Shown: positions 1-50,837 of the stretch, in pieces
How the letters are laid out: every line of letters begins with the position of its first letter
Position numbering within the stretch: the stretch's first letter is position 1
IMG/VR virus record: IMGVR_UViG_3300032286_001030
Coordinates: 1 to 50,837 of that record
DNA: 50,837 nt
Strand: one strand, 5' to 3'
Source of the DNA: a virus
Position numbers and translations under genes: made by a program
Notes under the pieces: model-generated
Told to the model about the DNA's origin: nothing
Databases searched by the model: none
The model's input: the letters and a program-made list of their open reading frames with translations, nothing else

Positions 1-1454
1 CTAAACTGATAACCTTCAGATAAACCATTAAATAAAAATTTAGTTTTTCCATTCTTTGCAGCCTCTAGTATTTCTTCTACTATTAATTCTGTAGGTCGCC
101 CTATAAAATTTGTTTCACCTACTTCAGCATCAATGATATGAATCATATCTATATGTTTTTTTAATTCAGGCCACAACCCAAACACATTCGTATGACAATT
201 ATGTGTCCAATCTGAATAATTTTCTTTTTTTACTCCAAAAACATTTTTTGGTCTAGAATTTCCATAATCAATAATTTCAAATTTAGCTGTCATAAGATGA
301 TTATCAGAAAGTTGTCTCCATGGATCAATTACAACTATAGATCGATCCCATGATGCGGCCCTATTTAGGGTCTCTATAACCCAATCTTCATAATATCCAA
401 TTAAGTAAACTTCGGTCCATTCGGGTTTTAAATCTAAGTCGCCGGTATTTATATCATAATATTTGACATTACCACCATGTTTTTCAATGTAATGGCCCAC
501 TAACATACTAGCACTGCCATTTGTATAAGGTACCTTAGGTTTGTAAGCTTTACCTATAATAGTAATATTCCTGCCATTCTTTAAACAACGCAGTGCCATA
601 CGCTCTGCTTGTACTTCTCTAGCAGTCATTATACTATCAAATAGATCATATCCTAAATCTAACCTATCGGCTAAGAATCTTAATGCAATATTGTCCCTAG
701 GGTGACACGCTCCGGCATCACCCAATCCAGCTTTCATATATGCAGGTCCCATAATACGATGGGTACTTTTTGCTAGCGCGTCGGTTACAATGTCTACATT
801 AATATTGCCATTTGTTTCTGCTACGTCTTGGATCATATTAACTAGTGCTAATTTAGTACTAATAAAGGTATTATAAAAAATCTTTATTGATTCTGCTTCA
901 TCCCACGTACCTACTTCATATCTAGGATCATTGACCATAAACACACGATAAAAATCAATTAATTCTTTCGCATCACCTGTCATGCTACCATCTTCTGTAC
1001 CGATGATAATCATTTCAGGATTGACCATATCCCATTTAATGGTTCCCATTGCAATTAAATATGGATTGTAAATGAATCTGGCATTAGTAATACACGGCTT
1101 TAAATGATTACGTACTGTACCGGGTAGTACAGTACTTATAAGCACAACCAATTGATTTTTATTAACATAATTATTTACCTCATTGAGAATATTGGTTAAT
1201 ATACTATAGTCAAAGTCTTTGTTAGGTAAATGGCTAGTAGGAGTCTCGCCGCCGTATACAGGATCATGCGGAGTGGGGGCAGCAATGAAAATAATATCTC
1301 TATCTTTAACTGCTTCTTCAATTGAATTCATCATAGGAAACAAAGGTAAACGAGGTTCTATATCATATCCAACTACATCATATCCTGCATCTGCCATAAC
1401 TTCAGCACAATCTTGTCCAAGTTTGCCAACACCTATCATTGCTATTTTTTTCAT
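1..1454 (-). CDS. Nucleotide-sugar dehydrogenase (UDP-glucose/GDP-mannose dehydrogenase family), 3' end cut by window edge
   Basis: The frame is open from the ATG at 1454 to the left edge (484 codons), so the C-terminus is missing. The N-terminus has a Rossmann nucleotide-binding motif (IGVGKLG, residues 7-13, then a VVGYD strand end). The middle holds the family's STVLPGT block and the active-site loop GDAGACHPRD with the candidate catalytic Cys at residue 250. The C-terminal UDP-binding-like part (IIGKAYKP) follows. Known members oxidise an NDP-hexose to its uronic acid in two NAD-dependent steps. The frame runs at least 50 residues past the usual length of about 430, and I do not recognise this extension. 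An AGGAG ribosome site precedes the ATG. The gene sits just downstream of two SGNH genes, which suggests a role in glycan precursor supply. The substrate cannot be told. Confidence 0.85.
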   Translation of the reverse strand, partial: MKKIAMIGVGKLGQDCAEVMADAGYDVVGYDIEPRLPLFPMMNSIEEAVKDRDIIFIAAPTPHDPVYGGETPTSHLPNKDFDYSILTNILNEVNNYVNKNQLVVLISTVLPGTVRNHLKPCITNARFIYNPYLIAMGTIKWDMVNPEMIIIGTEDGSMTGDAKELIDFYRVFMVNDPRYEVGTWDEAESIKIFYNTFISTKLALVNMIQDVAETNGNINVDIVTDALAKSTHRIMGPAYMKAGLGDAGACHPRDNIALRFLADRLDLGYDLFDSIMTAREVQAERMALRCLKNGRNITIIGKAYKPKVPYTNGSASMLVGHYIEKHGGNVKYYDINTGDLDLKPEWTEVYLIGYYEDWVIETLNRAASWDRSIVVIDPWRQLSDNHLMTAKFEIIDYGNSRPKNVFGVKKENYSDWTHNCHTNVFGLWPELKKHIDMIHIIDAEVGETNFIGRPTELIVEEILEAAKNGKTKFLFNGLSEGYQF

Positions 1455-1464
1455 TTGAAAACTC

Positions 1465-2151
1465 CTATAGTAAATTTAAATCGGTTATATGCTTATATAA
1501 CCTGTCAGCCAAATAATGATGACCGTCTAAATTCATATGAGCCACATCATCCGGTGTTAAATTATATTTTAACTTTCTTTCCGTTGTTAATGCGTCATAA
1601 AATTCATGGAGTTTAAATTGTTCTGATACGTACTCCGGTCGACGATTGATTCTTTCAGAAGTTATAAATATGACCTTGATATTGTTGTTTTTTAGCATAT
1701 GTTGGAAATTATAATTATGTACTCTGAATTTTTCATCATCAAACTTTGGATTAACAAAATTCGTTTCATACATTTTGAAGAAGGTTTTTTCTTCGTCATT
1801 AGCCTGCCATGTATCTGCGTTAAACTTATACCGTATCAAAGTTCCATTATCATGTGATCTATCTACAACACATAATCTAGCAATCGTATTTTTAAAAAAC
1901 TTATTAGGAAAAGGACTCCAAAACTCATTTCTACTATTCTCAGCATATTGAATGATTACCAAATCATCAGATGTTATTGTACCATTCATAATATGATTAG
2001 TAATTTTGCGCCAAATTCTCCAATTGCTACCGCAACCTGCACCCTCATGAATATAATCATAATTTAATTTTTTAGCCAAAATTTCGCCGTAAACTTCTTC
2101 TACCTTAGTAAAATCACTAAAACTACATCCCGCTACACATAATTTTTTCAT
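1465..2151 (-). CDS. SGNH/GDSL-like hydrolase-type protein (small)
   Basis: This 228-residue protein opens with the GCSFS block (residues 8-12), which carries the nucleophile-type Ser of SGNH hydrolases (Ser10). A G-rich GAGCGSNW segment corresponds to the Gly/Asn blocks. DGHHYLADR near the C-terminus (Asp209, His211/His212) fits the D-x-x-H block. Family members are esterases or acyl/acetyl transferases and often deacetylate sugars, so the likely target is a glycan acyl group; this is inference. An in-frame TTG three bases upstream (2154) is less likely as the start, because AAGGA lies at a good distance from the ATG at 2151. No signal peptide or membrane segment is visible. The gene lies between another SGNH-like gene and a nucleotide-sugar dehydrogenase. 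Confidence 0.65.
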   Translation of the reverse strand: MKKLCVAGCSFSDFTKVEEVYGEILAKKLNYDYIHEGAGCGSNWRIWRKITNHIMNGTITSDDLVIIQYAENSRNEFWSPFPNKFFKNTIARLCVVDRSHDNGTLIRYKFNADTWQANDEEKTFFKMYETNFVNPKFDDEKFRVHNYNFQHMLKNNNIKVIFITSERINRRPEYVSEQFKLHEFYDALTTERKLKYNLTPDDVAHMNLDGHHYLADRLYKHITDLNLL

Positions 2152-2166
2152 CAATTGTCCTTAAAT

Positions 2167-2979
2167 TTAAAACATTGTTTTTAATTTTTGCTCTCTGTCA
2201 GTAAGCATTGAATCAAATACCACATAAATTTCTTTTTCAGTTTTAGTACTACTTAATAATTTCATCGATTGTTCTGTATAGTCTATAGATTTGTCAGTCA
2301 ATGGAATGCCTATTTTTGTAAGATAACTACAATAATTTAATGTATGCGGGTGATAATCACCATACATTTCACCATTATGGGTTCGGATATAAGTGTGTCC
2401 ACCTTTAAAATATCCCCCTAATTCTAAATCTACTAGATTAGGAGGAGTAATACTTAACACATCTTTATAAACTTCTAAAATACTAGCTACTGTAGGAGAA
2501 AGATGATCGGACATATCCATTTGATAATTATAAGGAACTCCGGCAAGTGTAATACAATCTGACTCCAGTGTACTGAGATATTTAGTAGCAATTTCAATGA
2601 ATGACAAATCTCTTAATAAGTAACCCTTCGGGTCTGAATACTTCCTAACAAATTCTTCACTATATTCACTTTGTGTAAATATATTTCCAACAGCCATCCA
2701 ATGACCTCCTCTGTATCTATCTTCTCTGCAAAAGGTAGTCCACATGGGCATAATTAAATCGGTATTATTAAATTTGAATTTGGAATTTGCTTCTGCAATA
2801 CGGGACACCATCATTGAATTTCCACCACCACAATGACCGAAATTATAATACTCTACATTGGGCATTTCTTGAGAAATCACTTCGGCCCAAGTGGGCCAAA
2901 TATATGAGGTAAAACTACATCCAAAAGTAAAAAATCGTTTATATTTTTTAAAATCTATTTCATACGGTTTTATAATCAT
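2167..2979 (-). CDS. SGNH/GDSL-like protein (270 residues)
   Basis: The protein begins with FTFGCSFTSY (Ser22 in block I), followed by GHCGGGNSMMVSRI, which resembles the Gly/Asn blocks of SGNH hydrolases. GDYHPHTLNYCSYL carries Asp208, His210 and His212, which may complete the catalytic site. It resembles its downstream neighbour in overall plan but is clearly diverged. The ATG overlaps the stop of the upstream gene in an ATGA arrangement (2976-2979), so translation is probably coupled to the fucosyltransferase-like gene. A role in removing or transferring an acyl group on a sugar is plausible from context. Hydrolase activity is not shown by sequence alone. Confidence 0.6.
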   Translation of the reverse strand: MIIKPYEIDFKKYKRFFTFGCSFTSYIWPTWAEVISQEMPNVEYYNFGHCGGGNSMMVSRIAEANSKFKFNNTDLIMPMWTTFCREDRYRGGHWMAVGNIFTQSEYSEEFVRKYSDPKGYLLRDLSFIEIATKYLSTLESDCITLAGVPYNYQMDMSDHLSPTVASILEVYKDVLSITPPNLVDLELGGYFKGGHTYIRTHNGEMYGDYHPHTLNYCSYLTKIGIPLTDKSIDYTEQSMKLLSSTKTEKEIYVVFDSMLTDREQKLKTMF

Positions 2980-4184
2980 AATGTTCTTCTATAAAAATTT
3001 TTAAGTTTACCTAAACCAATACCTCTGCTTATTAATAAATCTTGGTTAAATTCAACAATTGGTTTAACACATTGAATAAACTCTTTTACTTCATTTTCAT
3101 TCATGTCACAAATTCGTTTTATTTCTTTTACAATCTTTAACATTCTTTCGTAGTCATCTAATTCTGAATCATATGATTCGTCAATATATGGATGAAACGA
3201 CTTATAGCCCAAATCTCTAAATAATTCTAATGATTTAGGTGTGCTGACCATAATAAAGGGATGACCATGCCCGACCGGTTTAAAAGTTTTTTCACTTAAA
3301 AACCTAGCAGGATTAAATCCTCCATCGGTATAAAAAGTAGTTTCGGTAACAACGCTTATCAATGATTCATTGTATAAGTAGGCAGTAGCCATATTCATAA
3401 GCGCTTGATTCATCTTTAAATCTTGAGTATCTAAATAAAGAGGAGGTAAATTAAGCATTTCATTTTCTACAGATTCTAGCAAACTTAATAATTCTGAATT
3501 AGGTGAATTATGCTGCTTAAGCCATGGATATATTTTAGTCCAATTTCTGCCGTCATCTGTTTCTCCTAAACTAACAAATCCTTTATCCAATAGATTAGTT
3601 GCCTTCAGAAGAGCAACTAATGCCGGTCTATGTAATCTCCATCTACGGTTAAAATTTAAAAACCGTTTATGATATGTTCTATTTTCATCTAAAGTCTGCA
3701 AAGGGCGCAAATTATATAATTTAGTATGAATACTAACATTAGCTTGAAAAACAGTTACCCAATGTACATTAAAATATTCTAGATTATTAGCATCTGCATA
3801 GTTTTTTACTTCAATATAAAGATCCGCTGCTTCACTAGCAATTATAATTTTACCAGCTGGTATTTTTTCTTTAATTACTAATGATTCATACAGTGGTTGT
3901 ACAATGTCTAGAAAGGCTTCATGAGAATTAGATATATATAAAAAAGTCTCATCATCATTTTTAATTTTAATCATTATGTCTGCGGGTATCAATGAGTTAA
4001 TATTAAAAACTTCAAACGCTCTACCGTTAAATATCTCACAATACCAATAATTTTTAAAACCGGTATTGAAATCTATAATAGACCAATGGAAGGTCGATTT
4101 TCTGTAGTCAACATTATTTGGACCCGAAATACCTGGATATTGAGTCAATATATACGGGAACCGATCGTTATTAATAATAGCCAT
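2976..4184 (-). CDS. Putative GT-B (fucosyltransferase/GT10-like) glycosyltransferase, copy 1
   Basis: This is a paralogue of the gene at 6835-8061. Both have an SFNR/NFNR-type segment followed by LHR and LLDKGFVS, then VVTET, a LSEKTFK block (about residue 295), a HPFI strand and the ending DESYDSEL. The SEKTFKPVGHGHPFI pattern resembles the donor-binding motif of alpha-1,3-fucosyltransferase-like GT10 enzymes; this is a resemblance, not a proven assignment. I start at the ATG 4184, giving MAIINNDRFP, because the paralogue begins MAILNKDSYY. The frame also runs back to a TTG at 4202, which would add six residues. A late-promoter-like GAATAAATA lies about 20 bases upstream. The stop overlaps the start of the SGNH gene downstream. 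The acceptor is unknown. Confidence 0.6.
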   Translation of the reverse strand: MAIINNDRFPYILTQYPGISGPNNVDYRKSTFHWSIIDFNTGFKNYWYCEIFNGRAFEVFNINSLIPADIMIKIKNDDETFLYISNSHEAFLDIVQPLYESLVIKEKIPAGKIIIASEAADLYIEVKNYADANNLEYFNVHWVTVFQANVSIHTKLYNLRPLQTLDENRTYHKRFLNFNRRWRLHRPALVALLKATNLLDKGFVSLGETDDGRNWTKIYPWLKQHNSPNSELLSLLESVENEMLNLPPLYLDTQDLKMNQALMNMATAYLYNESLISVVTETTFYTDGGFNPARFLSEKTFKPVGHGHPFIMVSTPKSLELFRDLGYKSFHPYIDESYDSELDDYERMLKIVKEIKRICDMNENEVKEFIQCVKPIVEFNQDLLISRGIGLGKLKNFYRRTL

Positions 4185-4200
4185 TGTAATTTTCAGTGTC

Positions 4201-4237
4201 AATTATTTATTCCCTAACACTCTCAGAATAAATAATT
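4201..4237. promoter_or_regulatory. Divergent late-type promoter pair formed by an inverted repeat
   Basis: The 12-mer GAATAAATAATT occurs on the plus strand at 4226-4237 and, identically, on the minus strand at 4212-4201, with 13 bases between. Each copy contains AATAAATA, one base from the T4 late promoter TATAAATA. Each lies about 20-24 bases upstream of a start codon (plus gene at 4258, minus gene at 4184). This fits two back-to-back late promoters for the divergent genes. The arms could also form a hairpin, but a terminator makes little sense between divergent genes. Confidence 0.6.
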
Positions 4238-4257
4238 TATATAGAGTATATATAAAC

Positions 4258-5289
4258 ATGACAAAAACAATATTAGTTACTGGAGGTGCCGGATTCATTG
4301 GTCATCACATGATTAGGCGATTATTAAAACATCCCGAATATAATATTATATCATTAGACAGATTAGATTTTTCAGGTAATTTGAATAGGTTAGCCGAATT
4401 AAAAATTGAATTTGGGTCAGCTATTCATAGACTTAAAGTAATACATCATGATTTAAAAGCAGAAATCAATGACCAATTAGCTAAACAATTGGGCAATATT
4501 GATATTATTGTACATATGGCAGCAGGTAGTCACGTTACTAGATCAATTGAAAACCCACTTGCGTTTGTATTAGATAATGTAGTAGGTACTTGTAATCTAT
4601 TAGACTACGCAAGAAAGCGTTTACCTAACTTAGAAAAGTTTATCAACTTTGGTACAGATGAAGTTTTTGGATCAGCACCTGATGGAGTAGATTTTAAAGA
4701 ATACGATAGGTATAATAGCCGTAGTCCTTATAGTGCATCAAAAGCCGGAGCAGAAGAATTATGCGTAGCATATGAAAACACATATGGAATGCCCATATAC
4801 TGCACTCATACTATGAATGTATTCGGAGAAAGACAATTGCCGGAAAAATTCATTGGAATTGCAATGCGTAAGATATTAGCAGGTGAACCAGTAACTATTC
4901 ACTGTGATGAAGAAACTGGCACAAAATCAGGGCTAAGACATTGGGTTCATGCCGCTGATGTAGCAGATGCAACAATGTTTATCATTGATTTACCGCATAA
5001 GCAATTTAATTTGGCAAATGATGCAGGTGTCGCAACATGTCCTAAGTTCAATATCGTGGGGCAACATGAAGTTAGTAACTTAGCCGTAGCACAAAAAATA
5101 GCAGATATTTTAGGTAAAGAATTAAAATATACCATGGTCAGTTATGATTTGCAACGTCCGGGGCATGACTTTAGATACAGCCTAAGCGGTGAATATATGA
5201 AAGAATTAGGGTGGGAACCCAAATATGATTTTGACTTACGGTTAAAACAAATGGTTGAGTGGACATTGAAAAACGATAGGTGGCTATAA
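4258..5289 (+). CDS. NDP-sugar 4,6-dehydratase/epimerase (extended SDR)
   Basis: A 343-residue extended short-chain dehydrogenase. It has the NAD-binding GGAGFIG (residues 9-15), a HMAAGSHV segment, the catalytic TDE triad (Thr133, Asp134, Glu135) and YSASK (Tyr158, Lys162). The TDE motif is typical of dTDP-glucose, CDP-glucose and GDP-mannose 4,6-dehydratases rather than simple 4-epimerases, so the likely product is an NDP-4-keto-6-deoxy sugar. The next gene encodes a sugar C-methyltransferase, whose known relatives act on such keto sugars; this supports the reading. It is first of three plus-strand genes in an otherwise minus-strand region and has its own late-type promoter at 4226-4237. 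The exact nucleotide sugar is not resolved. Confidence 0.88.
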   Translation: MTKTILVTGGAGFIGHHMIRRLLKHPEYNIISLDRLDFSGNLNRLAELKIEFGSAIHRLKVIHHDLKAEINDQLAKQLGNIDIIVHMAAGSHVTRSIENPLAFVLDNVVGTCNLLDYARKRLPNLEKFINFGTDEVFGSAPDGVDFKEYDRYNSRSPYSASKAGAEELCVAYENTYGMPIYCTHTMNVFGERQLPEKFIGIAMRKILAGEPVTIHCDEETGTKSGLRHWVHAADVADATMFIIDLPHKQFNLANDAGVATCPKFNIVGQHEVSNLAVAQKIADILGKELKYTMVSYDLQRPGHDFRYSLSGEYMKELGWEPKYDFDLRLKQMVEWTLKNDRWL

Positions 5290-6495
5290 TTGGTAACCTA
5301 CAATCATGAATGTTTAGCATGCGGTAATAAAAATTTGTTAATGGCACTTGATTTAGGTATACAACCATTAGCCAATAGGTATCTTAATAGCGAGAATGAC
5401 TCTGAATATAAATACCCCTTAGCAGTAAATTTATGCAGAAATTGCCATCATCTTCAATTAACTCACACAGTTGACCCAACAACAATTTATAAAAATTACT
5501 TATATGTAACCGGCACTACTAATACTATGAAAGACTACAGTGAATGGTTTGCTGATTACATTGTAAACAAGATGAATAAGGAAACTTCTAATATACTAGA
5601 CATTGGATGTAATGATGGAACTCAGCTAGATTCTTTCAAGGCCAAAGGGTTAAACACGTTTGGTGTAGATCCAGCAGAAAATATCTACGCTATTAGTTCG
5701 GCTAAACACGATGTTATATGCGACTTTTTTGGCCCCAATATTGTAGACAAAATTAAATATGAGTTTGACGCTATTACTGCACAAAATGTTTTCGCACATA
5801 ATCCCAATCCATTAGAATTTTTACAAACTTGTAAAAAGTTGATGAGTGAACATACCTTATTATTCATTCAGACTAGTCAAGCTGATATGGTTCTTAATAA
5901 TGAATTTGATACTATATACCATGAACATGTCAACTTCTTTAATGTTAATAGTATGAATGAATTAGCAAAAAGAGCAGGGCTATATTTGATTGATAGTATT
6001 AAAACACCTGTTCACGGTAACAGTTACCTATTTATTTTAAGTACTAAAGACAGTTTAGCTACTACTATCAATGACAAAATTAAAACAGAAGATATTCTAT
6101 TAAACATTGAAACTTATACTAAATGGGAAAAGAATGTAAAAAGTAATATGTCTGAATTAAAACGTACTATAGCATCTTATAAGTTTAATGGATACAAATT
6201 AATTGGATATGGCGCGGCGGCAAAAGGTAATACATTATTAAATTTTGTAGATATAAAATTAGACTTGATAATAGATGATAATCCTTTGAAGCACAATTTG
6301 TATACTCCGGGAACAAAAATTGTTATAAAAGGCCCTGAGTCAATTAAAGAGTTTAGTCCAAATGACAAACTTGTGTTTATTCCCTTAGCTTGGAATTTTT
6401 TTACAGAGATTAGTAAAAGAATAAAAATGAAACGGGATATAAAACAAGATGTTTTCTTAAAGTATTTTCCTAAGGTAGAAATAATTAATGTATAA
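5290..6495 (+). CDS. NDP-hexose C-methyltransferase (SAM-dependent)
   Basis: The 401 residues show the three-part plan of sugar C-methyltransferases such as TylC3, EvaC or NovU. An N-terminal zinc site has Cys8, Cys11, Cys49 and Cys52 around LDLGIQPLANRYL (Methyltransf_13 type). A SAM-binding fold has LDIGCNDG (from about residue 103). A C-terminal domain has GYGAAAKGNTLLNF and DDNPLKHNLYTPGT (Methyltransf_14 type). Relatives add a methyl carbon next to the keto group of an NDP-deoxysugar, and the upstream dehydratase would supply that substrate. The frame begins with TTG immediately after the upstream stop (TAATTG). No closer ATG would keep the first zinc cysteine pair, so a TTG start is most likely. 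The end overlaps the next gene by 8 bases. Confidence 0.85.
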   Translation: MVTYNHECLACGNKNLLMALDLGIQPLANRYLNSENDSEYKYPLAVNLCRNCHHLQLTHTVDPTTIYKNYLYVTGTTNTMKDYSEWFADYIVNKMNKETSNILDIGCNDGTQLDSFKAKGLNTFGVDPAENIYAISSAKHDVICDFFGPNIVDKIKYEFDAITAQNVFAHNPNPLEFLQTCKKLMSEHTLLFIQTSQADMVLNNEFDTIYHEHVNFFNVNSMNELAKRAGLYLIDSIKTPVHGNSYLFILSTKDSLATTINDKIKTEDILLNIETYTKWEKNVKSNMSELKRTIASYKFNGYKLIGYGAAAKGNTLLNFVDIKLDLIIDDNPLKHNLYTPGTKIVIKGPESIKEFSPNDKLVFIPLAWNFFTEISKRIKMKRDIKQDVFLKYFPKVEIINV

Positions 6496-6838
6496 ATTTC
6501 CAGTTATTGAATTAGTAGATAGATATTGCATTGCTAAATTAAAATTTGCTAAATTAGGAAACAATAAAGAAGAAGTAGACTTCTACACTGAGCAGTTATC
6601 CGATATTAATTTTGAATTAATAAAAGAAGAACTTGATCAATTATATCAAGTACATGCTGCCGTTTGGGATCTAGAAGATGATTTTAAAAAGTACCGCATT
6701 GAACAATTGTACGATTTGGCTGAGATAGGACGCAGAGCATTGCGTATTAGAGATGTAATGCATAAACGGTATGACTTAAAAAACACAATGGCTGATAAAC
6801 TAAATGACCCAGTTAAAGAAATGAAAAAATACGGTTAA
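6488..6838 (+). CDS. Small DUF6165-like protein
   Basis: A 116-residue, probably all-helical charged protein. It has the pattern ELVDRYCIAKLKFAKL near the start, then AAVWDLEDDFKKY. This resembles the small DUF6165-type proteins found in bacterial surface-polysaccharide loci, where a helical 'LWDIEDDIR'-type segment is characteristic; I am recalling the family and could not test it. No catalytic motif is visible. It overlaps the C-methyltransferase gene by 8 bases, so it is likely part of the same short operon. Its TAA overlaps the TAA of the convergent gene at 6835. The function is unknown; an accessory role in glycan assembly is inference. Confidence 0.6.
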   Translation: MYKFPVIELVDRYCIAKLKFAKLGNNKEEVDFYTEQLSDINFELIKEELDQLYQVHAAVWDLEDDFKKYRIEQLYDLAEIGRRALRIRDVMHKRYDLKNTMADKLNDPVKEMKKYG

Positions 6839-8061
6839 TAATTTAATTTAGTAGTATATCTAGTTTTAGAAAGTAATATATTATAATTATAATTACAAAT
6901 CTCCCGAACATGGTTTAAAAAGTCAGTTAATTGATCAGGAGATAATTCGCACAACCTTTTTATCTCTTTCACTATCATTAACATTCTTGCCGATTCATTT
7001 AATTCACTGTCATAACTTTCGTCTATCCATGGGCTAAACGTTTTATAGCCTACTTTTTTAAGTAAAGGAAGTGTACCTGCGTTGGCTACTAAAATAAAAG
7101 GATGTTTAACTGCTATAGTTTTAAATGTTTTTTCACTTAGTAATCTGCCCGGGGGAGTTAGATCACCAGGCTTTATTCCTTTAGCAAAACAGTTTGTTTC
7201 GGTTACTACGCTAAAGTAAGAATCCGTATAATATTTAAAAATAGAAGGTAACAGATAAGCATTATCTCGTTTTTGTAATACATTACTATCGATATCAATC
7301 GAAAGTTCACCTATATTTAAAATTTTTTCTTCGCTAGCCATTAATAACTGAATTAATTCATCGTTGTCATTATGACAGCGCTTCAATTCAATTAAAATAT
7401 CATTCCAAGTTGGATATTCAGAATACATTCCTGCACTAACAAAACCCTTATCTAATAGATTCATTGAAGTTAATAAAGCTATTAGACTACCGCGGTGTAA
7501 TCTACCATGGGGCATCATATGGCGATTAAAACTTAAAAACTTTTTATCATAATGCTTATTTTGCAAAGTTAACGGTACATTATAGTTTATTAGCTGATTT
7601 TTTACAGTGTATTCAAATGATCTTGTCCATTCTACATTTATTTGACCTAAATTATATTTTTTTCTCACAACATCTACTTCTTCTATTATATCAGCAGACT
7701 CGGATAATAATATTATTTGTTCTACAGGAATCTTAGCTCTAACTATTAAATCTCTATAAATCCCGGTAACAACACTGTGGTAAGTTTCATGAGTATTTGA
7801 CACTAATAAAAATATTTCTTTATTCCATAATTTTCTTAATATTTCTTCAGGAACAATTGTTTCTATTGGATAACACTCAAATGAGTTTCCATTATATACT
7901 TCAATGAACCAATAATCTTTATTTTCATCAAAATAATACATATGAAATGTAATATTACCATCTATCATATTCTTGATAGTAGGCATATGCCAATAAGGTG
8001 AGCCAATTTGCTCAAAACTAGTATGTATTTTATAATAAGAATCTTTATTCAGGATGGCCAT
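6835..8061 (-). CDS. Putative GT-B (fucosyltransferase/GT10-like) glycosyltransferase, copy 2
   Basis: A 408-residue paralogue of the gene at 2976-4184. Shared landmarks are MAI.N.D at the start, a YWF..EVYNG segment, a SNTHE/SNSHE motif, SFNRHMMPHGRLHR, LLDKGFVSAG, VVTETN, RLLSEKTFK (about residue 307), HPFILV and DESYDSEL. The LSEKTFK...HPFI region resembles the nucleotide-sugar site of GT10-type fucosyltransferases. The N-terminal ~200 residues are less familiar and may bind the acceptor. The start overlaps the upstream radical SAM gene by 17 bases, which ties it to that operon. Its stop overlaps the stop of the convergent gene ending at 6838. Donor and acceptor are unknown. Confidence 0.6.
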   Translation of the reverse strand: MAILNKDSYYKIHTSFEQIGSPYWHMPTIKNMIDGNITFHMYYFDENKDYWFIEVYNGNSFECYPIETIVPEEILRKLWNKEIFLLVSNTHETYHSVVTGIYRDLIVRAKIPVEQIILLSESADIIEEVDVVRKKYNLGQINVEWTRSFEYTVKNQLINYNVPLTLQNKHYDKKFLSFNRHMMPHGRLHRGSLIALLTSMNLLDKGFVSAGMYSEYPTWNDILIELKRCHNDNDELIQLLMASEEKILNIGELSIDIDSNVLQKRDNAYLLPSIFKYYTDSYFSVVTETNCFAKGIKPGDLTPPGRLLSEKTFKTIAVKHPFILVANAGTLPLLKKVGYKTFSPWIDESYDSELNESARMLMIVKEIKRLCELSPDQLTDFLNHVREICNYNYNILLSKTRYTTKLNY

Positions 8062-9025
8062 TGTTAATAAATTTAGGAATTATAATATCAGTGCCACAAT
8101 GACAATGCTCTTTTTTGCATGTGATTTGTTTGGGGCCAACCCTAGAAATATCTTTTAAGATATGGCCTGCATTGCCGCCCATACCACAACTTGCTAGACT
8201 AACCTCCCCCACTGGATTGATAAAAATAGCATCACCTACATTGCAGTTCCACCCACTAAAGTAATTATTACCTGCAACAATCACTTCATTACTGTTACAT
8301 ACTTCAGTGTGATTATCATCATATCTATTATAGCTAACATTGTAATGGGATCGTTTATCAGGCTTTGGCTTAGTTTGTTGATGTTCTGATGTACAGTCAT
8401 TGATGAACTGAGTTTTTGCTGGATCTTTATAGGTCCAAGGACCTGCGTTTACACTCATTTCATCAAACAGCGGAGTCCATTCTAAAAAGTAGTTGGGCAT
8501 TACCGTTTTTAAGTGTTTACCAAACTCTACTACTTCCCAAAATCTTTCTTCATGTAGTAACATCTTAGTAGCCAAATAATTTACTTTGTCACATAAGAAT
8601 ATACTATTTTCTTCATATCGTTTTTTATCAGCAAACTCTACATGGAAGCTAGCAACCACATCATCAAACAGATAGTGATTCTTTTCCCACCATTTTAAAG
8701 GTCGACTTAAATTAGTATTGACTGCTAGAGTAGCGTGTGGTAATTCTTTGAACAACCATTCGCACAATGGAATAAAATTACGCCATGCAGTTGGTTCTCC
8801 GCCACTAAAGAAAAACTTAAAATTTTTATAACCAATTTGTTTATAACGGTTAATGATAATATCTAGATTATTAATATATAAATCTAGATTACCATCATTG
8901 ATATCAGTTCCTCCCCAATTGCCCGGGTTACAATAACTGCATTTAAAGTTACAGAAATTATTAACTTGCCAAGTAACAGCTAAGTAAGGCTCTGGAGCCT
9001 CTATAGCAATTAACTTTCGGCCCAT
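8045..9025 (-). CDS. Radical SAM enzyme with C-terminal cysteine cluster (SPASM-like)
   Basis: A 326-residue protein with the radical SAM cluster motif CNFKCSYC at Cys25, Cys29 and Cys32, and the SAM-contacting SGGEP after a KFFF strand. Unlike the five upstream radical SAM genes it has no N-terminal cysteine region. Instead it has six cysteines in its last third (243, 261, 280, 303, 308, 310), including GEVSLASC and CKKEHCHC, consistent with one or two auxiliary iron-sulfur clusters. SPASM-type enzymes modify peptides or sugars (for example by dehydrogenation or epimerisation); which applies here is unknown. It overlaps the upstream gene by 16 bases and the downstream gene by 17. Confidence 0.85.
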   Translation of the reverse strand: MGRKLIAIEAPEPYLAVTWQVNNFCNFKCSYCNPGNWGGTDINDGNLDLYINNLDIIINRYKQIGYKNFKFFFSGGEPTAWRNFIPLCEWLFKELPHATLAVNTNLSRPLKWWEKNHYLFDDVVASFHVEFADKKRYEENSIFLCDKVNYLATKMLLHEERFWEVVEFGKHLKTVMPNYFLEWTPLFDEMSVNAGPWTYKDPAKTQFINDCTSEHQQTKPKPDKRSHYNVSYNRYDDNHTEVCNSNEVIVAGNNYFSGWNCNVGDAIFINPVGEVSLASCGMGGNAGHILKDISRVGPKQITCKKEHCHCGTDIIIPKFINNGHPE

Positions 9026-10287
9026 TCATAAATCTCTTTAAATTCTGGAATAATATCTTCAATCTTTTCATTTCTAAATTTATCTAATTCATCATTGAAT
9101 TTTTTAAACTCAAGTATGCCGCCCTTATTCTCGTCACCTACATTTAGATTCTGAATTATCATTTTAAAACCATTATGTAATTCACCATTGACGAACTCAT
9201 ACCTATCTGCATACACTCTATACAATTCCGTTAACCGTCGTTTAACGGACACCGGTAATATCATTATGTTTGCGTACCACGGACTCGTTGCTAGATTAAA
9301 TCTCGGTGAAGATGTTTGATCGTCGATCAAATTTTCTTTAACTAAGTAGTCAAAAAAATCAGGAAAATCAAATATATTCCAAATACTAATAGTTGGTGTA
9401 ATTTGAAACTGAGCATGAGGGAGCTGCTTTTGTAATGTTTTAATATTATTGACAATTTTTTCCCAATCAGAGCCTTTGCGTATTACCTCTGCTACATCAC
9501 CATGAGCATCTAAACTAGCCCAAATTTTTAATTGCGGAAATTTCTTCCAATATCCAAGTAAGTCTTTATCTTTGAACTTCAAAGAACTAAAGTTAGTAGT
9601 ATAAGTTAACTCTACTTGAGCAGTTAAATCATTTTCAATCCAATAATCTAAACATTCATAATGCTCGGGAGTAATAATTATTTCACCGCCTGCAAAATAA
9701 ACTTCTAAGACGTCTTTTAAATATGGTTTTAATTTATTCATAAAACTCATTTCTTCTGCGGTATTAATTACGACCTTAGTAGTTTTAAAATGTTTTTCAT
9801 ATTCAGTAATACCCTTTTTGTCAGAATATTCTTGTGCCCAAAGACTGCTACATCCTGGGCCACAGCTACGACATTTCATATTGCACATATTACTGAAACG
9901 CAAATCCATATACTTCATTTCAAAGTCGGAGATAGTGCCATCATTATCAGTATTAGTTGATATCATGTTAACATATTCAAGGCCCCTGCGCTTATTATGA
10001 CTTTTACGCATAGTCCATGTACCCAATAATTCTAAATCATAACATCTTCTACATGCTTCAACTGGTTCATCGACCAGCATTGCTTCTCGTATTTTTTTAT
10101 ATTCTTCACTATTCATCATCTGAATAATAGATTCGCCATTATTAATATTTGCAACTGGCATATTACTATCTGCAACACAACAAGGCATTACTTTACCATC
10201 TGGCCATGAATGAAAATGCACCCAAGGCAGTACACAAAAATGTTTACCAAACTTAACTAAATTTTCTATCACCAGTGGATCTTGCAT
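9010..10287 (-). CDS. Twitch-domain radical SAM protein, copy 5 (GGEI variant)
   Basis: A 425-residue member of the N-terminal-twitch radical SAM group. FCVLPWVHF with Cys18, the PCC pair (36-37) and CRRCY (Cys79, Cys82) form a probable auxiliary iron-sulfur site. CNMKCRSC (Cys135, 139, 142) binds the radical SAM cluster. The usual GGEP SAM motif reads AGGEI here, so the Pro is lost. It is also the copy that most clearly departs from the three neighbours at 10290-14005. It starts 3 bases from the preceding stop and overlaps the next radical SAM gene. Substrate and reaction are unknown. Confidence 0.85.
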   Translation of the reverse strand: MQDPLVIENLVKFGKHFCVLPWVHFHSWPDGKVMPCCVADSNMPVANINNGESIIQMMNSEEYKKIREAMLVDEPVEACRRCYDLELLGTWTMRKSHNKRRGLEYVNMISTNTDNDGTISDFEMKYMDLRFSNMCNMKCRSCGPGCSSLWAQEYSDKKGITEYEKHFKTTKVVINTAEEMSFMNKLKPYLKDVLEVYFAGGEIIITPEHYECLDYWIENDLTAQVELTYTTNFSSLKFKDKDLLGYWKKFPQLKIWASLDAHGDVAEVIRKGSDWEKIVNNIKTLQKQLPHAQFQITPTISIWNIFDFPDFFDYLVKENLIDDQTSSPRFNLATSPWYANIMILPVSVKRRLTELYRVYADRYEFVNGELHNGFKMIIQNLNVGDENKGGILEFKKFNDELDKFRNEKIEDIIPEFKEIYEWAES

Positions 10288-10289
10288 TT

Positions 10290-11522
10290 TTACTCCGTCA
10301 AATACTGTAATCTATTTAATTCAGGAAATGTTTTCCAAAAATTTTCTCCTCGTATTTTGTCTCCCGAAATAGTATGTAACATGAATGTTTCTTTATTTAC
10401 TGCCCAAGTGTCTGTATCTTTTGCAAAATTGACGGCATCAGTCACTAAACGGGATAATGATGTTCCATCGTTACGGTAATGATCTGCCCAAGCCATAGCT
10501 TTATTTGCCGCATCGACCTTTAACTCTTTTGGTAAACTCTTACCACTATAATGACTAGGATGTACTGCTAAGTATAAACTATTATACCAATCATTAGTAC
10601 GGACCAAGCCTTTATTCTTTAGATATGAATAAAATTCTCCAATAGTCAAATAATTAAACAATGAAAAAACAGTGTTTAACTGAAATGAAATGTAATCCAA
10701 TTCTCTAAATTTTAATAAATTGCTTTCAACTAGACCCCAATCAGTGCCGTGTCGTAACCATTCCGCTCTTTCACCATAATGATCTATGCTACAACTTAAT
10801 TCAATTCTTTTAAAGTGCTTCCACATATCTAATAAATCGTAGTTTTTGAATTTAATATTACTGGCGTTTGTATTGTATCTCAGTACTATATCCGTACGAC
10901 CTTTACGAATCATTTCCTCTAGCATAATATAATGCTCTTCCGTCAATGTGGGTTCACCGCCTGCAAAATACGCCAAATCAATGTGTTCTACTTGGTCTAA
11001 TACTTCACGCAATAAGTTACCTTTCTCATCAGCATGAATAACTATAGGATGCTTTGGATCATGATTGGCTCGCATTTCTGCTCCCCATTGACTACTAAAT
11101 TCCGACCCACATGTTCTACATTTAAAGTTACATATGTTACTAAACCTAATATCAAAATAATGCATTTTAAATTCAGGGACCGTACCATCTTCAAGAGTAG
11201 TAGGTAATATTTCATCAAAATGTTTACCAAACTGCTCTTTACTATAGTTTCTAAAACTATGCGGGCCAGCTTCTTCATGTTTATAACAAAAATTACAGAT
11301 TTTGTTTGGTTTATCAGCCAACATATCTAACCGCAATTGCTTCATTTGATCATTATTAAACGCATCTTTAAGACTAGTTTCTTTAGTATTACCATATGGA
11401 ACGGTATAATCATTGCTACAACAGGGATATATATCGCCCTTAGGAGTGACATTTAAATGCATCCATGGGAACATGCAAAATACTTTGCTTTCATATAGTA
11501 AATAATTTTTGTCCATAATCAT
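10290..11522 (-). CDS. Twitch-domain radical SAM protein, copy 4
   Basis: 410 residues. The N-terminal cysteine region has FCMFPWMHL (Cys16), YPCC (34-35) and CNFCY (76, 79). The radical SAM motif CNFKCRTC has Cys131, 135 and 138. AYFAGGEPTLTEEHY is the SAM-binding strand. It aligns closely with the next two upstream copies, including LLYESK at the start and a GERAEW/YIRxGTDW segment in the barrel. The start ATG overlaps the preceding TGA (ATGA, 11519-11522). The near-identical plan of three neighbours suggests tandem duplication followed by divergence. The reaction is not predictable. Confidence 0.87.
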   Translation of the reverse strand: MIMDKNYLLYESKVFCMFPWMHLNVTPKGDIYPCCSNDYTVPYGNTKETSLKDAFNNDQMKQLRLDMLADKPNKICNFCYKHEEAGPHSFRNYSKEQFGKHFDEILPTTLEDGTVPEFKMHYFDIRFSNICNFKCRTCGSEFSSQWGAEMRANHDPKHPIVIHADEKGNLLREVLDQVEHIDLAYFAGGEPTLTEEHYIMLEEMIRKGRTDIVLRYNTNASNIKFKNYDLLDMWKHFKRIELSCSIDHYGERAEWLRHGTDWGLVESNLLKFRELDYISFQLNTVFSLFNYLTIGEFYSYLKNKGLVRTNDWYNSLYLAVHPSHYSGKSLPKELKVDAANKAMAWADHYRNDGTSLSRLVTDAVNFAKDTDTWAVNKETFMLHTISGDKIRGENFWKTFPELNRLQYLTE

Positions 11523-12745
11523 ATAGAACCGTCTATCATTGATATTAATTCAGGAAAGGTTTTTTCAAACGAATCATTTCTAATATCATCACGCAATTTA
11601 GTTTCCTTTAAAAAATTCTCTTTCTGTATATTCCAATCATCGCTAGAATGTGTAAATTTTATAGCTGGTTCAATTAAATTATACGGGGATATCAAATTCA
11701 TTTTTTCAATCAATTTAATATTATTTGGTAAACACTGTTCTTTCAAAATTTTAGGCAGCACTGTAGCCGAATAATACTCAGGAGTCGGGGTGCATATTAA
11801 TGTATTACTTGATTTATTATTAATAATTCCAAAATTAATAAGATATTCATATAGTAGCGGTAATGTAGTATAATTAAATATACTAAGAACTGTATTAACA
11901 GACAATGTTACATTGGCTGTATTATTAAATTTTTGTAAATTATATTCAATTTTACCCCAATCTGTGCCGGTTCTAATATACTCTGCGCGTTCACCTATAT
12001 GGTCTATACTAGCCGATACATCAATAGCATGAAAATATTTCCATAGGTCAAATATATTTTTATCTTTATATGATAAAACACTACAATTAGTGTTGTATCT
12101 TATTTTGACATCAGTTTTATTTTTCCTAATTAATTCTTCTAAAATAATATAGTGTTCTTCAGTGATAAGTGGCTCGCCACCCGCAAAATAAACAAATTCT
12201 ACATCATCAATGTGTGACAAAAACTCAGATAATATTTGAGTAGTCTTAGATAAATTATAAATAGGTATTTGGTGTTCTGAACTTAATCTATTATTATCTT
12301 CTTGGGCCCACAATGAACTATAGTTGGGTCCGCACGTGCGACATTTGAAATTACAAATATTGTTAAATCTGATATCATAATATTTCATTTTAAAGTTTTC
12401 TAGTGTACCGTCATCTTTTGTGTTGAGTAATACCTCATTGATAGACGGTCCAAAAATATTATTTCCAAAAGATCTCCAACTATCTGTATATTTTTCAGTA
12501 TTATAACACTGTCTACAAGTTGTATTAGTAGTTTCTGAAAGCATATCTCTGCGTAATTTTTTAAAATTATTACTATTAATAATATTTTCAAATGTTGAAT
12601 TGGGGGCAAGTACCGTCATGGGAGTTTCAGATACGCCAACACAGCACGGGAATACTTCCCCTTTTGGGGTAGTCATAAAATGAACCCATGGGAACATACA
12701 GAATGTTTTGCTTTCTTTTAATAAATAATCGGTATCATATATCAT
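11519..12745 (-). CDS. Twitch-domain radical SAM protein, copy 3
   Basis: 408 residues with the same plan as its neighbours. LLKESKTFCMFPWVHF (Cys16), FPCC (34-35) and CRQCY (77, 80) form the auxiliary region. CNFKCRTC (131, 135, 138) binds the 4Fe-4S cluster that cleaves SAM. VYFAGGEPLITEEHY and a GERAEYIRTGTDW segment follow. It begins directly after the stop of the gene at 12746 and overlaps the next start by 4 bases. In the middle of the tandem run it is likely expressed at the same level as the others. Whether each copy has its own substrate is unknown. Confidence 0.87.
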   Translation of the reverse strand: MIYDTDYLLKESKTFCMFPWVHFMTTPKGEVFPCCVGVSETPMTVLAPNSTFENIINSNNFKKLRRDMLSETTNTTCRQCYNTEKYTDSWRSFGNNIFGPSINEVLLNTKDDGTLENFKMKYYDIRFNNICNFKCRTCGPNYSSLWAQEDNNRLSSEHQIPIYNLSKTTQILSEFLSHIDDVEFVYFAGGEPLITEEHYIILEELIRKNKTDVKIRYNTNCSVLSYKDKNIFDLWKYFHAIDVSASIDHIGERAEYIRTGTDWGKIEYNLQKFNNTANVTLSVNTVLSIFNYTTLPLLYEYLINFGIINNKSSNTLICTPTPEYYSATVLPKILKEQCLPNNIKLIEKMNLISPYNLIEPAIKFTHSSDDWNIQKENFLKETKLRDDIRNDSFEKTFPELISMIDGSI

Positions 12746-14005
12746 TTAATTTTCCATTAAGTCCGCAAGTTCTGGGAAAGTTTTTACAAAACTTTCCCCT
12801 CTAATTTTATCTCGTTGTTCAGTAGTAGACTGAAATTTTTGTTTATGTTTTTCCCACGTATAGTTTTCATGAGGTGTCATAGTCCAATTAATAATACCTT
12901 CTAATAGACTTAATGCATTTGGCCTTATTATAAATCCTATAGATTTCATAATATCTATTAGTTTTAATATTTTTATTTTACCCTCTTCTTTATGGTGTTG
13001 TGGTAATATATTTGAAGTAAGAAACTCCGGCGAAGCCATATTATATATTGAATATGTATTGTCACTCGGTGAGTACAATCTCTTATCAAACAAATATTGA
13101 TAAAATTCTAAAATTGTAGTATAATTATATAAACTTAAAACTGTATTCATTTGCAGTTGAATGTATGAAGATTTTTTAGCTAATAAAAAATTTTCTTCTA
13201 TTATAGCCCAATCTGTCCCGTGTCTTATATATTCAGCCCGTTCGCCGTAATGATCTACGCTGGCATAAATTTGCACACTTTTGCTAAAGTGTTTCCAAAG
13301 ACCTAATAAATCTTTGTTTTTAAATTTTAAATTACTTAAGTTTGTGTTGTAACTTAACGCAATGTCTGTTCGTCCTTGCCTAATCATTTCTTCTAATATA
13401 ATATAATGTTCTTCTGTAATAAGGGGTTCTCCGCCGGCAAAATAAGCTAATTCAATATTGGGAATTTGATCGAGTACTTCTTCTAAAAATTCTTTTTTAT
13501 TGTTTTTTAAAATCTGATGTTGGTAAATATTATTTTTTATATTTTCTTGTTCCCATTGACTGCTGAAGTCAGGACCACATGTTCTACATTTAAAATTACA
13601 AATATTATTAAATCTAATATCAAAATATCTCATTTTAAACTCAGACAATGAGCCATCTTCATTTGTTGCAGCCATAACATTGTCAAAATGTTTATCATAT
13701 AATTTATTTGAGTTAGAACGAAAGCTATTTGATAATATCTCGTCATCATAATGACATCTAGAACACATAGGATTTTTAACATCTGATAGCATGTCAAGTC
13801 TAAGCTGCTTCATCTGTGTAGAATTGACAATTTCCATCATACTTTCTCTAGTAGTATCACCCAATGGGCGATGAAATCCAAACTCATCAATATTAGTTTT
13901 TGCAATGCAGCAGGGCATTGCATTACCGCTTGGAGTAGTAGTGAAATGTATCCAAGGCAGAATACAAAATGATTTGCTTTCTTTTAGTAAATGTTCTTTA
14001 TTCAT
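12746..14005 (-). CDS. Twitch-domain radical SAM protein, copy 2
   Basis: 419 residues. FCILPWIHF (Cys14), MPCC (32-33) and CSRCH (81, 84) form the auxiliary cluster region, and CNFKCRTC (136, 140, 143) the radical SAM site. AYFAGGEPLITEEHY and GERAEYIRHGTDW are shared with copies 3 and 4. The start overlaps the preceding stop by 4 bases. The last residues (RGESFVKTFPEL) match the ends of copies 3 and 4 (NDSFEKTFPEL and RGENFWKTFPEL), so homology runs the full length. Confidence 0.87.
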   Translation of the reverse strand: MNKEHLLKESKSFCILPWIHFTTTPSGNAMPCCIAKTNIDEFGFHRPLGDTTRESMMEIVNSTQMKQLRLDMLSDVKNPMCSRCHYDDEILSNSFRSNSNKLYDKHFDNVMAATNEDGSLSEFKMRYFDIRFNNICNFKCRTCGPDFSSQWEQENIKNNIYQHQILKNNKKEFLEEVLDQIPNIELAYFAGGEPLITEEHYIILEEMIRQGRTDIALSYNTNLSNLKFKNKDLLGLWKHFSKSVQIYASVDHYGERAEYIRHGTDWAIIEENFLLAKKSSYIQLQMNTVLSLYNYTTILEFYQYLFDKRLYSPSDNTYSIYNMASPEFLTSNILPQHHKEEGKIKILKLIDIMKSIGFIIRPNALSLLEGIINWTMTPHENYTWEKHKQKFQSTTEQRDKIRGESFVKTFPELADLMEN

Positions 14006-15408
14006 AGTGGGTTAAGTAAATTTATTTCTTGGCACTTGCGGTAGAATCCTAAATATTCTGGGAATATAGCTAGCATATCAGTTTCTCTACGCTCATCCAA
14101 TTCGTTAAACCAGTTGTAAAAATCTCTGCGACCTTGCAACAATTTTTCGTCTGAGTATACAGTTTCAGCCATGTAATCTACTACACGCTTAAATTTTTCA
14201 TATTCAATTGAGCTAAACGCATCTGCTTTAGCGTCATCTGTGTGTTCTTTCATATATGATAATGCATCATGCATATATGGCATAAATTCTTCTTTGGGCA
14301 AAATATTCATGTCATACTGAATAGGGTCTCTAAGGTAAGGAGTATCAAATCTTACACGGTGTTGTGGGTTAATTAAATCGTCATACCAACCATAAATTTT
14401 ACGCCATTCAATTAATTTTTCAAGGAAGCTCTTAAATGTAGTGACACTAAAGATATTAAACGTAATCATAAAAGTAATAGGGCTATCAGTGTTTTTAAGA
14501 TAGGTATGAAAGTTTTGTTCCCATAACTCTAAGTCCAACCCAGTACGAATATACTCGGCCCGTTTACCCCATGTATCCATACTAGTAAACAACTTAAAAC
14601 TTTTAATTTTACCAGTACTGGTAAGATTTTTAATTTTTTCAGATAACCGTTCTATAAGTAATGGTTTAGTTCCCAAGTTACTATTAATGTTTAACTCTAA
14701 CCATGGCATGGGATCTGACTCAATAGAATCTAATAATTGCCATGTAGATTTATGTAAGGTTGGCTCCCCTCCCGTAATACGCATGATAGTTAAAGTTTTT
14801 CGAAGTTCGGGCCACCATTTCCAAAATGCATCAACATATGGATTATCATCTTCGCGCTGATATAATTTCATCCAATCTATGTCACATCTATGATTTTGTA
14901 CAGTAGTAACAGGACCATATTTTTCAATTTCTTTATAAAAACTAGTACTATACTTTGGATGACAGTAGCCACATTTAAAATTACATTCATTGCCAAAGTT
15001 AATCTCAATGTACTCAGGGTTTATGTTTTGATTCCAAAGTCCTTTAGTAGTTTGCTCGTACCGTTCTTCTGTAAAGATACTAGCATTGCGAATATGCCTG
15101 TCGCTAATATAGTCAGGACCCATTGCTTCAATATTCCAACAGTACTGACAACCACTGGGCTTACCACCGTCTAACATTAACTTCCGTTCTTCTTTCTTTT
15201 CACTAGTGTTATGAAGTGCTGAAGGGTTATCAATGACTTCGCTTAATGGGATTCGATGTGGTTTAGGGTGATAACAACTATGTGTTTCACCCGATTGTAG
15301 ATACATTGTGACGTGATGCCATTTAGCTAGACAAAAAGTAGGTCCTACTTCATTTTCTATTTTAATTTTAATGTCTTTGATTCTTTTTTGTTCGGTACTC
15401 ATCACCAT
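14002..15408 (-). CDS. Twitch-domain radical SAM protein, copy 1 (most diverged)
   Basis: 468 residues from the ATG 15408, or 466 from the ATG 15402. The latter sits in a TGATG overlap with the upstream stop and has AAGGA about 5 bases ahead, so it is likelier. The N-terminal auxiliary region is FCLAKWHHV (Cys26), SCYHP (Cys45, a single Cys where the others have PCC) and CQYCW (87, 90). CNFKCGYCHP (142, 146, 149) is the radical SAM motif and RITGGEPTLH binds SAM. GKRAEYIRTGLD keeps the barrel motif of the other copies. It is longer, with an insertion after the Cys motif, and probably has a different substrate. It is the first radical SAM gene in the operon. Confidence 0.87.
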   Translation of the reverse strand: MVMSTEQKRIKDIKIKIENEVGPTFCLAKWHHVTMYLQSGETHSCYHPKPHRIPLSEVIDNPSALHNTSEKKEERKLMLDGGKPSGCQYCWNIEAMGPDYISDRHIRNASIFTEERYEQTTKGLWNQNINPEYIEINFGNECNFKCGYCHPKYSTSFYKEIEKYGPVTTVQNHRCDIDWMKLYQREDDNPYVDAFWKWWPELRKTLTIMRITGGEPTLHKSTWQLLDSIESDPMPWLELNINSNLGTKPLLIERLSEKIKNLTSTGKIKSFKLFTSMDTWGKRAEYIRTGLDLELWEQNFHTYLKNTDSPITFMITFNIFSVTTFKSFLEKLIEWRKIYGWYDDLINPQHRVRFDTPYLRDPIQYDMNILPKEEFMPYMHDALSYMKEHTDDAKADAFSSIEYEKFKRVVDYMAETVYSDEKLLQGRRDFYNWFNELDERRETDMLAIFPEYLGFYRKCQEINLLNPL

Positions 15409-16352
15409 CCTTCGATTCTACGAATCACATCCATTTCAGTAATCAAAGGACCTAAATTATGTTTGTCTACATTATAATGCCGTTTAAAAAACTTGCTTTG
15501 CTCTTTTTCTAGAGTACACATAGGCAATCCAAGTTTATCGTGGAGAGCAGCGCCTAACAATGTTGCTTCACGCTCTGGGTCTTTATCTTTATGTTCTTCC
15601 CATAGTATAGAGTAGTTATCAAACCACTGGACATTGACATGATCCCAAGTAGTTAGCATAGTCATATATGTACCAAGTCTTGCACCATATATAGCCCACA
15701 ATCCATTATCAACATCTGCCCCTACATTATGCCATATAGTAAGATTGTTTAAATTTCTACTTGCTACTGTTTCTTTGAACTCATCTATGCTAGGCACTGC
15801 TCCTCGATTTAGGCACATCTTAACGCCTTCACGAAAACCTGCACGCCATGCTTGAAAAGGAGTATAGTTAGGATATGTAGTACTGTAGCAATCATACATA
15901 GCCCAATACAAATTATCAGCACTATCTAAACAAAAATCAGCAACTCGGGATAGATCACCATCTTTTTGGTGTTCATGAGTTTGCATTTCTTTTACATAAG
16001 TTTTTGTCCAGCTGCTCATACCACCATTGCCGTATCTTAGCCCATTAATGGCATTGATAGCTTTCCAACGAAATTGTGCTTTTTTATATTTAGGATCTTT
16101 GTCAGTAAAGTCTAATTGAAGATTAAAAAATAGTTCATCGGGCATATTATCGCCGTCAATAAGAATAAATCTTTCGGTATCGCTAGCTTCACCTGCTGCT
16201 TTATGTGCAGCATCGCTGCCCTTTACGCTATCAACTCTTTTGGCCCATGGAATCATATTTTTAATTTTGAGCCAAAATTCTTCCTTTTGAGGCTCGTCAT
16301 AGCTAAGATATATACAATCTAAGTCAGCTACATCAACTATATCATAACTCAT
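15402..16352 (-). CDS. Putative glycosyltransferase (GT-A-like, DGD motif)
   Basis: 316 residues. DCIYLSYDEP at the start and FILIDGDNMP (Asp66, Asp68) look like the first strand and the metal-binding DxD of a GT-A glycosyltransferase. A YGNGGMSSWTK segment and TPFQAWRAGFREG follow; I cannot place these in a named family. The gene overlaps its neighbours on both sides, lying between a small unknown gene and the first radical SAM gene. A glycosyltransferase role fits this company. No membrane segment is visible. The donor and acceptor cannot be named, and the assignment rests mainly on the DxD context. Confidence 0.55.
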   Translation of the reverse strand: MSYDIVDVADLDCIYLSYDEPQKEEFWLKIKNMIPWAKRVDSVKGSDAAHKAAGEASDTERFILIDGDNMPDELFFNLQLDFTDKDPKYKKAQFRWKAINAINGLRYGNGGMSSWTKTYVKEMQTHEHQKDGDLSRVADFCLDSADNLYWAMYDCYSTTYPNYTPFQAWRAGFREGVKMCLNRGAVPSIDEFKETVASRNLNNLTIWHNVGADVDNGLWAIYGARLGTYMTMLTTWDHVNVQWFDNYSILWEEHKDKDPEREATLLGAALHDKLGLPMCTLEKEQSKFFKRHYNVDKHNLGPLITEMDVIRRIEGW

Positions 16353-16671
16353 AAATTTTTAACTTCCATTTTACTGTGTTTATAGATAGATCCGAGATTA
16401 TACTAATATCGTCCATAGCACATGCTATACCATCGTCTGACGGCATCAGTTTATATACTACTGCATTAGGAGTTACTGTTGAAATTTTTCCATCTATTAT
16501 TCTTACATCAGGTCTTGCTGTAGCGTAAGTTAGTGCATCAATTATAATATATTGACCTTCTAATTTTTCACAGGTATAACAAATGACCTGACCCCGATCG
16601 TCATAATATAAACGGAATTCCGGTGGAATGATTTTCGGTGCTTCCCAAAGAATAATTACATCATCATTCAT
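16342..16671 (-). CDS. Small protein of unknown function between glycosyltransferases
   Basis: 109 residues: an acidic, beta-rich protein with PEFRLYYDDRGQVICYTCEKLEG and a YIIIDALTYATARPDVRIIDGKI segment. It resembles small conserved proteins I recall next to glycosyltransferase and fibre genes in T4-like aquatic phages, but no function is known to me. A single CYTC pair is present. It overlaps both flanking genes by a few bases, so it is part of the same transcript. Confidence 0.6.
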   Translation of the reverse strand: MNDDVIILWEAPKIIPPEFRLYYDDRGQVICYTCEKLEGQYIIIDALTYATARPDVRIIDGKISTVTPNAVVYKLMPSDDGIACAMDDISIISDLSINTVKWKLKIYEL

Positions 16672-17465
16672 AAATAACCTCTTATGATTTTATCACAAAA
16701 GTTCTTAATATGATAATGAAAAGGATAAATCTGCGGTACAGTCTGTATTCTCAGTTGATCAGGTAAACATTCATATATAAAAGTATCTGTCCAATTTTCA
16801 GTTGGATTACCATTTATAAATTGTTTCATATGAATCATACTCATTTCAGTGAATGTTGGTATTATAGTTTTTTCTTTACCTATAATATGCGCCGCTATAC
16901 TATAGGCCCAATCGGTACTAACCGGGTCCTGTGAATTATACTTCAATATATTTTTATAATCGTCCCAATTTTCAAAAATATCTCTAACAATTTCAAAAAA
17001 AGTTTTGGCAGTAATAGATTTTTTAAAATAAGTTATAGCATTGTAAACGTCAGGCAATTTGTTTTCATCAATGAATCTACGGTAACCTCTTACTTTTGAA
17101 ATTTCTTGTTTTAAATTTCTTATAGTAGTACACAATACTATATCCTGTTGACCGCATACATCGAACCAATGCATGATATTCCTAGGAATAATCATATCTG
17201 CTTCTAACTTAATAGTTTCATCATACGGGCTGGCTTCATATACTTGCCAATCATTGATAAGTTTCCATTTACCATTTATATCTAAATCGCCATATGGTAA
17301 GGGAATTATCTGATCAAAATCAGAATAATTCACGGGGTCATTGGTTATAACAGAAACCTTTGCATATGGCATTACTTTATGAATGCTCATAGCCAATGTT
17401 TCGGCACACTTAACATAATTTACATTAGTAGTGTTTTGTGCCATTATAACAAATCCTTGACTCAT
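16668..17465 (-). CDS. Putative GT-A glycosyltransferase, paralogue B
   Basis: 265 residues, related to the next upstream gene. It opens with a GFVIMAQNT strand and has SVITNDP, then SPYDETIKLEADMIIP, where Glu88-Ala-Asp90 stands at the DxD position. The paralogue has DAD, so the first metal ligand may be changed here. A late DWAYSIAAHII segment matches NDYALTLALRI in the paralogue. The fold resembles GT8-like transferases. It overlaps both neighbours by 4 bases. Activity depends on whether Glu can replace Asp. Confidence 0.6.
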   Translation of the reverse strand: MSQGFVIMAQNTTNVNYVKCAETLAMSIHKVMPYAKVSVITNDPVNYSDFDQIIPLPYGDLDINGKWKLINDWQVYEASPYDETIKLEADMIIPRNIMHWFDVCGQQDIVLCTTIRNLKQEISKVRGYRRFIDENKLPDVYNAITYFKKSITAKTFFEIVRDIFENWDDYKNILKYNSQDPVSTDWAYSIAAHIIGKEKTIIPTFTEMSMIHMKQFINGNPTENWTDTFIYECLPDQLRIQTVPQIYPFHYHIKNFCDKIIRGYL

Positions 17466-18262
17466 TTAATCAACCCCAGCATGTTTTCTTTGTTCATAAT
17501 ATGGAAGTCAGTATCTTTAATAGTAATAAATTCTTTACGAATTTTTCCTCTTTTCCAATTATCAAACATGACGGTATATTCTACATTAAATTCATAATCA
17601 GAATCAGGGTATACGGTAGTATTCTTACCAATATGTACTAAATTCCATGGGATAATATCATCTTTTATATCCATGTGACCGTTCACAATCCGTAAAGCCA
17701 AAGTTAATGCATAATCGTTTCTAAAAGTGTTTGCTATGAATCCATGAATATTTGAATAATGATCAAAATTATTTTGAACCATTTCTAAACAATTAAAAAT
17801 TTGTTTAGCTCTAGGTGTTTTTTTAAAAGTTATTACGGTAGCCCATAATGTTTTAAAGCTATAACCACTTAGTACCTCTTGTGTCGCTTCGGGATTCATT
17901 AAAAAACTAGTAGTATCGTGACAGCAAAAATCGGTTGACAGGTTAAAGGTATCTAACAATTTATTAGAGTTAATAACATAGTCTGCATCTAATAATATGG
18001 TTTCATCATATGGACTAAAGGAATATGCTTTATATCGACCCTTGTTTATCCATACTCCCCAATCACGTTTATTATTTCTGTCAGGCTCAGTGACTATGAC
18101 CTTATCAAAAGTATAGATAGGATTTTCAGGCAGCGATTGGGTATCCGTGACCAGTGTCACTGGTAAATTTAAAAAATGATTAGCGCGTTTAGCTGTAGCT
18201 ACAGCCATATCATAGTAATTAAATTTTGGGCTGTTAAACGCAAATAAGAGTACTCCTCTCAT
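17462..18262 (-). CDS. Putative GT-A glycosyltransferase, paralogue A
   Basis: 266 residues. MRGVLLFAFNSPKFNYYDMA begins the nucleotide-binding half. VTLVTD ends a strand and SPYDETILLDADYV carries a complete DxD (Asp92, Asp94). HIGKNT and a NDYALTLALRI helix follow. SPYDETI.L.AD is shared with the adjacent paralogue, which indicates a gene duplication. The start overlaps the stop of the 101-residue gene (ATGA). It is the first glycosyltransferase after the tail-fibre genes, so it could decorate fibres; this is inference from position. Confidence 0.65.
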   Translation of the reverse strand: MRGVLLFAFNSPKFNYYDMAVATAKRANHFLNLPVTLVTDTQSLPENPIYTFDKVIVTEPDRNNKRDWGVWINKGRYKAYSFSPYDETILLDADYVINSNKLLDTFNLSTDFCCHDTTSFLMNPEATQEVLSGYSFKTLWATVITFKKTPRAKQIFNCLEMVQNNFDHYSNIHGFIANTFRNDYALTLALRIVNGHMDIKDDIIPWNLVHIGKNTTVYPDSDYEFNVEYTVMFDNWKRGKIRKEFITIKDTDFHIMNKENMLGLIK

Positions 18263-18564
18263 CGTTTATTCTCTAGTTCAACCCATTCTTGATGCCAGTT
18301 AGTCATACTATTAGTATATGCTGTATATAATTTATCTTTTAATTCCTGTCTATTTACCTCTACTGGATTATTAAATGTATCAATTAAAATAACTTTTTCG
18401 TCAGTTATTGCATTCAAAAAATTAATAGTTTCTAAATTGGCGCGCCAAAGTCCTCCTTGATCAGCAACAATGAATTTGCTGTCATATTTGTCTTTTAAAT
18501 AAGCTTTGGCTGCATTATGACTAAATCTGGCTTTAGCATCTGCAATTAGTGTTTTAGTATCCAT
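18259..18564 (-). CDS. Conserved small phage protein, function unknown
   Basis: 101 residues, starting MDTKTLIADAKARFSHNAAKAYLKDKY, then FIVADQGGLWRA and a C-terminal helix with NWHQEWVELENKR. It looks like a two-part alpha/beta protein with no transmembrane segment. I recall similar small proteins beside tail genes of T4-like aquatic phages but know no function; a structural or chaperone role is possible. AGGAG lies about 7 bases before the ATG. A late-promoter-like TCTAAATA sits 17 bases upstream. It may head the operon that continues into the glycosyltransferases. Confidence 0.65.
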   Translation of the reverse strand: MDTKTLIADAKARFSHNAAKAYLKDKYDSKFIVADQGGLWRANLETINFLNAITDEKVILIDTFNNPVEVNRQELKDKLYTAYTNSMTNWHQEWVELENKR

Positions 18565-18580
18565 AATACTCTCCTACGAG

Positions 18581-18588
18581 TATTTAGA
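18581..18588 (-). promoter_or_regulatory. Late-promoter-like TCTAAATA
   Basis: TCTAAATA on the minus strand, two mismatches from the T4 late promoter TATAAATA, lies upstream of an AGGAG site and the ATG at 18564. The position suits transcription of the small gene and the glycosyltransferase/radical SAM run. It is a short AT-rich match, so it is weak evidence. Confidence 0.35.
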
Positions 18589-18612
18589 TAGATTCTAGGG
18601 TGCGGTATAAAT

Positions 18613-19572
18613 TTATAATACTGATGCCGTGCCGGTGATGGTCGGCGTTCCCCAACTAGCAGTCGGTAAATATACATTTTCAGGAGGAACAATTGTTACT
18701 GTGGTAGTAGAACCAGAACCGGCAGATAATCCATCCGGGACTTCATCCCAAACCGTGTAAAGGGTAATAATATTGCCCACATCGCCATTTGAACCTTGAG
18801 TTCCATTGGTTTTAGCAATTATACTTATATAGGTCCCTAGATAACCTGCTGGACCAGTACTGGCGGTTTGAGTAAACAATGTGGTGTTTGCTGTACCTAA
18901 TGCATAGTAACCTGAATTTGTAGAAATAGTTGGTGCATTACCTCCACCGCCTACTTTAGTAACTCCATTATAAGAAGTACCTGCAATCGTAACAGACCCT
19001 GTTATAGGGGAACTTAATGCAATAGTACCTATATTACTTACTAAATTATTTAATAATAAATTAATTCCAGCTGTAGTATTAGCATGAGTACAAGTAATTT
19101 TCAACTGTCCTCCTGCATTAAAAAAGTAACGGGCAGCGTCCCCGGAACTAAAAGTAATTACATGAGTAAATGCAACACCAGTTGTCCAAGTGCTGCCGTA
19201 TGTCGCAGCATTAGAACTAGTGCTACCTTGTGTAGCAGCATTCAATCTGCTAGTATAAATTGTTGTTAAATTTGTAGGGATAGCAGCAAGATATGTAATA
19301 GTGCCACCTGAAACGGGTGCGGTGACCGAAGTAATGCTAGTACCTTGATGAGAAGCAGAATTTGCAGTATTGTTTACCAATGATGTCCAACTACCAGTAG
19401 CTGTTGCAGTATCACCTACGGCCACATTAGCCACTGCTGTTTGACCGTATCCTGCATTTGTGCCACCTGTTGCCCAAACTGCATTAATTGTACCTGATGT
19501 AGTAGTAGGATTACCTCCAGCTAGAGTATTAAAGTCTGATGCTTGAATCGATCCATATTGTGCGTAAGTCAT
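18613..19572 (-). CDS. Tail-fibre-like structural protein
   Basis: 319 residues rich in Gly, Thr, Ser, Ala and Asn, typical of beta-structured fibre proteins. The N-terminal MTYAQYGSIQASDFNTLAG and WATGGTNAGYGQTAVANV look like an attachment segment seen in phage fibre-type proteins. FSSGDAARYFFNAGGQLKITCTH suggests a beta-sandwich region. The C-terminus (residues ~270-319) is VWDEVPDGLSAGSG followed by a Thr/Val-rich strand pair. No enzyme motif is visible. It follows another fibre-like gene by ten bases. It likely belongs to the host-contact apparatus; the exact place on the virion is unknown. Confidence 0.65.
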   Translation of the reverse strand: MTYAQYGSIQASDFNTLAGGNPTTTSGTINAVWATGGTNAGYGQTAVANVAVGDTATATGSWTSLVNNTANSASHQGTSITSVTAPVSGGTITYLAAIPTNLTTIYTSRLNAATQGSTSSNAATYGSTWTTGVAFTHVITFSSGDAARYFFNAGGQLKITCTHANTTAGINLLLNNLVSNIGTIALSSPITGSVTIAGTSYNGVTKVGGGGNAPTISTNSGYYALGTANTTLFTQTASTGPAGYLGTYISIIAKTNGTQGSNGDVGNIITLYTVWDEVPDGLSAGSGSTTTVTIVPPENVYLPTASWGTPTITGTASVL

Positions 19573-19582
19573 TTTTCAATCC

Positions 19583-20809
19583 TTACCGTATAATAACAAT
19601 TGCTTCTACAGTCCCTATACCAGACGAGTCTTTATCAGCCAATGCACGACCAATTGTGTTAAATGCAGTAGCTTCTCCGGTTAAAGCACCCCTGGCGATA
19701 CCTTCACCAGCACTTACCAATCGTTGACCTTTATGAACTTTTCCAGTGACTTTAACATGTACTCGGCCTCCTACTGCTACAGCAGGGTGCGTAGCATCTG
19801 AACCTGCACCTGAATTCATCAAGTATGCCACGCTATTTGATATTACCCCAAACACATCTTCACTTAATTCATATTTGACTGAAGTTATTTCTCTTTCTCC
19901 GCCTAATTCAACTACCGTGCCTGCATCATATGGAGCGTCTGCTTCAAATCTTTCAGCCAAGTCAGCATATGTTGCATTAAATCTTGAGCCGGTTGTTAGA
20001 GTCCAATTACCTGTTATTGTGCCGGCAGTAGAGTTAGCTCCAGTTGTAATAATAGGAGTTCTTACATTTGCAGAAAGAATATTACCATTATATCCTGGCA
20101 GATAACCCGCAACATTTGAATTACTGTAAGTACCTGCAAAAGAGATAGGATCTCCGTTTGCATACATGTATTTGTCAGTTTTAATACCGTATAAGTTAGC
20201 ACCCGAAGAATTACTGATGTATATGCCGCCGCTATTAAAAATCATAGCATTTGCACCGCTACCACCATTACCGCCATTAGCTGTCCAAACGCCTGTTATT
20301 GTTCCGGCTATATTTGCACCGCCGGTAGTTATAACCTTAGTTATTAATGAACCAATGTTACTAGTAGTAATATTTGCATCCGCAATATTAGCATTTGCAG
20401 AAACCGTAAGATAAGCAAATGTGGCAGCATTTGCATTACTATTATTAGTAGCAGAAATATTATTTGCTTGTAAATTACCGGTAACAGTCACCGATCCAAA
20501 TGTTGTTGCTCCACCGCTAGCAGTGGCGGTTAATGCTAGCCAAGCAGAGGCATTAGTTTCGCCGTCAGCTGGACAAACATACAATGTAGAATTATTAGTA
20601 TTGTACCAAAGTTGCCCTCTTAGAGGATTAGCTGGGGGAGTAGTATCAGCAAAATTTTCTAGTGTATGAACAAAATTTGTATCTAGTGTTTGACCATATC
20701 CTGCATAGTTTCTACCCGGCAATCCAATAGCAGTACTAGTTGTATTAATTGTACCATCAGGAATGGTAGTTAATACAGTACCATCACTTTTAACGATTAC
20801 ATATGCCAT
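19583..20809 (-). CDS. Tail-fibre-like protein with possible G2-type C-terminal domain
   Basis: 408 residues. The N-terminus (IPDGTINTTSTAIGLPGRNYAGYGQTL, then ENFADTTPPANPLRGQLWYNT) is a module I recognise from phage tail proteins. The middle is repeated beta-strand, rich in Asn, Gly and Thr, with recurring 'GANIAGTITGVW'/'GANSTAGTITGNW' units that suggest a trimeric fibre shaft. The C-terminal ~110 residues (YADLAERFEADAPYDAGTVVELGG, then GRVHVKVTGKV) resemble the autoproteolytic or chaperone-like C-terminal domains of phage fibres (peptidase G2 type); this is a resemblance only. A GGAG lies 13 bases upstream and a GATAAATA about 25 bases upstream. Confidence 0.68.
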   Translation of the reverse strand: MAYVIVKSDGTVLTTIPDGTINTTSTAIGLPGRNYAGYGQTLDTNFVHTLENFADTTPPANPLRGQLWYNTNNSTLYVCPADGETNASAWLALTATASGGATTFGSVTVTGNLQANNISATNNSNANAATFAYLTVSANANIADANITTSNIGSLITKVITTGGANIAGTITGVWTANGGNGGSGANAMIFNSGGIYISNSSGANLYGIKTDKYMYANGDPISFAGTYSNSNVAGYLPGYNGNILSANVRTPIITTGANSTAGTITGNWTLTTGSRFNATYADLAERFEADAPYDAGTVVELGGEREITSVKYELSEDVFGVISNSVAYLMNSGAGSDATHPAVAVGGRVHVKVTGKVHKGQRLVSAGEGIARGALTGEATAFNTIGRALADKDSSGIGTVEAIVIIR

Positions 20810-20833
20810 TTTTTAATTACTCCGATATCTTTT

Positions 20834-20841
20834 TATTTATC
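20834..20841 (-). promoter_or_regulatory. Late-promoter-like GATAAATA before the fibre gene
   Basis: GATAAATA on the minus strand, one base from T4 TATAAATA, sits in the 32-base gap between the 206-residue gene and the fibre gene starting at 20809. It is 24 bases from the ATG, which leaves room for a start site and a GGAG ribosome site. This is one of the better-placed late promoter candidates here. Confidence 0.5.
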
Positions 20842-21462
20842 TTAAATAGTTACCAAGTTAGTAAGACTTTGAATTCTAACAGTATAGTCTATTTGAATTT
20901 GTCTATTTAAACTTTTTTGTACTGGGTGAAAAATGACATGACTTAATAATCTTGTAATTACCTGTCCGTTATTATCTGTCCCATAATTACCTAATAATCC
21001 CAATTCATCAAATACATATTCTCCATTCAATTGTGTACTATTATCAAATGCCGCTTGTCCCGCGGGCTCACCGTAATCTAATAAACATTGAACTAATATA
21101 TCTGTATAAAGTTTCCCAGTAGTATGAGTAACTGTCATTTTATTTCTTGTAGGATCCAAGTTATAAACACTAGTGTCATCTACTATTTTAGTATAGGTTT
21201 GGTTGTATAAGGCTGCATTTATTCCAACAGTATTTGGAGGTAGGTAAGTAATTACTCCAGTTTCGCTTACACTAGCTCCGCCATTTCCAAATGCCATTTC
21301 ATAAATTTCTCCATATCCGCGGCCACTTAAAGAGTTCGCAATAGATTCTGACATGTTTTCATAATTAATAGCGTTTTTCTTATCCACGAATATATCCCCA
21401 TTATTTGGATCGTAGATTTTCAAAAAACCTTCTATATTATAGGATAATTTAATTACCGACAT
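20842..21462 (-). CDS. Putative tail/baseplate structural protein
   Basis: 206 residues. IEGFLKIYDPNNGDIFVDKKNAINYENMSESIANSL at the N-terminus is a module common in phage tail proteins. GRGYGEIYEMAFGNGGASV is followed by a segment ending with VIFHPVQKSLNRQIQIDYTVRIQ. No enzyme motif is present. The start codon overlaps the stop of the 55-residue gene (TAATG), and that small protein carries a shorter form of the same N-terminal motif. Position after the giant wedge-region gene and before the fibres suggests a connector between baseplate and fibres. This is inference. Confidence 0.62.
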   Translation of the reverse strand: MSVIKLSYNIEGFLKIYDPNNGDIFVDKKNAINYENMSESIANSLSGRGYGEIYEMAFGNGGASVSETGVITYLPPNTVGINAALYNQTYTKIVDDTSVYNLDPTRNKMTVTHTTGKLYTDILVQCLLDYGEPAGQAAFDNSTQLNGEYVFDELGLLGNYGTDNNGQVITRLLSHVIFHPVQKSLNRQIQIDYTVRIQSLTNLVTI

Positions 21463-21629
21463 TAGTTATCGCCTCTTTTTTGCACTAATACTTGTTTAGT
21501 ATTTGGATCTGAAATTTTTAAGTGCGAGGAAAAATAAAAACCAGCGTTTTCATTAGGTTTTTTTTCAGGTGCTAAAGCCTTATTTTCTTCACTTTTTGGA
21601 GATTTTTCTTTCATAGTATTATTTATCAT
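21462..21629 (-). CDS. 55-residue protein with a module shared with the next gene
   Basis: An open frame runs from ATG 21629, placed directly after the TAA of the giant gene, to a TAA that overlaps the next ATG (TAATG at 21460-21464). An in-frame ATG at 21614 would give 50 residues. The first ~22 residues are Lys/Glu-rich and probably disordered. The rest (GFYFSSHLKISDPNTKQVLV, then KRGDN) matches the N-terminal pattern of the following protein (L-K-I-x-D-P-N, V, K, N). The tight spacing on both sides and this match support a real gene. It may be a small virion or assembly protein; no function is known to me. Confidence 0.75.
   Translation of the reverse strand: MINNTMKEKSPKSEENKALAPEKKPNENAGFYFSSHLKISDPNTKQVLVQKRGDN
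21620..21627 (-). promoter_or_regulatory. GATAAATA at the start of the 55-residue gene
   Basis: GATAAATA on the minus strand overlaps the first candidate ATG (21629-21627) of the small gene. If it is a late promoter, the transcript would begin at or after the second ATG (21614) and mainly serve the 206-residue gene downstream. It could equally be chance in AT-rich coding sequence. Confidence 0.3.
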
Positions 21630-24600
21630 TTAATTATCGCCGCCGTTTAAGAATATTGCAGCCGGTGTATTACTTATTTGTAGCGGATCTCCCGATACTG
21701 TATTATAATAATATGAATTCCAAGTTTGGTTATATTGAATATCTGACATTCGATTACTACTTAGCAACCCATATACCACGCTATATTTTGGAATATAATT
21801 TTGTATACCGGTGCCGTTAGCTCCTCGTTGTAGTCCTGATATAGTTTTTAAATTAAAGTCCACTATTGTAAACTTGATTTGTTCCCCATTAATAATCAAT
21901 GTATTACCTTCTACAATTTGAATTTCTAAATTATTTCCTGCACTAATCCACACACCTGCTTTAATTTTAAGTACCGGTGTTAAATCTTCTATTACAATTT
22001 TATAGTTGTCACTATCTATAAACTGGCTAGTACTATCGTTAAACACCGCAATGCTAGAGATAATATTTTTATCTGCGATTAAACTTATACTATATTCGCC
22101 ATTAACAGCAGTGGGCGCTATATTATTTTGTACAGTAGTAATAGTCAATCTAGATAAATCGTCTACATAGATTGTATCGGAAGTATATAATAGAGGGGCA
22201 GTCAACCAAGTTGTATCCCATGCGTTTGCTCTATATACTTCCCCTTGATTTGCTAAATTAACACTTAGTAAATAAGTTTCTTCTTGTGGTGTCGGGCTTG
22301 GCATCATACTGGTAATAATTATAGGCGTACCAAAAGTAATAGGAGTTAATATACTTAAATTGTTAGCGGGATTTAAACGCAATTTACTTGACGGTACTCT
22401 ATAACCGTCGACAGTTACCCACACACGGTCAACATTAAATTGTTCCCATTGTGTTACATTGATCGGAGTAAGAGAAGAATCATTAGTTAAAACAAATTCA
22501 TCTCCACCAAGAGTACTGGATACAGAAAATTCTGTAGAATTATAAACTCGTTTAACATAATATGTAGTCCCTGCAATTAATCCTCCTATAATAGAACTGC
22601 CCAAAGGTGCTAAGAAACTAGTAAATATTACAGGAGTATTTGGTACTAAATTAACAGTACCATTATATCCTAACGTCTCAGTAACAATTCTATTACCAAG
22701 TAGAGTATCTGTTGTTGTTTGTTTTGTTACAGTAGTAATTAATGTGAATACGCTATCAACCCAAACATATCCTCCACTTATATAACTTGATACCGAAGTT
22801 ATTGGATAATTTGTTGCGCCAAATGCAGTATTATATGGTTGTAAATATAAATCAGCTTGATCCGGTCCTATTATATGCAAGTAATATGTATTATTATTAA
22901 GTTGAGTACTACCTTCAATACCGTCAATTCTTACTAAATCATTAGTATTAAAATTAGACGAAATTTGAGGAGATGTAATACGAACGGTGTCGTTTCCTCC
23001 TACGTACGCAACCATAGCACCTGAACCATTTCCGACAGAGAAAGTACTACCTAAATAAGTTAAACTAATAGTAAAGGTGAATGCGCTATTTATAGTTTTA
23101 ATATAATATACTATACCAGAAGTTTGTATATTCCCAAATCCAGTACCCTTAAATTGAATAGTTTGTCCTATTACAAAGCCGCTAGTACCAGTCCCACCCG
23201 GGTCACAACTAATTAAGTTTCCTACTGAGGTACATGATAGGACCGTAACGGTAGCAAGATATGGTGTAATAGTATTATTAACATCCGTTATGGCCAATAC
23301 CGCATAATTTAAAGTAGGGTCGAATGAACCCCTCGAAGGATCCATTGTATTTAAGTATTGCTGATCGGGTAAATTAAACGAAGTTACCGAAATAATATCA
23401 CCGGGTGTAAAGTTAAGTAAAGTAATTGTATCTAAATTACTGTCAATAACAAAGTCCGAAGCTTCAATTCTAAGCCCATTTTTTTCAACAATTGCGTTTT
23501 CAGCATTTACTGAATCCATATAATTATATAAATCATATTCTGTTGAACTAGTTGTTACGATGTATTGAGTTTCGGGTATAGTATATCCAAATTGATTAGG
23601 AGTTGTTTCTCCAAACACTGTATATGTTATATAATCGTATAAAGCATCATAACTATCTACCGCAAATACTATTTTTGCTGTTATACCATTGTCCCCAATT
23701 GCGAAAGCATAATCATTTGTCACTATTTCAGCACCGCCAGTTGCTGTAGTTAACGCTAATGGATAACCTATATTGTTTGGATCTTCTAATACAAATTCAT
23801 TAGCATCAAATATACTTAATATTTTGTATACTGTTTGTGGTTGAATAACTCCACCAAACATTGTATTACTAAAAGTAACATCTTGTCCTACTGTTAGAGA
23901 TCCAGTAGTGTGACAAGTGATAGTATTTGTAATCCCATTAGTTCTAGTTACTGTTTCCGTAGTTCCAAACCGTAACTTATAGCCATTTACATAACATAGA
24001 GGACTAGACCAAACAGAGCCGGCACCAACTTTAATTATAGCAAACATCGACCCGGTGTCGCTTGAAAGAGACAATGTAGGTCCTGCAGTTCCTGTAATTT
24101 GACTAAATGAGGTAGAAACAGTGATACTACCGGTTACATAACTAATGGTCTTAACATAATATATTGTATTTTCTAATATTCCACCAAAAGTTAAACCTTG
24201 AAAAGTAATAGGACTATTTAATAAAAAGTTATCAACATCAATACAAGTAATAGAATTTATTCCACTAGTAGTTGCAATCGCTATAGCTGTTTTAGGTTGT
24301 GCGTCTGGTCTAATTACCCCACTACCATTGAATAAGCTATCGGAATAATTGCAATTTAAATTAATTTCATTCCAGCCAGTAACTGAATTAGTAATAATTG
24401 GATTATATTTAGTGCTAGATTTTACTAATTGATAACCATTACCTGTTTCATACACTTCGATCCTTACCTTATCCGGGACAGGGAATATACTAAGATTATA
24501 ACTAGAATTTAATAGTATAAAACTATTAACCCAATCCACAGAATAATCTATTTCAAGTAACGGACAAAGAACCGTGCCTAATCCATTGTCAGCGGCATAT

Positions 24601-27600
24601 AATATTGATACTTGGATTTGTACCGGGTTGTTAACTATTCCCTTAAAACTATAAAATAATTGACCTTGAGTTTCCGGAGTAATTTCTGTGCTTACTACAT
24701 TATATCCTACGTTTTGATATTCTACTGCCGGCCAGTTAGTACCTGGTCGAGTAGTCACTGTTAATACTAAATTATCAACCACATTACCCGGAACTAACTC
24801 TTCAGGTCCATATCCATATGAAAATTCCGCACCCTGTACATCATATACTGTAGGTTCTACGACAATTACGGAATTATTAGTCCATGTCACGCCGTTATCA
24901 TCACTATTAATAATAGCATTGTTGTCTCCTATTGCCACCCAAACATCTAAATCGTCATTATAAATGACATTATTTAAATTTTCTACAGTTCCCGAAGTTT
25001 GAGTAACCCAAGTATAACCTGTACTAGATGTTTTTATTAATCCATCATTGCCAACTGCCATAAAGGTATTATTAGCATAAATTATACTATTAAGATCAGA
25101 AGTTCTAGGATACAAATACATATAAGTCGGTGAGCTTGGATTTACCGATGTCAATGTTATCGGAGATCCTCCTAGTGTTGTACTAATTTTTATCTGTGTC
25201 AATGACGGTATACTAACAACATAATATGTGGTAGATGCGGAAATATTATTAAATGATTGAGTAAATCTAACCATATTATTGATAGAAAACCCTGCAGTAG
25301 CGGTCACATTAATAATATCGGTAGACGAATTCACGCTAGTTACATAGGATTCATTGACGCCTAACCAATTAACACCATTTATAGAAGTATATGTAACTCC
25401 AAGATCACCCACAGCAATAAAAATATTGTTACCATAAGTAATACTATTAAAACCTTTATTAGTAACTGGAGTAGCTTTATTCCAATTTATGATATTATAT
25501 GAAGTATAGACTAAATTAACATCAACAACCGTTCGTACCCCAGTAGAATAATCTACTTCTTGCCCTCGGCCCACAGCAATATATATGGGAGTTGAATTGA
25601 CCATTGTTCCAAATACATCAAACAATTCATTTACCAGTTGAAAGCCATTATTTTCAAATTTAAATCTTTCTCTCCATAAGTCACCGTCTTCACTAGTAAT
25701 AATATTTTGACCAACAGCTAAATAAGTACCATTATAATAATATATAGAATTTAATGATACTTCTCCATTAGATATTGGGATTACTTTAGTTTCCCCCAGT
25801 TTGACATAACTAGCGACACTAGTCCATTCAAGCACAGTGCCTGATAGTATTGGCACTGCTGTGTTAGTTGTAGTAATAATATAATTATTTTGAAGTTCAC
25901 GGCGAATAATATCAGTAACTGTAACAGCAGAATCTGTTAAGTTATTATATGACCAATCGTCACTAATAGTTGGGATAGAGGTCAATATAATAGGATACGA
26001 AGAAGAATTTGTCGCTATATGGTAAGAGTACCCATTCCAAATTATAGACCGACATTCTAACCTAGTAGGGTAAAAAGCTTGATCCTGCAAATATGTATCT
26101 ATTTCAAATTGTTGATCGGGTGCAAAGGCGTTACCTAAATAAGTACTATTAGGATATGTTATACCTTCTACTAATTGCGTGAGATCTAGCCCGGGCATAT
26201 TTATTGTGGGTTGATAATACCCATTAATTCTATCTAATGCATTTAGTCTGCGGTCATCACTAGATAATAATTGCCATTTCCCTAAAATAAATTCGGTATC
26301 ATTATTGCTAACTATACAAATATAAGTTCTATTATTATATTTGACAATGCTCTGTGTAAAGTAAAAAGGTTCCGGTAATACAGCATAATCTCCGTCTTTA
26401 GCCATACTGAAATCTTGAAGTGAAGTAGTTGCTGTTATATTAAATACAGAACCATCTGGAGTTTCACTCACTTGTAGAGTTGTAGCTGTAAAGTTTATAT
26501 TATCTACAATGTAATAAGTTTGTCCTATTACTAGTCCACCTGCTACATTTCCTGTAAATACTATAGGATCATTAACTAAAAATCCGTCAGTACTGGTTAC
26601 TGTTATTATATCAGTACTTGAATTAGTAGCAGTTACTGTTGTACTAATTGTTCCTATATAAGGAAAATCTATTCCACTTACCGGTACGGTCAGCGATGGG
26701 TTTTCATATACTGCAAATTCTGTCGGCGATATTACTTTTAAATAATAATTTTCTGTTATACCCGTTGGTCTACCTGCAGGACTCACACTTACAATTTCTC
26801 CGGTACCGCTTACGGATGCAACCGTAATTGTTAAATCATTTAAGGGGCTAGTACCTGCCAAATTTGTTCCCGATATACTAATCGTATTGTTAACAGCATA
26901 ACCTAACCCCGGATCAGTTATAATAGCTCTATACCCGCCCATAATATAGCTTACATCAAAAATAGGCGTCGCTAACACTGTTTGATTAATAAATATTTCA
27001 TCAGTTACAATAACAATGTTAGTTCCTGAACCACTAGCAGTAGTATTAATAGGTGATCCACTGACTGAATATGAAACTTCAAACGTAGTACCGAATGAAT
27101 TTACTACATAATAATTCACATCTTCTAACAATCCTGTAGGCAATGCGCCTGTACTTCTGAATTGAACTTTTGTGCCATTAGCCGGTGCCGCAGCTACTGT
27201 AACTACAGCCGGGCTCGCAACTGAAATTGATGCGTTCTGTTGTGAATTGCCCGGCGATGTAATCGGACCTCCCAATGAGGTCGATACTTGAATGTAGGGA
27301 CCACCTGTTCCATACATATCCCCATTACTAGTTTGTAGTACTTTAACAATGCCGTTTACAAATTCAGAAATTGTAAAATGCGTACTGTCAACTATAGTAT
27401 GAACATAATATACCGTATTAAATCTAATGCCACCTAATTCTAATCCAGTAAAAATTATCGGCATATCAACATATAAAAATTCAGTGTTATCACATGTTAT
27501 TGCATTGGTCGATGAAGAGGTAGTATAACACTCAATTTCTACTGTGTCCATATTAACTACATAATATGTTGTTCCAGTGGTCAATGATCCAATATTTTGA

Positions 27601-30600
27601 GACACCTCAATTGGCATATTAATATAGATATTATCTAATCCGCCGCTAGCATCAGTTAAAGCAATGCTATCAGATACATCTATTACTGCTGCTATGGTCC
27701 TGTTTATTAATGAGCCACTAGTACCTGTTAATCCGACAAATTGATTAGAAGTTTTATATAACGTGAATTGTTGACCATTAACTTGTCCAGGACTCACCGG
27801 TAAATTGATATCAACAATCATATTATCACCGGCATCAGTAACTAGTTTAACTACATTTTTTTGACTAGTTAATAATGCACTAGTATCTAACGATGCACTC
27901 ACTGTAGTCAAGTTTACCGGCAAACCATTAACACTAGTAGATACTTGGAATGTATTAGAATTAACAATGTTTGAAACATAATATATTGTTTTAGCTGACA
28001 ATCCACCAAACGAAGTTGTTTGCGTCCCGGCGACAACCATTGAATCAAAAACTATCGGCAAATTAATTGACAATATAGAAGTAACATCGCTAGTAACAAT
28101 GTAGTCTGAAGTACCGTTAGTTGAAATAATATTTAAAGTTTGTGGATTTTCTTCTTCGGATATAGTAAATGTCTGATTATCTAAGACTGAAGTTACATAA
28201 TATACTTGATTTTCTACCAATCCTCCTAACATTGTTCCTGTAAAAAACATTGGTAAGTTAGTATAAAATCCATTAGTACCCCCGGTACCAGTTAAGTTTA
28301 ATGGGATAGTGAGTGTATTTGTTATCCCATTTGTAGCAGTAACATTTGTTATTCCCGGGTATATTACGCTTAATATTGCAGTGTCTGTCTTTTCACCAAC
28401 ATAACATTTTAACCCTGAAGCATTAACCGTTCCATTTGTAAGAGATTTAATCGGGCTTCCTGTACTATTTTCAGATATTGTAAAATTAATATCGTCGATG
28501 ATACTATGTACATAATATACTGTATCGATTAATAATCCGCCTATTACATTGCCATCAAATTTAATTGGCATTCCCACATAAAACCCAATTGTTGAGCCAG
28601 ATGCATTAATATCTAGTGGGTTATTACTGAAAGTGGTTAATGTAATTGAATTGTCAGATGAATGAGTGCTTGCCACTTGACGCACTAATGATGAATATAT
28701 AACTACTCTATCATTTCTAACCTCTTCAATTTCAAATACTACCCCGCCCGAGCTAGCTAAAACAGAGTTAATTGGTGGTTCAGTGCTTTCTAATTTTATA
28801 GACGAGCTTGCTACCACTGCGCTATTATTATAATTTCCAGCATAATATGCGCCATAATATTTACCCGCCGTCCATTCTATTAGATTTGAATTATAGCTAG
28901 TTCGATCAAATTTTAATGTAATATTATTTTCTCTTACCGGAGTAGCAGAGGAAATACTAGACGCTCTTGCTCCTGGACAAAGTTGCTGAGTTCCACTACC
29001 AACACTTAATAATTTAATTCTATTAGTGTTATTAATTGCATCGGTATAACTAGAGAATAATGCTATAACAACCGCAGGAATTGTTTCTAATAAATTAACA
29101 TAATACCATTGATCATTTTCTATTCCTCCGATCGCAGTGCTACCTATTCCCACTTTATATTGTACTAAATCTCCTGTTTGTAATAACGGGGCGTACAATG
29201 TAATAATACTATAAGTAGTGTTCACTGCACTGCTTGAAAAAGAAATAACATTAGACGGGTCAATTATAATTTTAGGTAATACCGCATATCCCATACCTGG
29301 GTCAATTACATCAATTCGTAAAACTGAATCTAAATTCATTACCGCAGATAATACAGCCGGTACTTTTGGTGGCGGGTATAATATAGGATCAATATATGCA
29401 GTAACTTTAGGAGGATCTATGTACCCTCGACCACCGTCTAATACTAACACTGCCGGAAGATCAATATATATTAACTCTCCGGGAAGATGATTAGAAATCG
29501 GGGTTCCATTTACTCCTCTAGTTAACTCATAAAGAACATTTAGATTTCTATCTACTGAAGCATATCCAATCTGTTCATCACCAATCTGTATAATACCATT
29601 GATAGGAAATCCCAGTGAATTATTCACTGATATAGCAGCAGAGGTAAGTGTCACATAAGAAGACAATGTTGTTATCTGTACATTATCTTGACCAGTAATA
29701 CTAACACCACTATTATTAAACCAATCAGAATACTCAGTTTCTTCCCATATAGGATCATTAGGTAAATATTGATAGATATTATCAGGAGTTTTATATACTA
29801 GTTGAGGTGATATCCACTCCTGTACTACTGTATTAAATTGTGAAGGTAAATCAAAGTCAGTTATATCCCCTTGAAATACATTAGTTTTAGTATACTTAAA
29901 TAGAAAATCTTTAATCACTACGTGATAAGGTTTAACTTCATTTAAATATCCTTCTAAAAATGCTTGATTATCACCACGAAAAACTTCAATAGGCACCAAT
30001 TCTCTTATGGTGTGGTCAACATCTATCAATGATGTTTTATTTAACCACGGGAGATAATTTTGATTTTCATCTGCTTCACTAATAATATATTCAAACATAA
30101 GAATTAATATTTTATTTCTATATATTAATAATTCAGAAGGTAGCTGTTCGGTTAATGCTCTTACTAACCAACGAGTCTCTTCGCTAGGATAATAATCATA
30201 TGGACTAGTATCAAAAAAGTTATCGCCGAACCCTATTCTTGCTGAAGCATAGTCCCAAAGTGAACTCTTAAATTGTATTGTCCCGTTAGTGAGTCCTATT
30301 CTTACCCATTCATTATTACTAAATAGGTAAGTTTCAGATAATCCCAAACCATTTGTCTCGACTGTTGCAATTGTGCCCTCTGTTACACTTAGTGTAGCCA
30401 AATCTGAATATATGGCAACTTGAATAGTAGATTTGGTATTGTCATTGTAACCAGGTGCCCACCAATTAATATTTTCCCAATAATTTGTAGCATCAAAAAA
30501 CTCACCTGATGCATATGTAAATGTAGCATCAGAAATTTCAAAGAGTGGATACTCTTTTACTATTTCATTTACTGCTTGGAAAAAGTTTTTAACCGCGCTC

Positions 30601-33600
30601 AATCTATCATAAAAGAAACTTTGTCTAGGTCTAACAAGAACTCCAGTCTGTACCGCTAATGGTAAAAACGGATTAGGAACAACCTGTCCTGAGGTATCCG
30701 TACCTGATAGACTATCTAATAGTCTAGCATATAATGAATAAGGTTCGGTTTCACCTAGGTATACATCAGGTAGCCCAGGCAAAAAGTCATCGGCAAAATT
30801 TGCTCTAATTAAATCATATTGATTATGAGTAGTGTCAATACCAGTGCCAGTTCCAAACCCAATATTTAAAACTGAGTCATTTGCATTTATATAATCGCCG
30901 ACATTATATAATCCGTATACACTAGGTAGTAACGGTGCAAAATAACTAATTCCGGAATTTTTAGGATTAGCTATATATGCAGCAACAGTATTGTCAGACA
31001 ATGTTTTTCCTAAATTAGGAGATATGATACCAGTATCTCTTACCCAATAGAAATATATTGGAGTTAATGCCCCGGATGAATTAATAGTATATTGGATTAC
31101 AAATTTAGTCGGGTCATATACAGTGCCTGGACCAATATAATTAATAGGTAGAGTATCAGATGTTATCCAAGTATATACTGCAACATCACTGTTAGGAAAT
31201 AATGTACCCCAATATGTACTGTTATATGTATTATCATTTTGATGGTAATTTACATAACGAATATTAGTTGTGTTAAACCAAAGTTGACCAAGTTGTGCTT
31301 CTCCCCACACTAAATTACCTGAAACAAATTCTTTATTATTATATGTAACAGGGTCCGAGTTAGATATATAATCTAAATTTTCGCGGGCTGCCCCTAAAAT
31401 TTTGCCCTGCAACGGATCAATATAATCCATATTGATCAGAGTTTGATTAGTTTGAGCACTAAATAATTGAATATTACTTATATTATTAATATCAACCACC
31501 GGGGCAGAACTTCTATACACTGACCAATTTGGTTGATTTGATATATTATTATATATTATTGCTTGACCATTGGTAGGGCTAAATTCAGGTGTTCCTATAA
31601 TAATATTGTTAGTATGAAAATCTAAAGCAGTCCCGTAATTTGGCTGTAATCCGTATTCTAAATCTTGACTATTAACACTCTGAGCATAAACAAACTTACC
31701 ACAATTTATTAAATTCTCATTGTAGTTAGACAAGTAATCAAACATATACACCGCCCCTGCATTAGGGAAGGTATCTATCCAAACAGTAGAATTATTATCA
31801 AATACAGTGTCATTGTCTTGATTTTCATCATCAATAAAATCAAAAGTAGTACTAGCAAATCTTGTGCCAACTGGTGCGCTAGCAACAAAACTACCATACT
31901 CATTGAATTTAACTGTTGTTCCAAACTGAGTGCGGCTATTAGTATGTGGGCATTCTACAATCTGTGTTTGAGTGTAGATATCTATACCTAATTCCCCTAA
32001 AGCCGCACTGTCGGTTGAACTTAGTAATATTTTTTCATTCACTTGTGCTAAATTATTATCTACTAAAGACAACATTAATTTGCTGTCAATTACAGTAGCA
32101 ACAATGTTAGGAATCGCAACTGCATTAATAGCATTAGCTACCGTAGTTGCATTGCCAATTGGAACATTTACCAAAAAGCCATTGATCAATACCTTTCTAG
32201 CACTAGTAACATTCACATCACTTGTCCCTAATACCATACCGTATTTACCACCGCCATTGGTGTAACAGTATACCGCTCCTTCTTTATTTTGTGTAATTAA
32301 CTCATACGGCGCGCCGACAATTATTTCACTTGCATAGATAGTTGTATCTACACTGTTACCAAAATGTACACCAACTTTAGGGGTGTTTTCTGTAGTAAGA
32401 GTTTGCATTAATGTAAATTCTTGACCACTTACATTAATAATATCACCTGCACTCAATGTTTCAGTATATACCAAAGTGCTACCAACAACAGCATAATTAC
32501 TGTCATCTACTAAGGTTCCATTTACTGAAACATAAATTGGAGTGTTTTGTACAGTAGTAGAAATACTAAGTGAGGAAACAGTAGCAACTGTAACTGCTGC
32601 GGTATCAAATCTACTAGTTTTTATACTAATAGTACTACCGACAATTGTACGCACATAATATATTTGATCTGCAACAATTTGTGTTCCTGCTAAAGTTGAC
32701 CCACTAAAGATGATCGGATCATCAACTGTAATACCCGAAACATTGTTCAATGTTAGTAAATTACCAGTGCTATTAGTAGCAGTCAATGTTTTTGATAATG
32801 AAGTCGGTGTCCATGCTAAATCAAATACCTGCGAAGTTAACGGAAAACTATTAGTTTGTACTTGAATATTTTGTACTGCGCGGGCAAATACATATACATA
32901 ACCCCAATTGTCAACAGTAACACTATAGTCTTTATTAGGAGTACCGATTATTAAAGTATCCCCATAGTAATCTGTAGCCAATGAGTAACCAAAATTATCC
33001 CCCGACACTGTTAGAGATAATGCATCTCCATCTATAGTTGTTACTTTTTGATATGTGCTCTTTGTTGCTACCCCTGTACCGGTGCCTACACCAGTAGCTA
33101 CAAATGCTGTTCCTACATCACTTGAGGTAGCTCCCACTGTAGTAAAATCGGTAGTTCCGGCTGTAGTAATGATATAAGTTTGCCCTGCTGTAAGATTGGC
33201 AACAGGTGTAACAATATTTGATTTTCTGTACACATGCACAGTGTTATTATCAATATCAGAAACATAAATCCAATTAGTATCACCTGAAATAGCTACTGCA
33301 CTTCCCCAATTTGTAACTCCTCCCGGTGCAGTAATTGCAGGTTGATATAATATTAAATCGTCGGATAATTTACTGTTTTGAAGCTGATATATATAAATTT
33401 TGGGTGCAGTTGTAGGCTCAGATATTATATATAGATCTTTGTTATAAGAAATAGTTGACCCAAAAGATACACCTGAATTTATTGTTTGAATTAAATCATA
33501 ATTTTGTGTCAACTCATTGAATGCATAGCGATATACCGAACCTACGCCGGAATCACCGATTAAATAACCTAATTGACTATTGGTAGCTACTGCACTACCA

Positions 33601-36600
33601 TATGACACTGAAGAGGGTTTAGTAAATTCAATATGATATTGATAATTAATGCTCTTTCTATAAACAGCCCAGCCGCCGTCAGTATTTTCATCTACCCATA
33701 CTGTGTTTTTAAAAAATTCTGAATCTAAAAGTGGTAAATTAATAATGCTACTAGGAGTACTTACCCGCTGAGATTGTAATCTAAAACCTACACCTTGACC
33801 AGTAATATTAACGATGGACGGATCTAACGATGAACTTATTAAAACTCTATATTGATCTATAATTGCGGTAGCAATATAATATCCATTGATCGCATCAGAA
33901 AAATTAATAATAGCAAAAGGTTCATATATTTTTAAATTATGCGCGGTTTTAAATGTTACAGTAACTGTGTCATTTAAATTATTACTGACATTATATATTA
34001 TACCCATTGATTTGGGCGTGAACACTTCCCATCTTTGTAAATAATTTGCTAACCAAACATAATCTCGTACATAAAACTGCGATAGCAATACTATTAAGTT
34101 ATTTTTATCCACTGCTAACGGAAGCTGTGAATAAAAATAAGATGACATTTTAACATCATTGAAGTTAACATATCCTGCTGTAGGATAAACTGTAGATGGC
34201 TCCTGTGCTGATATAGTAGGTAATATATCTACCGTGTTTATAGGTCTACCATAGTTGAACAATGAATATATCGGAACTTCTTGTTGTACACCTTCATTAT
34301 ATATACCATTAGTAAGTCCGACTATACTTGGGTTTCCAGTCATATAATTTTGATTAATTTTAAATTGTACAAAATTACTATTTAAAATGCCACCAAATTC
34401 ACCTGATTTAATTGCCCAATTTTCATATAAATTGTATTGAATACCACCTTGAGGAAGATTAGCTCCTTTAAATGCATCTGTTGAATTGCGAGTTCCTTTA
34501 TTTTTAATAAAGTTTTTATAAACATTAATTTGCGTTATATCAGTCAAGTCTGCAAGAGCCAAATAATCTCTTGGACGGTAGCCAATCAATGAGAAACTTA
34601 ATAGGTCAGCATCATTTTCTAAATTGGCTTTATTTATATCATAGTACAATGTACTTTCATAACTCCGTGTGCTACTATTAGGCAATAATCCTTTTTGAAC
34701 CTCATTATAGTCTGTAATTTTCCATTCTAATTCATTAAAGACAAATTTTGGTTGAACTATTGTTAATGCTACCCAATATTTGTTTTTATACAGTACAATT
34801 TCGCCTTTAGTATAAGTAGCATTACTATCCCATTCTTTAATATTATCTTGATTGTAAATAAATCCTTGAGCGTCGACCGTTCCATTCCAATCTGCACTCT
34901 TAGTACCCTGTAGATTAATACGGTTTTGTCTTAGCCCTGTAATTAAATTATATATAATGTCATTAAACAATGTCACATTGTCAAAAACAATACCATGTTC
35001 AAAATTGCTAATATTGAATTGTGCATATGAAATCGCATCTCCGTCGTTTAGTGCTGTTGCAGTAAATAGGGTATCTTCACGAATAATAGCTAAATCTCTA
35101 TTTTGAATAGGATATAAATTTTGATTTAAAATAAAATTAGTTTGTTGAATAGTTAATGGTTGTACAATATTACTATCTTTATTAAACGCAATAGTTCTTG
35201 CACAAGGATTTAATGTAATAATACTACCTTCATCCCAACCAGTCTGTGCCCAATATAAAAATTCAGCAATCATTTGATTCCAATTAATTACTAATTCATA
35301 TTGTTGTTGTTCAAAAACTAAACCTGATCGTGTTAACCAAGCGCCGTAATTAGATAGAAAATTTGCTACCTCTTGATATGTTCCATATTCGGTATTATAG
35401 GGGATAATCACTTCAACATTGTCATGTTCTTCTAAAATTTTAACAGTTGCATTTTCTACAGTAATACTTTCATATTTACCATTATAAAATGGTTTCAATG
35501 TTTTAAAATATGGATGTGTTTGTGAATTTCCAAATATTAAAAATCCGGATTTAGTTATTTGTACTATTACTCCACTATATACTACACGGTTGAATGGTTG
35601 ATTATCATACAATAAAACACTATAACTTTCATCAGGAATTAATAATGAAGCATTATTACTATTTGGGTTACTCTTTTCAACATAAAATTTTAATAAATTT
35701 TTATCGCTAAAACCTGCAAGACGGTACACCAATCGTACATCTAAATTGTCTAACAGTGTCGTAATATTAGCAGTAGCGTCTACACCAACTTGTTTTTCGT
35801 AATCAACAATCCAATTAATATAGCTAGTTTTAGCGGTACCTGAACCATATATTTCAATATCACTTATTACTAAATGACTTCTATTATTAATCAAATATTG
35901 ATTAAATTCTTCGCTATACTTGTAATTGTCTAGGTCTACTCCTAAATTAAAAAATTCAGCAGGCTTAGTTAATGCTAATATACGCATTAAATCAAATGGA
36001 TATGAGCTACTTCTACGGTAGCTAAATTCTACTGGAGCCTCATCTCCGACTTTCCAATCACGCTGAAAAATATTTGAATTATAATTACCAACTACACTTC
36101 TTATTGGAGATAATAAATTTCCTGAACTATCTACCGGAATTATTTGTAGCAATCCAGGCCTAATTGCTTGAGGTATTACAACAGGATCCCCGTTGTTCCA
36201 ATTAATACCCTCTGATAAATCAGTCCACAGTACTAAGTTATCACTAGTATAGGGTGCAGAACCATATCTAGTTTCCCACCAACTTGGCTTATTGACAAAT
36301 CCCAACATTTCCCATGGACTAGTATTTGGGGTTGAAGTATCGTAGTAATACTGATATATACCTCTCCAATATCCTTGATAAATCGCTTCTTTGTTGATTC
36401 CATTTCCACTTTGCCAATAATTATATGTAAATTCGTTATTAGTTTGATATACCTGTTTTTTATAATCTAACCGATTTTGTCCCACCCAATTTAGAAATCC
36501 CGAGCTATATATATCTAACCATTCATCAAATGAATAATCTGTATTTCTAAAGAAACCGGGCAGTACCTCATATTCTTGTACAGGAACAGGACTACTTAAT

Positions 36601-39600
36601 TTTAAATTATTATATACACGGGTTTCATATTCTAATAATGCTTGGTCTCTAAAGTCTACTAAAATGTTTGTTTCAGGAAAATAATCTCCATATAACTTAT
36701 TGTAAGAACCATCATGTCCTAAAATAAAATATGTAGGGTTTGAATAATTTTTATCTAATACTACATTAGGAATGTATGCAGGATATAATCCCAACTTAGT
36801 CGGAGTATTAGGTACATATGAGCCAAAAGTTTGATTATATTCTTTAATTGTAATAGTATCATTTGGTAATACATCTAAAGTTACTATTAGCGATGGGGCA
36901 TCTGTACTGACAGTATAATCTTGATTAATAATTAACTGTTTAGTTACAGAAATATTTTGAACAGTTCTAGTTAAGTAAACTAGAACTCCATAATAATTTG
37001 CTTTAGTAAAATCATAAGTTCTGCTTAATGGGTATATACTGGTATTCAAAGTATTAGCATATGTATAGCTATTACTGATATATGCAGCCTTACTAGGCAA
37101 CATATCACTCCAAAAGAAAGGTTGATTATCAGTTTTACTTAAAGTTATTTGATCTAATGCATCATCTAATATTTCTGCTGATGAATACCTTTGAACATAA
37201 TCTGTATTATTAACAGTGTCTACTAACAGTGTTTTAAATTTAATATATTCTCTATTATTAAACAACAATGCGTTAAATAAATTATGATTTTGTTTTCGCA
37301 ATAGCGCACTAGGTAGCACCAGTGATGCACTATTTTGAATAATGCGATTGCCCCATGGAACTAAATTACCTAAATCTCTAAAGTTATTTGATCCAAATAC
37401 CGGACCTATTGTATTTGGATTATTAAAGAACATACTTTGATATTGACCACGAATATCCCCTACATTTGCAGTAGTTAAGTCAGTATTAAACGGGTTATTA
37501 GTTAGGTTGATAGGTACATTGTAATATGCTGTTTTACTAACCTGATCACTTAATATTAATATTTGTATAACAGTATTATCAATTATAGTATCGTTTAGTG
37601 TTACTACAGTAGAATTACTATTAACAGTCACCGTGTAGGTTGTATTATCTTGTATTAAATTATTAATATATACTTCAATAGTAGGCCAATTTGTATCCGT
37701 TATATCCACCATTGCAATATCGCAAGTGAATGTTGTTGTGGGATTTAAAACATCATATTCAAATTCAAATATCTGATACTGTATACTCGGCGATACAGCA
37801 GTTTGCCAACCAAGCTGTCTGACATATTCTGTTCTATTAGTTGTTTGATGCACATACCCAGTATTAACCCGTTGTGTAATCGGAACAGTTCCTTGTACAT
37901 AATTAAATGAATCTGCATTTAATGATACATCAAATGAGATATCACCTAAATTATCCAAAGAGCTATAACTTAAAGGAAACCCCAACACCGTATCGTCTTC
38001 TCCTGAACCTATTCCATATGCAAATAATTTATTTCCAATAAATGAAGAACCGGTATATATGTCGGTATCACCAAAACTAATACCATTATCATCGAAAATA
38101 TCAAATAATGGTGCCTGATTGACATCAATTTTTTGTTGGGAGGTAATCCAATTTAGTCCATCAAAATAAAAATCAAGACCTTGACTGGCATAGCCTCTTA
38201 ATACAGCAACTCCTTGATTAACCAGTACCAATCCATCTGACGCTTCGGTCAAAGTAATAATCGGAGTAGAACCATTTACTGAAGAAAATCTAGATATATA
38301 AACTTTGTTTCTAACATTTTCATTAGTGTCAGCAGCAAAAACAATACGAGAACCAGTAAATAATGCATAATTATCTATAGTAGTGTCTGTACTAATAATT
38401 GAAGCTACAGAAGTTCCTAAAAATGTATTATTAAATTGCCATCCTATAGTTAATGTCACTGTAGTGGTAGTTGTTACAATGTCTGTAATATATGAATTAT
38501 TGGGCAATAGATTAGTAGAATCACCTACATATTGTCCTATTAAAAATGTCCCTTGAACACTATCAACGGGAACAACTATTGTAGTACTAGTACCTGACAC
38601 TACCGGTGCGATTATTGCATCATATCCGGTATATCCTACTACGTCAGGATAATAATTTTCTTGTCCTGCGACTTGAGAAAATGCATCAGTGGTTCTAAAA
38701 TCAATATAGTCTACAGTATCTTTACCTTCAACACAAGAATTAAATAACTGTAAATTAGGATTAAATTCAATTATAGGTCTTTTAGCTTTGTATTTGGGAG
38801 TAGTATACAATTCAATCAAGGTAGGATCATTGTTATATTCAGCAGTGGCATTAATAACATCAATATGAAACCATCTATTACTTCTTGACCATGCATTACG
38901 GTCAATACTATTTCTTGCAATAGTAATATAATCCGGAGTTATCGGTAAATATGAAGTTCCTTCCCAATTACCTATATCCCACGGTATAATATCCCATGGT
39001 ATATAGGTAGTGTCTACGAATTTAGTATATGGGGATACAATGTTGCTTATTATTCTTACCGGTACTAGCTGTATACTAGTGCCTACACCTTCAACATAAT
39101 ATTGCCCGGTATTATAACTTTCAGGAAAAATTTCTCCTCGAAATACAACCTTTAATCCATTAGTAAATATTACACCGTTTGGAGCAGTATATTGTTTTTG
39201 ACCTAAAATATCAGTTTCTACATTTATAATATTAGTTATATTATTATCAATAATACGAATTTTACCAACTTTATTCGCACTAGTGCCATCTTGATAATAC
39301 AATGTGTCTAAAGGTGCGCTCAAAAATGGGATAATGTTAATAGGTCCTAATGATTCTTTGTAAAAATTTCTATTTATCCACTGTGTACCAAAAGTTGCTG
39401 TTATTTTTTGATTAGTAGGAATTGCTGATCTAGGAAGTAATCTGATTACAGGATCATTTAAATCTCCCAAATATTCTATGGTGTAAAAATTTTCGTTAAC
39501 TGTTGAATAAAAACCTTCTTCCAACAACCCGTCGTTAATAGTTCCAACTAGGTTTCCAGTGGCATTTGACAATAATACCGGTGGACCACCTAGAGTCAAT

Positions 39601-40835
39601 GAGACACTGAAAGTACCGAGATCTGGATAAGAAAGTGCTCCCCAGCCGGCATCGCCCCATGGAAGAGAATCATAAGGTACATCAACAGTAGCTACATCAA
39701 CACTTTCTATATAATATAGTGTATCAGGCAAAGTTTCTGAATAAATGGATAGCCCACCAAAACCAACACCTGAAAATACTATAGTATTTCCTACTACTAA
39801 ATCTTTAGTTGAACTACACGTAATACGATTACCGATTGAAGCTGTCGCCGTAATATTAATAGTTTTGGTAGCTACTAAATTATTATTATAATCATAATTA
39901 GTATAATCAAGAAAATTGGATACATATCCAATCTCGTTAGGAACGCCGGTGTTATAAAACATAACACTTAATCCATTTAACGAAGTAACCCCGTCTATTC
40001 CTATTAAATCTTTTAGTCTAGCTCCGTTAACCTGATCAAAAGGAAGTGTGCTTACTACATCAACTAAATTATTACCGGGAAAATTATAATAGTCTTGAGC
40101 ATCTTTTAATGGCACAGTAAATGTAACGACTCCTACGGATGCCCCATTATTCTCTACTCCGTATACATCTCTAGTTTGTAAATTAGTTTGTGTGGGGCTA
40201 TAACCGGTTACTCCCGGATAACCTTGAATCCAAAATTGACTTTCTTGATTAACCGTAAAAGTATATACTCCGCCTCTTAACAATGTTAATGTTGGGTTAG
40301 TGGTTCCCCCCTGAGGTGAAATAATAGAAGAAATATCATATCCATTAACATTATCGATTACGATATAATCATCTGTATTAAATATTGTATCTGTTGCTAC
40401 AACAACTTGTTCAGGACCTTCAGGAATCCAATAATATTGATAATAGTTAATAACCTTATCTAAATCAGTAAAAGAATCCCAAGAATAAAATTCACTAGTG
40501 AAAAGTCTATTATTATCCTCGGTCAACGCACCTTCAAGTTTAAGAGCGTCTAATATGCCTGGATAACTAATAAAATCCTGTGCAGTAGATTCATTGGTTT
40601 TAGTGAATACTACGCCCGGATCTAATTGATAATCTGTTCTTACTTTGGTTGGTTCAGTTACATAATAATCTTTGGCATTAATACCATACCCAAACTTACT
40701 ACCAATAAACCCTTGAATTGTTTTAGTCAAGGGTTGAGATACAATTTGATCCAAACTAGCTGCTAAAAATTGAGCATTGGTTGGGGTTTGAAATATCTCT
40801 GGAAGAAAATTTAGGGTACGGATTCTAGTTGCCAT
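21630..40835 (-). CDS. Giant virion structural protein, 6401 residues, in the gp7 position of the baseplate locus
   Basis: One uninterrupted frame of 19.2 kb directly after gp6, where T4 has gp7 (1032 residues). The N-terminal third (about 1-2400) is Tyr/Trp/Asn-rich, starts MATRIRTLNFLPEIFQTPTN and probably forms the baseplate-bound part; the gp7 link is positional. Residues about 2410-3110 hold repeated 'SFGSTIS/NWGSAVAIS/NFGYSLA...IIGTP' units typical of FG-GAP propellers. Residues about 3860-6090 contain many copies of a beta module ('V..PI.FTG...GGL....YYV..I....F.IS'). Residues about 5000-5335 hold 'NNIFIAVGD.G...TS.NG..W' units like Asp-box/Ycf48 propellers. Further 'DPGxGYAV' units lie near 3840 and 4650. 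The C-terminus ends in RGANGTGIQN-type and DIQYNQTWNSYYYN segments. No protease or lysin motif was noticed. It is likely a large tail-tip or fibre-network protein. Confidence 0.8.
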   Translation of the reverse strand: MATRIRTLNFLPEIFQTPTNAQFLAASLDQIVSQPLTKTIQGFIGSKFGYGINAKDYYVTEPTKVRTDYQLDPGVVFTKTNESTAQDFISYPGILDALKLEGALTEDNNRLFTSEFYSWDSFTDLDKVINYYQYYWIPEGPEQVVVATDTIFNTDDYIVIDNVNGYDISSIISPQGGTTNPTLTLLRGGVYTFTVNQESQFWIQGYPGVTGYSPTQTNLQTRDVYGVENNGASVGVVTFTVPLKDAQDYYNFPGNNLVDVVSTLPFDQVNGARLKDLIGIDGVTSLNGLSVMFYNTGVPNEIGYVSNFLDYTNYDYNNNLVATKTINITATASIGNRITCSSTKDLVVGNTIVFSGVGFGGLSIYSETLPDTLYYIESVDVATVDVPYDSLPWGDAGWGALSYPDLGTFSVSLTLGGPPVLLSNATGNLVGTINDGLLEEGFYSTVNENFYTIEYLGDLNDPVIRLLPRSAIPTNQKITATFGTQWINRNFYKESLGPINIIPFLSAPLDTLYYQDGTSANKVGKIRIIDNNITNIINVETDILGQKQYTAPNGVIFTNGLKVVFRGEIFPESYNTGQYYVEGVGTSIQLVPVRIISNIVSPYTKFVDTTYIPWDIIPWDIGNWEGTSYLPITPDYITIARNSIDRNAWSRSNRWFHIDVINATAEYNNDPTLIELYTTPKYKAKRPIIEFNPNLQLFNSCVEGKDTVDYIDFRTTDAFSQVAGQENYYPDVVGYTGYDAIIAPVVSGTSTTIVVPVDSVQGTFLIGQYVGDSTNLLPNNSYITDIVTTTTTVTLTIGWQFNNTFLGTSVASIISTDTTIDNYALFTGSRIVFAADTNENVRNKVYISRFSSVNGSTPIITLTEASDGLVLVNQGVAVLRGYASQGLDFYFDGLNWITSQQKIDVNQAPLFDIFDDNGISFGDTDIYTGSSFIGNKLFAYGIGSGEDDTVLGFPLSYSSLDNLGDISFDVSLNADSFNYVQGTVPITQRVNTGYVHQTTNRTEYVRQLGWQTAVSPSIQYQIFEFEYDVLNPTTTFTCDIAMVDITDTNWPTIEVYINNLIQDNTTYTVTVNSNSTVVTLNDTIIDNTVIQILILSDQVSKTAYYNVPINLTNNPFNTDLTTANVGDIRGQYQSMFFNNPNTIGPVFGSNNFRDLGNLVPWGNRIIQNSASLVLPSALLRKQNHNLFNALLFNNREYIKFKTLLVDTVNNTDYVQRYSSAEILDDALDQITLSKTDNQPFFWSDMLPSKAAYISNSYTYANTLNTSIYPLSRTYDFTKANYYGVLVYLTRTVQNISVTKQLIINQDYTVSTDAPSLIVTLDVLPNDTITIKEYNQTFGSYVPNTPTKLGLYPAYIPNVVLDKNYSNPTYFILGHDGSYNKLYGDYFPETNILVDFRDQALLEYETRVYNNLKLSSPVPVQEYEVLPGFFRNTDYSFDEWLDIYSSGFLNWVGQNRLDYKKQVYQTNNEFTYNYWQSGNGINKEAIYQGYWRGIYQYYYDTSTPNTSPWEMLGFVNKPSWWETRYGSAPYTSDNLVLWTDLSEGINWNNGDPVVIPQAIRPGLLQIIPVDSSGNLLSPIRSVVGNYNSNIFQRDWKVGDEAPVEFSYRRSSSYPFDLMRILALTKPAEFFNLGVDLDNYKYSEEFNQYLINNRSHLVISDIEIYGSGTAKTSYINWIVDYEKQVGVDATANITTLLDNLDVRLVYRLAGFSDKNLLKFYVEKSNPNSNNASLLIPDESYSVLLYDNQPFNRVVYSGVIVQITKSGFLIFGNSQTHPYFKTLKPFYNGKYESITVENATVKILEEHDNVEVIIPYNTEYGTYQEVANFLSNYGAWLTRSGLVFEQQQYELVINWNQMIAEFLYWAQTGWDEGSIITLNPCARTIAFNKDSNIVQPLTIQQTNFILNQNLYPIQNRDLAIIREDTLFTATALNDGDAISYAQFNISNFEHGIVFDNVTLFNDIIYNLITGLRQNRINLQGTKSADWNGTVDAQGFIYNQDNIKEWDSNATYTKGEIVLYKNKYWVALTIVQPKFVFNELEWKITDYNEVQKGLLPNSSTRSYESTLYYDINKANLENDADLLSFSLIGYRPRDYLALADLTDITQINVYKNFIKNKGTRNSTDAFKGANLPQGGIQYNLYENWAIKSGEFGGILNSNFVQFKINQNYMTGNPSIVGLTNGIYNEGVQQEVPIYSLFNYGRPINTVDILPTISAQEPSTVYPTAGYVNFNDVKMSSYFYSQLPLAVDKNNLIVLLSQFYVRDYVWLANYLQRWEVFTPKSMGIIYNVSNNLNDTVTVTFKTAHNLKIYEPFAIINFSDAINGYYIATAIIDQYRVLISSSLDPSIVNITGQGVGFRLQSQRVSTPSSIINLPLLDSEFFKNTVWVDENTDGGWAVYRKSINYQYHIEFTKPSSVSYGSAVATNSQLGYLIGDSGVGSVYRYAFNELTQNYDLIQTINSGVSFGSTISYNKDLYIISEPTTAPKIYIYQLQNSKLSDDLILYQPAITAPGGVTNWGSAVAISGDTNWIYVSDIDNNTVHVYRKSNIVTPVANLTAGQTYIITTAGTTDFTTVGATSSDVGTAFVATGVGTGTGVATKSTYQKVTTIDGDALSLTVSGDNFGYSLATDYYGDTLIIGTPNKDYSVTVDNWGYVYVFARAVQNIQVQTNSFPLTSQVFDLAWTPTSLSKTLTATNSTGNLLTLNNVSGITVDDPIIFSGSTLAGTQIVADQIYYVRTIVGSTISIKTSRFDTAAVTVATVSSLSISTTVQNTPIYVSVNGTLVDDSNYAVVGSTLVYTETLSAGDIINVSGQEFTLMQTLTTENTPKVGVHFGNSVDTTIYASEIIVGAPYELITQNKEGAVYCYTNGGGKYGMVLGTSDVNVTSARKVLINGFLVNVPIGNATTVANAINAVAIPNIVATVIDSKLMLSLVDNNLAQVNEKILLSSTDSAALGELGIDIYTQTQIVECPHTNSRTQFGTTVKFNEYGSFVASAPVGTRFASTTFDFIDDENQDNDTVFDNNSTVWIDTFPNAGAVYMFDYLSNYNENLINCGKFVYAQSVNSQDLEYGLQPNYGTALDFHTNNIIIGTPEFSPTNGQAIIYNNISNQPNWSVYRSSAPVVDINNISNIQLFSAQTNQTLINMDYIDPLQGKILGAARENLDYISNSDPVTYNNKEFVSGNLVWGEAQLGQLWFNTTNIRYVNYHQNDNTYNSTYWGTLFPNSDVAVYTWITSDTLPINYIGPGTVYDPTKFVIQYTINSSGALTPIYFYWVRDTGIISPNLGKTLSDNTVAAYIANPKNSGISYFAPLLPSVYGLYNVGDYINANDSVLNIGFGTGTGIDTTHNQYDLIRANFADDFLPGLPDVYLGETEPYSLYARLLDSLSGTDTSGQVVPNPFLPLAVQTGVLVRPRQSFFYDRLSAVKNFFQAVNEIVKEYPLFEISDATFTYASGEFFDATNYWENINWWAPGYNDNTKSTIQVAIYSDLATLSVTEGTIATVETNGLGLSETYLFSNNEWVRIGLTNGTIQFKSSLWDYASARIGFGDNFFDTSPYDYYPSEETRWLVRALTEQLPSELLIYRNKILILMFEYIISEADENQNYLPWLNKTSLIDVDHTIRELVPIEVFRGDNQAFLEGYLNEVKPYHVVIKDFLFKYTKTNVFQGDITDFDLPSQFNTVVQEWISPQLVYKTPDNIYQYLPNDPIWEETEYSDWFNNSGVSITGQDNVQITTLSSYVTLTSAAISVNNSLGFPINGIIQIGDEQIGYASVDRNLNVLYELTRGVNGTPISNHLPGELIYIDLPAVLVLDGGRGYIDPPKVTAYIDPILYPPPKVPAVLSAVMNLDSVLRIDVIDPGMGYAVLPKIIIDPSNVISFSSSAVNTTYSIITLYAPLLQTGDLVQYKVGIGSTAIGGIENDQWYYVNLLETIPAVVIALFSSYTDAINNTNRIKLLSVGSGTQQLCPGARASSISSATPVRENNITLKFDRTSYNSNLIEWTAGKYYGAYYAGNYNNSAVVASSSIKLESTEPPINSVLASSGGVVFEIEEVRNDRVVIYSSLVRQVASTHSSDNSITLTTFSNNPLDINASGSTIGFYVGMPIKFDGNVIGGLLIDTVYYVHSIIDDINFTISENSTGSPIKSLTNGTVNASGLKCYVGEKTDTAILSVIYPGITNVTATNGITNTLTIPLNLTGTGGTNGFYTNLPMFFTGTMLGGLVENQVYYVTSVLDNQTFTISEEENPQTLNIISTNGTSDYIVTSDVTSILSINLPIVFDSMVVAGTQTTSFGGLSAKTIYYVSNIVNSNTFQVSTSVNGLPVNLTTVSASLDTSALLTSQKNVVKLVTDAGDNMIVDINLPVSPGQVNGQQFTLYKTSNQFVGLTGTSGSLINRTIAAVIDVSDSIALTDASGGLDNIYINMPIEVSQNIGSLTTGTTYYVVNMDTVEIECYTTSSSTNAITCDNTEFLYVDMPIIFTGLELGGIRFNTVYYVHTIVDSTHFTISEFVNGIVKVLQTSNGDMYGTGGPYIQVSTSLGGPITSPGNSQQNASISVASPAVVTVAAAPANGTKVQFRSTGALPTGLLEDVNYYVVNSFGTTFEVSYSVSGSPINTTASGSGTNIVIVTDEIFINQTVLATPIFDVSYIMGGYRAIITDPGLGYAVNNTISISGTNLAGTSPLNDLTITVASVSGTGEIVSVSPAGRPTGITENYYLKVISPTEFAVYENPSLTVPVSGIDFPYIGTISTTVTATNSSTDIITVTSTDGFLVNDPIVFTGNVAGGLVIGQTYYIVDNINFTATTLQVSETPDGSVFNITATTSLQDFSMAKDGDYAVLPEPFYFTQSIVKYNNRTYICIVSNNDTEFILGKWQLLSSDDRRLNALDRINGYYQPTINMPGLDLTQLVEGITYPNSTYLGNAFAPDQQFEIDTYLQDQAFYPTRLECRSIIWNGYSYHIATNSSSYPIILTSIPTISDDWSYNNLTDSAVTVTDIIRRELQNNYIITTTNTAVPILSGTVLEWTSVASYVKLGETKVIPISNGEVSLNSIYYYNGTYLAVGQNIITSEDGDLWRERFKFENNGFQLVNELFDVFGTMVNSTPIYIAVGRGQEVDYSTGVRTVVDVNLVYTSYNIINWNKATPVTNKGFNSITYGNNIFIAVGDLGVTYTSINGVNWLGVNESYVTSVNSSTDIINVTATAGFSINNMVRFTQSFNNISASTTYYVVSIPSLTQIKISTTLGGSPITLTSVNPSSPTYMYLYPRTSDLNSIIYANNTFMAVGNDGLIKTSSTGYTWVTQTSGTVENLNNVIYNDDLDVWVAIGDNNAIINSDDNGVTWTNNSVIVVEPTVYDVQGAEFSYGYGPEELVPGNVVDNLVLTVTTRPGTNWPAVEYQNVGYNVVSTEITPETQGQLFYSFKGIVNNPVQIQVSILYAADNGLGTVLCPLLEIDYSVDWVNSFILLNSSYNLSIFPVPDKVRIEVYETGNGYQLVKSSTKYNPIITNSVTGWNEINLNCNYSDSLFNGSGVIRPDAQPKTAIAIATTSGINSITCIDVDNFLLNSPITFQGLTFGGILENTIYYVKTISYVTGSITVSTSFSQITGTAGPTLSLSSDTGSMFAIIKVGAGSVWSSPLCYVNGYKLRFGTTETVTRTNGITNTITCHTTGSLTVGQDVTFSNTMFGGVIQPQTVYKILSIFDANEFVLEDPNNIGYPLALTTATGGAEIVTNDYAFAIGDNGITAKIVFAVDSYDALYDYITYTVFGETTPNQFGYTIPETQYIVTTSSTEYDLYNYMDSVNAENAIVEKNGLRIEASDFVIDSNLDTITLLNFTPGDIISVTSFNLPDQQYLNTMDPSRGSFDPTLNYAVLAITDVNNTITPYLATVTVLSCTSVGNLISCDPGGTGTSGFVIGQTIQFKGTGFGNIQTSGIVYYIKTINSAFTFTISLTYLGSTFSVGNGSGAMVAYVGGNDTVRITSPQISSNFNTNDLVRIDGIEGSTQLNNNTYYLHIIGPDQADLYLQPYNTAFGATNYPITSVSSYISGGYVWVDSVFTLITTVTKQTTTDTLLGNRIVTETLGYNGTVNLVPNTPVIFTSFLAPLGSSIIGGLIAGTTYYVKRVYNSTEFSVSSTLGGDEFVLTNDSSLTPINVTQWEQFNVDRVWVTVDGYRVPSSKLRLNPANNLSILTPITFGTPIIITSMMPSPTPQEETYLLSVNLANQGEVYRANAWDTTWLTAPLLYTSDTIYVDDLSRLTITTVQNNIAPTAVNGEYSISLIADKNIISSIAVFNDSTSQFIDSDNYKIVIEDLTPVLKIKAGVWISAGNNLEIQIVEGNTLIINGEQIKFTIVDFNLKTISGLQRGANGTGIQNYIPKYSVVYGLLSSNRMSDIQYNQTWNSYYYNTVSGDPLQISNTPAAIFLNGGDN

Positions 40836-40843
40836 ATATATAC

Positions 40844-43800
40844 TTATCTTATTTGTAATTCGGCGGGAGTCAGTGCTGAAATAACCAATATGTCATCGGC
40901 CGTTGCAGCATTAACAAAAATCTCATATGGCGCACATTTAATTTCGTATAGGTCACCAAATGACATTGTAGGATCGTTAGGAACTAATACAGCAGAACTA
41001 ATTAATTCTCCAACCTGATCATGCAGATAAGCACTTAATTCAGAGAAATAAAAAGTGTCTCCAAAATTCCAATTATTAATATTAAAATAGCTATTCATTG
41101 ATGTAAGTACTGCACTACGAATTTCACTATTACTAACACTTACATTATTATTTTTTATAACTTTAATTGTGCCTCTAAGATTAGCCGCAGCCTTAGGTCC
41201 AAATAATGGCTTAAATATTACACTGTTTAGTATTACACTATCTGATAACATTTTATAATTATTTATTTGTTCATAATCTTGCGTTAATTCATTAATAGTT
41301 GGTCTAGGTGGTATAGGAATTGAATTTGTAGTATCTTGAATATATTTTTGATAATTGGTATAATATGATTGTGTAACAACATATAAATCAATTATATTAG
41401 TAGTTGCAGGATCTATACGGGTGGTATTATTACTATTATGACGGTATTGAAATTGCAGGCCCTGCCTACCTGGTTTAACAGAATATTGTGGTTGCTCTAC
41501 CAATGTATAAGATGGTGTAACTACACTGTTATTTTGTACTGATGTATAAAATAAATTTTCTCCATATGCGTAAAACAGTTGTCCTAAGGGATAATCATAT
41601 TTTACCACTTCAATTTGAGTTTTAGTTTGATATTGCACTACGTCAGAACTAGGAATAAGTTGATACCGTGAAAGATTAATAGCATCTTCCACTAACTCAA
41701 AAAATACATAAATCCCAGTATTCGCTCCACCGGTGATATAACCAGTTACAGTTTGAAAAAACACAGGATTTAGTACTAAGTTTCGATTATTAATATCCGT
41801 ACTAGCTACTTCAATTTCAAAGTCATTTATATAGCCATCACTTTCAACTGTTTGCCCTACAATATTTACCTGAAGATCTTTTGATAACGGATAATTATTA
41901 TTTGGTTGAGTATTAGTAGCTAAAATTTTTATAAAATCTTGTAAAACTTTTCCACTAAGTGGGTCATAAACTAAGTTACTGCGGTCAAAAGTAAACCTAA
42001 TGTCTTTTACACTACCAAAATAATATGCTAAAGATTTATAACTTATAGTATATTTATTATTACCCAAACTTAGAAAGTTAACCAAGTAATTTGCGTCATT
42101 ATATTCTCTAATACTCCATCGATCTTCTGCAATTGTCAGTGCATTATTAAAAACAAGACTAAAATTTTGTTGCAACTCCATTCTAATAATACATTCTTGA
42201 ATGATTGCGTTAGACAGTGAATTGTCAAATGCAGGCAATACAGTGGTTAGTTGAGCTCCTGTTGGAATATAACCATTTAAAGTAATAGGACCTGATCCAT
42301 TAGCAAAAGAACCTAATCCATTGTTATACCCATCACCTATAACAGACTGAACAGTTATCCAAATAGAAGTTTGATCGCTAGGCCCAGGTATACCGCTTAC
42401 TAACCGATTATTAGCATCGAAATAATATCCAGTTGGTGGAACAAACTTAATTAATGCTCCCGAAGTAATATACTTAACATTGTTAGTAGAGTAAGTACCA
42501 ACTGGAATAGGAGATGGACTATCATTAAGTAAAGTATAAAAATACCCAGTCAATGAATTTGCATCTACTGAACTAGTTTGCCAAAACACATCCCCATCGT
42601 CAGATTCTTGATTAATAGAATATTGAGGGTAATTTTGTGTATAATATTGTGTTATTCTATTGTTAGCCAATACAGCACTGAGTGAGTCCGTCAAAAAAGT
42701 TATGATGTCTCCAGTACTATTAATAGTCAATGACAAATACCCATTTGAATCATTTTGCCATATGCCACCGTCTGTAGCTAATGTGTTAATACTTGAATAT
42801 TTTCCTGTAGGATCAAGTAAATCTAAATTTTTACTTACGCCGATAGAACTTCTATTGATTGCTTTAGATTTTATTATTGAACTATATAATGTATATGGGA
42901 AATTATTATAATCTTCACCATTTACCATACGGTTTTGTGTATAGTAGCGAGTCGGTGCCCGTTGTTTGATTTGAGCGATAGGTTCACGCACCTGAGCATT
43001 TGATATCGGCAATTGCAAAGATAATGCTACTGATAATATTTGCGTCTTACCATATCTATCAACATAATTAAATGATACAGAAATTCCTTGCATCTCATTT
43101 GGATCAATTGTATATGTCAATGCATTGCCTGCACGAACATATGCTCTATAAGTCCCTACAGGAATTTCACTAAATACACCATCACCGAATGTATAAGCTA
43201 CCTGATCATTGAACCTCGAGGTTACCGCAAAAATCTTTCGTTGACTGGTTTCAGTTTGAAGGTACGCATCTGCGTATACATTGTCTACCTTTCTCCAAGC
43301 CAATCTTATACCATTATTTTCATTTAATTGATATAGCCACGTGTCAGTGTTATTAACTCCTTGCACTTCCCCAATGTTAACGACTTGATTAGAAATTTGT
43401 TGTTCTAATACAAAATCATAATTTTGTAATGTTCCTTGTTTAAAATAAAAGAAATACCCTGTGTTAGGGCTACCGTAACCCAATTTGTCATTACGGTATA
43501 CCATATTAAATGTTCCTGCCGGGGCAGGTGGTATTTCATATATATAATCTTCATTAGCACTAGAAACACTTACTAATTCAAAATTCATAGTAATGCCGTC
43601 AACTGTGCTAGTGAAGGGTACAATCGGTAATGCATTTTCAGGAATTTTTAATGCATATTCACTAGTAATTATTCCTAATAATTCTGCTACATTTCCTGGA
43701 CGGCCTATTTTTTGAGTATTAATCAATGCAGAATTCAAAATAGTATTAAACTGTTCTAACCAATTTGGATTAGCAGGGTCATTCCATAGTATGGGTAGAT

Positions 43801-44215
43801 TTCCTAAGTTGACTCCATTAAGATCATTGATATTTTGTGTAGTTTGTATGCTTATAACTTTTAAAAAACCTTGCCCAGCTAAATTACGCTTTGGAGTATA
43901 GCTAACCAAATTTGCTAACTTAATAACACTATCTCTGCGTTCTGCGGTATCAATGAAGTTTTCGCGGGTATTTAAGTCGTTACGAAAGGCAAGACCTTGC
44001 CCCATAAAGGCAATGACATCTAACAGGGCAATGAATTCTGAGCTTTCAATATAGTCATTGTAAGTTTCAGGATAGTATAACCGTAAGTAATCAATGAAGC
44101 TTTTACGCAAAGTCTCGTAATCATAACTACGAAAATCTGCTTCTCTAAATGTTTGGTAAATTGCTTTCCAATCATTTACTCCAAATAACGCTGATTGCCG
44201 TGAACTGGTAGCCAT
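40844..44215 (-). CDS. 6: Baseplate wedge protein gp6
   Basis: 1123 residues, against 660 in T4. The N-terminal region has NDWKAIYQTFREADFRSYDYETLRKSF, then SSEFIALLDVIAFMGQGLAFRNDLNTRENFIDTAERRDSVIKLA. This is the hallmark start of gp6/gpJ-type wedge proteins, which form the dimeric ring that joins the six wedges. The middle has the GDGVFSEIPVGTYRAYVRAG segment and RMVNGEDYNNFP. The C-terminal part ends with YFSELSAYLHDQVGELISS, also typical of gp6. It lies directly between gp25 and the giant protein, as 25-6-7 do in T4. The extra length relative to T4 is in the C-terminal half. Confidence 0.92.
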   Translation of the reverse strand: MATSSRQSALFGVNDWKAIYQTFREADFRSYDYETLRKSFIDYLRLYYPETYNDYIESSEFIALLDVIAFMGQGLAFRNDLNTRENFIDTAERRDSVIKLANLVSYTPKRNLAGQGFLKVISIQTTQNINDLNGVNLGNLPILWNDPANPNWLEQFNTILNSALINTQKIGRPGNVAELLGIITSEYALKIPENALPIVPFTSTVDGITMNFELVSVSSANEDYIYEIPPAPAGTFNMVYRNDKLGYGSPNTGYFFYFKQGTLQNYDFVLEQQISNQVVNIGEVQGVNNTDTWLYQLNENNGIRLAWRKVDNVYADAYLQTETSQRKIFAVTSRFNDQVAYTFGDGVFSEIPVGTYRAYVRAGNALTYTIDPNEMQGISVSFNYVDRYGKTQILSVALSLQLPISNAQVREPIAQIKQRAPTRYYTQNRMVNGEDYNNFPYTLYSSIIKSKAINRSSIGVSKNLDLLDPTGKYSSINTLATDGGIWQNDSNGYLSLTINSTGDIITFLTDSLSAVLANNRITQYYTQNYPQYSINQESDDGDVFWQTSSVDANSLTGYFYTLLNDSPSPIPVGTYSTNNVKYITSGALIKFVPPTGYYFDANNRLVSGIPGPSDQTSIWITVQSVIGDGYNNGLGSFANGSGPITLNGYIPTGAQLTTVLPAFDNSLSNAIIQECIIRMELQQNFSLVFNNALTIAEDRWSIREYNDANYLVNFLSLGNNKYTISYKSLAYYFGSVKDIRFTFDRSNLVYDPLSGKVLQDFIKILATNTQPNNNYPLSKDLQVNIVGQTVESDGYINDFEIEVASTDINNRNLVLNPVFFQTVTGYITGGANTGIYVFFELVEDAINLSRYQLIPSSDVVQYQTKTQIEVVKYDYPLGQLFYAYGENLFYTSVQNNSVVTPSYTLVEQPQYSVKPGRQGLQFQYRHNSNNTTRIDPATTNIIDLYVVTQSYYTNYQKYIQDTTNSIPIPPRPTINELTQDYEQINNYKMLSDSVILNSVIFKPLFGPKAAANLRGTIKVIKNNNVSVSNSEIRSAVLTSMNSYFNINNWNFGDTFYFSELSAYLHDQVGELISSAVLVPNDPTMSFGDLYEIKCAPYEIFVNAATADDILVISALTPAELQIR

Positions 44216-44231
44216 ATGTTTTCTCTTTTAA

Positions 44232-44240
44232 GTATTTATC
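44232..44240 (-). promoter_or_regulatory. Late-promoter-like GATAAATAC before gp6
   Basis: GATAAATAC on the minus strand lies in the 52-base gap between gp25 and gp6, 16 bases from the gp6 ATG. GAGAAAA before the ATG may serve as the ribosome site. One base differs from the T4 late promoter TATAAATA. The short gap to the ATG would give a very short leader. Confidence 0.45.
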
Positions 44241-44267
44241 ATACCTAAAACCCAGTATCTTTAAGAA

Positions 44268-44717
44268 TTATTGAATTATAATTTGTGAAAGGTCAGTATC
44301 CACAAATAAACTAAGGACCTGAGCTTGGTTAAATGGAGCCACTGCTATTTCAACTTCAATTAATATACCTTGTTCTTGCGGAAAAGCCACAACACTGTTT
44401 AATATTATTCTAGGATCTAAACTAGCTACTCGGCGCACCTCAGTTTGCAATTTATACTGAGTATCACTGGTATTAGGTTCAAAAATAAATGACCAAATGG
44501 TAGTTCCGTATCCAGGTTGCCCTACTTTTTGTCCTTGCCTAATATTCAATGCATTTACAAAATCCTGTATTACTAAAGGGGCATCAACTAATCTAAATTT
44601 TTTACCTACATTAGTTTGACGGGCTATAGTACCCGTTCCACCATCATTGCCAGTAGGTGCATTAGTAGTTTTGGGTAAATTGGCACCTAAAGTGCTGAAT
44701 CCTATATATTGTGGCAT
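44268..44717 (-). CDS. 25: Baseplate wedge protein gp25
   Basis: 149 residues, close to T4 gp25 (132). VIQDFVNALNIRQGQKVGQPGYGTTIWSFIFEP is the typical gp25/lysozyme-like wedge core, followed by a TEVRRVASLDPRI helix and a paired-strand end. gp25 starts sheath assembly from the baseplate. The ATG is followed by PQYIGFSTLGANLPKT. It lies 7 bases after the gp5 stop, with a perfect TATAAATA overlapping that stop. Confidence 0.93.
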   Translation of the reverse strand: MPQYIGFSTLGANLPKTTNAPTGNDGGTGTIARQTNVGKKFRLVDAPLVIQDFVNALNIRQGQKVGQPGYGTTIWSFIFEPNTSDTQYKLQTEVRRVASLDPRIILNSVVAFPQEQGILIEVEIAVAPFNQAQVLSLFVDTDLSQIIIQ

Positions 44718-44721
44718 AATG

Positions 44722-44729
44722 TATTTATA
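44722..44729 (-). promoter_or_regulatory. Perfect T4-type late promoter box TATAAATA
   Basis: TATAAATA on the minus strand matches the T4 late promoter exactly. It overlaps the TAA of the gp5 gene and ends 4 bases before the gp25 ATG. At usual late-promoter spacing the RNA would begin about at the gp25 start codon, so the gp25 message from it would be leaderless or would serve gp6. It is either a real element or coincidence in the stop context. Confidence 0.4.
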
Positions 44730-47700
44730 TCAATGAAGACAGCTCCTGACTCTTAGCCTCAAGTTTAGAAACCAAATCTAATACCTTTTCTGTAGAGAGT
44801 TCAATTTGAGGATCACCGGGTGGATATGATTGTTCTACGCTTTCAAGTTGTAATTGGGCTTCTCTTAATTCTGATGAAAGAGTCGTTACTTCTGAACCTA
44901 TCATTGCAGATTTTGTGACTTTTTCTTGTGCTGCTTGAAGGGCTGCTTTTGCTGCACTAGGAATTTCACCAGTAAAGTTTGGTTTAGGTATTTTTGGATT
45001 ACCTAACAATGATCCAATTTGTGCATCAATTCCACTTCTATCAAAAGTATTTGATGCTACAGTTGGAAGTTTTACGGGAGATGATCCAATTGAAGTGAGT
45101 GAGGACATTGCAGCAGTAATTTCAGCCGAAGCTCCGGGCGGTAACCCACTCATTGCTAATGATGAAAGACTACTGGTTCCTGATTTGAGATTGTCTAAAG
45201 AACTACCTAGTTTTCCAGCAATATCAGGTATGCCGCCAGTTAATCCTCCGGGTATTGCCGCCGTTAATGCTGTTAGCGGATTACTTAGTGCTGAGGCAGT
45301 ACCAGCAATGCTGCCAATACTTGCCAATCCCGATAAAGGATTGCTTAATCCTGTTGCATTAGCAACACTGATAGCACTACCTGTTAAATTAGATAACCCG
45401 GTCCCCCCTATTGCAGATGCCAATTTCCCACTTGGACCAGATGTCATAGCGCTAGTTACACCGCCGGCAATTCCTTGTACCCCGGCAAGCGCACCTTGCA
45501 GACTTAATTTTGGTGAAATATTATTTTTTGCAGCAGATAATGATGTAGAAACTAAAGCACCGATTGCTAATGTAGCTGGAAGGACTGAAGTTAAAGAATT
45601 AGATGATCTATTTACCACACTGGATATTGCTTTTTGTCCTCCAGGTAAATTTGATATTCCGCTGGCTAACGAAGATATTCCACCCAATGCTGTTGTTAAT
45701 TGATTAGCACCTCGTACTGCATTTGCAGTTGCATTCAACGACCCGGCAATATCAGTAGATTTTGAAAGTTGAGTACCTGCTTGTAATATTCTATTAGCTC
45801 CTGATAACGCAGAGTTAACTTGTTTTGAAATTTGAGAAACATTTTTATTACCGACTGCGGAGCCCACTCGTCCTATCCCGCCTATTACCCCGGTTAAACC
45901 ACGGAATGCAGCCGCAGGAGTTGTAGCCGAAGAAAGCAGGCCTATAGCATTAACCGTCCCGGATAATGCACCTGTTATTTTACTTGTACCAGGACCTCCT
46001 ATAGCACCAATGGTTGATAATGCTCCGGTGGCAGATTTAATTAAATCTCCTTTAGAAATTGCATCAGCAGTTTTTAATGCGTTTCTTGCGATACTAAATA
46101 AGTTTTGTGGAATTCCCGCTTTTAATGGTTTAAAAGTACCCAATATTGCACCAAAAGCCTGTGCTGCTGGTCCTCTTGATGCGCCTACTATTGCGCTATT
46201 CAAACCTTGCAATTGATTTAATGCCTTAGATGCTTGAGCAATCGACCCTAATCCTCCCGAAACTGTTTGAGCTAATCCAGCAGCCAAATTACCCGCCTTT
46301 AATGTACTAGTGATAGCACTAGATGCGTTCCTTATTGATTTTGCTGTCCCGCCTGCACCCAATGCAGTTGATAAATTAGCAGCAGCACCCAATGTTTTTC
46401 CTAAAGAATTTATACTAGTAGAGCTAACTAAAGAAGACATTGTGTTAAGTGTTGCTCCTACACCCGCAGATGTGCCTGCCAGTATTAAGCCTGCGGTAGA
46501 AACAGGACTTTCTTTACCTGTAATTACCCCAGCACCTATTAGGGCAGTTTGAGTTTGTTGAAAATTAGTAACTTTAGCATTAACTTGCGCAGGAATGTTA
46601 TTAGTCAGCGACCTTAAGTTTTCCGCTCCAGGAACACCTGTAAATAAATTATTGGTCATTGCAGCCTGTACATTAGATCCACCTTGTATTAGACTGTTAA
46701 CTAAAGTTGCTGATCCTGGTTTTAATATGCCAGCAGATTCTAATTGTGCAGGTGTTTGTGCTAATGCGCCCACTGCTGCAACAGGACCCTGTGAAGATGA
46801 TACTACCCCTGCTCCTGCTTGAATCGCTCTACTAGCCGGTCCTGAGGCTACAGTTGTGGCTGAAGCACTAACTAGTGCTCCGGTAGTATTTGGATCCAAT
46901 GTACCACTAGCAGCATTTACTGGTGGCACTGTGGCAATGGTAGCAGAAGTTGCCGGAGTCTCAGTAGCAACCCCTGCAGCCTGATTATTAGTTGCTTCTA
47001 CTGCTGAACTAGGTGCTGATGGTAATTCAGAACCTGCACTATTACTAGTTTTAACATCTACACCTTGACCGGCATTTGCCCAAGGTGAATGAGCAGGTGC
47101 CCTCGAGGTAATGCTTTGTAATTTACCCGGAGCAGCAGCATATCCTTTTGTTGAATCATACAGTGTATCGGTATGCGCTAATACAGAAATTGCAGGGACA
47201 GCCTGTGGTACGGTTCCACACGATCCGGTATTTAAATTTACAGGCTGACCATTAATATACATTGCTTTGTTACTGTGATATGAGCCTTCGCCGGCTGCTC
47301 TCATACTCATTGTACCATCTACTTTATGTGTAAATGTACCCATAGTATAGACACTATTGTTTGTGCCTATTTTTTGAGAAGTGGTTTTTTCAGATTCAAT
47401 ATTAATATCTTCTGCTTTAATGTTTAATTTTTTCTTAGCATTAATATTAATATTATTATCTGCATGTAAATTTAAATCGCCCTGAGTTCTAATATTCACA
47501 CTATTGGTAGAGTACATATCAATTGTGCCCTCTTTACCTAATTCAATGTAGCTTTGGCCATTACTGTGAATTATAAAAAGTGTTTGTGCGTCATCGCTCA
47601 TTAAAATTTGATGACCGGCAGCACTACGAATTCGTATAAGTTGATCTTGACCTAAAATATCACCATCATCTAATACTATAGAATGTCCGCCTCTTCTTGA

Positions 47701-48468
47701 TATTACTGCTAGCCCCTCATCTGCCGCGCCACTGGTAGCAGCATCTACTATAGTAGAATCATCATAACCGCCGTCATATATAGGTCGTCCAGGAGTACTT
47801 ACCCCCCATCCAACTCTACTTGGACTCTCTCGCTGTGCGCTACTGCTAATAGCTCCTCGTACAGGATCTCTAATTAATCCCTGTTGATTAAGAATCATAG
47901 CACTATAGCTATGAATTGGTTTAGGCTGTGTTAAAAAATCTGCGGTATCTGAAATTGATTCATTATTAGTATTAATGTTAGTTACAGGTAATCTAGTTGC
48001 ACCCCCGTAGCCTTGTGCTTCACCTTCTGTATTGGCAATAATATTTTCAGTTGCCCCAATTGCAGGAACCATATGCAATGCTTCAGGTTTGGGAACACAC
48101 CCTATCCAATATCCATAATTAGGATCGCCGTTGATAAAGAGACATATAACAGTTGTACCTAAATCAGGTGGACTATACCACATGCCATATGAACTTGGAT
48201 TTGCGGTATAATCTCCAAAGCCTTCAGTAGGAGCTTTAGGTGTTACAAATCCATAAAAAGGAGTCATGTATGAAACAGTTACCCAACTTTCAGATTCATC
48301 AGGATTATCGTCGCCCAAATCACTAATATAGACTTGTAGTCTACCGGACCTGGTAGGATCAACATTATTTTTAACTACACCAAGTACAGGGGTGTCTCTA
48401 GTTACACCTCCACCAGACTCTGGTTTACTTGATTTTGTAGGTCCTAGTGGTTTAAATCCGTTTTCCAT
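44725..48468 (-). CDS. 5: Baseplate hub/needle protein gp5 with long Ala/Gly/Ser extension
   Basis: 1247 residues, against 575 in T4. Residues ~25-125 form an OB-fold-type domain (GVVKNNVDPTRSGRLQVYISDLG, then WVTVSYMTPFYG and GYWIGCVPK). Residues ~255-390 are a run of short alternating strands (LIRIRSAAGHQILMSDD, then GTIDMYSTNSVNIRTQGDL and ININ repeats) typical of the triple-stranded beta-helix needle. No T4-type lysozyme domain is visible between them. Residues ~450-1165 are an Ala/Gly/Ser/Thr/Leu-rich stretch with recurring 'ALGGISSLASGISNL' and 'GAILGTFKPL' style units. The last ~80 residues form a probable coiled coil. The start follows the hub gene by one base. Confidence 0.88.
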   Translation of the reverse strand: MENGFKPLGPTKSSKPESGGGVTRDTPVLGVVKNNVDPTRSGRLQVYISDLGDDNPDESESWVTVSYMTPFYGFVTPKAPTEGFGDYTANPSSYGMWYSPPDLGTTVICLFINGDPNYGYWIGCVPKPEALHMVPAIGATENIIANTEGEAQGYGGATRLPVTNINTNNESISDTADFLTQPKPIHSYSAMILNQQGLIRDPVRGAISSSAQRESPSRVGWGVSTPGRPIYDGGYDDSTIVDAATSGAADEGLAVISRRGGHSIVLDDGDILGQDQLIRIRSAAGHQILMSDDAQTLFIIHSNGQSYIELGKEGTIDMYSTNSVNIRTQGDLNLHADNNININAKKKLNIKAEDINIESEKTTSQKIGTNNSVYTMGTFTHKVDGTMSMRAAGEGSYHSNKAMYINGQPVNLNTGSCGTVPQAVPAISVLAHTDTLYDSTKGYAAAPGKLQSITSRAPAHSPWANAGQGVDVKTSNSAGSELPSAPSSAVEATNNQAAGVATETPATSATIATVPPVNAASGTLDPNTTGALVSASATTVASGPASRAIQAGAGVVSSSQGPVAAVGALAQTPAQLESAGILKPGSATLVNSLIQGGSNVQAAMTNNLFTGVPGAENLRSLTNNIPAQVNAKVTNFQQTQTALIGAGVITGKESPVSTAGLILAGTSAGVGATLNTMSSLVSSTSINSLGKTLGAAANLSTALGAGGTAKSIRNASSAITSTLKAGNLAAGLAQTVSGGLGSIAQASKALNQLQGLNSAIVGASRGPAAQAFGAILGTFKPLKAGIPQNLFSIARNALKTADAISKGDLIKSATGALSTIGAIGGPGTSKITGALSGTVNAIGLLSSATTPAAAFRGLTGVIGGIGRVGSAVGNKNVSQISKQVNSALSGANRILQAGTQLSKSTDIAGSLNATANAVRGANQLTTALGGISSLASGISNLPGGQKAISSVVNRSSNSLTSVLPATLAIGALVSTSLSAAKNNISPKLSLQGALAGVQGIAGGVTSAMTSGPSGKLASAIGGTGLSNLTGSAISVANATGLSNPLSGLASIGSIAGTASALSNPLTALTAAIPGGLTGGIPDIAGKLGSSLDNLKSGTSSLSSLAMSGLPPGASAEITAAMSSLTSIGSSPVKLPTVASNTFDRSGIDAQIGSLLGNPKIPKPNFTGEIPSAAKAALQAAQEKVTKSAMIGSEVTTLSSELREAQLQLESVEQSYPPGDPQIELSTEKVLDLVSKLEAKSQELSSLI

Positions 48469-48469
48469 A

Positions 48470-50683
48470 TTATTCTCTACCTGCCCCTGTCGTTGCAGGA
48501 TTACTCGGTAATCCTACATAACTATCATCATTAACTACTGGTCCATTATTACTACTAATAGTTTCTTGGTTATTAATTCCTGCATTGCTTGTAGGATTAG
48601 ATAGATTACCTGTCGTATTATTATTGGGAGGAGGCGAATCTTGTACTAATCCAACTGGAGCTTTTGAAGCTAATCTTTTTGTTTCGGCATCACTTTGATT
48701 TTCTTGCGCTCGGGCTCGGTCATCTGTTTCCCGTTTAGATCCATCATACCCTTGATCAAATCCGAAAGTATTAATAGCACAATTTAATTCTTGAGTAAAT
48801 TTGCCATTTTTAAATGTATGGGTTATATCAATCACTCTGAAACTAATTCCCTTAACTTTCTTTTTAATTTCAGGCGGATAGTCCCAAAATAACAAATCTT
48901 CGTTAATTCTCAGTGTACCAGTACTATGCACATAATCCAATGCTTCTTTAAAATCTATCTCAATAAACACTTGACCACTGGTAACATCTACAATGAAATC
49001 AGTGCCTTGAAAAGGCTTATATAGTTCAGCATTACCAGGAGCTTCACTCCCTAACCAATCCGGATCACCTAGTATTTCAATTTTAGCAGTTGCCCAAGCT
49101 CCCGGTTCATATAAACTAGTTGTAACACTATTTTGTGCTTCATATCCTACATCTAATTTACCCTGTCTAGCGGTGGATTGTCTTTTACCCTGTGTATTAA
49201 TTGGAACATCAGCCCCACCACCAGTAGACTTTGAACTAACCCCATCTGAACCTAAACTTACTGTAAAATAAGCATTATTAAGTGTTTGTTCATACTTAAT
49301 AACTTCAGAATTTTCGCCGGTATACCAATAATCATACCGTTTTACCGGACCATAGTATGGGGTAGTTTTATCAGCATAAGCAGAAAGTAATATAGGAATT
49401 TCATATGGCACAATAATATATTTAATATCATATGCAAAATCTTTTAATACATCGTCCCATTTAGCATTACTCACAACAGATGATATATTATACCATCGTA
49501 ATCTTTTATTTGACGCATTTTCTATTGATTCTTGATCATCTGTTTTTGGATCAGGCTGAATATCAGTCGTATATACAGATTTAAGTCCATCAGTTAGATA
49601 ACTACTTTGTGAAATAATTTGACCTATAGCTTGTACGATGGGAGTAGCTTTTTCAATATTAATTTGTCTTTCATTACTATTAGGAGTTGCCGATACTGCT
49701 GCTTTATCATTGACTTGAGTTGTTGTTTTTTTGCCGTTAGTCATAGGCCATTTTGATTTATCCACATCAGCCTTACTAACTATTGTAGCATTTTCTATCT
49801 GATCTACTCCCGGGCCCCTAAATTCTACTGAATATTCTGTTTTACAACCCTTAGAAATAGCTCCGGAGTCTTCTAATGATTGTTGATCATTATTTAATTT
49901 AGCCATTAATGAATTGATTAAATCCCCTACTTTATTTCCTGTAAGCGGCGCACCTTTATCAACTACACCTCTTTTAGTTCCCATTGCAATTGCTGAAGGT
50001 ATAGTAGTAGCTTCAATTGTATATGTAGTGGCTTTACCATCTAACTTAAAATTAACTTTAGTGAATAATACATCGTAATATCTATCAAAAGTTTGTCCGC
50101 TTTCGGTCATTAAATTTCCATCAATGTCCCACCCTAAAAATTTAATTCCTAAAACAAAAAATTGTCGGCTAGCATTTCTTAAATCTTTTATATTTTTAGT
50201 TTGAGAATACTGTGCAATTTGCTCAGAGGCTAGTTTTAAATTAGTTATGAAGGAAAATCCGTACGGTTCTATAATTTGAAAAGACAGCTTATACTCTACT
50301 GTGGGAGACATTGTAGAATTTGAAGAAATTGCAGATTTAATTTGCATATTATCAATATAATAATCAAACTCAAAGCCGGCTGCTCTTTGTTCAGTTGAAT
50401 TAATTCCGCCATTTTGACATATTAAATATGCGCCGGCGCCAGTACCTGTTTGATTTAATAAATCTATATTTCGTCGACCGTTATTAACAAATGCATCATA
50501 CGCATCGGGGGTTATCATGTACAATGATAACTGATAGGTATAACTAGCAAAATCTGCTAGTGGATTTCTAGGACGGCGAGTTGGATTGGGAGTGCCTGAT
50601 ACCCCGGGATCCCCTGCTTGGGTAGTAGGAGTATCAGGTTCTTCTTCCCCTAAAGAATTATCAAGTGGTAAATCGTCTTCCAT
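48470..50683 (-). CDS. Putative baseplate hub protein (gp27-like)
   Basis: 737 residues. An acidic Pro/Thr-rich start (residues 1-45) is followed by YTYQLSLYMITPDAYD and a beta-rich part (FEFDYYIDNMQIKSAIS, VEYKLSFQIIEPYGFSFI). The rest has VNFKLDGKATTYTIEAT and ends with a TFKNGKFTQELNCAINTFGFDQ region; the last ~90 residues are low complexity. The layout fits the hub ring protein that holds the gp5 needle, and the gene lies directly before gp5. In T4 gene 27 is elsewhere, so a gp27-like role is inferred from position and style. It may be a different hub component. Confidence 0.6.
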   Translation of the reverse strand: MEDDLPLDNSLGEEEPDTPTTQAGDPGVSGTPNPTRRPRNPLADFASYTYQLSLYMITPDAYDAFVNNGRRNIDLLNQTGTGAGAYLICQNGGINSTEQRAAGFEFDYYIDNMQIKSAISSNSTMSPTVEYKLSFQIIEPYGFSFITNLKLASEQIAQYSQTKNIKDLRNASRQFFVLGIKFLGWDIDGNLMTESGQTFDRYYDVLFTKVNFKLDGKATTYTIEATTIPSAIAMGTKRGVVDKGAPLTGNKVGDLINSLMAKLNNDQQSLEDSGAISKGCKTEYSVEFRGPGVDQIENATIVSKADVDKSKWPMTNGKKTTTQVNDKAAVSATPNSNERQINIEKATPIVQAIGQIISQSSYLTDGLKSVYTTDIQPDPKTDDQESIENASNKRLRWYNISSVVSNAKWDDVLKDFAYDIKYIIVPYEIPILLSAYADKTTPYYGPVKRYDYWYTGENSEVIKYEQTLNNAYFTVSLGSDGVSSKSTGGGADVPINTQGKRQSTARQGKLDVGYEAQNSVTTSLYEPGAWATAKIEILGDPDWLGSEAPGNAELYKPFQGTDFIVDVTSGQVFIEIDFKEALDYVHSTGTLRINEDLLFWDYPPEIKKKVKGISFRVIDITHTFKNGKFTQELNCAINTFGFDQGYDGSKRETDDRARAQENQSDAETKRLASKAPVGLVQDSPPPNNNTTGNLSNPTSNAGINNQETISSNNGPVVNDDSYVGLPSNPATTGAGRE

Positions 50684-50684
50684 G

Positions 50685-50837
50685 TCAAGTTCCCAATGCT
50701 TTTATTATTGTAGTAGATGTTGGTAAATAAATTTGAACCCCTGTTATAAAATCGAAATAAGGATCTTTCAATCTATTAGGATTTCTTTGTGCAAAAACCC
50801 ACCATAATTTAGAATTTGCATACAAGTCATAGGCTAA
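50685..50837 (-). CDS. 53: Baseplate wedge protein gp53-like, 5' end cut by window edge
   Basis: Only the last 50 residues are present; the frame runs open to the right edge. They include LAYDLYANSKLWWVFAQRNP, then FITGVQIYLPTS. The 'LWWV.A..N...P......G..I.LP' pattern matches the C-terminal LysM-like region of gp53 and related proteins. In T4 gene 53 lies just before gene 5, and here only the hub gene separates them. The TGA is 1 base before the hub ATG. The assignment rests on this short piece and on synteny. Confidence 0.72.
   Translation of the reverse strand, partial: LAYDLYANSKLWWVFAQRNPNRLKDPYFDFITGVQIYLPTSTTIIKALGT

Follow-up and report, generated by a model that had tools for sequence, protein, structure and literature searches.

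A conserved cassette of radical SAM genes beside virion genes in a jumbo T4-like phage, with a possible role in tailoring a virion fibre

The window analysed here is the whole viral record IMGVR_UViG_3300032286_001030 from IMG/VR (50,837 bases), which contains T4-type baseplate genes and is a fragment of a jumbo T4-like phage. Six intact, uninterrupted radical SAM (rSAM) ORFs lie head to tail on its minus strand (8045-15408), in agreement with the six tandem genes reported in the initial annotation. Adjacent ORFs overlap by 4-16 bases, abut or are separated by a 2-base gap.

14002..15408, minus strand: rSAM A, 468 aa, N-terminal twitch variant (NF033640, 312 bits)
12746..14005, minus strand: rSAM B, 419 aa, N-terminal twitch (NF033640, 359 bits)
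11519..12745, minus strand: rSAM B2, 408 aa, N-terminal twitch (NF033640, 339 bits)
10290..11522, minus strand: rSAM D, 410 aa, N-terminal twitch, core member (NF033640, 362 bits)
9010..10287, minus strand: rSAM E, 425 aa, N-terminal twitch, core member (NF033640, 364 bits)
8045..9025, minus strand: rSAM F, 326 aa, no N-terminal twitch, SPASM/twitch-like C-terminal cysteines, core member (PF04055, 28 bits)

According to NF033640 (N_Twi_rSAM), which demands a full-length match above 170 bits, A, B, B2, D and E are members (312-364 bits), as expected from the five N-terminal twitch regions noted earlier, and rSAM F fails with 26 bits against the same cut-off. Only 3 of the 6 proteins score high enough for the general Pfam Radical_SAM model (cut-off 29.5 bits), and 4 of them pass SPASM PF13186. 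The CxxxCxxC and GGE motifs are present in all six and in all relatives counted. As for the N-terminal cysteine motif, which had been described as exact or variant, FCxxPWxH...PCC...CxxC is found exactly in four proteins, and rSAM A carries FCLAKWHH...SCY...CQYC. The twitch-domain cysteines (C16, C34/C35, C76 and C79) are invariant in relatives and show a BtrN-like spacing of four ligands. The C-terminal cluster previously assigned to the sixth gene also holds, C261, C280, C303, C308 and C310 of rSAM F being invariant in 65 relatives. No RRE or PqqD domain was seen among the profile matches of the array proteins. Judged by these motifs, all six proteins belong to the radical SAM superfamily, D also by its predicted fold.

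The AlphaFold2 model of rSAM D (pLDDT 93) has as its closest solved folds in a Foldseek search of the PDB the SPASM peptide enzymes (sactipeptide maturase 5why, anSME and SuiB), and its fold neighbours also include the sugar-acting DesII and BlsE. Searching the PDB with profiles of four proteins from the window gave no match; only the wider family profile matched BtrN and viperin, its N-terminal domain aligning with the BtrN twitch domain (residues 183-258, E 6e-5). BtrN is a 2-deoxy-scyllo-inosamine dehydrogenase with an aminocyclitol substrate, and its auxiliary-cluster twitch domain is C-terminal, whereas that of the array proteins is N-terminal; the likeness concerns the domain and need not extend to the reaction.

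The array belongs to a single co-directional run from C8 to C3, the remaining members of which are the following.

18259..18564, minus strand: C8, 101 aa, first cassette gene, 47 loci
17462..18262, minus strand: C4b, paralogue of C4a, LLDADY motif
16668..17465, minus strand: C4a, candidate transferase at motif level only, invariant PYxxT...D
16342..16671, minus strand: C7, 109 aa, small conserved protein, 48 loci
15402..16352, minus strand: C1, 316 aa, divergent GT-A-like protein directly before the array, IDGDN motif conserved
6835..8061, minus strand: C3, 408 aa, conserved gene after the array, family in 64 loci

The most conserved neighbour is C1, found in 70 loci and immediately preceding 59 of 75 arrays. 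Its top Foldseek matches are nearly all GT-A or nucleotidyltransferase folds (best E 1.7e-3, TM 0.36, model pLDDT 80). The window protein itself has no Pfam match and none among 50,697 phage records, but its homologue in locus L146 exceeds the Glycos_transf_2 cut-off of Pfam. Predicted fold and the Pfam matches of homologues therefore suggest that C1 is GT-A-like, which supports the glycosyltransferase neighbours of the initial annotation in part only, since the C4 pair (16668-18262) is unrecognised by Pfam and PHROGs apart from a weak match of C4a to phrog_1903. This pair is carried by 53 loci, and comparing its profile with that of C1 gave no significant match. The gene at 6835-8061 had been called fucosyltransferase-like, a label that is not sustained: neither the window protein nor dozens of relatives show GT10 membership or any other glycosyltransferase match in Pfam or PHROGs, and searching both with 71 relatives of C3, C4, C13, C14 and C16 revealed no transferase. 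The C3 family follows 72 of 79 arrays. C8 has no match in phage records, and neither C7 nor C8 has a repeated or Cys-rich core or resembles a precursor peptide.

Upstream of C8 lie virion genes and a promoter-like element.

20842..21462, minus strand: C9, conserved virion-module protein (phrog_11259), homologue Cassandra_0440
19583..20809, minus strand: C5, virion structural protein (phrog_14394), late motif upstream
18613..19572, minus strand: C6, virion fibre-like protein just upstream of the cassette, candidate acceptor, 52 loci
18581..18588, minus strand: T4-type late-promoter-like element TCTAAATA, about 22 nt before C8

C6 is conserved and Gly/Ser/Thr/Asn-rich with YFFNxGG, and the usual order is C5-C6, then C8-C4-C4-C7-C1, then the array. 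By consensus match, C8 is preceded by a TATAAATA-like element of the kind expected for T4-type late genes. All 40 of the 40 non-redundant loci have TAAATA in front of C8 (2.4 expected from shuffles), and 31 of 33 loci have it upstream of C5; the late motif also precedes gp6 of the window. The plain TNTAAATA pattern is not enriched across the whole window, and the motif is informative only in that relatives keep it in front of the same particular genes. Scans for sigma-70 promoters and for terminators performed no better than shuffles. The start of the cassette, directly after C6, carries a conserved late-promoter-like motif. Pseudomonas phage Cassandra, a cultured relative, has the same virion genes, including a C6 homologue, and lacks the cassette, which is therefore an added module.

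At least 174 viral stretches encode rSAM F. Arrays in the relatives, a group of uncultured giant phages, have 4-6 members, and orthologues keep the same order in most of the approximately 150 viral loci fetched. The minimal unit comprises four enzymes of the A, D, E and F types, and B and especially B2 are therefore optional extras: B is fast evolving and missing from the arrays of L071, L073 and L083, and B2 is a lineage-specific copy with which only 5 loci group. rSAM A (72 loci) stands first in the array in all relatives, forms a single clade across all phages, and has cluster cysteines conserved at 97-100% and a dN/dS of 0.03/0.88 against L008. rSAM E (66 loci) is placed by the tree as sister to Bdellovibrionota proteins. 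The cassette genes are intact and under strong purifying selection, with dN/dS mostly about 0.02-0.15. Scattering or decay in relatives had been named as evidence against a linked pathway; neither was found, order being conserved and decay being ruled out by dN/dS and intact motifs. The A gene is broken in L059 only, possibly by a sequencing error. Absence of glycan genes had been named likewise, and here the result is divided: C1 adjoins nearly all arrays, but the lineage of L230 and L236 has the four-enzyme core without any recognised transferase, with a T4 gp9/10-like gene and a tail-fibre-like gene within 10 kb. A PTPS gene and an iron-sulphur carrier also lie near the L230 array. Of the stepwise radical pathway proposed initially, a linked, functional multi-enzyme module beside virion and usually glycan-type genes remains, with a minimal unit of four rather than six.

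Sugar-type genes lie on the other side of the array, on the opposite strand.

4258..5289, plus strand: nucleotide-sugar epimerase/dehydratase (phrog_540), C12 family in 37 loci
5290..6495, plus strand: sugar C-methyltransferase-like protein (PF08421/PF13489/PF08484)

A B12-dependent rSAM gene is found downstream of the array in 64 of 79 loci and an epimerase in 52, and some arrays contain a carbamoyltransferase. An NTP_transferase search of five long phage genomes (244-364 kb) revealed no nucleotidyltransferase for NDP-sugar making, and the idea that the phage encodes the full NDP-sugar pathway was therefore rejected.

Bdellovibrionota chromosomes have the same trio of a GT-A-like protein, a twitch rSAM and an rSAM of the sixth type. 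C1 is present in 15 of 241 Bdellovibrionota genomes; in at least 9 of them it shares its contig with a twitch rSAM gene about 5 kb away or less, and NDP-hexose 2,3-dehydratase, DegT and GT2 genes stand near the bacterial members. C6 was rejected as a common bacterial gene, occurring in 1 of 241 genomes, on a contig that also has cassette genes. Giant phages and the predator-rich Bdellovibrionota could share a hitherto undescribed system in which a GT-A-like enzyme and a fixed set of rSAM enzymes, three twitch and one SPASM-like, create a radically edited modification on an adhesive fibre, the target being the virion itself in the case of the late phage operon; we put this forward as a tentative idea that is more doubtful than probable.

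As for function, we favour, without considering it quite an even bet, a late-expressed module that tailors a virion fibre or baseplate protein through a radically edited glycan on the tail fibre. C1 and probably C4/C3 would place sugars on a fibre-like virion protein, either C6 or a giant 6401-aa protein. A, D, E and F, with B and B2 here, would then abstract hydrogens using the SAM radical, and an auxiliary iron-sulphur cluster would serve to oxidise, epimerise or deoxygenate sugar carbons, each paralogue acting at a different position or residue. The nearby B12-dependent rSAM, epimerase and C-methyltransferase might contribute further changes, and the resulting unusual glycan on the particle could serve receptor binding or protection. 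Glycan tailoring is favoured because the late motif precedes the cassette, C5 and gp6, gene order ties C5-C6 to the cassette and array, the GT-A-like C1 accompanies N-twitch rSAM genes in Bdellovibrionota too, sugar-type genes are found nearby in phages and bacteria, the twitch domain matches an aminocyclitol enzyme, and no precursor peptide or RRE/PqqD domain was seen. Against it stand the unrecognised C3 and C4, the transferase-free core of L230/L236, the missing NDP-sugar nucleotidyltransferase, and the peptide-acting maturases among the PDB fold neighbours.

The main rival, owing to that same lineage, is that the rSAM enzymes act directly on the fibre polypeptide, by epimerisation, cross-links or side-chain oxidation, the transferases representing a separate or subsequent step. 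It agrees with the SPASM peptide enzymes as closest solved folds and with the fibre-type genes near the L230/L236 core, and in a RiPP-type maturation the substrate may be embedded in the fibre. It is, however, rather unlikely given that C1 adjoins almost all other arrays, that neither an RRE domain nor a small precursor was found, C7 and C8 included, and that the twitch domain aligns with BtrN. The module might instead rewrite a host surface glycan (LPS or capsule) for superinfection exclusion or receptor switching, which is the published reading of the glycosyltransferase-rich pelagimyophage host-recognition islands that also gain rSAM cassettes (PMC7029224). Bacterial twitch rSAM genes likewise stand among GT2, deoxysugar and carbamoyltransferase genes, and the island with the rSAM array in Vibrio phages K566/K567 also has a glycosyltransferase and a lipid A gene (PMC12028318). 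We regard this as unlikely, since a late-type promoter is shared with virion genes, a change made so late in infection would hardly help against superinfection, and C6 accompanies the cassette even in the sole bacterial contig having it. The most improbable of these options seems to be a metabolic role, in which the enzymes would supply the infected cell with a useful cofactor, nucleotide or amino-acid derivative; such a role has been suggested for the rSAM genes that the Campylobacter phages CP220/CPt10 carry (PMC2853527). The PTPS and iron-sulphur carrier genes near L230 would suit it, but position and order are fixed beside virion genes across many phages. Moreover, we know of no cofactor pathway that fits repeated rSAM paralogues with a GT-A-like partner.

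Among known systems, mycobacteriophage virions are glycosylated by phage-encoded transferases that decorate virion proteins; to our knowledge, no radical SAM enzymes take part. The NCBIfam subfamily NF033640, defined by sequence only, includes the five array proteins as full-length members, with rSAM F outside. CP220 and CPt10 are T4-related, like this phage, and have 11 and 12 rSAM genes, five of them in one module, which is regarded as metabolic and exchangeable and comes with glycine amidinotransferases (PMC2853527); unlike for the cassette, no GT-A partner or late-promoter link is reported, and their proteins show no sequence match and only weak structural matches to it. A marine T4-like genome has 12 rSAM genes (PMC5332604). 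Aeromonas phage 332-Vera, phiKZ-like (Chimallinviridae) rather than T4-like, has eight within a structural cluster with five tail-fibre genes, which its authors call 'highly unusual' and for which they propose no function (PMC12390700); it resembles the cassette by description, and phage searches gave no match to it. The pelagimyophage cluster, also in the structural region, combines rSAM cassettes with genes for tail fibres and glycosyltransferases (PMC7029224), but this island belongs to smaller phages, is hypervariable rather than a single conserved cassette, and is read as host LPS change. The cultured Vibrio phages K566/K567 have three rSAM genes nearly in a row and a fourth nearby, at about 24% identity and in another location, the annotation placing them in an anti-defence island that was replaced (PMC12028318). 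A search with one rSAM protein of K566 found no relatives among viral contigs.

Many rSAM genes in one phage are thus already published (CP220, 332-Vera), and of the undescribed system suggested initially it is the defined cassette, with its late promoter and bacterial counterpart, that was not found described in the literature. From 2010 onwards, clusters in phage structural regions have been reported repeatedly and described as highly unusual, with no function put to the test. The question of function becomes testable here, because the minimal set is fixed (A, D, E and F), its partner C1 is constant, and the cassette offers a late promoter and, in C6, a candidate acceptor. If the proposal is true, phages would diversify their adhesion in a new way, through radical chemistry on the virus particle, and the Bdellovibrionota gene set would connect phage fibres with bacterial surface structures.

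The six tandem radical SAM (rSAM) genes of the initial annotation, five with N-terminal twitch regions and a sixth with C-terminal cysteines, are present in the window as six ORFs at 8045-15408 (minus strand). Five of the products are full members of NF033640, the N-terminal twitch rSAM family (312-364 bits; cut-off 170 bits), and the sixth protein (F, 8045-9025) has its rSAM core on the N-terminal side, followed by five invariant C-terminal cysteines. Neighbouring array genes overlap, abut, or are separated by a 2-base gap.

The rSAM array is a conserved cassette. Scanning IMG/VR with the twitch proteins yielded 78 loci, and with the sixth protein 174 matching stretches; 80 of the latter were retained as a second sample. 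Clustered gene order is fixed, with virion genes C9, C5, and C6 followed by C8, C4, C4, C7, and C1, the rSAM array, and finally C3. Among the 75 arrays of the second sample judged for size (sixth-type rSAM genes counted in), five rSAM genes are found in 39, four in 20, six in 10, and fewer in 6, part of these 6 being counted short solely through interrupting ORFs. C1 directly precedes 59 of the 75 arrays and lies a few genes off in most others, being clearly absent only in L230 and L236. According to the tree, A (14002), B (12746), D (10290), and E (9010) each form a single clade across phages, and the array was therefore inherited as a set. B is fast evolving and dispensable and B2 (11519) is a local member, leaving A, D, E, and F as the minimal unit. 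Three loci (L054, L207, and L222) have about eight small ORFs between A and the remaining array, an insertion hot spot, and some arrays (L052 and L075; C23) include a carbamoyltransferase gene and an additional separate rSAM gene. The four-rSAM array at L230:6178-10981, minimal and lacking C1, is a simpler version of the system, with PTPS, Fe-S_biosyn (PF01521), T4 gp9/10-like, and tail-fibre-like genes as neighbours.

Judged by its sequences, the cassette is functional. Cluster cysteines are 97-100% conserved in all core rSAM enzymes, and rSAM dN/dS between close relatives is mostly ~0.02-0.15 (0.03/0.88 for A versus L008); a fragmented A gene occurs in one locus, L059.

The window, a virus fragment of 50,837 bases, carries three baseplate genes:
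40844-44215, gp6-like baseplate gene
44268-44717, gp25-like baseplate gene
44725-48468, gp5-like baseplate gene
These are closest to those of jumbo T4-related phages (such as RaK2, 121Q, and Atu_ph07; ~32% identity), and the contigs that carry cassette relatives reach 364 kb. The baseplate/tail region also holds a single 6401-aa ORF (21630-40835, minus strand), the C-termini of whose relatives make up family C11; Cassandra_0442 matches two parts of this protein with 28-30% identity. Homologues of the giant protein, C9, C5, and C6 stand in the cultured Pseudomonas phage Cassandra in an order identical to the window, but with no cassette behind them, which makes the cassette an accessory module added after the fibre genes.

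From its upstream sequences, the cassette looks like a late operon. Its first gene, C8, starts ~22 bases past TCTAAATA in the window, and TAAATA occurs within 80 bases upstream of C8 in 40 of 40 non-redundant relatives (2.4 expected from shuffles), mostly as ATCTAAATA. The motif, the T4-type late consensus, also precedes virion gene C5 (31/33) and is nearly absent before inner cassette genes (C4 0/74, C1 2/52, F 0/38); in the window it lies upstream of gp6 as well. The plain motif is not enriched across the whole window, and the weight therefore rests on its conserved position. A second phage group (L043, L055, L057, L058, L064, and L068), in which the C1 domain is fused to a tandem-repeat protein, lacks the late motif and has a different palindromic element (like ATACTAAGATAAATTAGTAT) upstream of the fusion, which in L057 follows a 1885-aa subtilase-like adhesin.

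As for the partner genes, no protein family matches C1 itself; its predicted model (pLDDT 80) best matches GT-A enzymes such as PcManGT and a PBCV-1 capsid glycosyltransferase (E ~2e-3), and a bacterial C1 homologue passes the Glycos_transf_2 cut-off. C3 and C4 retain transferase-like motifs and are unrecognised by Pfam and PHROGs, which leaves the fucosyltransferase-like label initially given to C3 (6835-8061) unconfirmed. Downstream of the array, a B12-binding rSAM gene is found in 64 of 79 loci (L013:17853-19775 and relatives, behind most arrays) and an epimerase in 52 of 79; the opposite strand of the window has epimerase and C-methyltransferase genes. Five long genomes have 7-11 rSAM genes each in total, all with a further rSAM ORF of 740-777 aa near the cassette, and no NDP-sugar pyrophosphorylase was found in them.

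C1-like, twitch rSAM, and F-like genes also adjoin in Bdellovibrionota chromosomes, and in the tree the bacterial proteins nearest to phage A and E come mostly from this phylum. NF033640 is above cut-off in 73 of 241 Bdellovibrionota genomes, and C1 is present in 15, in most of them adjoining or near a twitch rSAM gene. The phylum shows a strong expansion of NF033640 proteins (at first look, up to 50 candidates in a single genome). One Bdellovibrionales contig (L246, also that of L146) has C6-C8-C4-C4-(C7-like)-C1-rSAM-rSAM-F at 7060-19512, in phage order, after housekeeping-type genes (pheT-, trmD-, and rnhB-like, identified by eye). Since none of the other genomes among the 241 has C6, this stretch could be an island of phage origin or a join made in assembly where the contig ends.

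Taking glycan and peptide readings together, the target is probably the virion, as position and promoter indicate. That the substrate is a virion glycan is a tentative reading, to which C1, the epimerase, the methyltransferase, the B12-binding rSAM, and deoxysugar genes near bacterial members point. The array twitch domain is similar to the one in BtrN, an enzyme that oxidises an aminocyclitol. Against a glycan, however, the L230/L236 lineage keeps four rSAM genes without a recognised transferase, among T4 gp9/10-like and tail-fibre-like genes and in the vicinity of an iron-sulphur carrier, and SPASM peptide enzymes and viperins make up most of the nearest solved folds. Of the two readings, a virion peptide as the substrate is the less likely.

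Regarding known phages, comparison with 50,697 phage records gave nothing for C1, F, C3, C4a, and C8, and for the twitch proteins only K566/K567 and one marine fragment (~24-27%). No description of the defined cassette was found in the open-access literature. At 135055-145766 (L278) of the model Vibrio phage KVP40 lie three rSAM genes, one of them adjoining a gene that matches Glycos_transf_1 (PF00534). Multiple rSAM genes as such have already been published for Campylobacter phages CP220/CPt10 (PMC2853527), phage 332-Vera (PMC12390700), a marine T4-like genome with 12 of them (PMC5332604), and pelagimyophage islands (PMC7029224).
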